Origin: Owenia fusiformis
Taxonomy: Eukaryota > Annelida > Polychaeta > Sabellida > Oweniidae
Length of the DNA stretch: 64,000 nt
Reading direction: 5' to 3'
Assembly: GCA_903813345.2 (NCBI GenBank)
Contig: CAIIXF020000006.1
Coordinates: 558,001-622,000 of the forward strand
Made by a program: the position numbers and the translations under genes. This document shows, in pieces, positions 1 through 64,000 of the stretch; position 1 is the stretch's first letter; every line of letters begins with the position of its first letter. The notes below the pieces were generated by a model. It ran no database searches. It was not told the DNA's origin and saw only the letters and a program-made list of their open reading frames with translations.

Positions 1-159
1 TGGTGTCTTGAGTATTATTTATAGATTTTATGGGCCACATTAAGCTATAAACCTTGGATACCTATGTAAGTGTCAAGACCACGAATATATAAAAATGTTA
101 TTATGTTTTAATGAAATAAATAAAATAAAAAAACAAAAAAACAATGACAAGAATCTTAC

Positions 160-310
160 TGAGTTTAGGTAGAGCTAGAACAGGCTTGGATGCATTGCTA
201 GGTAGAGAGTTGCCACCCTTGTTGACTGCAATCACTCTGAATTCATATTCTTTGCCTTCATCTAAATGCTTAACTCTGGCATTCTGTTGGCCTGCTGGCA
301 CCTCATTAGC
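160..310 (-). CDS. exon 41: C-terminal half of second Fn3 domain
   Basis: Phase 0 to 1, 151 nt. It encodes ANEVPAGQQNARVKHLDEGK, then EYEFRVIAVNKGGNSLPSNA and SKPVLALPKL. YEFRVIAVN..G.S.PS is the F-G part of an Fn3 domain. The donor is CTCA before GTAAGA. The gene continues off the low-coordinate end, where further Ig/Fn3 modules and the kinase are expected. Confidence 0.93.
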
Positions 311-3300
311 CTACAATGTGGAGGGGAATATATACAAGTTTTACTTTAATGGTATTCAGGACAAAGTCAATAGGTGGCATAAAATACATTAGGTACTTCA
401 AGCCTGTAGCCAGGGGGGGGGGTTTCGATGGCCCCCTGGCCAAAAAATCTTTCAAAATCATGCAGTTTTTCACCATTCTGAACACTTTTTAAAGTGATTT
501 AGGCTTTTTTTTTAAAGAAACCTAATACATTGAATTACCCAAATGCGAGTAGGTAGTTACCAGTTTCACCACCAGGTGGCTGATTCGGGTCAATTAACAT
601 GGCAGGTATATAAGAAAGTTCCCTTAAACTTGAATATTATCAATTTAAGTGGATCAATTTTCATATAACCCTTATGTGTCTGATACTTATACTAATGAAA
701 ATATGTCCAGTAAAGCAAAATATTATCTGTCCACTAAAAGAAAAGATATTTCATTTTTTGTGATTTTATAGCATGGGGTCTATGGCGAATCTCCCCGAGC
801 TAGAAGTCACATTTTCAAAGAAAATAAATTTTTCAAAGTTGATAAACACTTTTTAAAACCACATTTCTAGATGTAATTTTACATGTAGATTTCAAATATG
901 TTATTACTTTGACTGAATTTTGAATTTTTAATGATGTAAATCAAGATTATTTCTACTCGCATCTGGGTTATTGGCCATAGCTGAAATTCTACATATTGAA
1001 GTAAAACCCGTCTTGCCCTAACTCCACTAAGACCAGCCCAGTGTTCAGAGGAGTAGGTGTTCACATTTCAAGGTGTTTTAATATGTGAGTCAATGGGAGA
1101 TTTAAAAATTAGGGTGTTCACATTGAGAGGTGTTCAGATTAGAGAGGTGTTCTGATATATAGGTTTCATTGCATTGCATTGTAAGAGAAACTTTGTTATC
1201 CGTTTTGGATAAAGTGATTATTACCTTAACCCAGTCTCCTCCCTTTTCCTTCTTCTCAATGATATATTTCTCTAAAGGTGCACCACCGTCATCTTTGGGT
1301 GGGGCCCAGGAGATGTCTGCATGGTTCTCATCCACATCATGGACCTCAGGGGTGCCAGGGGAATCAGGTTCATCTATTAACAGAATATGAAATGAGTGAT
1401 GTGTATGTGTAGTTTTCAAGTTGTTTTAATTCTTTTCTATTTGATATATGATTTTATGATTTCAAATTTTGGAGTGAGAATGGCAAAAGTTCTCAGTTGT
1501 TCATTTTAAATACATTCATCTGATTAGACATTAAAGTACTAAGTATTCAGTACTCATTTACAATATGCAAATTCTGATGTAATTTATACAAGATGTACAT
1601 GCATGTTACTTGATGTTACATCTTAACATTGAGAAATAATGTAAGTCGATGTTTTATACCACATACATTCAGGTATTAATATACTTAAAACTATTCAAAT
1701 TGCCTGGTATATTAATACATACCATAAGGATCTTTGGCCAAGATATCATGTGGAGTATCAAGTGGTTTACTTTCACCATGCTTATTCACAGCCTTAACCC
1801 TAAACTTATATTTCTTGCCAGCAACCAGTTTATCGACGGCAGCTTCAGGTTTTTTAGGACGTGCGACTTCATTCCATGACCCTCTGGCAGTATCCATCTG
1901 CTCAACGATGTACTCTTCAATTGGTGCACCACCATCATCCTTTGGTGGCTTCCAGCGAAGTTTGCAACGATCCTTGTAAACGTCAAATGCCTCAAGGTCA
2001 GGCTCGGGTCTGCTAGGCTTGTCTGGATAATAAAATGTATAAAGCGTAAATTGAAATGCATTTTTTATATAATTCTTGGAAAATACATCAATATAACGAT
2101 TTACGAAAAAAAACTAAATAAGCTTTGGTTGCCCCCTCCCCATGTTATGAAACGCTTTTTCTTTTTGTCAAGGTGTCTGGTAGGTTTATTTTATACATTA
2201 TATAAAATGGTAAAATATTAATTCATGTCACAATGGGTATCACCACTGTCTGAAGGATTTTCCATTCTTATTCAATTAGTTTTTAACTTTCCCACATCTT
2301 TCATCTAAGTATAAATCAGTGAACATTTCATCAATTCTGGCCTTCTCCTGAAGAAATAAATTCCCTGGATTTTGTTGAAATCAATTTGCCCTAAATATGC
2401 CATTATCCCTTCTATTAACCGTAAATCGTTATTTTGATTTGTTCCCATCGAAAATAAATCAATCTTTTCTTCAATAGAACTTACCTACAACCTTTATCTT
2501 AATAGGGACCTTGACAGCCCCAACTTTATTAGCAAGTTCAAGCTCATAGTCCCCACTATCAGCTCTCTTGGCTTGACCAACCTTCAGTTTACAAGCCTTA
2601 GGAGTCATCTCAGTCTTTGCATTCTCAGGTTTTAGTGGGGCGCCATCTTTCTTCCAGTTGGCCTTTGGCATTGGAGTTCCTATAACAGAAGTGTGTGTTG
2701 TGATTTGTGTAAGGTGCCAAAATTGTGCCATGTTGGTTTAAAGCTAAAAATCGCAATTGTAAAGTTGCTGACAAACTGCGATTTTGATTGGCTGATTTAG
2801 TCGCTAATTCTTGCTATAGTTTACATGCTATTACATAAGTGTGTACACAAAAGGCACGATCACTCTCACACAGCAAGTTGTTCATTCTTTAATCTTCCAA
2901 CAAAATCAAATCAATAGAAAATATTTATCAGGATAATTAAAATCACATGTACTGGAGAAACTATAAAGGATATTAAACACATTTTTATAAGGGAAAACTG
3001 AAGAATATTTTTGTAATTGTTTAGGGAAAGGATTTTCAAGTAGGTATATTTTCATCCTATAATATGGGATGAGGGGTATTCTAATGTGTATCTAAGGGAA
3101 GGGAGCTAAACTAAAGGTACAGGACATGCAAACAGGGAAGATGGAGACATAGATAGTATCACGAAATAACATAGATAAACTCAAAGGAAATGGTGCTACA
3201 GGGAAACAGATGTTATTCAAGAAATATTCTGAATCAATCATAATGACTAAGTCAACAGAAATATGGCGGTAAAGGTCTGTCTTCTTAAAATAAAGACCGA

Positions 3301-6300
3301 CTAGTGCTGTCATCTTTTGTTGACCTATGAAATTAATGTGACATTGTTTTAATCACTACAACTCAAATCAAGATTAAAAATTAATTAATGCAAGGAGTAT
3401 AAATCAAAGAACATTCTATAAAGTCATTGACCATAATTTGTAGAAATGATAATGGGAAGATCTATATAATTCATAGAATTCATTATTATATAGAAATTAA
3501 GTCTTACTTTGCACTAGGAGCTGTTATTTATGTTTGGATAGTTTTACAAGGCAAGAATTTTGATCACATAAAGCATTTATCATACAGGGTGTTATCATAT
3601 CTTAAAGCAGCATATATCATAAGCGGTTAGAACATGAACATGTATGAGATGAATTCATATAGTGCCCATGTGTTGTCATTCATTTTCAAGATTAATCATT
3701 TTTAGACTAATGTACATCATCGGAAAATAACCGAAAATTGACATCCAGGATTTTCTGTCTTGCTATGGCTATATTTAGGCCTGTAGCCTGGATTTGCCAA
3801 GGGGGTTCAGTTTTCAAAAAATTCCAAGAGGGTTCAAATTTGACAATTTTGGTCCAAATATATAACCATGCCATACCAAGACAGAAAATAATGTTTCTTT
3901 CAATACAACTCTACATAACCTGTATACTAGAAACTGGCTGACTTGGACTGCAGAAATTACATGGCTATCAATTAGAGCAACAATATTTTGGATATTTTTC
4001 TAAAAAAGTTTTAAGTGTCAATGCCATAAACTGTAACAAATCTTCAATGATGGCAGATAATGGAAGCCCATAATAATCGCCTTACAATGAATGGCCCTTC
4101 AATTTCTGCTCCCCTGCATACCAGTTGAATGCTATAAATCTTTTATTGACTCTTAACATGTCAGTATCTTCCACATATGTATATGATACACATGGACACT
4201 ATATGGATATTACATGAAACTGAATATAATTCTATCTGGTCTTACCCTCTTTCACTAAAATAAAATTTCAAAACTCAATTATTTGAAAAATTAAAAAACT
4301 CAAATTTAAATCAATAATTCAACAAATAAAAATAACTAAATACCTTTAAATGGTTGGAATAATCATAAATAACAAATCCTTGAAAAATGAAATTGCTCAG
4401 AGAATTACAAAATCAATTTCTAATCTAATTAATGACTTAACAAACGTGGTTCATCCAAAATATCAAAATATTGTGATACCTCAAAATAATATTATAAGTT
4501 ATTGAATGACTTGAAGTGCAATACAGGATATATTCTGCTCATGAATTCCACATTGGAACGAGACGAAGTCGAGTGCCAATACAGAATATCGAGAGCAGAA
4601 TATATCCTGTGTTGCACTTCATATCTTTCTATAACGTTTTTATCGTGTGATCCTCTGTATTGCTACTGAGAATGTCCCCCTCCCTCCGTACCAATATTTT
4701 CTGTATTGCGACGGAGATGATCAATGGGGACAATCTCAGTAGCAACACAGATTGGTACAGCACAAGAACTGGCCAATCAGAAGGCTTCATTTTACAGATC
4801 ATACGATAAACTATTGTACAGCTAAACATGTATTGTATGCCACATTACTATAAATTGTGACATTTCTGTATTGTCATTTGTAAATCATGGCAATCTCAGA
4901 AATTCACAATGCACTAAATTCAAACTCAAAAGTCAAAATAATTCAAACATCTCAATTGAATTATTTTGATTTTTGATTCTATATTGCAGATGTGCCACAC
5001 GAGTGCATGCTTGCAGAATATTTCACATATTCATTCACATATTCACATGTACAATGTTCTATATCTTCACATTTTTCACATATTCATTCACATATTCACA
5101 TGTGCAATGTAGTAAGTTATCAGACTTGCTAGAATTCCACTTTATATTCTAAATGACACTTCCAGTTATGTTATATCCATCTATTATTTATAAAGCTAAT
5201 AAAATAATTAAAGTTAAATTAAAGACTGTACTGCACTACATGTACTGGTCCATTTATTGTATTGTACTTTATGCACTCACCTGTAAATGGTATAGGTAGA
5301 TCAATTTTCTCCCCAGCCTTGACTTCAATTACTTTAGGTATTTTGTCAAGGTCTACCACAGGGGCTCTCTCTCCTTCATCAACCAAGAGTTCAGCTTTTG
5401 TTTCACGGTCCCCAACTTTACATGTATACAGGGCTTCATCATCCAAGTCTAACGTCTCAAAGACCAGTTTCTCCCAGTCAACATCCTTAACAGCTTGGAC
5501 TCTGAATTGATAAAAGATATGGCAAGTGTTACATGGGCAGGATTTTACACATATGTATGTTTATGTGTAATACATAATAAATTCTGAGTATATGTAGTCT
5601 AACTACAAGCCTCTGTGCCTCCCCCCTCTACTTGACTTCTCACACAGAAGTTGTGCAACTGGCTTGTAGCTAGACTAAAGTATATGGTGTTAATTTTAAA
5701 CTCATTTTTCGTCTACATATACACCTTCTAAATATGAAATTGTGATCATACCTATCACTTAGAGTGACCTCTTTGCCATCTTTGAACCAAGAAACAGGGT
5801 ATCTATGAGGATTGTAAGGTCTGCATTCCATGACGGCTTTCTGGCCCTCAACACCACGGACATCCTTCAGCTTCTCTTTGAACTTAACATCAGCTGCAAG
5901 AGAAGTTTTTCAAGAATTAACTGTATTGTCTGTATTCCCACTGAATTCTCCACAATTTAAACCCGTTTTGGCATTATTTCGACTTATTGATTGACTAAAA
6001 GTGAATTATTAAGAAAGTCGCTGTATTGTAGAATTGTTAGTAAAATTAACAAATAATAACAAAAAAATTAACTGAAAAATCTTTTTTAAAAGATGTTCAT
6101 TTGCCTGCATTCAAAACAATTCGAAAAACAACAATGTTAATGTTCACATTTTCAATCATTTATGTACACCAATGGTATCTATTCACTCAATTATATTGCA
6201 CCAAGTTTATATTTGAAGAAACTTGCATGAATTCAAGTTTACTGTCCATCTACTTAATTTTTCAAATGTGAAAACGATGCTTAATCACATAAACAAAGTA

Positions 6301-9300
6301 AAATTTCCTATCATAAATTATTTCCCTATTCTAAAACTTTCTTGTCCTTCACTCACTAACTACTACAAGTAGGGTCCCCACTTACGTTCCACAAATAGTT
6401 TGGCCTGAGTGGTCTCCTGCCCTGTACGACATATATACTGGTGCTCATCCTGCTTGGACATGTTCTTCACCTTTAGGATACGCTTAACTCCATCCTCAAT
6501 GATCTCATACTTGGGGCAATTCTCAAGAGGCTGAAAAAAGAGAAGCTTAAGATTTGAATTTTGAACTAAAGTCTTTGGTCAGATCTCTGCATCAAAATCC
6601 CAACATTTTGAAAAGCCATCAGTAAAAGTAAGACTGAAAGAGGAGTCTTATAATGGGGGAATGCAACAAGTTGGTTTACCCTTTCCGATTCAGCCCCCTT
6701 GAACCACTGCACTTCAGCATCTGCATCATTCACTTCACAGTACATCTCAGCATCCTCGTTCTCCAAGGCATCCTCATCATGCAACAGTTCAGAGAAACCC
6801 CAGGATGGTTCTGGAATTACAGATGGAATATGTTAGTCCATTTTGCATCGAATAAATTAAACTGTATGCTGAGGATTTATCAGAGAGGCTTCATTTCAAG
6901 GGCGGGGTTTAAGTCAAAATGTATTCTTGTGCCAGAAGTCAATTTATTGACCCAAATCCAACGATTTCACTGTACATTGACAATTTCTACTTACATGTTC
7001 AACTGTATGCAGCCAATTTGCTAAATTAAGGTTATATTTTTTCCAAATAAAAAAACAAACTGACAAAAATGTTGGGTAAAAAATAGTTAAATATTTTTCG
7101 TAGTTACAATGACTTCATACACAGAAGAATTACCTTGTAATAGCACTTTGGTGGTGGTTTCATCTCCTTCTACTTCACATTTGTATTCAGCCACATCATT
7201 GTCATCAGCGTTTACAATGGTCAACAGACATCGGTTCTCACGACGTACAATCTCATATTTCTTTGGGGTATACTGAAAACATCAATTGTTATGAAAATTG
7301 CTTTATAAATGTTTAACTGAATCTTCCAAAGACATACGTAATACATGGGGTATATAAAAACTCCAATTTACATTTGAATTCTAATTTTTTATTGGATGTT
7401 TGCGACATTAACATTTGCAAACAGTTTAACATTCAAATATAAATCTTGTGGAAGTTAATTTGATTATAAATTGAACGAAATAATTGTTTTGTCATTTCTA
7501 TGACTTGTATAATTGTATCTTATTAAGTGATATGTTTGGCTAGAGCATTTCCCTAAAATGACAGCCATTATATATCATTATTGTATAATTAACTAATGCT
7601 ACTTATGCTCACATCAAGTCTCTCTCCATTTTTGTACCATATAACATGGGGTCTTGGATCAATAAGAGCACACTCCAAAGTCACTTTCTTCTTTCGGACC
7701 ACAGAGACTGTCTCAGGAAGTTTCTGGGTAAAATAGTACTCAGCTTTCTTCTCTGTAAATAGAATGAAAATATTATATTGTGTGACTTTGCAGGTCCAGA
7801 ACCAAATAGAAACTGACAAGTCTGATTTTCCCATTATTTCTATGAAATTCATAGGACACACCCTGATTCAAAATGTAATGCAAAAGGGACACAGAAACAT
7901 TAAGTACAAAACATAAAGCTTTACATGGAAGACATTAGTCTTATAAAGTATCTGAAGGTCGCATACTATAGTAAAGGTTTAGAAATGTAAAGTGTATGGA
8001 AGTTCACATTTAAAGCCTGTTAGAAATTGTGAGTCAAAACAAATACCTTACTTCAAAGTTGAACTGAGTTTTTTTGCATTCAGTATATAAGAGATGGTGT
8101 CAAACTATCAACAGTTGTTAATAAAACAAATAGCAAGTTAAAACTTCATTATGGTTTCACCTCTCCCTCCATCCCAGTAAAAGATTTTTTTTTTCAAATC
8201 AACTTCTACACCTGTTGAGATTTGACACCATCATCAAAGACTCTCTGACTTATTCCTATTCCCAGTACCAAGTCAAATAGCATAAGAATGATAGAGAGGG
8301 GCCACCTAACTTTTAATGCTACAACCTATGATGCTGTAGCACAAGGCTCTTCCATATATACATAGTACTATACTTGTATATCAGGTCCTGGTATTACCAA
8401 AGGTACCACATGGTATGGTATCTATAATGAGGGCATATAAACTTGAATCCTACCCATCCATGCTTCTCCTTGGATCCTTTTGCAAATATATAATATATAA
8501 AACAAGAAGCAGCCAAATATGTACATGCAAGTTAGGTGACCCTGATACACTTATCTATAGTAAATATATTGTAGAATACATATACAATATACTTGTTCAA
8601 TAAACATGTACAATATACATGTATATTGTATAATACTATAATATAATAAGAATATAAAAAGAAATAGGTTTAAAGAAGGAAACAAATTTATTTCAATAAA
8701 CCTCTGCCACAGACAATGTTTCAATATGGTAAACTTGAAAGGGGTGCCCTGGTTATATAAGTACAGCCCAGTATATCACTGACAGTTATACAATGGGTGG
8801 TATTGGATACAGGGATTATCCTATAAAATATATCCCAAGATCCCAAAACTAAGGGAGATATACAATTTTTCAAAGATTGAATCCCATATCCAAAACTACC
8901 ATCATATAACTGATTTATCCCATACCTATCGATGTGAATAATAAAAGTTATATATTACAAAGGAGAAACATTACACATAGCCATATAGCTGGAAGTACAA
9001 GTTTATTTTGGGGATATAACTTTTATATCCCTCTGTTACATGTATCTCCCTGTAACATAATTAAGCATGGGATAAATGCTGAATTTTGCGATTATATAGA
9101 ACTTATATCCCCTTCTATACCTCCAATTACTAAATTCAACATACTTGCTGGAAAGTAAAAGCAGAATTTATGGATGACAATATTTATGGAAAATATTAAT
9201 AAATTAAGACAGGAACAATTCCAAGCACATTAGAAACTTCTTTTTGATGCGCAGTGAAACATTGAAAAGCATTAAAAGTGCAGAACTTGGCCCCAAATAG

Positions 9301-12300
9301 GAGAGAAAATTTGCCAGTGCGAAACATGCCTTAAAGGATCATGTTCCTGTAAAACTATGTGGCCCTGGTATCAAAAACAAGACCCCTTAAGGTAATAGGT
9401 ATAAAAACCTTGGTACATGCACAAGAAGAAATTTCATACAGACATAGAAATCATTCAACAATATTATTTTTGATTGTATTTTCTTACTTTGGAATTTTGA
9501 TGAATTTCAGCACTATAAAACATTTAATAATATAAATAAAGAAGAAAAAACACTTGTACAGCAAAGCATGAAATAAAGTAACATAATCATATTGGTATTC
9601 GCCATTTGAAAGAACAATAAAACATTAAATACCTTCAACGTATAACCAAGCAGAGGTTTGAGTGTCATCACATTTACATGTGTATTTCCCGCCATCCTCC
9701 AACTTGATTTTCTTAATAATGAGCCTCTGTTCATCTTTGTTACTGACAAAGTCGTACCTAAAATTCAAGAAAATTTTTGTGTTACAAATTTATTTATTTT
9801 TGTTATTTCTTGGTATAATTCTGGTTTTACACCTTGCACATTCGCTTTGTCTTCATTTAATATGCAGATTAGGGCCTTGATCAAATATTGATGTATGATT
9901 TGAAATCGAAAGAATTTTAGTAAGAGGGAATGAATTACATTGGATGACCAACTTTCGTCAAGCTATAATCACATATCATGATAACAAGCTTTAACAAGAG
10001 GAAATTGATCTTTGTCTTTTATTGTCCTTTATCAACTTTTCTGTTGCAGAACATGAACATTTTGACCAAGTCCCTACAATAGCATACACTGTCTATTTTT
10101 AATATGTTTAAAAGTATTACTCAACTATGATGCTAAAATGGACATGTGAAGTGAAAATATTCATATTACATGCTTGTACAGAATTTATGTGATAATATAA
10201 AAAAGTAAAGATTTAAGAGGCATTTAATAAGAATTTATGAATATACCTACATGTATATATGTTTAAAGTAAAAATATCTAGAAAGTTTCTACACATTAAA
10301 GTTTCCGCAAATACTTCTTCAAAAAGCTAAAGAAAGACATCCATATTTGCATAATATGTGCAAACAGAATGATAATGAAGAACTCATGTCCACATATTCC
10401 AAAAAATTAATTAAAATAGAAATAAAAAGATAATATAAGCATGAAAATGAAAATAGCACTGACTGGGAATGCTGTACATTATGTACAGTACATATTTCCA
10501 TGCTGTTAGAATGTACATGTACATATTCTGTAGAAGCCAATCTACTACTTTGGTGTACAGTACTTAATATAACCCAATATATGAAAAAATTGAGAGAAAA
10601 ATGTTATTATCCATATAAAAGTTAGCTTGTCGTAACGTATAGGATGTCAACCCAGCATATACATTAGTACATCAACTTATATGCGGACTGTGAAACATTC
10701 AATATATGAGGAAACTATAAAGATAATATAACAAATGAACATAAAAATGAGAAAATAAAATAACAATGATGGTGAATTGTTTCAACAACATATAAGTTAC
10801 TTAATTTCCTCATTGGAGTACTGTACAAATAAGTCAGCTCGCATTTAGGCAGTAAAGTAATCGCGTAACACAATCATTTTCAATCCATTCCTGATTACAT
10901 CAATATCAAAAGGGATGCCAGATTTACAGACGACAAAATTTCTGGACCCCAAGTTATTCTTTTTTTAAAGGTACATATCTTTGTAATTGGTGGCCCATGA
11001 ATGATATTGATGTCATATGAAGGCTGAAAATGCTATTACTCCTAGCAATAGAGTAATATATATAGTAATTATAAATGTTAATATAGGATATATAACATTT
11101 ATGTCTCCCCCACATATCATATATCCTAACTTCATGTATAATTAGTATTCACACTGTATATTTGACAAAACTTTAGATGGTTGAGATTGAATATAGGTTT
11201 TGAGAGCACAAAATTAAAGTTACTTTTTTAGAATCATGAATCAGTAAATAAACCCATATTCAATAGCAACGCATTTATAACATGTAACATTTCTTATCCC
11301 AACCTAAGTTTTGTTTATGAACAAATTAAAAAAACCTCTACGCAATGTATCCATATACAACTCATTGTATAGCTTCCTGGTCAACTCAACCCCAAGTCAA
11401 CTCAACCCAAGTCAACTCAACCCTTAGTCAACTCGACCCCAAGTCATCTCAACCCTTGGTCAACTAAACCCTTAGTCAAGTCGACCCAAATGATTTTACT
11501 TGTTTTAAGAAGATTAAAATACAATATAATCCCATTGTTTGTGCAGTTTGATTTGAAATCAAACTTCAAAGAAAAAAACATTTTTGCCACCTATAGATCA
11601 AAACGAAGATTTGAAATGGATCATAAAATCCCAATCTGATTGTTTAGGTAGCATTGTTTATGACACCTGACATGGGTACGATAATGGAAATTGTAAAATC
11701 ATAAATCCCATTGTTTTTTCAGTCTTGTTTTAAAATCTAGATTAAAAAAATAAACATTTCTATCGCCTATAGATCAGAAGGAAGATTTGAACTATATCAT
11801 ATTGTTTATTGTTTATCATTATTATCAAAATATAAAATCATTCAATACAAAGTAATGGATGGATGTTGGCACAATGCACATGTTGCATAAGCTACCTGTT
11901 GTCAAAAATACTGTTGCAACAATTTCGGTATAACAGAAAAGTGTATAGATAATTTTTTTATTTCAGAGAGATAAAACAAGCTCAAATATGAAGGGGTGAA
12001 ATATATGTATAGCATCGTGAATAGCCCTATTAAGATTAATCAAATATTATTTTGGTAAATAAATGCCATATTTATAAAAAATTATAAATGCGTTAAGCAC
12101 AAACTTCAATAGTTGTTAATTTTATTTTGGAAAATTAGCATTTTAGTCCCTCATTCTTTCAAAATTCATCAATATCATACCATGAAAATAGTATATCTAT
12201 TTGTTTTTTATGGTGGGGTAGAGTTGACTAAGGGATGAGATGACCAAGGGTTGAGATGACTTGGGGTCGAGTTGACTAAGGGTCAAGATGACTTGGGGTC

Positions 12301-15300
12301 GACTTGACTAAGGGTGGACTTGACTTGGGGTCGACTTGACTAAGGGTTGAGTTGACTTGGGTTGAGTTGACTTGGGGTTGAGTTGACCAGTTACCATTGT
12401 ATATACTTATTGTATACAATCATTGTCTACAATACCAGACTTTGGATGGGATAAACAGACCATTCAATAGTTTATTCTGTATATCATATAATACTGACTC
12501 AAGTTATGATATATGAAATGATTCAAAAGTTATGATATATGAAATTACTAATAAGTTATGATATATGAAATGATTCAAAAGTTATGATATATGAAAGTAC
12601 TAATAAGTTATGATATATGAAATGATTCAAAAGTTATGATATATGAACAAATGAGCACAAAGCAAACATATCATATATACTCACATCATGTATGATATGT
12701 TCATTAATTTGTTTAGCTCACTTGTTGTTCATACAAGTATAACATTAACACAATTGAATGTAAATCTAATATACAGGATGAACTATGATATAATAATGAT
12801 ATAGTAATTATGCAATAATAGCATAACATATATCGGAAGCTATATACATCTTCTTTTGTTAGTAAATACAGTTTACTTGTACAGTAAAACCTGTCTAATC
12901 TGAATGTTGCATCAACATAATGCAATTTATTCTCAATAAATATTAATAGCTTCATTGACCCCAAACCTTTAAATTTTCTTAACTTTTTGATTTTTTCAGA
13001 AGTCTGCGAACTCAATAGAAGATGAGCAAAAAACAGCAGACATGAAGTGTGCAACTAAGAGGTGTTCGGATATACAGGTTTTACTGTACATGATATTTAC
13101 TCACATATGCTCTGGGTGGTCTTGATATCTAGCATTATATGTTCATAAAACAATTATACACAATGTCCTCAACATAAATATATCACAGATAACAAACACA
13201 CCACATCTTACACAACACTACAAATTGCAACATTTAAGACAACTCACAAAAACACAAAATTTCGCAAAATATCAAAACACAACATTTGGACAACACATCA
13301 GAAAACAAAATTTCGCAAAACATCAAAACACAACATTTGGACAACATGTCAAAACAGACAGATTGTAGCTGAAGCTGTCAATTTAGATTTAAGAACACCA
13401 CAAATATAACATATTAACACAGCAACATTGTTAGGCATTAAGAATCACTGCACTTCATGTTTTATGTTGATCAATGAAATTACAATAACATAGGTGCCAG
13501 TAGTTAGTTACCAGGTTCATCATCAGGTGGCTTAATTCTGCTAGAGTATTGCAGATATACAAGATATTCATTTAAATTTCAAAAAAAGATTTTTGGTGGA
13601 TAATTTTCATGTTATCAATTTTTCAGTTTGATAATAAAAATAGGATAAGGTATCCACAGTCAACTATTTGAGTGAAAATTTCTGATTCTAGTAAGCTACT
13701 ATCGGCATTAACCATGACAGTCCTAGTAATAATATTATTTTGGTTGAATATTTAAATTCAAAAATGAAAATCATTTCTACTGGCATCTAGTCAATTTAAG
13801 TGGCCAAGTGCTTATTACAACATTACAACATGGAAAACCAACTCTGAAATGGTAACTGGGCCACTTTACAAGGTAAACTGTTGATATGAGGAAAAACTAA
13901 CACAGAACACCCCCCTCCACTATTTAATATCTTCGCCAAAGTGGGTTTATTGGAAAAAAAACTAACCTTGGTCCTTGGAAGATTTCTAGCTTGTTCTTGT
14001 ACCAGCGAAGTTTGGCATTCGATTTACAGAACTGGCAGAAAAATTCTATTTTCTTGTCCCCCTCTTTGCATTTGATGTCTTTTAGAGGGACAATGAATGT
14101 ATCAGGTTCCTGTAACATAAAGAAGTGGATACAATATTTCAAAACAGTTGTTCAGTTTATAAGACAAAATGTCACCATCTAGTTCCTATTGCAAAAGTAT
14201 AACAATTTGTGATATGGATACTGAACACCAGTCACAAACATTGGCAGCACATCTTCTTGCATTTTGCATAATTGTGTAATTGTACATGTAATTTTACCTA
14301 TCACAGGGGTTATGCTTTTACTGGCCCTATAGTGAATTTATTTTGTGAAAATTCTGATTATCACTATTGCCAGTTATAATCCTGTGCCAATGTCAGCACT
14401 CGATCAGTGCTCTGACAATAATGCTAATAATTAGTGCTTATTTAGTACAGATATTTTCAATAATTCAGTATGTAGCTATCGTAGCTATTCATTAAATGCA
14501 ACAAACAGATTTATCAAAAAATTTCATGTTATCAATTTTTACGAAGATATCCATTTTGAATAAAAAAAACAGTAAGACTATAAATTCTATCTAACATAAC
14601 AAAATTTGAAACATTTCAACAGAGTAACAAAAACATTATCAATCTAACACCCATTCTCAAATTTCAGGTCCATTTCGAGGTTCCAAAAAATAACCGTGGT
14701 GTTACAGTAATCTACACAGTCGAAAGTTTAATACTCCCAAATATTTCATGCACCACTATCTTATTTTTTGAGATTCACCATGATATGTAAAGGGAGAAAT
14801 GATTATGATTGTATCAATGATTATAGGGAAATTTCAATGATAGCAAACAACTATTTAAACAAGTAAAACAAATGCTTTGTTGTTCATTTTTGGCCCATGA
14901 GACCATCATAGAAAAACTAACACACAAATTAATACTAGGTTTATTTTATTTATCTATACAATAACAGACCAATTTGTAATAGAAATTATATTTAAAAAGT
15001 CTTAAATCACAATGTATAAAAATGTTTTTCATAAAATTAAATGCTCATGAAGTAACAACTAAAATGAGTTTACAATACAAAGTTGCAATACAAAATCATA
15101 AAGAGTTTCAAATTAGAGTTGTTTCAAATGAAGTAAAGGTATAATTAATTGAAATTATATGATTCCAGGTATGGGAACACGCCTTTCTTAACTGAGAAAA
15201 ATGCAGTAACTGCAATAGGTTATGACCAAAATTTAATCATACTGAATTTTCCTTCAAACTTATTCACATATTAAGTTCCTAAAATTTTTTCAACAATCAA

Positions 15301-18300
15301 GTAATGCCTAGTAACAAACAATATAACAAAAACATCTACGTTGTGTACAAATATGTTTTTTCATAAAAGTTAACTAACATCCAAACATTTCTGCTTTTTT
15401 GCAAAATTACATAGTTTAACATTGCTTTAACTAACATGGGAGGTTTATAAGTCGTCATCCGGTGTCTTATTTCACCCTGTCAAAGTACACGTTATGTACA
15501 CACTGTTTCATCTCATTTGCCAGTTTATACAACCGTTTGGATCTGCGCGTTGCTTCTGGTTGCTTTTTCCCTCAATGCTTGAACATCTGGCTTGTCAGTT
15601 TCCGGATTTTTGTTGCCTTGTGCCTAGAGTCCTGTTCTGGATGTGACTGTCTTCAACAATCTGTACTTCTTCAGTATCTTTCCAGAAACCATAGTGTGGA
15701 GATGTCTGCCTTTTCTCTGCCCTATATTTAGTGGCTCAAACTTGCTGAATGAGGACATTCCTAAGCAATAGCCTGTGTCTTACATTGCTCTTTTGTGGTG
15801 TGCTCAACCATGCTGCATTAATTTGGTCTTCAGTATGCTTTCTGGGTGTACCTTTTCCAACACAATTCACTTTTGACTTTGGTCTTTGAATGTTGCATTT
15901 GGCAATTCTGTACTTTAATTTTGAAGGTATTTATTTCTTTTTCTGCACATGTTAGTTCATTATTTATTTTCATAGATTGCCTTCTCCATCTTTTTTTGCG
16001 CACCTAACCATTTTTTATTAGAGTCAAAACTAATTCTAAGTTCAGTGATATCTGTGATTTCAGTGATACCTTTGCTTTTTGAGTCTCCCTTGTTTTTGCT
16101 TCAAACTGGTTAACTCATTTGTAGGTATATAATTTCCACTGACGTGTTCTCTCTCTTTGGGTAAATAGCCTTCATTGTCCTTCTCTTTGGTGCAATATGC
16201 TTTCTGTATTTCAGCTCTTGACTTCACCATATTGTCACTTTCTGAAAACAAATATTTGTTGCTACAAGAATGATCTCCGTTACGGCCAGTTAATGTACCT
16301 CTCGTAATGTTTTTCCAAAGGAATCGTACATTGTTTTTCAATAAATAATACCTGGTAAAATTATTTATGTATAAAATGACACTTATGGTGTCATAAAACT
16401 TAATAACTAACTAATTTGTCTCAAAAATAAAAGGTACTAACACTATATTGTATTATATTGTATTTTGTTTACCACCAATGAAGGTGTGCAATACCTCTTG
16501 GGCATATCCTGTATATATATACGGTCCTAATTGACGCATAATCATGGAAGGCAGATCCAGGAACCACTCCTTGAAGCAGCCCTGTGTTCTTTTATGTGCA
16601 CTCATACATAGGCATACAAGTACACACCACAGCCTTTTTAAGAGTCGTGGACCACTCAGTCAAACACCCTAAAGTACTTTACGCAACAAGAAAAGTGCCT
16701 GAACCGGGGATTGAATCTGGGACCTATGCGTAATTGGTACATGTGCTCTACCGCTGAGCTATACGGGTGGACTATAATACCTTATGTTGTTGTTAGGATT
16801 GGGTAACCGTATTAACATGCAGGGGCCTAATTGGATCAAACAAATTGGTGATTTATATTCTGGTACATGTCATAAACCAAGAATTATCAAGAGGATGAAT
16901 AAGTGTTGCATTTATGAGGAATTTTTGGATGAAAAGCAGAGCAATGAAATTTTATGATCTTTGTTACAAACAGGTTACAGATGTTATGTTTTTATAAATA
17001 CGAAAATAACAACATGGCGATGGCGAAGTGAGTTCTAGAAAATTCTCACAAATAAATTTGCACATTGTACCTGAACATATACACGAGATATGGTCTTTAA
17101 AACGAGAATAATTACATATCAGGTTCATCTACTCAAACGAAGACTAATTTTCGTAGTAAGAACAGCATATACTTACATAGCCCGCTTACTTTGATGTCCT
17201 TCATTCACCCGCCGTGTCAAACTTTATTGCTGACATCAGTTATAAAAGATGATATTTCTGTGCTATTTTCGTACTTTTATTTGTTAAGTGTAAAACTGAG
17301 TGATGAAAGTGTGAGTATTGAAGATAAAAAACAGGCAGTATACTCCACTTTACTAGAATGTTATGCCTCAGTTGTAATACTGTCACATCTATATACCACT
17401 GTTACGAAAGTCATGTGCTTTACTCCAAATACAGTACATTTGAATTGGGCTATCAGTAGCCATGGTTTTACTAAAATTTTCTAGCACCGGTGTAATTTGT
17501 AACACATCTTGGATGTTTCGTTATTTGTATAAATGGCAAAAGAATGTGGAAGTACCTCTTTCAAGTTAGTTATTGCATCTCATAAATTAGAGGTGTCTCA
17601 ATTATGAAGGTTTTTGTAATTCAGCGACAATGACATTCATTGTTAAATTTCATTAACTGTTTTGAAATATCAACAATGAGTACACGTTCCTGAAAGACTT
17701 GGCATGGTAGGTAAAAGCAAGCTGTGAAATGAAAGGGAGTCATAGCAATGAAATAGAATTTTAACATCATATTTACTTGCACCTTTGATCGGCGACAGTA
17801 TCGAAAATGAGAAAATACGACTTTGAAAGTCACTGGCTTCATGGAGCCGACGGAAATCATTCTAATTTTAGGTGTTCTTTTTAAAGTTAACTTCATGTCT
17901 ATAATATCACATCAAGCATTCCTTAGTTCTGCATATGTTTTATGTAATATGGCGGATTGACGGCGATAGCGTTTGAACCTGAAATTTGGGTGAGAATGAG
18001 AATGGATGCTTAACCTAAACTGGTCTAGATAATATAGTAAAACCTGTCTTATCCGAACACCACTGGAACCAGACAAAAGTGTTCAGATTTGCAAACCTTC
18101 TCATTACAAGATTTTTTAAATATCTGACCTACTAAAAGTGTTCACATTGAGAGGTGTTTGGATATACATGTTTCACTGTATGAGCATTTACATAATGTCA
18201 TTAAGGACTCATATAGATAGCAGTTCACCACGGATTGTTCTCCCAACTGTCTTATTAGTTTGTATGTATAAATTCCTGTTTCGAAACTTTAATAAATCAA

Positions 18301-21300
18301 ACTACATTGTAATGTTAATTTTTCTCTACATAATTCTTTGACTACAATTTCATAGATCTAATATCAAAGAGGTTATAGGCATTATCAATATATTTTATCT
18401 TGGAGACTTTTGGATTAAATATATGTAAATGGGCTGAACTTCAACTGAATTTCCTGCCAACTATTTACAGTTCTCAAAGCCATCACAATACAGTTACTGC
18501 TCCAATAGGACCAGCTAAAGGTTGAGAGATGTTTACAGAACTAGACTGGAGTGGTATATTGAACCCAACTGGACCATGCATCAATGAACCTTCAAATAAG
18601 AGTGATCAAATGTAGCACAGGCTACCTTTTTAATATTCCAGCTCACAAGATAGATTTTGAAACTGTCTCTCCCTTCGTGGGAACACTGTATATATCAATA
18701 CTTTATAACTCATTCACTGATTTGTTACTGAGTGGTCCAATTAGGGTTAAGTTAGAATGAGAAGGTGAAATGAAATACTTCCTGACGTCATATTTGTAAT
18801 TACAGAGTATTGTCATGTTTACATTTTATCTATCAAGATCACATCATAAGAAGAAGTACTTCAAATCACCTTAAATATATCAAAGGGAACATGCGTCTGA
18901 ACAAAATGATAGGGTTTAGAAAATAAAATAAAAAACAGAGGTAGAAAGCAGTTCTGTATCCATTTCCGAAGATATGTGTATGCATGGACACACAACTGCC
19001 AATTTGTCAAAATCGTATAAGATTTTATCGCCAGCTTCGGTGTTGACAAAACTTATGCTCCCTGTAAATATAAAAATGCATGCTCCTTTCCAAACCTTCC
19101 ATTATGGATTCTACCTTTTTAGTAATTGACTTTTTCTGAAATATAAAATACATGTGTCTTATCTGGAAATGGAATATTTAATTTAGAAGTCTCTCCTGTT
19201 TGAAATAGCATATCATTAAGATAACAAAAGACTAGCAATGTTAAGTTCAATGTATATTATCATTAACTTTTTCATCTTAATTATATGAGATTATAATTGA
19301 TTGAAATTACAAACCCACGTAATGCTAAATAGTTAAATTTAATTTAAAGATATATGCTATTCCAAACAGGTATCTGTTTGAAATCTTTCATAAATACACT
19401 GAACGATTTCAAAAAAATATAGAGCTATTGTAACACACTGGCCCTTCAAAGTTAATTATATGTATAATGTCCTGGTGAGGGGGGGAATCTTTGGAGGGTG
19501 GGAGGTGAAAACAAATTGCAAACATAAAACCTTTATTTACTGTATTTCCAATAGGATTTTATATTACTCGATAGTAAAAATAAGATAATACTGTACATAC
19601 AAATAGAGTGCTTGATAAAGTGACACACCTGTTGAGTTCATGTGGACATTATAATGAAGACACTGCTAAAAATGCTAAAAAATTACTTTTGTGATCATAG
19701 CCACTACAACCTGTAAATATGTTACATTGATTTTAATAAAAAAAAAAGATCACGATCTTAATAAAAGTTTCTATTGTCATATGAATTCATTTCAAGGAGA
19801 TATAGAGGCAACATAAAACTTTTGTTTATATTCTGAAAATTTGCCGAAAATCGTAGAAGGGAGGTAACATTAAACATACATTAAACTTTGAATGGCCTAA
19901 TACAGCAAAGCATCTGTACATTTACCACACATTAATAACACAATTTTGTATATACAAACCTTTTCTTTCTTTTGGTGATGTTGAAGAGTTGGCCAATCAG
20001 GGATGACTTCCGCAAGAGATACACGACGGTCCTTTGAGCTTCGTCTTTTAGGATCCAGAGAATCTCCAACCTACAATGTGGGTATACAATTAACCACCAT
20101 ATATACCACACACATAAATTCAGTTCAGCATTCATTCAAGAATCTCATGTACAATCCATTTTGGATTTTTGACAATGTTTAGAGACATGAAATCCATGGA
20201 GAATGCTATATTCTAGCATGCATAGTTAATTCAAATTTAATATAAATTTGGTGCAAGGTTCAGATCGGTTGTTCATAGATGGAAATATTTTCAATTGAAT
20301 TGTTTAAAACATTATCAAGTGAGTACCCTTCACCAGAGATTAACTCCATTTCAACACTCTTTAAATTCAAAAATTCATAACAGGGTAGGTATAGTCAGAA
20401 AAAGATCACCATAAGAGCTAATAAAAAATGATAGTAGCATTTTTTACAAAATCATATTCCTATAAAAACCCATGAGATTTACGTTTAAGATTATTAAGAT
20501 TTTATCCGCATCAAAATATTCAAATCATTTGTTTGAGTTGGATGATAGCATGGCGTGCTGAAGGGATCGGGGTATATGCACTGAAATGTTTTGAACAATA
20601 TCAACTTATATTGTTCATCATGACACAACTGATACTACTGAACAATAACACTAAATATAAAATATTTCCACTGTGGCATTAGTTTTGCAGAAAAATTTCC
20701 AAAAACTTTTAATGAGTTAGGCCTATCACTCAAATTGCTCAAGAAAAGATAAAAACCAACACATTTAGATTTAATAATAAATTTGTTTCAGATACAAAGA
20801 GTGATTTATTTGTGCATGAAGCAAGCGTGTATTAAAAAGTGGAGAAGAAATTGTGAATTTCTAAATAGACACTATATAGATATATTCATGCTTGAGAAGT
20901 TGGAAATACTAAACACATTGTTTAGTTGTAATGTAAATACTCGTACAAGAAAATTGTGAAAAATTGATGAAAAAATCATGATATTTAAAATGAAGAAAAA
21001 GTTTGTGTGCCCCAACCTTTTTCAATGATGGATCAGCTGTTGACCCTCTGCGTCCCATATCTATACTCTATAAAGGTAAGACTAATCTCAACAATGGAAC
21101 AACATCTAAAGGGTTAATAGTACATAGTAGGACAGACATTTCTATTTGAAATTAGGTCACTAATATTTCAAATATTGATGTCTGAATAGTGCACAAAGTA
21201 CATGCTTGTGAGTTGTGCCCTGTGCTCATATCAACAAACAAATTCATGTTATACAATCACATTTTGAAAATATCAATCTAAGCCTGTGGCTCATTGGTAG

Positions 21301-24300
21301 GGAATTTGAGCAGATAGTGAAGTGTCATGGGTACAATTCCAACTGGGGTAGACTGACATTTCCACACCAGCCCTTAGCACAGGATTATTCATAATGTTCT
21401 TATTTACTAACAGCACTTCGAAAATACTATATTCAAGATTTAAAAAGAAAGTTATTTCACAAATTTGTTTGTTGATGTGTATACATTTCAATTTCATGCC
21501 TGGCTTTCTAGTTATCACCAGCAGATATTACTAAAATATATTTCATCATGCTCTATGACAAATATACATTGTGATAATAAAAATAGTGAATGATCATTGC
21601 TCAATCATAGTTATCGTAATCTTGTGAATAAAATAGAATAAATAGTACATGTATGTTTATATTATATATTATAAGATTTGAGATATATTTGCCATATTTT
21701 AGGCTCAAACATAAAATAAACTAGGAGTAACATTATGATTTTGCATATTGATCATTTTAAACTAAGTTCTAAGTCGACTGTATTGAAATAAAACTAAGGT
21801 TTTAAATTATATAGCGGAGATATAATTATAAACTACGGTATGACTACTATAGTGAATCTAAAGCAAGAAAGATTCCTACTAACCTTGGTTACAGAAATAA
21901 TACATAAAGTACAGAATGGAGATAATCAAGAATAGCTATGTAAAACAAAGACAGGGGACAGGAGATATAAGACAGAGACAATAGACAGACAAAAGAGACA
22001 ATAGACAAAGAGACAGAGGACAGTTTTGGAGATCACTAATCTACGACAAAATTTCCCACACATGTAAAGTACAGATTATGAATGATATAAGACAGACGAC
22101 ACTTAACATAAAGTGCATTTAAGAAGCTAAGCCTATTCAAATGAACATATTTTACATGCAATGGAAGATGCTTTTATTGACACAAACTATTGAAAAAGAG
22201 CAAAAGCGCAAGCATTGTGACCTATTCCAAGAATATTATTGAAAACAATTTTCAATAATATTTAAGCTGATGCAGATCTACTGTGCCTATTCTAAAGCTG
22301 CCCTATATCTACTGCATATTTATGAAAAGATCGATCAATTCTTGTGACATCTGAATTGAGCATGTGTGGGGTCAGAAAAATTGAAACCATTCCAAAGAAT
22401 ATGTAAAGCTATAAAAGGTTTCTCGTTTCTCCCTGTTTATTTATATTTATATACAGGATTTGCTATTATTCAGAAAGGTTTGGGACAATTTTTCAAAATT
22501 GCTCATTTCAGCATCACATGAATTTTATTTATATTTTCAAATACGTACTACACTGTGTCTTTTAAATTTTGGTTGCTTAATGGTATATTTTTCAACTTTC
22601 CTTAAGGAAAGTCTTCTTTCATGAATGATGGCTGGTGCTTTACCATTTTCCCTACCATGCGGCTATAATTGTGACAAACCACATGCAAAAATGACAAACC
22701 ACATGCAGAATGTTAGCTAAACAAAAATATATAAGTAGGTAACATAATCATTATGATTTCAAAACAACATATCAGAGTTAAATATTTAGTAACTTATTTT
22801 ACTTTTTAAAATACCAAAACATTTCATATTTAAAACTTTTAGTGAGAAATCTTTTCATAATATAACAAAATAATTCTGCTTTTGACATTTTATCAGAACA
22901 TTTTCAATATTATTCATAAGAAGCTAAAAATATTCATTTAAGAACAGCATATAGTTGTCGTGAAATTTGAACTACTGAACATGTCTTCAGTACAAATATG
23001 TATTTATAGTTGTTCTTATTTGATTGTCAAATAATGACTTTTAAAATATCCTAGATACGAGTTGTTAAGAGCTTGACAAAACTGTTTTAGCATCACTGTA
23101 GACACATCTTGTAAATCAGTACAGAGTAATGTTGTGCCAAATGAATCGAAGTCCCAAATGTTGTTAATAATTTGCCAGCATACCGATGTGCTCAAATCAA
23201 TGTTCTATCTAATATATTAATACTTAATTATGACATTTAATGTTTCTATGGTAATGCAATGATTTCTAAAGGTTAAATCAAATAATAAATTTTCACCGTT
23301 TTCCTCTCTAAAGGAATCACTTTATCATCAATTTCAGCCTTCCCGATACAAAAAATGTAAAATTGCACAATTAAATAATCCATAAAGCATAAAAACATAA
23401 TACTTCATCAGAAATGTTTGACATAAGATTACATAAGATAAATTAAGAAGTGCATACACAAGGAGTAAAGTTAAATGAATCAGACAGAAGTTTGGCCAAA
23501 ATCAACACAAAAGTATTTAAAACAAAAAAGTGTATTGTAAGAAAAGCTTTTTCAGATCTAGAAGAAACAATGAAGAGATGTTTTAAATATTTTAAAATTT
23601 TTACCCTTTCTTCATCTGAATCTGACCCGACATCAACTTTTTTCAAGTTCGCTTTCATAAGTTCGATTTGTGAAGGTCGCCTTTTACGATCCGCTAAAAG
23701 ATTCACAAACAAAGGTGTTTTATACAAGCTAGATTCCCCCAAATTCTTATCATTATCATGCTGTCGCTTATTATCATCATGGTTTTGCTGCACAGCGCAT
23801 TGCCTAAGCAATCCATTTTCTTGTATAGTGTCCATATGGTCAGTGCATGTATTATTTGAATATTGTTGTCAATCTTTCTGCTCTGCCATTTTTCAGTATC
23901 ATTAATTTATATTTCTCTCTATTGCACAGCAGGTTTTAAAATAGCATGCATAACATTTTCCATAATTCATTCAATATAATGGTATTTCTTCATGAGTGAT
24001 TTATGGAATGTCTAGGCCCATATTTTGAGTTCAACAATATACTTCCATTCATGTTCACATAAAATTCCTGTATTACAAAGCTGAATTTGCTTTTAATGAA
24101 TCCAAAAAGTGATTGTATTTCATGTATTTCTCAAACATGTATGGTTAAACTCAGAAGATAGGCATCTAGCTACTGTCAATATAATAAAACAAAGGCTGAA
24201 GTGTTCTTACAGCTTTAAGTGTCACAAGGCACTCATACCACAGACATATCAACCAGCACATTTGACAATATATAATTAAGGATGGCCTACTTCATAAACC

Positions 24301-27300
24301 ACAATGCTGTCTGTGGCAGATAGTTTTTTGTAATATATTCAAAGTAATATTTCATATTGTGAGTTGTGAAACTAAAAACTGTATGAACACTAATATAAAC
24401 GTTGATAAGCTGTAAACGCGCGCAACTTCTGAAATCGCAGCAATGGGTAAGGCTCAATTATTGGCAAAATTTGGAAAATAAAACACTTAAATCATACATT
24501 GTTTAGAACACAAAAATTTCCCAAAAATTATTCTGATATAACATATAATATGTGTCACATACTTATAATATTAATCCATTGATTGGAACAGAAGATTCAA
24601 GTCATATTACAAACAAAACAAAAAATTAAGCCTTTCCCAAAATCACAAAAACGTGAAACATGTTTTATACAGTATGATGAAACCAACAAACTCACAATAT
24701 CAACCCGAAATCTGAATTTCCTATGAAAAACAAACACAGTGTAAAATTATTCTTGGGCGGAAAATGTGCTGTAAAAAAGCAAAGTGATGTATGGTCATAA
24801 ACATTATATGAGAACAATTGTATCTGTTGCTATTAACACACTATCCAACAAAACTAACTAAATCAAAACTATATTCAACAATTAATTAATAACAATTAGT
24901 ACTGAACAGCTAAATAATGCAAAAATGATATGTTCCATTTTGATCACACCAAAGCTTATTTTGAAAGCGATGGTGAAGTCATTATGGAAAATCTATAAAA
25001 GCTAATAAGCATTTGTTAAAGCATAAGTGTGTGACATAGAAACACTGATGGTTCTCCTGTCTGCTCCGATGGGTCTCCAATGATAAACATGTAACATATA
25101 TCATAACACACAGTCCTATATAGCTAGATATTTGGGTCACATATATATAAATCACATGGTTGGTCACATGATACCTTCTCTTCATCGCTCCCTACATCAG
25201 CTGCTTCCTCTTTTTTCACAGATTTCAGTTTATGTTTGTCCTTATCTGAGCCAACTGAGGTCTTCCTAGTCACTAAAAGAGGAGAAGTACATTTTATACT
25301 GGATGTAATCATGAATGTTTCAGGCACTGCACCCTGAGTGCATCATCCTTGTTGCTCCCTAAATATAAAGTAGAAAGGCAGGGGTCCATTACAAGAAATG
25401 TTTCAGTTCGGAAAATAACTGCATCCATTGTTGATGCTATCTTAATTATGATGTCACAATAAAACTTAGAACATTGACTTATGACTGCTAACATTCAGAA
25501 TGAACCCCTGAATCAGAATAAAACATGGAAAGACATACATCCTCTGTATTTCCCTAGATTGGTAAGAAATGTGTTTAGGTAGGGAAAATTCAATTGCATG
25601 AATATGTGTTTGACTTACGCAAGAAACTGCAAGATTCAAGTCTAACACCATCTCTAATACTTATGTTCTTTAAAGCATACTTGCTGATTGCAATACAATA
25701 AATAAAAAATATATAGCAAATAACAAATTTAGTTTAGTTAAATTTAGTTAATTAATTTTGTCACATGAGTATATGCAGATGAGAAGTTTAGGAAAGTGAA
25801 TTAATCTTTTAATTAATTTTTCATTGCTGTATTTTACAGTGCAATCTGCCAATATGAACACTTTTTCTCTGTCCCAATTTTGTATTCTCTAATTGACTAT
25901 AATGTTAAAAACTTGTGGAACGACTAATCCCATCACATTTGGACAGTTCAAATGGTGTTTGCAGTAGACAGGTCTTACTGCATTTGGATAATAGTATAGT
26001 ATAGTATTGCAATCCATCAGGCTTACTTCATCAAGGATAATATAACAAATCCATATATGGTGATATAAGAAGTCATAATTCATCATATATCAATTTGTCT
26101 CATGATTAAGATTCATGCTAAATAAAATAAACTTTTCAGAAGCTTCATTCTGTTCCTTAAGTTCTAAAACATATATGTAGACTGGTTGTTCAATAAGTTC
26201 TGAGGAGTAATGTCCCTGAGGTTCAGTATCAAAACTTATTGAAAACCCTAAATGATCTGAATCTACAACAGTAACAAATAATGAATAATTCTATGATTTA
26301 GCATTTAACTAATCTGTAGTAAATGAAAAATCATCATACAACAATATTTTTCAAATGCATCTTTTGGAAAATATTAGCTGAAATTATAAGTTCAGCTTAG
26401 TGTATTTATTCCATAATGAGATATTATTCTTTAATATGGATGCATTTCAAAAATACCAAACTATAACCAACTCATAATGCGCTTTCTTACCATCTTCACC
26501 ATATTCTTCTAAAAAATATCAAAATCAAAATTAATTGTATTCTGTTTTTTTATGTACAGTGTGAAGTATGCAAAAAATGCTCATCTGCAAGGACGCTAAA
26601 CATCCATACTTGAATTCATTCCCATTGGCCTCATTTTCTGTGCGGACACTAAACATACAACTATAGATTCAATCATTCTGGCCTAACTATAAGGAAATCA
26701 GGTAATAATAGATGTGTCAGTTAACTAAACAATAAATATAATGCTATGGGATTGATCAGTTGTCATCATCATAAGTTATTTCTCTAAATTTTGTAGAATT
26801 TCATTAGTGGTTAATTCCTGTTGGAACTTGGGAAAATCATTACCCAAAATGCAACAATGCTCGTATAAGCATCGTCACAGATGGGGAAGACACTAAAACC
26901 ATAGATTTATTGATTGGTTTAAGTTGACTTTGATTATCCCATGAAGTGAAAATAAAGACTCTAAGGGCAAACAAAATATTTTCTAAAATTGTGGTTAAAA
27001 ATGTTTGCAGGCACATAGACTGACAAATGCTTTTTCCAACTGTAATGTCATCATCAAGTTTTAAAAGATACAAAATGTTCAGACATGATGGTACATATAA
27101 TGTAAAAATCAAAGTACAAACAAGAAAAAGACAAACTCCTGGGATGACAATGATTGAATTCCACCAAACAAAACATTTTTCCAGATCACCAAATAAAATC
27201 CATTACTTACTTACATCCGATTACTGGTATATGAGTTTTGGCCCGGACACAGAGATAGAAGAATTAATGAATAAATGGGCAGATAGCTATTCAAACTTTG

Positions 27301-30300
27301 TTTGGTGGAATAATGGTAACATCAACAAAAATGATGATGATTTTAGATGTAGAGTTAGTCTTCTACTAGAAATACTGGTGAAATAATATAAAAACCCATG
27401 AATAGGAAAACTTAAGAACGTCTGACAGGAATTTCAAAAAATAAAATTTGGGGTTAATTTACAACAATGATTTGATTTATTCTTAGTCCTCAGATGACAA
27501 TGCTAAACACACCAAATTATTAATAAAAGTGATGACAAAAAAATTGAAATCACTTGTCAGTCTATGGAAGGGTGGGTAGTCACCATGACAACACCTACCC
27601 TCCTTCCTATAAAGCTCTCACAAATGAAATGATTGGTGGGCTCTCATATTAGGCAGAACTTATGGATTTCTTTACAATTATTGTTATTTGCAAAAACAAT
27701 TCATGGCTCAATGATGAATTAAGGTCTCATGACATGTGTAAGTTATGGGCAAACTTATGAATGTTGTTGAAACTATAGATATTGCAGCCTCTAAATGCAG
27801 GGATCCAAACATCATCGACTCTGTGCCTTGATAATGGAAAAACAGAGTGGATGAAATTTGGACTCCTGCATTTTAAAGATGTAGACATTGCATCAATCTA
27901 CTGTAATTAAAACTATTCAAATAAGGTTGGGATTATTTTTGTAAATAACTTGAATCACACCCACTGATATTAGATCATCTGTGAGAGCTTGGCTATAACT
28001 GAGTACAACATCCTACAGCCGTAACAACAAAAATCTACAGTTAAATGCTATGTCTGCTAGTATCTTTGCATGGTTACATCCTACAATCTGCTCAATAGAA
28101 GTCACTTACGCATGGGTGGCACGAAATCATCAACTTCACCTGTGTGACGTAAATACAGACAGGATGACAAAAGCGGTGGGTATTACATTGAACATACAGT
28201 TAAAAAGAACATAATATACATTTTTTAATACACTTGAAGATACATGTAGGTGTACCCGACTCCGCAAGAAATTGTAGTGATTTGTGTAAATAAATTGGGA
28301 AGTCATACCTTTTTCATGAATTTTTGCTAGCAGTGTTCAAAACTAATATTTTCAAAATTTAGATGAAGCACTGTTTGATTCTAAAATCTGAAAATTACAA
28401 CTTTAAGGAAATGACCATGATGTCTTGAAACTCTAAACAGGTCCAATGACAAATCTGCATGTAAATCTTCTCTACTAATATCCAATAAGCGTCAAAATTG
28501 CATCTTTTAGCATCACCGTTCCCATAAGTAAATTGCTAAAACTAATAGGTCTTAAAAAAGCATACCTGGTTTGAGATTATAGTCAAGATCATCATCTTCA
28601 TCTTCAAATTCGGTCTTTTTCACATCTCTGAAAAATATATATGATTTATGTTTAAAATGCTGCAAATTGTATGCTGATATAGTATTGGATGTTAAAATTT
28701 ATGGGATGTTGTTATTGTCATTCTGATACTCAGACCATCTCTGCTATGCACAAGAATGATCTAGAAGGAACCTGAGAGAAGGCTGTGATATCTCATGATG
28801 TGTTATTGTACTGGAAACTGATATTGTATGGGATGTTGAAATTGTATATATCAATATGCTGATTCGTGGTAAATGGACAAAATAACTGATAAATCATAAA
28901 TGTGAGTCTAAATACACATATGAAATGGCAATTGATGAATAATATAAAGAAGTATAAAATAGTATAAGGCAATAAATACTGACATAATAAATACTTTGAT
29001 AGAACAAAACTGAAAACCAAAATCAAATCAAAATCAAATATAGTCATGCTGATGAAACAATGAAAGTATCACAGAAAAAATTAATACCAAGGATCAAGGG
29101 TGGGTATGACATATGTGGAATATAGAATAATTATTTTGGAATGTGTCTCTAAAAAGCCCATGGTAATGGTAATACACTGGGATTGACAGATAAGATTCAC
29201 CACTTCAGCACATTCAGTCTGATGCAACCACTAGCTACTCAAGAAGAATACTTTTCTAAAATTGTAAAAAGACAAGTCAAAGGGATGGCATATGGTCTGT
29301 GTTACAGACATCTATAGTCACACAAATAAAGCCTTAATAAGGCATTACCAACCCTTTTAATTGAGCATGATCCCTTGTCATAAAGCTAGGGTGGAAATAT
29401 ACAATTTTAAATCGTGTTTCATTTTTTCATCTTGTACACAGGGTTGGTCAAATAATTTATATTTATTAGCTATATGTACATTCAGAATGGTAACATTTTT
29501 CTGGCCTATCGTGTATAATAAATACAGCAAAACCTGTTCAATGAAACACCTCTCTGTAAGTAACAGTTTTCAAAACGAGTCCAAGTCCTATATTTAATGA
29601 CCCTTTCTGTAAGGAACACCAGTCTACAACGATCCATTCCATTCTTCTGAATAGAAGGCATCCAAGAACACAGGTTTTATTAATACTGTTTGATTATACC
29701 TGATACTTTATTTTACATCTCATTATGTTAATCACATTTGATGTCTGGTATATGATCATATTATTTGGTTATTATGTTTTTGCTTGTGTTGTCAAGCTTC
29801 CCATGTGCTTGATGGTATGAGACCATTTTAGTGATTTAGTGCCCAATATAATAGGGTTCCTTTGTCTCAACATGTTTATTTCATAATATCGGAAATAAGT
29901 AAATGAAAAACTGAAAAAGAACATACCTGTGTTTAAGTAGTGCTCTGAAGTCCAAGCTGGAATCCTTGGGATCTGAAATGTACTAATAAGTGAAACAACA
30001 ACACACATATATTTGATACTGCACATTATTATGTACATATCATATGTACATGTGGTGTGCAGAATCAAATATACACATGACACAAAGAGAAGAGATGCAT
30101 CATTCTCAAATCAATTTTAAAATGTCTGCCAATTCTTTAATTCTCATTTACTTCACATATAGTTTGCAATTTGACCAATGTTATTGAGGTTATAGGAATA
30201 GGTGAATGCAGAGAGAAGTAAGAAATGTACTGTACAGATAGAAAGTTGCTTGGATGAATGATACAGATATATGATTGTCTTTCTTGTTAAGCAGTCAAAA

Positions 30301-33300
30301 CACTTGGCAAGAGACCTTTTCAGTAAACCACGCCACCTATTTGATATGATGTCATTATGTAGATACACTGCAACATATTATGACATCATGAATCTCTATC
30401 CACTTTACCCAAGTTTCTGCTTTGAGCCCAGGAAAGCAGCAAGGGGTCATTATTTACTGGAGAGGTCAAGGTCAATTCTCAACTGATGAAGAATCATTGA
30501 CTTTTTACATTGAAGGAATCTATTAAGTCATCATCAGTACATGTATGTGATGCATGACAGTAATTCAGAGTATATGGCAGAAATTAAGAGGCAGAAATGG
30601 TAGAAATCGAGAGAAAGGCTGGAAATATTAAAACATTTCTGATGATATTGATAAACAGGAATACAACATAGAAGAAACAGAGATTGCACTCTTGGAAAAA
30701 TTCTGAACTGTCCTTTTATCAATGCTTTTTAAATTGCATTCACAAAGGATACCCAAAATTTCTCCAAATAAACGGAAGGAGATACATTACCAGATTCAGA
30801 TTAACAATGAGATTTGCGTAAAAGGCTTATAAGTTTACAGGCTTGTACGTGTATTAAGAGTTTAAAGATATAGCGCTTAGTTTGATAGGTAATATAGAAT
30901 ATGTTATATTTTGTTAGTGGACAACCTAGGATTTTCTGATTAATTTTTGATTTCTTTTAACAAATCCTACTTAAAACAAAATATGCACAAATTGAAATGA
31001 ATCATGTTAAGATCAATATATGTATGTTATTTATATTCCCTATCATGTGATTGGCTCAAACTGATCATTTGATACACCATGTGACCAGCAACTCCTAATA
31101 TACGCTTGGTTCACGATATTTTTCAAAGGGACCTGATCAGAGATTAAGCTTTATAGGTTTAATCTTTGGCCAGACCTGATTAATATGCTTATAAGGGGCC
31201 TGCAAGGATCTGTCTGCTTTAGTGAGTAGGACTCCATGCCTACATTATAAATAAACAACTGTAAATCTAGTAATACAGAGCCAAAAATCTAGCGCTTAGA
31301 GCTATTAATAAATATAGTATTGAATATATGATAGTGAGTAGAGAAAAATGAAAGTAGAAATGTTATAGCATTCTTTAGATATTTAGAAGATCTATGAGAT
31401 TATTTGACTGATGATAGAAAAGCTATAAAGAATATTAGTACAAAGTTATCTTCAAAGTTAGTTTAAAACTTCTAAGCAGTAATCATAATTCTTTGTCATA
31501 AAATAAGTATTTTGAGAGAGAAGAAACAGCTAAATTTACTTGAGGAATTAAAAGAAGTTTTGAGAGATTTTATAATTTTCCACAAAGCTGTGTTAGTAGA
31601 AACTGAAATAGCACTAGTAGGAATAATATTGAATAAATTATTCCATTGTTTAATTATGACTAATTGTCTAAAACTACACACTACATTGCTTGAAGTAAAA
31701 GATCCTTCCAGACCCCCAATTTGGACAGCAGTGTCATATTTAGACACAAGAGGGCACTACCTTTGATAAATACAGTGAACCCCGCCCGATCCGACTCTTG
31801 GCCCTTATCATTTTCCAAAGCCACTGCAAATTTGCCCTCGTCTGGGAATTTGCATTTTTTGATCTTCAAAGACGCAGTTTTTCTGGATTTATCCAGATTT
31901 ATTTCTGTGCGGGCATCAGGTTTTAGTTCTCTGTTTCCTTTAAACCAGCGAATTGCCCCAAATGGTCCTCCTTCATACTTCATGTCAACAAACATGGTGT
32001 CCCCTAGAAAATACATTCAATCGAATTCATGAGACAGAGAATTTTAGAAAAGTGATGTAAACATGTAAATAATGAAACTTGTATCATTTACACGTATACT
32101 GCATATGTCTAAAATTGTACATTTCATGAATTTAATTGAATCCTACATGGACTCGATAACAGCTAAGGTTAACTTTCATTTTCAAATGCCATAATCAAGC
32201 AACTCGAAAATGCACTTTTTTAATTTAATAAGCCACAAAATGTTCATATTAAGATTGAAAGATTGAGATGGAAATTCTCTTGCTTTCTAAATAGACTGGT
32301 TCTTAATAACACAAATATTCAAAATTAGCCAAATATAAATAAGGTATCCATCATGAACATTTCATGAAAAAATTATGATTATAAAAAGTGTAGTTGAGAG
32401 CCCTGAAGCAAACAAAAAATGATTCTACTTGCAGAATTTCCACCTTATTTTTGCTATTGGATGAGTATTCAGAACACTCATCCAATGTTTACTCAATATA
32501 TAAAAGATGTCAATTTTCAAGAATTATACTTTCATGTAGCGATCAGCATTCTATTATTTTGTGTTTATTATGTTGCCCTTTGTGCTTTGTTATTCTTAAC
32601 AAAGTAATATTCTTGAATAATTGAAAAACTAAAGATAATTATTTATAACAACCATACTAAATAAATTAAAATAATAATTAAAATGATAATCAAGTCAGCA
32701 GCTACCCCTATATCACAAACTCTAATCATGGAAGTAGAAAAATGCTTTCAACATTCTGCCACTAAAACAACTTTATTGAAGATAAAATGATGAGGAAGAA
32801 TTTTTACCAAAAATCTTCAAGAATTTTCCTTTTTAAAACAGACATTTTGTGACATAGGGGCATAGCATTATAACTGCATCATATTAATATTTAAGTTTAT
32901 AGTATATACAGGGTGGTCCAAATAGAACACCCTGTACATAAACATCTATAAATTACCCTCTGTGACAACTTGGTTCTTTGGTTTATCTGCTACAGTTGGC
33001 CCTGGTACAGGACCTTTGACTTTCTGTTTACGTTTTGGCCCCTCTGTTTCATACAAGGACTCATCTACCTCCTAAAATGTACACAGATCCAAGACGTTCA
33101 ATTAAAATATAATTTAAAAAAAATCATTTCATGCATGGAAACTTAATTATGACCTAATGCTGGTATTAACATTTACTGGCATATGATAGCTACAATACAC
33201 AAACATTTGGACCAATCAGAGGATGGGAAAATGACAATGAAATAATAGTAGTTTTTATTCTAAAAGTAATGAAATCACCATAAAATAAAGAATCCCATAT

Positions 33301-36300
33301 TTCGGAGATGGTCTGTTTCTTTAATCAATGCAAAATAAAGAATATATATCTGAAAAATGAATCATTATCAAAACTATGACGAAAATTATCTGTTAATTTG
33401 AAAATAATACAGTAATTACATAATAAAAATGAAAAGGTTATTTGAAAATAGTCAGAAAACGTAGAAAATCAAGGAAATATTATCTTATCATGATGTTTGC
33501 AAAGTGAGAGAATTCACAAATAGAGTGATTTTAATGACCCTATTATTTTTATTAGATTAAAAATTTATAATAAACATCAATACGATACTACATACAGTTT
33601 TTATACCAACAGAATACTTAATAAGATATGAATGCTTCCATGAACATGAAAATTACATTTCCTCAATGTTCTTATCCCAAAATAAAATGCAAAATTAGAG
33701 TGCAAGATCACAGACATATTTTTTATGATTTTCATGTCCTTATAACTAGTTCCATGTTCATGTCTACATTAAATCAAAGACTAAAGAGTGACACAGACAT
33801 TAGACACATTGTGATATCAGTACAAGAACAAGAATACAACGGAACAGAATCCTTTTCCAAACATAAAGTCACCAGCTAGAGAAGAATGTGATTTGTTACA
33901 CACTTAGTTAACTTAAGTTAAATCTATACCTTTCCATATTTTCTCACTTTCTTAAAAAGCGCTTTCTGAGTAAAGTTCACCTAAATATTGAAAACAAATT
34001 GGAATCAATCGCATGAAAAACAAGTTTCTGAGTAAATATTTTTAATAAATATATTTTATGAAACTTAAATGACCTACCTCTCCCGGTTTTTGCTCTCCAG
34101 GTTTGGCTGTAAAACAGGAAAATCTGTTCAATAAATCTAGACACAATGATTTGAAATCAGAATCTGTACCATGTATATGTATACATAATTAGTTTTTTAA
34201 TACATAATGCACAATGATTAACCATCTCTAAAATAAAAGATTATTATAATTAAAGCACACTTTTACAGGGGGCTAAAATTGAAGTTTTATTCGATATGTG
34301 AATATGGTAATAAATGACAAGGATATCAATATAGTTGTAGATCTTTATCTTGTATAATGGGAGATATATTCCCACAGAATCTTAAGTGGTCATGCAATTT
34401 GGAACCTAACAAAACATACTGTAAGAGATCCCCTTAAAACATTCAACTTTGGTCAGCCATTGGTCGAATGTCAGTGTCATCTTTTTGTAAAACAAAGTTT
34501 GATTGGGTGAAAGGTAGAAAAGACTCCATTATTTTTTTGAAAGATACCAAGATTTTGAATTTGTATATTTGTAACTGTTTTATATAAATGAAAAAAGTGT
34601 TGATTGCAATTGGTTCATTCAATATTCACTAAGGTGGTCGACTCCTTTGTTAAGTTACAATCATGGAAAAACACTGACATTTTGTCCTGGCTCGTTGATG
34701 GTTTTTAAATTCATGTATTCAACACAGCAAGATCACATAAATCAGGTGCTGCAACAGTTAACTAATCAACTACTTCACAGAAAACATTTACTTCAATCTA
34801 CCTCCTCATACTCACATCAAGTTGATCATTGAGTACTGAAACTTCAGCTCACATTTCACTATCTTTTTAACCTATTGACACAAAATTTCTGGGATTCAAG
34901 TCTCACTGACATTTTTTGTATGTTCTGTCATTTTGGTATATGACACATACATGTGTATGGAATAACTTGGGAGATGTATAAATCCTAAGATTTTGTTTTA
35001 ATTGGATAATAAATTGTAAAATGTAAGCCATGGTCTCACTGCTTAGTGATCTACCTGTGCATCACAAAAAAAACTCAAAAACAAAAAGATAAATGATAAT
35101 GATAATAAAGGAAAGATAATTGAAGCAATAAAGAACAATGATATAAGAGTACATGCATATGAAATTTCAAGGCCTCATTTTTTCTGTTTCAATATTACAA
35201 GGTCAATCAATATTCCTTTTAAGAAGCTGATTTATCAAAGATATTGTGATTCAACATAACAATTGCAAAGATCAAGGCCTTTAAAGCACTATGAAGAATG
35301 TACAATTTGGCTTCTTTAAATGTTGATAAAAAATTAGATTACACTTTTTTAAAAATAAATGCAGACAAACACTAGATCTAATAACTACTCTAATACTACT
35401 GCTTTACATAAAATACAACACCAGCGTTTTTTCACAATACCAAACCCTTACCCTTTTTCCCTGGATACGATTAAAAAACAAGAATAATTACCAAAAGTTC
35501 AGATAGGACAAAAATACCCATATTCAATCTCCAAGCATTTTATAGATTCAAGAGTAGCAGAATCAAAAATCCAAGAGAATGAGTTGGATAAAATATTAAG
35601 GTGCTTTGTTGTGATGGCAACACATTTTTGAATTTGGTTACCATAGTAACAATTTGTGCAGTGAATACAGTAATTGTTGTGCAAATTATTATTGTTAGCT
35701 TTACAAACTTAGAATGAATAGTCAAATTAAGTTTTATTTGAGCAAATTAAATTAGACAATAAGACCAAATTTTAGAGAACAAACTCCTCGATCAAGTACA
35801 TCAATTTCAACCACAGGGATCTGATAAACAAAATATCGCCTCCTATTATGATGTATCTAGTTATTTAAAATGAATAAAAATTGCTAAAGCGAACTACTGA
35901 TGCAATTTTTACATTTTAAGACAATACATATATATATTTATATCAATATATATAAAATATATATATAAACACAGTGCTTGAACAAATGTGAAACAAAACA
36001 GGAGCCAAGATAAACGTAATATAACATATAGAATCACAATCTTTGTCTTCACAAAAAGAGCTTAAAACTAAACACGCAAAAGTGTTTTAATACGGTATTA
36101 TTAAATGTCAATCAGCTTAGCAAGGTGGTAGCCCGTTTTGTCAAGAAATATGCAAGTAGAAAAAGATTAAATCATAGAAATTAAGAAAGAATTGTGCAAT
36201 GTTAAATATAGTACAATATGTAAAATGTATAGACAGGAGACAGTTGACAGTGGTGTTTAAAACTGCTTCAACATACCCCCGCTACCACTGTCATATACAG

Positions 36301-39300
36301 CTAATAAATAATAAAATATAATTAAATTAATGAAATCTATCAACATCAAAGGATATGCAATTCATTATCTTGAAATTATTTATGTTACATGAATTGTAAT
36401 TTGCATTTACTTTTAACATTTACATTTTTCATTCTTTTCAAAAAAAATGAAAAAGCAGACACTGAATTCTATGTAGAAATTGTGCCACTATTACAAAATC
36501 ACAAGTTAAAATGTTAAATTTATCTCTACAAAAACATGTATTTGATATATATCCTTTAATATTGGCTACTAAAGTGAGCACCAAAATGCATGTTAAACCT
36601 AAAAACTGAAAATATAGTACATAATAAAAATCAATGATAAATCATAAAATATCATTGAATGTAAGATAACATACATTGTAAAATCATATAATTTATGCAG
36701 GTATAACAATATATGATGTTGTGCTCTTTCAATCATAATAACTGAAAAAAATAATCTTAAATAAATAATAATACAGTACACACTATTTATGCATGTATGC
36801 TGCGCAGCATTGTTACTATAATATATTATATATAAGCCTTTATACTATACTGTACATATCCTATATATCTGCACCTTTTCCTACCATGGGTTCAACTATG
36901 GGTCATCTTGGGAAAATCTCACATCCCACAATCCTTTCTGTCGGTGCCCATAGTTGACCACATGTCACCAACTTAGATAGTCCTTTTCATATAAAAAGTT
37001 ATCGAAAGCAATGCAAGAAATATTTAAGAGAGAGAGAGCAAAGATAGAACATAAATATATGTAATGAAAATTTAGAAAAGGAAATTTATTTAAGTGATCT
37101 GAGATTTGCAATAAACATGAAGAAAATGCAATATAATAATGTGCATCATTTCTTAGAATTATTAGAGTGCCCATTAAGATTTTTAAGCAGCAGATACTTT
37201 TATATTTTCATCTCAACAATATAACATTACTAATCTTCAATGTACAATATCAAGACAGAAACTATATATTTCAAAGGCCAACTCGTCAAACTACTGTAGT
37301 ATGTGTCTGATGCATTATGGGAAAAGAAATTGATGTTATTTTTCTTAAGATGATCTGCGCCAAAATGAAACAGTTAATTAAATACTAATTCATATTCAAC
37401 TTTCCTCTATGTATGAATAAACATGACAATTGACTTAGATTTGATAAACAAACATAAAAAGACAGTAATGAAATGATCTGGAAGGAAAGTTTACCTTGAC
37501 GTGCAAAAGCCTTTGCCCTCTGTTGGATGTAACTGACACTAACGCCATCCTTACTTCCACAGACTACAACATGCCATGTAATAAACACAACAAAAACATG
37601 CATAGATACAACAGCAAGTCTCAAAACATCTCAAGATCAGTGGTTTAAAGAACAGTTTAAATTTATGATACATCTCATTGAAAATTTTTGAAGAGATCAT
37701 TATACTGCAGGCAATTATTGCCTGGCAATATCACTTAATGTATTGCCAAATGAATTAATGCCAAATACAAACAAGGCATTAACATGACAAAATGTCACCA
37801 CCTAAAACAATTTGGTCAATTTAAAGCAAGTTGGAAAATACCTTTTGACCTTAAGAAGGTTTGATTTGAACTTCTTAGAACATGTAGATGATTTTGAAAA
37901 AAAAATTCGTCAATTTGAAGCAAGTTGAAAAAATAACTCTTTGACTTTTTTTGACATTGAGAAGGTCATTGAAGGTCAAATGTCAAATGTAAAGTCAGAT
38001 TTGAACTTCTGAGAACATGTAGATGATTTTGAAAAAAAATTAAGTAGATTTGAAGCAAGTTGAAAAAAGACCTTTTTGACCTTGAAAAGGTCATTGAAGG
38101 TCAAATGTCAAATCTAAAGTCAGATTTGAACTTCTGAGAACATGTAGATGATTTTGAAAAAAAAATTAGTCAATTTGAAGCAAGTTGAAAAAAGACCTTT
38201 TTGACCTTGAGAAGGTCATTGAAGGTCAAATCTAAAGCCAGATTTGAACTTCTGAGAACTTGTAAAGTCAAATTTGAACTTCTGAAAAGATTTTGAAAAA
38301 AAAAATTGGTCGATTTGAAGCAAGTTGAAAACAGACCTTTTTGACCTTTTTTGACCTTGAGAAGGTCATTAAAGGTCAAATTTCAAATCTAAAGTCAGAT
38401 TTGAATTTCTGAGAACATGTAGATGATTTTGCAAAAAAAATTAGTCAATTTGAAGCAAGTTGAAAAGACCTTTTTGACCTTTTTTGACCTTGAGAAGATC
38501 ATTGAAGGTCAAATGTCAAATCTAAAGTCATATTTGAATTTCTGAGAACATGTAGATGATTTTGAAAAAAAAATTTAGTCAATTTGAAGCAAGATGAAAA
38601 AATACCTTTTTGACTATTTTTGACATTGAGAAGGTCATTGAAGGTCAAATGTCAAATCTAAAGTCAGATTTGAATTTTTGAGAACATGTAGATGATTTTG
38701 AAAAAAAAATTTAGTCAATTTGAAGCAAGTTGAAAAAAGACCTTTTTGACCTTTTTTGACTTTGAGAAGGTCATTGAAGGTCAAATGTCAAATCTTAAGT
38801 CAAATCTAAAGTCAGATTTGAATTTCTGAGAACACCTAGATGATTTTGAAAATTTTTTTAGTCAATTTGAAGCAAGTTGAAAACAGACCTTTTTGACCTT
38901 TTTTGACCTTGAGAAGGTCATTGAAGGTCAAATGTCAAATCTTAAGTCAGATTTGAATTTCTGAGAACAAGTAGATGATTTAAAAAAATATTTAGTCAAT
39001 TTGAAGCAAGTTGAAAACAGACCTTTTTGACCTTTTTTGACCTTGAGAAGGTCATTGAAGGTCAAATGTCAAATCTAAAGTCAGATTTGAAGGTCAAATG
39101 TCAAATCTAAAGTCAGATTTGAATTTCTGAGAACATGTAGATGATTTTGAAAAAAAATTTAGTCAATGTGAAGCAAGTTGAAAAAAGACCTTTTTGACCT
39201 TGAGAAGGTCATTGAAGGTCAAATGTCAAATCTAAAGTCAGATTTGAACTTCTTAGAACATGTAGATGATTTAGAAAAAAATTGAAGTCAGTCTAAACAG

Positions 39301-42300
39301 TATTTGTTAAGTTATAGGAAGTTGTAAGAAATTGTTACAGACGCCGGACGCCAGACGCCGGACGCCAACCGCCGTCGCAAAAAAAACGGAGACCATAACA
39401 ATATGTCACCACTTTTGGTGGTGACATAATAAAACCAAACAATAATTCCAGTAAATAATACAACTCTCTTAATCTATATCTGCAAAATTGCCTTTATTTG
39501 TAATTCTAGACAGTTTTAAACAAGGCATTCATATTTGAATAAAAATATTTCAAATAGATACATGTACATTTCAGACTTTATTTGAGAGTGAATATTAAAT
39601 ATATTTTGAACCCAAATATATGCTCCATTGAAGTGTTTTGGTATTGCTGGTGTGATCAATTTAACATGCCTTAGTAGAGGTGATTTACAATAAGGTTAAA
39701 GTGAGTGCAATCACATCTAATAAAAAAGATTTCTTAATATTTCTGTTGACGAATACCTTTCTTTCCCCGAATAATATTAAAACACAAACTCTGAGATAGA
39801 TATTAAAATTGTTTAAGGAAAGAATCATGGAAAACATTTCAAGTTTATTTAATTTTTGTTACAAGTGATATCATAATATTCTGTGATGTTATAATACCTT
39901 CAATTGGTGACTCGTCTCTTGGTGCATCGCTAGATCGGGCAGAATCATCCCCATCGTAGCTTCCATCATTCTGACTGGTGTAGAAGTCTTAATAGGGTAG
40001 AGGAAGAGAGAAAATTAGCCATGCCAAAGCAACTCCTGCATACACTTCACAATTTAGGGACATGAATTACACTCCCCCTAAAAGTTTAGCAACAGGAAAT
40101 TCCCTTTTCAACCACATTATAAAGCCTCTTAATGTTAAGCAATTCAAACTAATTCATTATTTGTTTAAAACTGCAACATAAACAGGATTTAGAATGCTAT
40201 CTAATTGGGATTTCTGAAGGTTGCCAAACTTATGGAGGGGAGTATAAGAACAGGGGAGTAGGTAGAGATAAGCAAACAGTCCCTAGTCCTTTCTTTATAC
40301 TTGACAGGACTTAGGTAGACAACAGAGGAATATGAACAGCATATCACACAATTTAGTCTCATACTCTAACAGTAAAATCTGTCGAGTTAAACATCTCCGT
40401 TTAAGAGACACCTTCTAAGTTGATACCTTTTAGAGGTGCCAAAGTGTTCTACTCACACAGGTTCAACTGTAATTGCTGAAACATTTTACGGGTAAGGTGT
40501 ACTGAACATATATATTTTGTGAAAATTAAGCAACACACTACTTTGAATATTTTGGGTGTTAAACCATTGGAAGAGAGGAAAACATTGATTATTTAAGTAA
40601 TTTAAACAACAACACTCAATTTAAGCAGCTAAACATAGTTATTTGTGTGAGCTAAACCTAGCCATCTAGGGTGATTTAAATGTAAACAAAGTTTTTGACC
40701 AAAGTGAGCTTGAACACAGATTAAAGATGAGCTAGACATTCATAGACTATTGTTAAGAAAAGCTATGAACATTCTGTGATTAATGTGTGCTAAACATTGA
40801 TTATTCTAAGAGCTAGTATACATCCATGAGCTACAGATGAGCTTGAATCAGAATTGTTAATTGAGCTATGCAAACATTTAGTGATGAGCTACCCTACAGT
40901 ACAACATGGCGAGTTAATTTTAACATCACATTGAATTTCCAGACTTAGGAACCAATGCCATAAAAGCTATAGCAAAAGACATACAGATAGGTAAGCAATA
41001 CTAAGCATATATACAATAGGTATGTTCTAAAGATACTTAGATACAAGCAATAAGCCATAATAAGCATACAAAAGCTCATACAAACATGCAAATATGAGTA
41101 CAAAACATTGACAAAGGTTCCATTATACACAGTTACACACATAGTGGAAGATCCCTATGAGGGATGGGCAACTAGGGTGGGGGAAATTGGAGGATATCTA
41201 CATGGCAACACAGGGACAGATGATCCAAGTACGGTACATGTATAGCAACATTTGGGATGACAATTCAAGACACTCATAAGGAATGCACATGGCCTGCTTT
41301 TAACAATACCTAGGATTGAATTCACAACAAAGGAAGATTATAATATAATAATTACATCTGGAGTCTAAAAATGGATGACCATATTACAGAGGGATCAACT
41401 ATTTCCTGTTGGCATTTGGTGGGAAAATAGGGAAAACTACTCCAAAGTAACAAAATTCTTTTTTTTTCATTATAATATCAATGTGAATGAGGAATAAAAG
41501 CTCATTGGAACTTTTTGGGTGTGGACAATTAATAACACTACAATAAAACCTGTCTGTTTTTTGTGAATACCTCTCCCATGATGATGCCAGTTTTTTGTTT
41601 CCATTTTTGGATATCCCATTTGTCCCCAAAGGATTTCAATATCCCACTTGTGAACAAGTGAACACCTCCTTATGTGAATACTTTAGTCCAATAAGTATTC
41701 ACTATAATATATCAACAGGTTTTACTGTACATGTACATGAAAATGTTACACATGCAAAGGCAATGGACTGTATTAATTGTTATATGTTATGTCATGTTAG
41801 ATACATCAGTAGAGTCTAATCTGTTTTACTTTCATATGCTGTAAGGTCATAACCCAGTTATATCTGTCTGTTGAACTAAATCAATCAAATATTAATGTTT
41901 TTTTCAAAAGTACCACTAACGATTTTTCCTTTAGTCAACATACAGATGATGTGTTTCTAGGAATACTCATTACTATACCTTCTTCCATGATTGTACTAGG
42001 GGGACGATTCTTGCGCGCGTCACGATTTTTATTAAAGCGCCCTCTAGATGATGGGGGTTCTTCTTCATCAGAGGATAACTGATCAGGTGCGACCCGACGC
42101 ATAAGTTCTAAGCGGCGTTCTTCTGTAGGCAATTATCAGAACACACACATATGTACATATAAAGCATTCCATCTTTTTTACAATAATGTGCAACTACATT
42201 TTCATATTTAAGAATGATTCTATCTTCATCAGTAAGAATACATGATTTCTTTTGAGGAAAGAGGTCACATATTTCAAACTTTTGAAAACACGAAATTTAT

Positions 42301-45300
42301 ATCATAATATATGATTATAAAACCTATTGACTTCAATTTTCAATGATATTTTGAAAAGATGTAATGCATTATACTTATAGCAATAGCATTAAACAGCAAC
42401 AAGTATAGAACAACAGAACAGTAAAGTACAGTACAGTACAGTACAGTACAGTAAAGTAAAGTACAATACGTTACACTCAGTACAGTACAGTACAGTACAG
42501 TACAGTACAGTACAGTACAGTACAGTACAGTACAGTACAGTACAATAAGGTACAGTACAGTAAAACACAGTATACAGTTAATAAAGCCAACACCAATAGA
42601 TTGCATTTGAAATTATTTAAAGAAGCAACAAAGAAACTCTTTTTAGCAAAGGATTTGACTTCCTTGTACTTTCAGTAACTGATGGAAAATTTCAATAATG
42701 TCATAATTTAGCATCATTTGTATTTTTTATATATGTTTCTATTTCAATATCAAATAAACAAGCGAAACCAAAAAATTAAGAATTTTTTTACCCACCACCA
42801 TCCCTTTCCAACTCCTTCTATTTAAGAATGTTACCTCGAAGTTCTATGGAAATCAAATCTAGCACATCTATCATTTAAACTTCTGAATTCCACAAAATAG
42901 TTGCATGCTATCAACAAATACTGTACATATGTTTTATGTGTTTTTCTAAATATAATCCATCAACTGGAATTTCAAAAACAGTTTAAAATGGAAATATGAA
43001 AACACAAGAAATGTAGTTTTGTATTTCCATTTTAAATACATGTACAAATGTTTAATGGTAACAATACTGGATAATATTCATCAGAAAATAACTATGATTT
43101 TTTGTTATGAGGATGAATTATCTTAGCCTTGCATCAGCCCCTGCCCCTCCCCAACGCAAATATATATTTTCTCTAGATTTGTTTTTTAAATTGAGGGCCC
43201 GACACAGGGGCTTAATGCTAGACTATGATTCCAAAGGTACAAAATTAACAAACAGAATATTAAGGGAGCAAACAGTGGTAAAAAAGGTAGGAAGATCAAA
43301 ATCGCTGTCTTAAAAATTCTTGTCCAAAAATAATTATTATTACATTCAGTAGGACAACCAGTTGAATCTATTGACAATTTTCATTACATCTTCATTTTAG
43401 AGCATTCGGCCAAGATATCAAAAGACAGTGAAATTGACAAGTACTTGGTTCAGCATAATTGTAATCAGCGCAAAACACTGTGATGTCTTATCACAAAAGG
43501 GGGTGAACTTGTGAAATAATGTTAACAACAGTGGGTGAAATATAACCAACAAAACTGAATTCACGATTACCTCACAAATCAGCTGCTGAGATCCAAATTG
43601 TCTTAAACCTCCTAAAACCTACAAAACCTAGAAAAAACTCCTGAGAGGTCCACAGCTGTATTTGCTCCTCCACTGTGTCATGTTACCTAAATAATCTACA
43701 AGTAAAAAGAACGCTGTAAAACTGTTAATAATTAATTAATTAATGGATTCTAAAATGACCTACCTTCAGTTATCTCTATATCTGGGATAGGAGCTGACTG
43801 AAAAACAAAAAAACAAGTCTCAAAATATTTCTGTTGAATACATATTCGTAATTAAATTAGTTTCATATTTGGACTTAATCAAAATACATTAAAACCAAAT
43901 AATACCAAAAGATAAGAAATGTTACAAAATTATTTTTAGTACAATTTAAATGTTCACATGTACACAATCTGTATTTGCAATATAATGAGTGCTGACTTAC
44001 CTGATCAACGGAATCTTTTTTAGGAGTAATTTCCTCCTCTGGAAATCAAATACAATTTTTTTATGCATCTTATATCAATTCTATTTTATTCCAAAGGGAA
44101 TACTTAGAAAAATCAGAATAAAATGAATCCTATAGTGTAAATTTAAGTAAAAATATGTATTTATTAATCATTTTAAACCTACTCATAAATATATTTAGGG
44201 TTGAAATAACTTGTACTAAAATAGAAGTTTCTTTTCAATTAACTTATCTAGCCTATTATTACATTAAATTATAAAAAATCAAAAAAGTCAAATTCTCAAT
44301 CATAACGATAAAAGCATTCCCAGCTGGGAACTTGGCCAAATGAACTTCAGAATTAAAAGACTTATTAACTTAAATAACTTACATACCACCGTTAAAGTAT
44401 ATCTGTTTACACACACAAATTAAATCAAATGTCAATGACTGTAAGTAAATTCTCTCAGTTTCATACAATTTGGTAAACAAACACATCTCAAAATGACCCC
44501 CCTCCCCAAATGTTTAACATGCTCCTTTAATCAATGAACTATTCACAAACATGTGTTGTTAATGTATGGGAGATAAGCTGCAGTTATCAATTGAATGGAG
44601 AATATTATATGAATATCTTTTAGTTGAGTTAATGAGAGATTGTCTTGCATTAATTAAGTTCAAAACAATTATATTCAAATCTGTCAAATATGAGCAATGT
44701 GTGGAATTTGAGGAATGGAGAGTCAGACAAAATATGTGAAAGGGAGTGGGACAAAATATGTGAAAGGATTCATACAAAATTTGAATGTAGCCATAGAAAA
44801 TATTTTACGTTGAGATAAAAAGTGCAATTGTAATATGAGAATATAGCCTTAAAAAGTTACATGATACCTTGAGCAAATCCCACTGAACAAATCCCATTGG
44901 AAGAACCACATTTTATCAAATCACTGATCACTGTGTACATTATATGATAGAAATAAGAAAACCAGTATTTGAGTTATCACCCAAATAGAAGAACTGATGG
45001 ACAGACAGAGGTATGGACTGATGAACGGGGGGAAAAATAGATCCTCTATCCCTACTCAAACATCATTCAGTGGGACAATCAGGCACTCTTCAAAGGGTTT
45101 TGAGCACTTGAGCACACTTTTGAGAAAATCATACAGCAAGTTAATGGTGATTGCAGTATATAGTTATGGAGGGGGGGGGCATTCATTGAAATCTGATGGA
45201 GTAAAAAATCCTGTAGAGTTGAGACATAATTATTAGAAGTTAATTTCACCCGTGACTCATGCACATGCAAATTGAAGTGGAATATATGTGGATATATATC

Positions 45301-48300
45301 ATTTGAACCACACTGTAATATAAAATTGAACACAAGGTGGAAAAGCTGGAGAATCACACTTATTTACCGACTGGTTTCTTCTCAGGCTTTTTCTGAACTA
45401 AATAAGTTGATAATGAAAAATTATTGGATTTACTTTTTGATGTTGATGAAATTTATATAATTTGTAAAAAACAGATATTTAGACGCAATATCAAATAGAG
45501 TTTCTGCAGAATTAATTACTGAAACAATTTTAAGTTCATGTGATCTTTTTTAAATATATATGGCTGATCTGGCTTACCTTTGACATTGAGGTTAGCGCTA
45601 GTTTGGGCATCCCCCGAGTCATTCCAGGCCTCACACTTGTACATACCAGCATCCTCTGGGAATACCTACAGTACACTCCATGTTATGAGCATAAATTATA
45701 TAAAAAATTCATTTTATATATTCACATCCACTCATATCTGAGCCAGGTAAATTAGTGACTTAAAGGTGTATTTTGAAAGGTCCTTACTATTTCTCTTACA
45801 AATAAATAAGATTTTAAAATAATTAAAAAAAAATTCTTTTAAGATTTTCCTCAGATCAATTTTCATACCCGTAGTTAGAGAGATTATTCTGATGTAAGAT
45901 GAATTCACTCATAAAAACTTACTTCAACTATGTGCAAGCGGCATTCTTTAGTTGTATCATTCCGAGAGATTTTGATATCACCCCCAGATTTGATTTCTTT
46001 GCCGTTTTTGGTCCATATAATATCAAGGTCATCTCCAATTATGTTACAAACAAAGTCGACAGGGTCTCCATCCATCACAGTCTGTAAATGATAAAAAAGA
46101 TAGTTAAACTAGTAAAGTGGAACACCTCTGTAAGTGGAACACCTCTAGAAGTGGTACACTTTTCAAGGTACAGGGTGTGGCTTAACAGCTTTTTGCAGGG
46201 TGGACCAACGGACTATGAAAATCCCTTTATGTAGTGATCCGTAGTAAAGGTGACTAGATCATTCGCTCATTCCAGATGTAAGCGTGCAATTGAGTCGCAG
46301 GCCATTATCTCCATAACAGCAAGTCAAAAAATAAATCTCATTTTGGTATGTCGGCAAGATAATGAACCATGATGAAACTGATGCTGAATATGGGACAACT
46401 TGGACTTAACCGTGAATTTGTATGCAGTACGAAAGAATCTCTATCTAACAAGAAGTTCCATCAGATTACATTTGAATAAATGTATAACATGTGATTTCCA
46501 GTCTTTGTTATAAACTAAGGGGTAATCAAAGATTTTGAATTTTTTTGTTAGTTCCAAAGGGGAAAATTTTCATTTTATTTTTCATGAAAACAAATGTTTG
46601 GTTTAAAAATATAAAAGGCATTGAGAAAAAATATTCATGTGTAAAGTTATTGGAAAACCATGAAAAATAAAAAAATTGGTATATTATCTGATTCGCTATA
46701 TCCTTAATTGCGAAACAGTGCCCTAATTCCAAATAAAACCTAGAAAGGTACAATTGACTTATTCAAATAAAGGGTGCCTTACTTCAACCATTTGTTAAAT
46801 TCAATAAAGTTACGATCAATTGCTGATTTTTTAAATTCTACCTCCCAAGATATTGTATATTCCCATGTACTAATTTCAAACAAATCAGAAAAATTTTAAT
46901 TTTCAAAATTTTCAAATCTCAATTGCGCACTAAATATCTGGAATAGGCGCCTCATGTCCACCATTTTAACAAATCTAACTGGTTCGTAGTAAAATGGACT
47001 GGCCCAACATATTATGAGCTCACCAACACATTAAAGGTGAAAAGGGTCATTAAAATAACTACTTACAGTCTCTATCCAAACTATTATGGTGTAACTCTTT
47101 ATTTTGGCACATCAGGTACACATGCTTTATTTTGGCACATTTAATTCTCTTTTTCTTCTGTATACTTTATGTTGGCACTTAGTTGAACAACAATGATCGT
47201 GTAACAACAATCTGCTTCTGTGCTCCCAGGATTCTGCTGACATTGTTTTTTAGATCTTGCGGCCTGTACTGGTTCAAGTTGATCATAGAGTTACCACGAA
47301 AATGCCCTTTCCCAATCAGGTTTATACTTGAATTGAATTGAGGCATTTTTGCAAACAAAGAAATTGCTCATTTTTTCAGATAGATTGACTAGTTTGTGAA
47401 TGTTTTCACCTACCTAGATCGAAAGAACATCAAAAACTATGTCTGTTCTGTCATTATTAATGATGAAAATACAGTTCAAAACATGTTAGTTCTTTGAAGC
47501 TACGCTTCAGTCCATGGCCACTTGACTTTACTTTGATTTCAAATGATATCCTGTTGATGTTGAGACCTGTCTCATTTTAAAGATCCTACTTAACCATATC
47601 CATAGTGAAAATATAGTGTCAAAGAATGGTCAAGAACGCTGTCAGTTCTCTTTTGATTTTGTGAACTGTTGTCTTCTTGTTCATCATAACCTCCATCGTA
47701 ATATTTCTGGGTAGAGGTGCCATGTAAGCAATCATGGGACATATAAGGTTTACTCTACATGCAAATTTGTTGAAAATCTTCTTTACATTAATTTAGTGAT
47801 TGCAGTAGATGCAGTAGCATATGGGGTCCACTTTCTCTACATGCACGCAAAATTTCCACCATACTTGCATGTTAGCAAATTTCCTTTTGACTTAATATGT
47901 ACATTGTACCTTGCATAGTTTATTTATAAGGGATCTCAGACATGTGAATGACCGCCATGTTTGAAATGAATGTATCACTAATTAGAGCTTCGTGCAAGTG
48001 ATATTATCTTGACTTGACTTAACTTATATAATTGAAAAACGAACTTTCTTCATGGTTTCCATGATTGATTCTTGTTCTAAGTCAGAGTTTCATTTAAACG
48101 CGCCACCTATTGTCAATCTAAGTAACCTACCTGTGGTTCTAGTTTCTTTACGATTTCAGGAGATGCGATTTTTTTCTCTTCAACTTTTGGAGTTAAAGCT
48201 GGAATGCAAAATAGAAAGTCACAAACTACTAAAATATTTAACATGCATCATGTAGTCTCACGTCAAGTCCTCGTTATATCCTCACGTGACGAGTGAAGTA

Positions 48301-51300
48301 TGATAGGTGGAGGGGCTGAAACATTATGTAAGACTATACATGTACATGGTGATATTATAGTCGTTTTTACAGTCGACTCTTACAGTTCAACTGCACCTAA
48401 TCTCAATCTTGAAGCAACTAAAATGTTTGGAAATAAATAAATTGCAATAATTTAATTAATAAATAAATGACTTACCTGCGACATCAACTATCACCTCAGT
48501 CCACTTTTTGCCAGTTGTGTTCTTGGCATTCACCTTATAGGTCCCCTCATCCTTATTGCTCACCTGTCAGAAGGTAACACACAGTTAGTTTTTCCTCTTA
48601 TCAACAAAATGAATATTGCGCATGATGTAAATGTTTCAAGTTGTTTTATAATTGGTGAATAGGTGATGGTCATCATTATTATGGTCAATATTATGATTTC
48701 ATCTTATACTTTATTCTTGTTCTGTTGTTTATTTTTATTTCTCACCAGGAGGAAAAATAAAAACGTAAATAAAAAAACTCTACATATGTTTTCTTATTAT
48801 TTTCCCTTTTTGACATTTGTAAACCTATTCCAATTGAAATCCATTGGCAATGTAAAAGAAAGATATTCAGCACTGGTCATCATTCGAAAGAGGGTATGAA
48901 CACATAAATAAATTTTAACAAATAAAAAATATGATTTTTGTGTTCCTGTTTTCCATCTTTTTGGTCCAGTAATTCATAAAATGGATTTCAAATAGAATAA
49001 AGTGCAAAACGTTGATGACTCCCTAAGTTTGTAAGATGCTTACATTGTCAATCTCCAAAATAAGTAGCCAATCACTGCGTTCCCTGGCTACATCAACAAA
49101 ATACCGTCCACCATCTTGAATTTTTGCTTTATTGAACTCCCACTCAATTTTAGGTTTCGTTTTACTCTGAGCCTTAACTTCTATGATAATCCTAGTGTTG
49201 TTGGCCTCTGCCCTGATATTTGGCACTCCCTTGAAGATAATCTTAGGCTCCTTCAGTATGGACTGTGGATCCCCCAAACTGGAAATGAGATCAATTAGAA
49301 AAAGGTTATGTAGTTGTTTTTATTGCCATTTGTTCAATTTTGAGTACAGTATTTACTTGAAATGAGGTATAACAATTATACTTTTGAGAAATAAAAGCTC
49401 ATGACAACGCTTGCTTCTATATATAAAGGAAATGTGTGGCCATGTATCATATGTTTCATGACCTACCTTCATGTAGCATGATCTATCTCCATGTATCATG
49501 ACCTACATCAATGTATCATGACCTACATCCAATCCATGTATCATGACCTACCTTCATGTATCATGATTTTTCTCCATGTATCATGAGTCCATGACCTACA
49601 TCCATGTATCATGTTCAACCTCCATGTATCATGATCTACTTACACATCAAGGTCAAGTTCAATCTCTGCTGCAGCTTCACCATTGGCATTCTTGGCAACC
49701 AGTTTGTATTCACCGCCATCTACTTTCTTGACACCCTAAAATGTAAAATTTGTGTGTGAGACAACCTTGCCAATGGTATATCATGTTGTAATGTTCCATC
49801 ACATTTAAGCTAAATACAATCACTACATGTACAGTGCGTATCAAAAAAACAGATTGTTATCTCGGAAAAGCACAAAACCAATGATAACAGCATTGATTTC
49901 ATTCAATGCACCATAAAGCCATGTGTCTCCCCTTTACAATGATATATCATTCATTGATATTTGGTCATGGTTGGGCGAGTAATCATTCCAAGTTATAACA
50001 TCACAAAAGTCAGTGTACGGAGCCCGATGCAATATTGGAAGAAAACATAAAAACCAATGCTGACTGCATCCTTTTCATTCAATGTACCAAAAAGCCAAAT
50101 TACTCCTCTTTCAAATGGAATATCATTCATTCACAGGGAATCATGGCTGGCCGAATAATCATTAATTTTGTAAAGTGGGGTAAAATTCAGCTCGGACCCA
50201 AGTTTTAAACATTGCAAAAGTCAGTACAAGGGGCATACAGGCTACTGGAAGAAGTTGTGACAGGTGTGACATAGACAGTAAAGTGTTCATACTCATACTC
50301 TTGCAAAAATACATCCTATACCCCTCCAAATTGCCACCACTTCCTTGCACATAAAGCTGCGCTCATCTGTCTACGTCATGCATGGTTCAGCCCTGAGTCA
50401 TCTGTGGGTAAAAGCAAAGAAAAGCAGCCCATGGGCAATTCTTTCTCGAGGTTTTGCAATATATGGTGGAGGAATTGTAGCACAGATGCTCCTGAGATAG
50501 CTCCAAAAGAAAAAGTCACAACAATTCAAGTCAGGGGAACTTCCATTGGCACTTAGCCCTTGCACTGATTTTTGCAATATCTAAAACTTGGTCCAGAGCC
50601 GATTTTGACCCACTGTGCAAATGGAAGGATTTCTCACCCAACCATTACCACATGTGAATGAATGACATATCATTGCAAAGAGGAGAGACGTGGCTTTATG
50701 GTACATTGAATGAAATTGATGTAGTCATCACTAGTTATGTGATTTTACGAGGTAACTATTTGTTGCGTTTTTTTTATACGCTCTGTATATGTATGTCAAA
50801 GTATCACATACCAGCAATACTCAACCATTTTATTAGATTCGTGGAGAACAATTTACAAATACGAAATGGCTAATAGCTGTAATTCTCATCCTAAAAGCTT
50901 GAGAGAATTGTTCATGAAGAAATATTAATAAATAGATCTTTCCAAATAAACCATGCCACATTTTGGTACATTAAAGAAGCTATGACATATTGGCTAGATT
51001 GATGATGTTATTGGTTGTCCAAGAAAAAATAGTATTAACTTATTGCTTTTGTGAAAGTACATGTACAACCTATGACATCTTCAATCTAGCCAATATATCA
51101 TAGCTTCACTGATGTACCATAGGGTGGAAGGGTTTATTAGAGGTCTATAACTATTTAAAATAGCAAAAAGTGCAAGGAGTTCTTTAAATCTCGATTAAAT
51201 TAAAAGAAATGAAAATCAATTACAGTGATCTCCATGGCCGAAAGATATGCTCCCTTTCCTTGAGGAAAAGTCTTAATCTTTATGTTTTTAGAATCTTTTA

Positions 51301-54300
51301 TCTGGGTGCCGTCCTTGAACCAGATGACTGTTGGCTTTGGAGTTGCAGTAAGTTTCGCTTCTATGGTAACATTCTTGCCTGTTCTGTCTTGAGAAATGAC
51401 TGGATCTGTCGTGAAAGTTGGTGCGGAACCCCCAGGCTTTTGCGTGACTGCATTAAGAAACCAAATAGGTTGTCAATACATGTTAAATATATTGAATTGT
51501 TTCAGTGCTTTGAGTGTGGTCTCACTTGACATGTTTAACTTCTTACTGAAACAAATTGTGACGCATATTTTAACCCCAAAAATTGGAAATATATTACAGT
51601 GTCTTAACTAATAGCTTTTAGGCTAGCATGATCTCTTCAATAACTTAAGATGTAATATTTTCAATTATTCATTTCATTTAATCAGCATAAAAAGAATTTT
51701 GAAGCACATGAAACGATTCAATACAATCCACGCTCATACTTGTGGGGCCTACAAGTGATTATAAATACATAAGAAATTTATGTGCAGTGTTCAAATGCTT
51801 GCTGATCCTTTTCTATATTATCCAACTTTTCTAGATTTTCCTAAATTCTGTTCATTTTCCCAAATTCTCTTCTGTGCAATGTTTAACATTTTTGAAATAG
51901 CAATATTTCAAATGTATCATTTGAAACATGTGTCAAATATAAAATCTGCAATAATAGATATGCATTCGTTGCATTGTTACCCCAATCAATGAAATGAAAA
52001 ACATTTCTTAATTGGAGCATTTAAATAAAAATCATCACATCCACAAATAAACTGAAACACACACCTAATTCATAAATTCAAAAACATATCTCTTTTTCCT
52101 TTAAGAGCTATCTATGCAGGCTTCACTCCATGCATATCCACAAAAACATATATGATATAATGATATTACTATTTAAGTATTAAATATCAATCTCCTAGCT
52201 TCATTAAGTGTGATCATTCTCTCTTCCTTATCTCTGCAGACACCTGTTTTCCTGGTAATTCCAAATGCTCCATTTGTAGTTTTTACAATTTGTTGCACTC
52301 TTAACCTCAAATCTCACAGGTCTGGTCTTTACTGCATTCAGATGACCAAATAGAGTCAAGCAAATGAAGATGATAAGTGTATCTTTTCCCTTTTTGATTT
52401 AGAGGCAACCTGGGCCAGGTATCTGCAGTGGGGAGAGGGAATGCACTAAATGAAATAATGCTTAGATGTCCTTATGATAATCCACATCATTGAGAAATAT
52501 ATCAGGCTTTCATGGAATAAAAGAACGGAAGAATATCACATGAGAGCAAATTGGTATGAAATGGTCCACGTCCTGATATACATAACAATGATGTTTAAAG
52601 TTATATAATAATAATTAATGAAACATTTCACAAATCAGTTTCATAATTATTACATACAGAAAATAAATCACACCAAATCAGATTCAAATAGGGTCAAAAA
52701 TCAAAAACCTATTTGATCTATTTGGCATTTCCAACAGAGGGAAACTCCCATAATGCAATGTTCCATTTTAACCAACCAAACATTTAATATTTGATAGGAT
52801 GGGGACATTTATCATGGGAGAGTTTCCTTCCATTGTATCAACTGCATTCCTTTTTTCTACAATAGAAAAAGTGTCAAATAAACCCAGTAAAAATGTGATA
52901 AAGAGTATAGTGTGTACATAGTGTCAAAGCATATAAACGCTTGGTGACAATGTACAGTTGCCCTTTTGTGCAAGGAGTGTCAAGTAAGATGCAATGCTGC
53001 TATGTTCATCTGTATCTGTCTAGCATATAATTATAATGTTCTCAAATCTTTGGATGTATATTTCTTTTGTTGGACTACCCCTCTATCTTTCATGAATACT
53101 AAGTTCTTAGAGTGTTATTTCAAACTTAAATGAAAAAAGGTTTATAAATTGAAATCTAATTGCTCACTATAAGATCATTTGAGATTTTTTTGGACCTTTA
53201 CCTTGTAATAATCCTAAACTAGTAACCATAATTTCAAATGAGTTTCATATTAAATATACCATTGGAAAGTGCTAGTAGATGACCATGGGAACATTGACCT
53301 TGTATTACATGTTTTCAATCGCTCAATTTTGTCTGGTTTCGAAGAGTAGAGAATAGATGTCTCCCTTTGAAGACCATAACAAAAAGAACAATTAAGAAAA
53401 CAAACTCCTTGAAACTGTCAAACGCGAATCTTGCAAAGAGAATATATTGAAGTACAGAAAAATTAAATTAAAATAAAAAAGTATATATATAAAATCTAAT
53501 TGAATGAGTAATATAAGTTTATATGGTGAAAATAAGGTACAATAAAAACTCCCAAAGTATATAATAAACATATTCAAAAGTTCTTATTCAAAGAATAATT
53601 ACTTGAAAATTTAATTTTGTGTGAATGCATATAGTGTAACTTGTGATTATTGCAGAAAAAGTTAGTCATTACAACGAATAAACATGATGAAATGATTAAA
53701 GAAATTAAACAAAAAAATGGAAAAATATTTTCTGCACCCCAATATATCCTGTAACAAGGCATTAACATGACAAAATGTCACCACCTAAAACAATTTGGTC
53801 AATTTAAAGCAAGTTGGAAAATACCTTTTGACCTTAAGAAGGTTTGATTTGAACTTCTTAGAAAATTCGTCAATTTGAGGCAAGTTGAAAAAATACCTCT
53901 TTGACTTTTTTTGACATTGAGAAGGTCATTGAAGGTCAAATGTCAAATGTAAAGTCAGATTTGAACTTCTGAGAACATGTAGATGATTTTGAAAAAAAAA
54001 ATAAGTAAATTTGAAGCAAGTTGAAAAAAGACCTTTTTGACCTTGAAAAGGTCATTGAAGGTCAAATGACAAATCTAAAGTCAGATTTGAACTTCTGAGA
54101 ACATGTAGATGATTTTGAAAAAAAAATTAGTCAATTTGAAGCAAGTTGAAAAAACACCTTTTTGACCTTGAGAAGGTCATTGAAGGTCAAAGGTCAAATC
54201 TTAAGTCAGATTTGAACTTCTGAGAACTTGTAAAAGTCAAATTTGAACTTCTGAAAAGATGTAGATGATTTTGAAAAAAAAAGTTGGTCAATTTGAAGCA

Positions 54301-57300
54301 AGTTGAAAACAGACCTTTTTGACCTTTTTTGACCTTGAGAAGGTCATTAAAGGTCAAATGTCAAATCTAAAGTCAGATTTGAATTTCTGAGAACATGTAG
54401 ATGATTTTGAAAAAAAAATTAGTCAATTTGAAGCAAGTTGAAAAAAGACCTTTTTGACCTTTTTTGACCTTGAGAAGGACATTGAAGGTCAAATGACAAA
54501 TCTAAAGTCATATTTGAAGCAAGATGAAAAAAGACCTTTTTTGACATTGAGAAGGTCATTGAAGGTCAAATGTCAAATCTAAAGTCAGATTTGAATTTCT
54601 GAGAACATGTAGATGATTTTGAAAAAAAATTTAGTCAATTTGAAGCAAGTTGAAAAAAGACCTTTTTGACCTTTTTTGACTTTGAGAAGGTCAAATGTCA
54701 AATCTTAAGTCAAATCTAAAGTCAGATTTGAATTTCTGAGAACACGTAGATGATTTTTAAATTTTTTTTTAGTCAATTTGAAGCAAGTTGAAAACAGACC
54801 TTTTTGACCTTTTTTGACCTTGAGAAGGTCATTGAAGGTCAAATGTCAAATCTAAAGTCAGATTTGAATTTCTGAGAACATGTAGATGATTTTGAAAAAA
54901 AAATTTAGTCAATTTGAAGCAAGTTGAAAACAGACCTTTTTTACCTTTTTTGACCTTGAGAAGGTCATTGAAGGTCAAATGTCAAATCTAAAGTCAGATT
55001 TGAAGGTCAAATGTCAAATCTAAAGTCAAATCTAAAGTCAGATTTGAATTTCTGAGAACATGTAGATGATTTTGAAAAAAAATTTAGTCAATGTGAAGCA
55101 AGTTGAAAAAAGACCTTTTTGACCTTGAGAAGGTCATTGAAGGTCAAATGTCAAATCTAAAGTCAGATTTGAACTTCTGAGAACATGTAGATGATTTAGA
55201 AAAAAATTGAAGTCAGTCTAAACAGTATTTGTTAAGTTATAGGAAGTTGTAAGAAATTGTTACAGACGCCGGACGCCAACCTCCAACCGCCGGACGCCGG
55301 ACGCCAACCACCAACCGCCGTCGCAAAAAAAACGGAGACCATAACAATATGTCACCACTTTTGGTGGTGACATAAAAATGATGCAAGGTTCTTGTAAATG
55401 TCTACCCAACTCCTAAATACATCATGAAATAAGGCAGATGATAATGATTATCTTAAAATCAATTGTAATTATCCTAAAACTGATTATAATTTTGCAAAAA
55501 CCAAAGTCAAAACTTTGGAAACATAATCTAAGACTAAAATTAGTTTTCAAAATTCAAAACCCAAATTTTAGCCTTAGAAAATCTGCAATATTTCGTGAAC
55601 AGATTAGGTTGATTGGGTAGTCTGTTCTGGCATGTACACAGTTACCATCGTCGATAATATCGTCATCGTGATTGTGAGAAAAATCTAGCGGCTCAGCACG
55701 AATTGGTAACCCACTATGGGTCAAATCTACCGTACCATCATCCTCGTCAGAAACTTCATCTTGGGCCTCCAAGCTGGCTTTACCATTTTTGGTAGCATTG
55801 TCCACTGTAATAGGAAGTTAAGCATGTAGAAGCAAAGGGGTTTGCATGGAATAATTAGTCATAAGCTAGAGGTAGAGCAGGAATCAAGAGCTACATTTTA
55901 AGATAAATCTTAGGTAGACAGAAGGTTCAACAATAAACAGAAAGTGAAAGAATGATGAATATAACTGAATATAATCTAAACTAAAAATAAAGATAACTAA
56001 GGTTAAGGATGAGGTATACAGAAAACAGAGTTCCAAAAAACATAAATTAAAATTCAAAAAATATATTTACATGTATTCATGAATCTCAACAGAGTTGAGA
56101 CAACAGAAAGTATAAGTGCTAAAGAGTATATAAAGAGGGCAGGGTAGTCTAATGCTCATATACAACATTGTGTCTAAATATAAAACAGCTGAGTTGTACT
56201 CAAATTAAGGTTGGCCTAAAACATTTTATATTCACCACCAGTATAATAGAATGAAACAAAAGATAAATCATATCTGTTGGTGCTAAGGTTCACTGGCGTG
56301 AACTTTTATTTAAAGCTTCAAAATTAATTTAATGAGGTATTTCACACTAAGATTTTACTCAATTCAACAAAAAACTGTATCATAGATTTTGTTCCACTTA
56401 TCAATTCATTTTCCCAATTAACCAGAATTGAGAAGACACAATGATGTACCCCAGCAATAGAATACTCCTGTTCTAAAATAGAAAATTATATAAGATAAAA
56501 TGAAATGAAATATAAAAATAAAGAGGAAGTTGTATAAGCCCTGAAATCCATATAGACTAGAGATGTTATAATAGGCTTGCATCAAGTATTTGTCACCCTC
56601 CCGAGGCCCGAACATTATATACCCTCATCCCTCGACCTGTGCAAGAACTTGATGCAAGGCTAATGTTATATAATTTATTGTTCGCTACACAGTCCCAATA
56701 AACATGGCTAATTTGCCAAGTTATAAACAGAGGTAGCCTAGATTTTGGAGTATTTCTTGAGGCTGTGCACCAAACTGGGGTAAATAATATACATAATGAA
56801 CAACAGGGAAATGATAAAAGAGAAACCTCTGTCTATGAAAAAGTGTCTTGGCTTACTACCCAGAGGTCTGTTTTTGGAACAATCATAACTTATGATTTGG
56901 TTGGGTGTCATTGTTCGCCGAACAGTAGAAAATGGTGTTCTTGGAATCGTAAGTTATGATCATACTAAAAACGAACCTCGATTATTTAAAGTGATTGAAG
57001 TGCACACTTGGAACAAGACACATGAAGTGAATTCATTTACTTCTAGTTCCCAGTGTACGCTCCCATCAATTCAGTGACCCCGTTATTCAGTTCTATGAGT
57101 CTTCTTTTATGGATTCATTTAACAAAAAAAAATTAAAATCTTTTCTGCTCCCCATGGAAAATTTACAGGTTAACAACATTTATTTTGAAAGACACTTAAA
57201 AGCCATTGGTTGGGTTTCTCTTTGTATGTGCTTCGTAAATATATACAAATATCATGCGGGATTCCATCTACCACATCTATCTATCTTTGTAAATAACAAA

Positions 57301-58102
57301 AGAAAATAATATCCTAATTTAAAAAGTGCACCTAAAATAAGAAAACGGATAGAAAAAGATATATATATAGTATAGAAATATATACATGTATTTATTAATG
57401 CCACACAGCCTGCAAAGTCTCTACAATAGCTAGTACTATAGTAAGCAATGTAAAATTGAATTTTTGGACTGGAAAACCTTGGACTAAAAGCAATTATGGA
57501 AGACGCAGATTAATTCAATATTACAAAGGTTTAAAACATAAAATACAACACTGTCAGGGTGGTATATACACAGTCTCAGGTCTACAAAAATTTGAACAAC
57601 AGCATTCCCAACAAACGTTCACCTTCTTTTTTCTCATCTTTTTTAGGCTCTTTTTTCTCATCTTTTTTAGCTTCCTTTTTCTCATCTTTTTTAGCTTCCT
57701 TTTTCTCATCTTTTTTCTCATCTTTTTTAGCTTCCTTTTTCTCATCTTTTTTCTCATCCTTTTTGAGATCTAAAATAGTAGTTTAATGAAAACGGATTCT
57801 GGTGGGTGCATTTTCTAATACAGTATAGCCTAGTCCTTCTAGAAGCAGATATATAATATCCTACCCGCTTTCAAAATTAACAGCTTTCCTCATATTTCAA
57901 ATAATTAAGCACCTCTGTCAATCATAATACCAAAAATTTATTGACAAAAAGTTGTAAGATAACATGATCAAGTTCTGAATATGTTTTGTAACACACAAAT
58001 ATTTACATTACCTTGGAAGTTTAGAGCGATGTTTGCATTACTCTCCCCAAAACTATTCTTAGCTGTGCATTTGTATGATCCACCGTCCTCTGGCTTAGGA
58101 TC
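160..58102 (-). CDS. unc-22: twitchin-like giant muscle protein, internal part of gene (40 exons plus a candidate microexon)
   Basis: Minus-strand gene running from 58102 down to 160 and continuing beyond both ends. I joined exons by GT-AG sites and codon phase; every junction closes in frame. The product carries, in order, the end of one Ig domain, a Lys/Glu spring, three Ig domains, a long hinge, one Ig, a PKA-site linker, five Ig domains and two Fn3 domains. Twitchin is a sarcomeric Ig/Fn3 scaffold kinase of invertebrate thick filaments; in molluscan catch muscle its phosphorylation by PKA ends the catch state. Ig domains alone would not separate it from titin or projectin; the MyBP-C-like block of Ig, phospho-linker, Ig followed by an Fn3-Fn3 pair favours twitchin. 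Neither start codon nor kinase lies in the window. Ig domains are mostly split by an intron at a similar place. The symbol is the nematode orthologue's. Confidence 0.9.
542..964. repeat. MITE-like element, copy 1 (ends ATGCGAGTAG / CTACTCGCAT)
   Basis: The ends are inverted (ATGCGAGTAG at 543 and CTACTCGCAT ending at 962). A second, diverged copy with GTGCCAGTAG and CTACTGGCAT ends sits at 13493-13789; both share the internal text AGTTACCAG.TTCA.CA.CAGG. Probably a non-autonomous DNA transposon; exact borders and target duplication are uncertain. Confidence 0.5.
997..1172. mobile_element. pogo-like MITE, copy 1 (degenerate)
   Basis: It starts with AGTAAAACCCGTCTTGCCC and ends with GAGGTGTTCTGATATATAGG followed by TTTCATTG, matching in inverted form the family described at 12882. 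Internal text GTGTTCACATTGAGAGGTGT is shared with the copy at 18035. Confidence 0.55.
1225..1373 (-). CDS. exon 40: N-terminal half of second Fn3 domain
   Basis: Phase 1 to 0, 149 nt. It encodes DEPDSPGTPEVHDVDENHAD, then ISWAPPKDDGGAPLEKYIIE and KKEKGGDWVK. ISWAPPKDDGGAPLEKYIIE is the B-C-C' core of an Fn3 domain. The acceptor is ttaatag, giving the aspartate codon across the junction with exon 39. Confidence 0.93.
1723..2022 (-). CDS. exon 39: complete Fn3 domain
   Basis: Phase 1 to 1, 300 nt, one whole fibronectin type III domain. It starts DKPSRPEPDLEAFDVYKDRC, then KLRWKPPKDDGGAPIEEYIV, and ends in the ALVAGKKYKFRV type stretch (LVAGKKYKFRVKAVNKHGES). The W.PP.DDGG.PI..Y signature and Y.FRV.AVN..G are those of A-band Fn3 domains of twitchin, projectin and titin. 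The intron-free single exon with phase 1-1 borders is the ancestral arrangement for Fn3 modules. Confidence 0.94.
2485..2679 (-). CDS. exon 38: C-terminal part of the last Ig before Fn3
   Basis: Phase 1 to 1, 195 nt. It encodes TPMPKANWKKDGAPLKPENA, then KTEMTPKACKLKVGQAKRAD and SGDYELELANKVGAVKVPIK with IKVV. It has TP.P...W.KDG.PL and RADSGDYELELAN.VG, the hallmarks of I-band/A-band type Ig domains beside Fn3 repeats. The F-strand cysteine is replaced by leucine or glutamate. Confidence 0.92.
4513..4619. mobile_element. hairpin MITE with 28-bp arms
   Basis: The arms GAAGTGCAATACAGGATATA... (4513-4540) and ...TATATCCTGTGTTGCACTTC (4592-4619) are inverted copies with one mismatch, around a 50-bp centre that includes GAGACGAAGTCGAGTG. 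The shape is that of a short MITE or a foldback remnant. Confidence 0.6.
4654..4751. repeat. second inverted repeat next to the hairpin MITE
   Basis: TCTGTATTGCTACTGAGAAT near 4654 pairs with ATCTCAGTAGCAACACAGA ending at 4751; a smaller internal inversion (CCGTACC / GACGGAG) lies between. It may be the other half of the same composite element at 4513-4619. Confidence 0.5.
5281..5501 (-). CDS. exon 37: end of one Ig and start of the next
   Basis: Phase 2 to 1, 221 nt. It encodes VQAVKDVDWEKLVFETLDLD and DEALYTCKVGDRETKAELLV (F strand with cysteine), then the interdomain DEGERAPVVDLDKIPKVIEV and KAGEKIDLPIPFTG, the A-B part of the next Ig. This last Ig before the Fn3 pair has LPIPFTG, typical of titin-type Ig domains next to Fn3 modules, and no B-strand cysteine. 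Confidence 0.9.
5752..5893 (-). CDS. exon 36: N-terminal part of Ig
   Basis: Phase 1 to 2. It encodes PDVKFKEKLKDVRGVEGQKA, then VMECRPYNPHRYPVSWFKDG and KEVTLSDR. Cysteine in VMEC and tryptophan in VSWFKDGKEV, a canonical I-set half. The final arginine is completed by the first base of exon 37. Confidence 0.9.
6386..6530 (-). CDS. exon 35: C-terminal part of Ig
   Basis: Phase 0 to 1. It encodes PLENCPKYEIIEDGVKRILK, then VKNMSKQDEHQYICRTGQET and TQAKLFVE. The F strand is DEHQYICRTG. The intron separating it from exon 34 is only 149 nt, the shortest in the window. Confidence 0.9.
6680..6810 (-). CDS. exon 34: N-terminal part of Ig
   Basis: Phase 1 to 0. It encodes EPSWGFSELLHDEDALENED then AEMYCEVNDADAEVQWFKGA and ESER. 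Cysteine in MYCEV, tryptophan in VQWFKG. The A-strand region is unusually acidic. Confidence 0.9.
7134..7272 (-). CDS. exon 33: C-terminal part of Ig
   Basis: Phase 0 to 1. It encodes YTPKKYEIVRRENRCLLTIV, then NADDNDVAEYKCEVEGDETT and TKVLLQ. DVAEYKC gives the second disulphide cysteine. Good splice sites (gttttcag; GTAATT). Confidence 0.9.
7613..7752 (-). CDS. exon 32: N-terminal part of Ig
   Basis: Phase 1 to 0. It encodes EKKAEYYFTQKLPETVSVVR then KKKVTLECALIDPRPHVIWY and KNGERLD. B-strand cysteine (LEC), PRPHVIWYKNG with the tryptophan. Completed by exon 33. Confidence 0.9.
7753..9632 (-). other. 1.9-kb intron 31-32
   Basis: AT-rich intron with several ATATAC-type low-complexity stretches around 8560-8640. 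I see no exon, RNA gene or clear transposon. Confidence 0.7.
9633..9757 (-). CDS. exon 31: C-terminal part of the C2-like Ig
   Basis: Phase 2 to 1. It encodes YDFVSNKDEQRLIIKKIKLE then DGGKYTCKCDDTQTSAWLYVE. GGKYTCKCDD is the F strand with the disulphide cysteine. The intron before it is about 4.2 kb and full of repeats. Confidence 0.87.
11377..12390. mobile_element. foldback element with arms of a repeated 14-mer
   Basis: The left arm (11377-about 11488) is a run of imperfect AGTCAACTCAACCC units starting CTGGTCAACTCAACCCCAAG; the right arm (about 12216-12390) is the same in inverse orientation, ending CTTGGGGTTGAGTTGACCAG. The outer 55 bp match almost perfectly when inverted, while unit number differs between arms (longer on the right). 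The centre holds two direct repeats of about 120 bp (about 11521 and 11695; both with AATCCCATTGTTT and CTATAGATCA). No coding capacity. No convincing target duplication seen. Confidence 0.75.
12501..12648. repeat. 26/53-bp minisatellite
   Basis: About six AAGTTATGATATATGAA units, alternating two spacer types (ATGATTCAA and TTACTAAT/AGTACTAAT), giving a 53-bp higher-order period. It lies just beyond the foldback element. Confidence 0.85.
12882..13086. mobile_element. pogo-like MITE, best-preserved copy
   Basis: Flanked by TA on both sides (12880-12881 and 13087-13088). It starts CAGTAAAACCTGTCTAAT and ends ATACAGGTTTTACTG, giving clear terminal inverted repeats. TA target sites and a CAGT...ACCT terminus followed by text like ATCCGAACACC are typical of pogo/Tigger-group elements. 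Its 205 bp have no reading frame. Confidence 0.75.
13252..13350. repeat. two tandem copies of a 50-bp unit
   Basis: The unit ACAAAATTTCGCAAAA..ATC then AAAACACAACATTTGGACAA occurs twice with few differences. Short local duplication. Confidence 0.8.
13493..13789. repeat. MITE-like element, copy 2 of the 542-964 family
   Basis: The ends GTGCCAGTAG and CTACTGGCAT are inverted; the body shares TAGTTACCAG.TTCA.CA.CAGGTGGC with copy 1. It is about 300 bp against 420 bp, so one copy has an internal gain or loss. Confidence 0.5.
13967..14109 (-). CDS. exon 30: N-terminal part of Ig after the phospho-linker
   Basis: Phase 0 to 2, 143 nt. EPDTFIVPLKDIKCKEGDKK leads to IEFFCQFCKSNAKLRWYKN with the B-strand cysteine and core tryptophan. 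It ends LEIFQGPR and is completed by exon 31. The position corresponds to domain C2 of MyBP-C. Confidence 0.87.
15440..16345 (-). pseudogene. decayed Lys-rich reading frame, probably transposon-derived
   Basis: On the minus strand this 0.9 kb has much higher coding-like complexity than its surroundings, yet it is broken by stops and frame changes. Legible pieces in different frames are MKNNVRFLWKNITRGTLTG, INNELTCAEKEINTFKIKV (coiled-coil-like), NCVGKGTPRKHTEDQINAAW, VRHRLLLRNVLIQQV and HTMVSGKILKKYRLLK. The last two remind me of uncharacterised transposon-associated proteins of invertebrates, a weak recollection I cannot test. No intron signs are visible. I do not assign a family. Confidence 0.4.
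16520..16772 (-). mobile_element. tRNA-derived SINE
   Basis: Read on the minus strand it starts with a tRNA-like head: TAGCTCAGCGGTAGAGCAC (box A) near 16764-16746 and GGTCCCAGATTCAATCCCC (box B) near 16723-16705, at the usual spacing for a pol III promoter. A tRNA-unrelated body of about 170 bp follows, ending near the TATATATATA stretch at 16510-16520. Not a functional tRNA: the head runs straight into the body and does not close an acceptor stem. Confidence 0.8.
18035..18178. mobile_element. pogo-like MITE, copy 3
   Basis: It starts AGTAAAACCTGTCTTATCC and ends GATATACATGTTTCACTG before TA. The left end continues CGAACACC, the consensus-like form; internal GTGTTCACATTGAGAGGTGT is shared with the copy near 997. 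Confidence 0.7.
19960..20070 (-). CDS. exon 29: PKA-site core exon (RRSS, RRVS) with AEVIPDWPTL
   Basis: Phase 0 to 0, 37 codons. It starts VGDSLDPKRRSSKDRRVSLA and continues EVIPDWPTLQHHQKKEK. It has two PKA consensus sites (KRRSS and DRRVS) followed by EVIPDWPTL, a motif I associate with the phosphorylated linker of twitchins. It directly precedes the Ig in exons 30-31. In Mytilus twitchin a PKA site (D1) lies in a linker inside the N-terminal Ig block; this exon is the best candidate for its counterpart, though I cannot align them here. Confidence 0.82.
20071..21016 (-). other. 0.95-kb intron 28-29
   Basis: AT-rich intron between two PKA-site exons. I see no repeats or exons. Confidence 0.7.
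21017..21067 (-). CDS. exon 28: PKA-site cassette (RRGS)
   Basis: Phase 0 to 0, 51 nt, 17 codons: SIDMGRRGSTADPSLKK. RRGS is a PKA consensus. The exon is skippable without a frameshift. I chose the acceptor tcttacctttatag, which keeps phase 0; a second ag 7 nt inside would put the exon in phase 1, which does not fit its neighbours. Donor GTTGGG is weak, which would suit regulated use. Confidence 0.65.
21068..23604 (-). other. 2.5-kb intron 27-28
   Basis: Intron between the RRPS and RRGS exons. It holds a tRNA-like segment (21281-21352) and a small direct repeat GACAAACCACATGCA near 22672 and 22692. Otherwise AT-rich, nothing recognised. Confidence 0.7.
21281..21352 (+). mobile_element. degenerate tRNA-like segment, probable old SINE head
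   Basis: GCCTGTGGCTCATTGGTAGGG resembles a box A (TGGCTCA.TGGTAG.G) and GGGTACAATTCCAA, 33 bp later, a box B. Neither acceptor stem nor anticodon arm can be formed, so it is not a tRNA gene. The body beyond it is not recognisable. Confidence 0.45.
23605..23693 (-). CDS. exon 27: PKA-site exon, alternative B (KRRPS)
   Basis: Phase 1 to 0, 89 nt. It encodes ADRKRRPSQIELMKANLKKV then DVGSDSDEER. KRRPS is a strong PKA consensus. It shares phase, layout (basic head, PKA site, lysine-rich middle, DVGSD acidic end) and position with exon 26, and is predicted to be its mutually exclusive partner. The reading frame stays open upstream of the acceptor, so an earlier acceptor cannot be ruled out; the site tgaatcttttag is the best placed. 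Confidence 0.75.
23694..25174 (-). other. 1.5-kb intron between the two mutually exclusive exons
   Basis: It separates exon 26 from exon 27. If the two are mutually exclusive, it may hold competing RNA structures or a control site, but I cannot see one by eye. AT-rich, no repeats found. Confidence 0.6.
25175..25272 (-). CDS. exon 26: PKA-site exon, alternative A (RKTS)
   Basis: Phase 1 to 0, 98 nt. It encodes VTRKTSVGSDKDKHKLKSVK then KEEAADVGSDEEK. RKTS fits the PKA consensus R-K/R-x-S. The end (DVGSDEEK) matches the end of exon 27 (DVGSDSDEER), so the two look like diverged duplicates. Because both run from phase 1 to 0, including both would break the frame, and leaving both out would too. 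They should be mutually exclusive. Acceptor tcctcttttag, donor GTATCA. Confidence 0.78.
25273..26490 (-). other. 1.2-kb intron 25-26
   Basis: Contains a degenerate pogo-like MITE (25837-25980). A block GGAGCAACAAGGATGATGCA near 25360-25335 looks a little like an exon but its donor is poor. Confidence 0.65.
25837..25980. mobile_element. pogo-like MITE, copy 4 (degenerate)
   Basis: It begins CAGTGCAATCTGCCAATATG after TA and ends GTAGACAGGTCTTACTG. Internal GGTGTTTGCAGTAGACAGG mirrors the family's right end. Confidence 0.5.
26491..26508 (-). CDS. exon 25: 18-nt microexon (EYGED)
   Basis: Phase 1 to 1, 18 nt, skippable: AAGAATATGGTGAAGATG between attttttag and GTAAGA. It encodes xEYGED and reads through in frame with exons 24 and 26 (PPMQEYGEDVTRKTS). 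Microexons of this size in muscle genes are usually alternatively spliced. The call rests on splice sites and phase only. Confidence 0.55.
26509..28109 (-). other. 1.6-kb intron 24-25
   Basis: AT-rich intron. An open stretch at 27027-27386 on the + strand has no recognisable protein and no codon bias I can judge, so I do not call it. Nothing else seen. Confidence 0.6.
28110..28139 (-). CDS. exon 24: 30-nt linker exon
   Basis: Phase 1 to 1, skippable. It encodes GEVDDFVPPM, joining exon 23 as LKPGEVDDF. Acceptor gtcacacag, donor GTAAGT. The intronic stretch between it and exon 23 is only 426 nt. Confidence 0.7.
28566..28627 (-). CDS. exon 23: acidic linker exon
   Basis: Phase 2 to 1, 62 nt. 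It encodes DVKKTEFEDEDDDLDYNLKP. By phase it is obligate with exon 22. Strongly acidic (EFEDEDDDLD). Confidence 0.78.
28628..29926 (-). other. 1.3-kb intron 22-23
   Basis: Holds a pogo-like MITE (29528-29674); the remainder is AT-rich and featureless to my eye. Confidence 0.65.
29528..29674. mobile_element. pogo-like MITE, copy 5
   Basis: Starts CAGCAAAACCTGTTCAATG after TA and ends AAGAACACAGGTTTTATT. The centre holds ACACCTCTCTGTAAG and TTTCTGTAAGGAACACC, another pair shared with the family. Confidence 0.6.
29927..29972 (-). CDS. exon 22: start of phospho-linker (DFRALLKHR)
   Basis: Phase 1 to 2, 46 nt. It encodes DPKDSSLDFRALLKHR. The SSLDFRALLK motif resembles the helical stretch that opens the M region after C1 in MyBP-C and related linkers in Ig/Fn3 muscle proteins. 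Good acceptor (catttcag) and donor (GTATGT). Confidence 0.8.
29973..31760 (-). other. 1.8-kb intron 21-22
   Basis: AT-rich intron after the C1-like Ig. A small inverted motif (GATTAAGCTTTATAGGTTTAATC at about 31143) stands out; no exon or larger element seen. Confidence 0.6.
31761..32003 (-). CDS. exon 21: Ig domain in one exon (MyBP-C C1-like)
   Basis: Phase 1 to 1, 243 nt. The whole Ig lies in one exon, unlike most others here: GDTMFVDMKYEGGPFG, then AIRWFKGNREL with the tryptophan, then SRKTASLKIKKCKFPDEGKF and NDKGQESDRAGFTVFIK. The GG insertion in the B-C region and WFKG...L resemble the C1 domain of myosin-binding protein C, the Ig that precedes its phosphorylated M motif. Here too it is followed at once by the phospho-linker exons. 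The sequence RKTAS may be a kinase target. Confidence 0.87.
32004..32956 (-). other. 0.95-kb intron 20-21
   Basis: Holds a short palindrome at 32906-32935 (TACAGGGTG ... CACCCTGTA). Otherwise AT-rich and empty. Confidence 0.65.
32906..32935. repeat. palindrome TACAGGGTG/CACCCTGTA
   Basis: Nine bases on each side match in inverted form around a 12-bp centre (GTCCAAATAGAA). TACAGGGTG.TCCAAA is like a mariner-type end, so this may be two element ends left after an internal deletion. Confidence 0.5.
32957..33071 (-). CDS. exon 20: linker leading into the C1-like Ig
   Basis: Phase 0 to 1, 115 nt. It encodes EVDESLYETEGPKRKQKVKG then PVPGPTVADKPKNQVVTE. The Pro-rich end and the NQVVTEG step directly precede the Ig domain in exon 21, much as the Pro/Ala linker precedes domain C1 in MyBP-C. 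Confidence 0.82.
33072..33929 (-). other. 0.86-kb intron 19-20
   Basis: AT-rich. I see nothing in it. Confidence 0.6.
33930..33980 (-). CDS. exon 19: 51-nt basic hinge exon
   Basis: Phase 0 to 0, 17 codons, skippable. It encodes VNFTQKALFKKVRKYGK, a basic and possibly helical peptide that could contact actin or myosin surfaces; that role is only a guess. It joins exon 20 as KYGKEVDESLYE. Confidence 0.75.
34078..34106 (-). CDS. exon 18: 29-nt Pro/Gly hinge exon
   Basis: Phase 1 to 0. It encodes AKPGEQKPGE, an extended Pro/Gly/Glu segment. Acceptor tgttttacag, donor GTAGGT. It joins exon 19 as KPGEVNFTQK. Confidence 0.75.
34107..37494 (-). other. 3.4-kb intron 16-18
   Basis: AT-rich intron that holds the 9-nt microexon candidate (35452-35460) and an ATATAT-rich stretch near 35928-35968. 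An 11-nt block near 36274-36284 between tgacag and GTATGT could be another microexon, but no evidence beyond the splice-like flanks supports it. Confidence 0.55.
35452..35460 (-). CDS. candidate 9-nt microexon (Gly-Lys-Lys)
   Basis: A 9-nt block, GGAAAAAGG, is flanked by a fair acceptor (aatcgtatccag) and a strong donor (GTAAGG) on the minus strand. Its phase is 1 to 1, exactly what the junction between exons 16 and 18 needs; inclusion would give ARQGKKAKPGEQ. Nothing else marks it as coding, so it remains a candidate that only transcripts can settle. Confidence 0.3.
37495..37563 (-). CDS. exon 16: hinge exon, possible helix
   Basis: Phase 1 to 1, 69 nt, skippable. It encodes VCGSKDGVSVSYIQQRAKAF then ARQ. 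The second half (YIQQRAKAFARQ) could be a short amphipathic helix. Acceptor gttgtag, donor GTAAAC. The exon lies between a pearl-like element (downstream on the + strand at 37770) and a long AT-rich intron. Confidence 0.7.
37564..39897 (-). other. 2.3-kb intron 15-16, mostly a pearl-like element
   Basis: Most of this intron is the transposon at 37770-39429. The flanks (200 and 470 bp) are AT-rich with nothing further. Confidence 0.75.
37770..39429. mobile_element. pearl-like tandem-repeat element, copy A (1.66 kb)
   Basis: The left end is ATGTCACCACCTAAAACAAT; the right end, inverted, is ATGTCACCACCAAAAGTGGT, so ATGTCACCACC is a short terminal inverted repeat. The body is about ten imperfect units of 120-160 bp, each with AGTCAATTTGAAGCAAGTTG, GACCTTGAGAAGGTCATTGA, AGTCAGATTTGAA and CATGTAGATGATTTTGAAAA. 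A GC-rich tail (GACGCCGGACGCC repeated) and the hairpin GTCACCACTTTTGGTGGTGAC close the element. This design, short ends around a tandem core with a 3' hairpin, matches the pearl/Helentron-type elements known from bivalves. No protein-coding frame. Confidence 0.75.
39898..39987 (-). CDS. exon 15: Ser/Asp-rich hinge exon
   Basis: Phase 1 to 1, 90 nt, skippable. It encodes DFYTSQNDGSYDGDDSARSS then DAPRDESPIE. I placed the acceptor after the pyrimidine tract ttttctctcttcctctac ending attaag, which gives phase 1 from exon 14. A second possible acceptor 14 nt inside (acaccag) would change the frame and is less likely. Confidence 0.72.
40370..40469. mobile_element. pogo-like MITE, copy 6 (short)
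   Basis: Starts CAGTAAAATCTGTCGAGTT and ends CACACAGGTTCAACTG before TA. About 100 bp, internally deleted compared with the 205-bp form. Confidence 0.6.
41541..41727. mobile_element. pogo-like MITE, copy 7
   Basis: Flanked by TA (41539-41540 and 41728-41729). Starts CAATAAAACCTGTCTG and ends CAACAGGTTTTACTG. Well-preserved inverted ends. Confidence 0.7.
41979..42122 (-). CDS. exon 14: basic/acidic hinge exon with RR motifs
   Basis: Phase 1 to 1, 144 nt, skippable. It encodes EERRLELMRRVAPDQLSSDE, then EEPPSSRGRFNKNRDARKNR and PPSTIMEE. It is disordered and rich in R, S and E. RPPS and the SSDEEE cluster are possible kinase sites (PKA-like and CK2-like respectively). The ELM beside a basic stretch recalls IELMKANLKK in exon 27, which may be a shared ancestral cassette; this is only a weak resemblance. 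Confidence 0.82.
42123..43763 (-). other. 1.6-kb intron 13-14 with a pentanucleotide array
   Basis: Contains the CAGTA microsatellite at 42417-42567; otherwise AT-rich with no exon seen. Confidence 0.7.
42417..42567. repeat. (CAGTA)n microsatellite
   Basis: About 28 units of ACAGT/CAGTA, interrupted once near 42465-42480 and with scattered variants at both ends. Expected to be length-variable. Confidence 0.95.
43764..43797 (-). CDS. exon 13: 34-nt hinge exon
   Basis: Phase 0 to 1. It encodes SAPIPDIEITE and joins exon 14 as ITEEERRLEL. It forms an obligate pair with exon 12 because of the phases. Good acceptor (gtttttcag) and donor (GTAGGT). Confidence 0.75.
44001..44038 (-). CDS. exon 12: 38-nt hinge exon
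   Basis: Phase 1 to 0. It encodes EEEITPKKDSVDQ. By phase it must be used together with exon 13 (phase 0 to 1), or both left out. It has a strong donor (CAG before GTAAGT) and acceptor (atttccag). Confidence 0.75.
44039..45367 (-). other. 1.3-kb intron 11-12
   Basis: AT-rich intron with a short G run near 45169-45178. No exon, RNA or repeat recognised. Confidence 0.6.
45368..45397 (-). CDS. exon 11: 30-nt hinge exon (KKPEKKPV)
   Basis: Phase 1 to 1, so skippable. It encodes VQKKPEKKPV. I chose the acceptor ...acttatttag before TTCAG, because it keeps phase with exon 10; using the nearer ttcag would put the joined exon in phase 0, which exon 10 (ending in phase 1) cannot supply. Pro/Lys-rich and likely extended. 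Confidence 0.7.
45578..45665 (-). CDS. exon 10: C-terminal part of canonical Ig domain
   Basis: Phase 0 to 1. VFPEDAGMYKCEAWNDSGDA is a textbook F strand and F-G turn (DAGMYKC, A.N..G). It closes the domain begun in exon 9. After LNVK the protein enters the long hinge made of small exons. Confidence 0.87.
45923..46081 (-). CDS. exon 9: N-terminal part of canonical Ig domain
   Basis: Phase 0 to 0, 159 nt, 53 codons. VMDGDPVDFVCNIIG holds the B-strand cysteine and LDIIWTKNGKEI the core tryptophan. It ends KECRLHIVE, the E strand. Unlike the two Ig domains before it, this one keeps the disulphide pair. Confidence 0.88.
46082..48130 (-). other. 2.0-kb intron 8-9
   Basis: Near 46118-46160 there is a fragment like the pogo-type MITE (GGAACACCTCTGTAAG twice). 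The middle (46150-48000) is more complex in base content than other introns and may be an old, unrecognisable transposon. No reading frame with a known domain. Confidence 0.5.
48131..48198 (-). CDS. exon 8: short charged linker before the next Ig
   Basis: Phase 1 to 0, 68 nt. It encodes ALTPKVEEKKIASPEIVKKL then EPQ and leads into TVMDGDPVDFVC of exon 9. IVKKLEPQ is the A strand of the following Ig domain; the earlier part is a linker. Confidence 0.8.
48476..48563 (-). CDS. exon 7: C-terminal part of the second cysteine-free Ig
   Basis: Phase 0 to 1. It encodes VSNKDEGTYKVNAKNTTGKK then WTEVIVDVA: the F-strand DEGTYKV with valine in place of cysteine, and the G strand. The domain therefore lacks both disulphide cysteines, as the preceding one does. 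Confidence 0.85.
48564..49043 (-). other. 480-bp intron 6-7
   Basis: AT-rich, nothing recognised. Confidence 0.6.
49044..49278 (-). CDS. exon 6: N-terminal part of a second cysteine-free Ig
   Basis: Phase 2 to 0, 235 nt. It begins LGDPQSILKEPKIIFKG and continues with an Ig A-to-E half: TRIIIEVKAQSKTKPKIEW (tryptophan present, no cysteine) and a C'-to-E half ending ERSDWLLILEIDN. Exon 7 completes the domain. The KPKIEW motif takes the place of the usual P.P.V.W. Confidence 0.87.
49279..49643 (-). other. 365-bp intron 5-6, half of it a minisatellite
   Basis: Contains the CATGTATCATGA array (49441-49636), which runs to within a few bases of the donor of exon 5 at 49643. Confidence 0.75.
49441..49636. 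repeat. about 20-bp minisatellite (CATGTATCATGACCTAC)
   Basis: Around ten imperfect units of CATGTATCATGACCTACMTC. The unit also reads ATG/CAT-rich and can pair with itself. It abuts the splice donor of exon 5, so length changes could affect splicing. Confidence 0.88.
49644..49735 (-). CDS. exon 5: C-terminal part of the same Ig domain
   Basis: Phase 0 to 2. It encodes GVKKVDGGEYKLVAKNANGE followed by AAAEIELDLD: strands F and G of the Ig begun in exon 4. The F-strand position that normally holds cysteine is leucine (GGEYKL), matching the missing B-strand cysteine, so this domain has lost its disulphide as a pair. The donor is read as GAT GT then GTAAGT, which gives LDVLGDP across the junction. 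Confidence 0.85.
49832..50785. mobile_element. mariner-like non-autonomous element (954 bp)
   Basis: It is bordered by TA (49830-49831 and 50786-50787). The left end CAGTGCGTATCAAAAAAAC pairs with the right end GTTTTTTTTATACGCTCTG. TA targets and a CAGTGCG.AT.AAAAA end are typical of Tc1/mariner elements. Inside, a segment with TTCATTCAATG.ACCA.AAAGCCA and ATATCATTCATT occurs twice direct and once inverted. No transposase frame. Confidence 0.65.
50965..51119. mobile_element. hairpin MITE (155 bp)
   Basis: GGTACATTAAAGAAGCTATG then ACATATTGGCTAGATTGA on the left pairs with the right arm (read inverted GGTACATCAGTGAAGCTATG, ATATATTGGCTAGATTGA). Arms are about 43 bp with few mismatches. Confidence 0.72.
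51224..51447 (-). CDS. exon 4: N-terminal part of Ig domain (cysteine-free)
   Basis: Phase 1 to 0. After a short linker (TQKPGGSAPTF) it shows strands A to E of an I-set Ig: VTIEAKLTATPKPTVIWFKDG with the core tryptophan and the PKP.V.WFKDG signature of titin-like Ig domains. The usual B-strand cysteine is replaced (IEAKL). It ends AMEIT and joins exon 5 (GVKKVDGGEYKL) exactly where other Ig domains of this gene are split. Confidence 0.88.
51448..55645 (-). other. 4.2-kb intron 3-4
   Basis: Holds the second pearl-like element (53753-55375). The 2.3 kb between 51448 and 53752 are AT-rich with no exon or clear element. Confidence 0.7.
53753..55375. mobile_element. pearl-like tandem-repeat element, copy B (1.62 kb)
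   Basis: Same orientation and same unit order as copy A at 37770, including odd details such as the truncated first unit (AAGAAGGTTTGATTTGAACT), the unit with TGAGAACTTGTAAA, and the closing hairpin GTCACCACTTTTGGTGGTGAC. It differs by small losses inside units and by an altered GC-rich tail (CCAACCTCCAACCGCCGGA). The shared unit order means the whole array was copied as one element, not expanded twice. Confidence 0.75.
55646..55804 (-). CDS. exon 3: acidic linker
   Basis: Phase 1 to 1, 159 nt, skippable. It encodes about 53 residues, starting VDNATKNGKASLEAQDEV and ending in HNHDDDIIDD. Acidic runs (SDEDDG, HDDDIIDD) follow directly after the basic Lys/Glu exon, making a charge-polarised pair. 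No fold is recognisable; it is probably disordered. Joining to exon 4 gives DDVTQKPGG, in frame. Confidence 0.8.
55805..57622 (-). other. 1.8-kb intron 2-3
   Basis: AT-rich. Two small inverted repeats stand out: GCTTGCATCAAGT at about 56577 with ACTTGATGCAAGGC near 56648, and AATCATAACTTATGATT (56880) with AATCGTAAGTTATGATC (56946). No exon seen. Confidence 0.6.
57623..57769 (-). CDS. exon 2: Lys/Glu repeat (KKDEKKEA) spring
   Basis: Phase 1 to 1, 147 nt, so it can be skipped without a frameshift. It encodes about 49 residues made of KKDEKK and KKEAKK blocks: DLKKDEKKDEKKEAKK and so on, with one EP variant near the end. The composition is almost only K, D, E and A. This is a highly charged segment, likely a single alpha helix or a disordered spring comparable to PEVK-type regions, between two Ig domains. 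The DNA is a purine-rich tandem repeat with units of 15 and 24 nt (AAAAAAGATGAG), so length variation between individuals is likely. The lysine-arginine rich reading frame on the same strand is only a shifted shadow. Confidence 0.85.
58012..58102 (-). CDS. exon 1 of window: C-terminal half of an Ig domain
   Basis: Phase 0 to 1. It reads from DPKPEDGGSYKC through AKNSFGES to IALNF, the strands E to G of an I-set Ig domain, with the F-strand motif GGSYKC and its disulphide cysteine. The first half, which should carry the first cysteine and the core tryptophan, is not visible in the roughly 1.3 kb of intron before the LTR element, so it must lie beyond 64000 or behind the element. Acceptor tctag and donor GTAATG are good. 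It splices to the Lys/Glu exon at 57623. Confidence 0.85.
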
Positions 58103-59443
58103 CTAGAAAACATAAAATCATTTGTGAATTTCGATTCATTATAGTTTCAATAGCTAGAAATTCTCACTTTTAATTCAGGCCTTCTCCAAGTTTTGAATTA
58201 AAAAAAACAAACCATGTGTTTAAATTAAAAAACAAAAACATGCATAGACCTGAGGAGTAATCCATGTATGTTTGATTATTTTTGCTTTATTATTTACAAT
58301 ATCCCAGTGTAAAGATAAAATTCTCAACTAAAATAATAGATTTTAACTTTGTTAATGAAAACTCCTTTCTTAGTTCAGTTTCAAGATGTCTTTAATCTAA
58401 TCTGCATCCTAGCAACCATAGACCTGAGTGCATCCTTGTTGCTTTGTTCTTAAAAATGAAGACCCTAGTATCTGTTTGATTATCTATAGTACAATAACAC
58501 ATTAACATTTCATAAGTGCACATCTGTATAGATAATAATGTAAAAAGTTATTATAAAAATTGGGTCAAGTTTCTGAAAGGTAAATCCAATTGATTTTGAT
58601 TTTGAATGAATGTTTCGTGGTCATATTCACATTTATCAAAATCAATGTATACATTTTTGTTTCATGTTTTATAGTAACGTTTCCCAAAAAGTTTTTTTCT
58701 TTAATGATGACATTTATTGCGAAACTGACATCTCTTTTTCAGAATTTTATTATTATTTTGTAGCATATTTGAAACAATTGCTTTTTAATATTGTAATAAG
58801 ATAATTGATGATTTCTGAGTTGATTTTTAAAATTTTATTTCATAATTATGAATCAAAAACAATTTGGAAGGGCTATTTTGGAATTCCTGATTTCTAGTGT
58901 TTTGTTTATGCTTTTGTCTCAAGACTTCATTTAAACAACATTTGTACAATTTTAACTATGTTTTGACAGAAAAGTTTAAATATTATCAATACATTTCATA
59001 CATGTAGTGTTTATTCTTGAATGACTGAAAGAGCATCAGAGAAAAACATGTATTTTCTAAACCTCCAGAAGTTTTCAAAATGATATTTTTACAAAAATTG
59101 TTAATCTTAACAGCCATTTTAATCTTTCAGTATTTTGTATATGTTATCCTTGTGAAGCTTTACTGACTCATTAAAGCTGATTGCCATAATTTGTGATTTT
59201 AAGTGTACATAGCAGATACTACTTGAACCGAAACAAATAAAAAACATGTTATAGCATTTTCCAACCATGTTTAGGGACATAAACAAGCCTTTTATGCATT
59301 GTTAAGTGGATAGAGGCTAATCAATTGGAGTTTTACCTGAAAACTATGCACTGACATGCACAGGGAAAGTTAAAGTACAGCGCATTAAAGATTATCAGGG
59401 GCTGTATCAAAAAGTGAAAAGGACATGACACAGTACAACATAT
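58103..59443 (-). other. intron upstream of exon 1 up to the LTR element
   Basis: AT-rich intron sequence. I looked here for the missing N-terminal half of the first Ig and found no frame with its cysteine and tryptophan landmarks beside splice sites. Confidence 0.6.
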
Positions 59444-61100
59444 TATAGCGTTGCCGGATGTGATGCATTGTGGGTGATGTGTTAAATAAATGATTACTGA
59501 TATAAGTACACTAAATGTGTAATAATTCTATGAATAAAAGTGCAAAATGTGCCTAAGTGTGTGTAAAGCTCAGAACAATGTGAATATGAAATCACATATA
59601 GCAAGTAAAGCAGTTAATTGTAATAAAGGTAGCGTGTAGATTTGTTTGCATTGATAGTTACATTTGTGATTATGTAAAATGTAATTAAGCCTCATAAAGA
59701 GGCATGAAGCTTTTATGTATGTTGTAACATTATAATTGTGGGATGAAAAGAAAGTATATCTTCAGCTATTTATTGAGCTGTACGTCCATCAAATGTATCT
59801 CTTCTGTCTCACTGAGGAATTATTGAAGTGGTAATGTGAGATATACACATAGGTTATAGGTCTCGAGCATATGCAGGCATCATAAAATGCATGACGTCCA
59901 TGACAGGCGCCTCGTCACAGACAGACATCAAAGTGGATTCCTGGTTAGACCCGTGCCCTCAGCTAGTCATCTCATCAATTAACATCATCATACAAATCCT
60001 GGTTCATCAAAGACTTGGAAATACACCTCGCATACACTGGGCCCTGGAGATGCGATATTATGAAACAGTGGCTTCAAGTTTCTAGAGCATTACTCTGCTG
60101 AGTGAAGCACTAATACAGGATGCTGAATTTTACAAAGCATCTTTGATACACTTGTTGAATAATTTGACAAGGCCTTTAAATACGTAAGTGTTACATGGGA
60201 CCTTTAAATACTGAATTGTCAAATATCCTTGGACAGGATATAAATTAGTACAGGGCCTTTAAGTGATTTGACAAATATCCTTGGACAGGATACGAATTTA
60301 CACAGGGCCTTTAATTGATTTGACAAATATCCTTGGACAGGATACGAATTTCCACAGGGCCTTTAATTGACAAATATCCTTGGACAGGATATTGAATACT
60401 CTTGTACAGAATATTCCCTCACACACTGATTGAAATGACAATTAGGCCTATCCTTGCACAGGATAATCATATGAAATAAATTCACACGGGGTCTTTAAAT
60501 ATTCTTGTACAGAATATATTATGTGAAGACATCGGCATCTGGTCGTTTGGCTCAAGCATCAACCCCGGGTGTTGGTCTCATCGAAGATCCCCGGGTGATT
60601 TCTATATTTCCTTTTCCATCCTTATTTCTCATAGAAAACACCAACAAAACTGAATTAACTTTCTATATACATCTATTTACATTTTATATACGTTTTCCCA
60701 CCCCCCTAGTACATAATTCGTGTTCAGTCGTTACATTCTAGCTCAAATTCTACGGAGCTCAAAGTTTTCCAACTTCCCGCTCGAAAAAGTGTTCTCTCTC
60801 TTATGTGCATTGCGCATGTCCAAGACGCCACAAATGGCAATTGACGCACCGCGCATGCGTCCCGGAAGTTAAGAAAGTCTAAACTTCCGGTAAAAACAAA
60901 CGTGAACATTTTATGTTTACACTTGAAAATGAGAAGATAGTAAGAGATTACATTAATATAAAATGATATAAGAATGCTGAAATATAATGCAAATACATGA
61001 TTGAACTAATGAATTGAACAGTCGAAGGTAAGAAAGTATGACACGTAAAAGATCGAATGAAATGAATTTGTAAATTTTCTGAGTTCCTAAAAATGCTACA
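59444..61100 (-). repeat. 3' LTR (1,657 bp)
   Basis: On the minus strand it starts TGTAGCATTTTTAGG and ends CGCTATA, an almost perfect TGTAGC/GCTATA inverted pair. It contains four or more copies of the self-complementary TATCCTTGGACAGGATA (60228-60460) in units of about 60 bp with GGGCCTTTAA.TGATTTGAC. An open frame on the + strand (59891-60085) is antisense and repeated in the other LTR; I do not regard it as a gene. Confidence 0.8.
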
Positions 61101-61226
61101 TTACTCCCCTCTTAGATTCTTCGTCCCGAAGAATCACTATAATTGTAAATCCGAACATTTACATTGAATTCATTTAAAATTGTTGTAGTTTTAATGTCTT
61201 GCATGCAATAACAATACTTGAACTAT

Positions 61227-61380
61227 GTTTATAATGGCATGCAATGTCGAGACTGGATACAATGTTCATAATGGCATGCGATGTCGAGACTGGATACAAT
61301 GTTCATAATGGCATGCGATGTCGAGACTGGATACAATGTTTATAATGGCATGCGATGTCGAGACTGGATATAATGTTTAT
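61227..61380. repeat. four 37-bp tandem units before the 3' LTR
   Basis: The unit ATAATGGCATGCGATGTCGA then GACTGGATACAATGTTC is repeated four times at exact 37-bp spacing (61231, 61268, 61305, 61342), with few changes. Confidence 0.9.
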
Positions 61381-61879
61381 GATAGGATTCTACAATGTTA
61401 ATGTCTAGAACGGTTCCATCAGATCCTCTTCTTTGTGGTCATCTCTTAGCGATGGCTAAATAAAACTTAAGCAAAGTTTCCTTGAAATGTTCATTAGTTT
61501 CCCAGAGTGTCCCTTTCAGTCACTTGAACATATGGTTGTGTATTATTGGATCGTCTGATTGTATGTCTAGTTGGTCCTATTTCATTCCCCATAGGATCCT
61601 TAAGTAGCATCTCATTGCCTTTGATTCGTGGCTCCAGTGATTGATATTGGCAATAATTTGGAGTTCGCCTCATTGTGGTATTCACTACGCCAGGTCGCTA
61701 ATAGTTTCTGATGGACTGGTAGGGAGCCACTTCAATAGTATACGGATTGCCATTTTGGTATGGATATCAGATGGCTACCCCTCTTCATGTATTTTGGCTG
61801 GTATCTGATTGAGTTTAGGATACATACAAACATCTTCTTCTATCAGGTATGGGTTACTCCTCGTAACTTTTGAGCGACT

Positions 61880-62300
61880 CACAGCTTATGGTTGATTAGC
61901 ATTGAGCATTTGTGACATATGGTACATCACATAGTTATAAATTGTGTTATGTGACTTCTCTCATCAATGGGAGCTTCTATACAAATAGGTGCTTGGAAAT
62001 GGCTAATGGTTGGCTAGCACTGACCCCTTGTGGCATATGAATTATGATACATCATTTACAAATTGTGTGGTGTGACTTCTATCATCAATGGGAGCTCCTA
62101 TACCAATAGGTGCTTGAATATGGCTAATGGCTGGTTGGCTCTGAGCATTTCTAACATATGGTACATTATCTACAAGTTGTGTGCTGTGACTTCTATCGTC
62201 GATGGGAGCTCCTATACCAATAGGTGCTTGGATATGGCTAATGGCTGGTTGGCTCTGAGCACTTCTAACATATGGTACATTATACTCCTATACCAATAGG
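61880..62300. repeat. 114-121-bp tandem units in the internal region
   Basis: Three to four units with GTGACTTCTATCATCAATGG and GAGCTCCTATACCAATAGGT (repeat starts near 61951, 62072, 62186). The 114-bp spacing is a multiple of three and corresponds to the 38-residue coding repeat on the minus strand; the 121-bp unit is frame-breaking. Confidence 0.85.
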
Positions 62301-62962
62301 AGTTGGACATGCACACTTGGCTGTTGTGGACGGACATCTCCCTGCTGAACTAGCAAACTTTCCCTGTGGTTCAGGGCGGAAAGGCACCTAATCAGTGATA
62401 TTTGTGTATCCCAACTGACTAAATCCCGCATCTAGAACTGCTATCTTCTGTCGGCTGACAGAAGTGGATGAAGATGTCCCAGCATCTGCCCTGGAACATG
62501 AAATAAAAGCCCTCCCGGTTGTTCCAGAGTAATCTTCTGTCCGGGTACAGAAGCGGTGTGTGCATGGTACTGTATTTACAGAAGAACCATTCCTGCTAAC
62601 ACCTCTAGTTTGATCAGTACATGAAGGTAGCATGTGATTGGAACTTATGGAATTATTTACACTATGTACAGACATATTATCATTTGGTTCATTGGATTTA
62701 TTTATAAGATTTTCAGTCACATTGGCCTTTGGAATATTCCCTGTCCAGGAATCTGAGGCTCGTCGTCTAAGGAATTGAACAATATTTTCTCAGAAGTGAT
62801 TGTTCGTCTTCATCCAGATATTTTCTTCCTTTCCCTATGTCAGCAAGTCGCTGTTGAACTTAACTTCAGACAGATCATCACCCTCTTGATTCTGAGTTTT
62901 CCTCTTACATCACTGTTTTGGTTACGTTACTGGTTAGATGAGATCCCACCACTGCCACCAAT

Positions 62963-64000
62963 TATAGCGTTGCCGGATGTGATGCATTGTGGGTGATGTG
63001 TTAAATAAATGATTACTGATATAAGTACACTAAATGTGTAATAATTCTATGAATAAAAGTGCAAAATTTGCCTAAGTGTGTGTAAAGCTCAGAACAATGT
63101 GAATATGAAATCACATATAGCAAGTAAAGCAGTTAATTGTAATAAAGGTAGCGTGTAGATTTGTTTGCATTGATAGTTACATTTGTGATTATGTAAAATG
63201 TAATTAAGCCTCATAAAGAGGCATGAAGCTTTTATGTATGTTGTAACATTATAATTGTGGGATGAAAAGAAAGTATATCTTCAGCTATTTATTGAGCTGT
63301 ACGTCCATCAAATGTATCTCTTCTGTCTCACTGAGGAATTATTGAAGTGGTAATGTGAGATATACACATAGGTTATAGGTCTCGAGCATATGCAGGCATC
63401 ATAAAATGCATGACGTCCATGACAGGCGCCTCGTCACAGACAGACATCAAAGTGGATTCCTGGTTAGACCCGTGCCCTCAGCTAGTCATCTCATCAATTA
63501 ACATCATCATACAAATCCTGGTTCATCAAAGACTTGGAAATACACCTCGCATACACTGGGCCCTGGAGATGCGATATTATGAAACGGTGGCTTCAAGTTT
63601 CTAGAGCATTACTCTGCTGAGTGAAGCACTAATACAGGATGCTGAATTTTACAAAGCATCTTTGATACACTTGTTGAATAATTTGACAAGGCCTTTAAAT
63701 ACGTAAGTGTTACATGGGACCTTTAAATACTGAATTGTCAAATATCCTTGGACAGGATATAAATTAGTACAGGGCCTTTAAGTGATTTGACAAATATCCT
63801 TGGACAGGATACGAATTTACACAGGGCCTTTAATTGATTTGACAAATATCCTTGGACAGGATACGAATTTCCACAGGGCCTTTAATTGACAAATATCCTT
63901 GGACAGGATATTGAATACTCTTGTACAGAATATTCCCTCACACACTGATTGAAATGACAATTAGGCCTATCCTTGCACAGGATAATCATATGAAATAAAT
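62963..64000 (-). repeat. 5' LTR, partial
   Basis: Matches 59444-60481 with two visible differences (G/T in GCAAAAT.TGCC; A/G in GAAAC.GTGG). By offset it should extend to about 64619. Low divergence implies a recent insertion. Confidence 0.85.

Follow-up and report, generated by a model that had tools for sequence, protein, structure and literature searches.

A possible phosphorylation module varied by splicing in the N-terminal inter-Ig linker of an Owenia fusiformis twitchin gene

Introduction

The closest described system is the twitchin of Mytilus, in which sites for protein kinase A (PKA) have been placed in two regions, D1 in the N-terminal part and D2 behind the kinase (Funabara et al., 2003, as cited in the accessible portion of PMC12040844). 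According to the same portion, phosphorylation of this protein by PKA relaxes catch and reduces its binding to actin filaments, and catch muscle is inherent only to bivalves (PMC12040844). Further parallels come from myosin-binding protein C (MyBP-C), as presented in the accessible part of PMC10073172: the slow skeletal form is a thick-filament protein with a heavily spliced N-terminal region containing PKA sites, and the M-domain of the cardiac form has a cluster of serines that is phosphorylated by PKA and tunes filament contact.

The locus described here lies in a 64-kb window (the whole stretch of DNA analyzed) from Owenia fusiformis. It resembles Mytilus twitchin in having PKA-type sites, by consensus only, in both an N-terminal inter-Ig linker and a post-kinase linker, the D1/D2-type layout. 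It differs in that the text available for Mytilus gives a single mapped serine in each linker, whereas the N-terminal linker here has five sites, spread over four small exons and including a forced two-way choice. Eight Ig loci were counted ahead of the linker (half-domains paired by hand, with two Ig domains as the basis of the search model), compared with seven Ig domains before Mytilus D1, which the available description puts between Ig7 and Ig8. Compared with slow skeletal MyBP-C, this is a different protein in a different animal group, each cassette has its own site, and two cassettes are exclusive by frame (PMC10073172, in part). The serine cluster of the cardiac M-domain has its likeness here in candidate sites, but the accessible part of that source does not describe a layout of one site per cassette exon (PMC10073172). 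Literature searches, with most subscription papers outside their reach, returned no title on how PKA sites of twitchin are spliced, no title on twitchin regulation among the matches listed for twitchin and annelid, and no text match for DFRXXL with twitchin.

Results

By its kinase domain, the gene containing the cassette exons is identified as a twitchin. In a comparison with kinases of solved structure, the best match of the kinase piece at C6:525958-526206 was 1kob TWITCHIN (2.3e-37, 128.9 bits), which we take to be Aplysia twitchin; the second and third matches (82.9 and 82.2 bits) are also named twitchin, and the highest-scoring non-twitchin kinase reached 59.3 bits. This kinase is encoded downstream of the four cassettes in the same gene, which is an Ig/FN3 gene: both Ig and FN3 domains are present in the window, and the Ig domains around the kinase were recognized with a home-made model.

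The cassettes sit in an N-terminal inter-Ig linker, which also holds a DFRxxL motif, the type of sequence through which myosin light chain kinase binds actin. All exons given below are on the minus strand. The linker is preceded by an open frame with an Ig domain (31681..32016; Pfam I-set, 4.2e-10) that the gene model missed. It starts with the DFRxxL exon of the gene model (29927..29972, 46 nt, phase 1 to 2, peptide PKDSSLDFRALLKH; acceptor 4.6, donor 6.1, coding -3.6, sum 7.1), followed in the same model by an acidic-peptide exon (28566..28627, 62 nt, phase 2 to 1, DVKKTEFEDEDDDLDYNLKP, sum score 16.6) and microexon E (26491..26508, 18 nt, phase 1 to 1, EYGED, sum score 13.6), whose skipping is frame-neutral and which is below the size handled by the antisense decoy scan. 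Beyond the cassettes, an exon at 13967..14109 (143 nt, phase 0 to 2) encodes the first half of the following Ig domain and can be joined in frame to any of the four. The linker is probably disordered; when the spliced sequence was compared with solved structures, five chains were matched at E<=1, the best (0.053) being a titin Ig domain. Within positions 14000-33500, the single tandem array is a 13-base one at 21970-22018, and the cassettes have none.

An initial reading of the four small exons at 19960-25272 as bearers of RKTS, KRRPS, RRGS and KRRSS plus RRVS proved accurate. Exon D (25175..25272, 98 nt, phase 1 to 0, TRKTSVGSDKDKHKLKSVKKEEAADVGSDEEK) carries RKTS-V and exon C (23605..23693, 89 nt, phase 1 to 0, DRKRRPSQIELMKANLKKVDVGSDSDEER) carries RRPS, the two being predicted alternatives to each other. 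Exon B (21017..21067, 51 nt, phases 0-0, SIDMGRRGSTADPSLKK) carries RRGS and has the form of a cassette, and exon A (19960..20070, 111 nt, phases 0-0, VGDSLDPKRRSSKDRRVSLAEVIPDWPTLQHHQKKEK) carries RRSS and RRVS-L. Each has AG/GT borders. Exons A (score 16.4), D (14.4) and C (12.1) score above all 116 antisense candidates in the 54 kb scanned, of which none reached 10, one scored at least 8 and seven at least 5. Exon B is the weakest (5.6; acceptor 4.1, donor 0.7, coding 0.7), with a donor under the cut-off of the antisense scan, and was skipped by the gene model; because of this low score and the skipping, the case for B is made by the motif it carries, by its 0-0 phase and by the phase-0 borders that flank it on both sides.

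The cassettes show a strong enrichment of PKA-type motifs. The strict form R[RK]x[ST] occurs five times in 115 cassette residues, compared with twice in the 3,829 residues of the 83 non-cassette exons of the whole gene model and not at all in 31 further exons, or portions of exons, in the window (1,197 residues). When the residues of the four cassette peptides were shuffled 20,000 times, no shuffle yielded as many as five motifs, and one gave every cassette a motif. The two strict motifs outside the cassettes are in an exon that is Ig-like by eye (C6:557098-557254) and in the post-kinase linker (C6:519352-519480, SRTSRRTTESS), the only other linker in the gene model to have one. By consensus, the cassette serines are likely candidate PKA substrates. 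It could instead be that the basic clusters act mainly as filament-binding patches, or as substrates for basophilic kinases other than PKA (PKG, PKC, CaMK, twitchin kinase), with PKA not the key kinase; lysine and arginine abound in the cassettes, and a consensus alone does not name its kinase. This we consider very improbable: the strict two-basic motif goes beyond what shuffles of the same composition produce, and catch-muscle twitchin is, in the accessible portion of PMC12040844, acted on by PKA.

Half of the 48 exon combinations enumerated (24) are in frame. Since D and C, with 98 and 89 nt, both run from phase 1 to phase 0, including both or neither breaks the frame, and exactly one of these neighboring exons of equal phase should be chosen. 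With microexon E, B and A retained, joining D to C through canonical donors leads to a stop after 87 residues, reckoned from the DFRxxL exon, and omitting both leads to one after 53 residues. The exclusivity predicted for two of the exons in the first-pass annotation is thus borne out by frame, provided that D is spliced from its canonical donor. The skippability predicted for two others also agrees with the phases, as B and A can each be removed without a frame shift.

The proviso is needed because D has an alternative donor, giving an exon at 25156-25272 (phase 1 to 1, score 14.9) that permits D and C together in frame. One possibility is therefore that D and C are joined through this second donor, so that splicing would not be exclusive and a single long linker would hold all five sites; the donor scores slightly higher than the canonical one (1.3 vs 1.0), and the gene model picked this form of D together with C. 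Both donors are weak, however, so the gap between them means little, and the canonical ends GSDEEK and GSDSDEER are alike, as would be expected of paired alternatives. We regard the joined form as quite unlikely, and retain the choice of one exon from the pair as the preferred reading.

Signs of common origin for this pair are slight. At the protein level, the score of the C-D comparison is equaled or exceeded in 186 of 5,000 shuffles, and the DNA of the 690 bp around each exon is no more alike than shuffled sequence (31.0, vs a shuffle mean of 29.5, SD 4.0). C and D are each other's best match among local open frames (36 and 46, with antisense maxima of 28 and 30), these being frames that overrun the exons. 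Local open frames contained no third copy of a cassette clearly above the antisense background, the next-best scores being those of D with the frame of the acidic exon (32, antisense 30) and of B with a frame at 28491 (24, antisense 23).

It had also been proposed that splicing could set both the number and the kind of phosphorylation sites. For kind this fits the predicted exons, as the choice between C and D would swap RRPS-Q for RKTS-V; the number would not change with that choice, which always keeps one site, and so could be altered only by skipping B or A. How far this happens depends on whether B and A are really cassettes. If they are constitutive and only C and D alternate, every isoform would have four strict sites, and only the kind and surroundings of the first would vary (RKRRPSQIELMK vs RKTSVGSDKDKHK). 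In favor of this, the C/D choice is the only one forced by frame, and exon A, a cassette by phase but perhaps constitutive, accounts for two sites out of five and terminates in IPDWPTLQ, a stretch that, judged from this single sequence, resembles a conserved element. When exon A and the next exon were compared with the genome (E<=10, 20 matches), the self match alone extended beyond the last residues of A, and a text search for PDWPTLQ in the literature (with most subscription papers outside its reach) gave no match. Against it, B and A are both 0-0, and they have low splice-site scores (donor of B 0.7; A 1.5 and 2.2), an indirect sign, as such scores are common in regulated cassettes but those of C and D are about as low. 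Constitutive inclusion of both exons seems to us rather unlikely.

Discussion

The reading that we favor, at a little under even confidence, is that the N-terminal inter-Ig linker of this twitchin gene is a splice-variable phosphorylation module. Judging from the reading frame, each in-frame transcript made with canonical donors would take one of D or C, so that the upstream site would always be single, either of the weaker type RKTS (D) or of the strong type KRRPS (C). B, with one site, and A, with two, one of them RRVSL, could be kept or dropped without shifting the frame. With one site from D or C and three optional ones from B and A, the linker would range from one to four strict sites. 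From what is known of twitchin, the unphosphorylated linker may help to tether thick to thin filaments; phosphorylation by PKA would loosen this tether and speed relaxation, and isoforms with other sites might differ in strength of response or in cAMP threshold. In O. fusiformis, what would be affected is the ordinary relaxation and stiffness of muscle, and not catch of the bivalve kind. If the cassettes are spliced differently among muscles, exon choice, and not kinase activity alone, would determine how cAMP controls this giant protein of the thick filament.

A broader and more doubtful proposal is that in this twitchin from outside the molluscs splicing sets a series of PKA sites beside DFRxxL, one cassette per site, so that muscles would select how many switch sites there are and how strong, and that a PKA-releasable filament tether is older than the molluscs. 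As an annelid case, it would point to a PKA-regulated linker, of the type behind bivalve catch, that existed beyond the molluscs.

The interpretation suggested at first sight of these exons, with fiber-type-specific catch control, is upheld in part: the twitchin gene and its PKA-type motifs stand, but the molluscan catch setting is weakened by annelid-leaning markers in the genome. Creatine-kinase-type genes and a bilayer-hemoglobin linker, with no match to molluscan hemocyanin, indicate that this is probably an annelid-like animal. Each marker has its limits. The molluscan hemocyanin profile (PF14830) had no matches in the genome, and none in 14 controls either. The bilayer-hemoglobin linker profile (PF16915) had three (E 5e-7 to 5.3e-4), one with an internal stop; such linkers are not confined to annelids, since in the accessible part of PMC6400237 they are reported together with extracellular globins from ten phyla, including one chiton and three aplacophoran molluscs. 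The genome has 19 phosphagen-kinase matches. Creatine kinases reach 5.5e-102, but two PDB entries named arginine kinase also score high (1.7e-88 and 2.6e-69), and glycocyamine and lombricine kinases, those of the annelid type, fall below the creatine kinases (about 1e-68 and 1e-59). A search of the assembly for mitochondrial COX1 gave no match, and no mitochondrial contig was found.

The Fox genes bear on the species itself. The unusual O. fusiformis Fox gene that combines RING and RAWUL domains was not found in the search: the three RAWUL matches were all under the cut-off, none was near a Forkhead match, and one C5 Forkhead frame shows no such domain by eye. In the available parts of the sources, nine of the 12 chromosomes of O. 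fusiformis bear Fox genes (PMC9539403), and its genome is assembled into 12 scaffolds of chromosome scale (PMC9977687); the assembly used here has 38 Fox matches, across nine numbered contigs.

Predicted PKA-site cassettes in a twitchin gene

Four small exons on the minus strand, coding for a linker between Ig domains, each carry at least one PKA-type site. They lie at exactly the positions claimed for them by the first-pass annotation, and all of the motifs it named are read in their predicted peptides: RKTS in exon D (25175-25272, 98 nt, phase 1 to 0), KRRPS in C (23605-23693, 89 nt, phase 1 to 0), RRGS in B (21017-21067, 51 nt, phase 0-0), and KRRSS plus RRVS in A (19960-20070, 111 nt, phase 0-0). 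Upstream on the same strand are an exon encoding DFRALL (29927-29972), an acidic exon (28566-28627) and an 18-nt microexon (26491-26508, phase 1-1); the Ig exon downstream, also minus-strand (13967-14109), opens in phase 0.

This arrangement is confirmed and non-random. The strict motif R[RK]x[ST] occurs five times in the 115 cassette residues (C 1, D 1, B 1, A 2), with the caveat that the motifs were part of the reason for which these exons, and B in particular, were originally chosen, and not once in the 1,197 residues of 31 other exons or exon parts in the window (the gene model minus the cassettes, with some doubtful exons kept, plus two Ig open frames). The gene model over positions 505001-661600 of the contig (C6), surely incomplete, predicts 3,933 residues from 86 exons, of which the 83 outside the cassettes have two strict motifs in 3,829 residues, so that about 0.06 would be expected per 115. 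When residues were shuffled inside the cassettes, strict motifs averaged 0.35: none of 20,000 shuffles reached five, and one had the motif in all four exons. For the looser [RK][RK]x[ST], the cassettes have six against a shuffle mean of 1.04 (5/20,000 reached six; 53/20,000 had it in all four exons), and the other window exons three.

Exons were scored by splice sites (hand-set matrices) and codon use (3,664 codons, drawn from seven open frames of this gene and a long one on a different contig), giving 16.4 for A, 14.4 for D, 13.6 for the microexon, 12.1 for C and 5.6 for B. In a scan for candidates 45-130 nt long whose splice scores exceeded set cut-offs (the microexon is shorter than this limit), the sense strand of an 18.8-kb region yielded 53, of which eight reached 10, five of them motif-bearing: three versions of D, plus A and C. 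None of the 44 antisense candidates in that region did so, nor any of 116 across 54 kb including it, where seven reached 5 and three carried the motif. Exon B scores low, its donor (0.7) is below the scan cut-off of 0.8, and the gene model, running from D with a second donor to C to A, omits it; its support is therefore its motif, phase and place, not its score.

Ig and FN3 domains were detected within the window, and a kinase piece on the same strand, about 32 kb past the window's low end, matches TWITCHIN 1kob (2.3e-37, 128.9 bits), ahead of two more chains named twitchin, at 82.9 and 82.2 bits, and a best non-twitchin kinase at 59.3 bits: judged by these matches, the gene carrying the cassettes is a twitchin. 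On the same strand, a predicted exon at 57623-57769 has KKDEKKE-type, PEVK-like repeats. Near the window's end, an 81-residue open frame is present in two copies identical in protein (59840-60085 and 63359-63604), and one open frame at 62042-62287 contains NVPYVR.AQSQPAISHIQAPIGIGAPIDDRSH as two tandem units. C6:509947-514501 contains a nearly identical pair of copies separated by about 2.4 kb, each including the first half of an Ig domain, which reflect either a recent tandem duplication or an assembly artefact.

Predicted alternative splicing of the linker

Splicing had been proposed to set both the number and the kind of sites, with two of the exons mutually exclusive. Enumeration of 48 combinations (microexon, C/D choice, B, A) left 24 in frame. 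With the second donor of D excluded, there are 16, each with either C or D, never both, and one to four strict sites per linker; with the microexon, B and A included, and counting from the DFRALL exon, canonical D followed by C runs into a stop codon after 87 residues, and omission of both C and D after 53. Exclusivity thus holds by frame for the canonical donors and fails for the second donor of D (exon 25156-25272), which allows D and C together in frame, with two to five sites; this donor scores marginally higher than the canonical one and is chosen by the gene model. The broader proposal stands as a prediction from frame, with the roles divided: a C/D swap changes the kind of site and keeps the number, which varies only via B and A.

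C and D are mutual best matches among local open frames, above the antisense background, in frames that overrun the exons; 186 of 5,000 shuffles aligned as well, and no DNA similarity was found around the two. An origin by duplication is only suggested.

Animal group and possible catch function

According to one published account (PMC12040844), PKA phosphorylation of twitchin in catch muscle relaxes catch and weakens actin-filament binding; in Mytilus, site D1 is Ser-1075, between Ig7 and Ig8, and D2, phosphorylated only once D1 is complete, is Ser-4316, which lies past the kinase and is flanked by Ig21 and Ig22. Compared by position, the present gene has a similar two-ended layout. One of its two strict motifs outside the cassettes is in an exon Ig-like by eye (C6:557098-557254); the other (SRTSRRTTESS) is in a linker exon after kinase and Ig (C6:519352-519480, SRTSRRTTESSAGGRRTR), in a place like that of D2. 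Eight Ig loci were counted before the linker here, against seven Ig domains in Mytilus, using a home-made model from two Ig domains and hand-pairing of several half-domains. By analogy with catch-muscle twitchin, the linker could be a PKA-releasable tether, and exon choice would then set its PKA sensitivity.

The first-pass annotation argued from molluscs; the markers in this 498-Mb genome lean toward an annelid-like animal. Molluscs are not known to have creatine kinase. Creatine-kinase-type genes are present here: one, which by eye looks cytosolic in type, gives 5.5e-102 against creatine kinase, about 1e-68 and 1e-59 against the glycocyamine and lombricine kinases of annelid type, and about 1e-30 to 1e-37 against most arginine kinases, with two entries called arginine kinase at 1.7e-88 and 2.6e-69. 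Other phosphagen kinase genes include some mitochondrial in type and one arginine-kinase-like (by eye). The molluscan haemocyanin domain was not found in the genome, but many bivalves are not known to possess haemocyanin. A profile search with PF16915, the bilayer-haemoglobin linker domain, gave three matches. In published work, annelid phosphagen kinases group with creatine kinases and molluscan ones with arginine kinases (PMC3836730), and PF16915-type linkers are reported from ten phyla (PMC6400237). Taken together, the markers appear, on balance, annelid-like, with a brachiopod or phoronid as less likely alternatives and a mollusc unlikely, and a catch role of the cassette linker in this animal is therefore unproven.

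Elsewhere in the genome, contigs C10 and C1 each have one intronless, mitochondrial-creatine-kinase-like open frame of >430 codons, possibly retrocopies, that on C1 adjoined by a second, shorter copy, and C8:13951116-13967262 holds a tandem cluster of four Forkhead matches in 16 kb.
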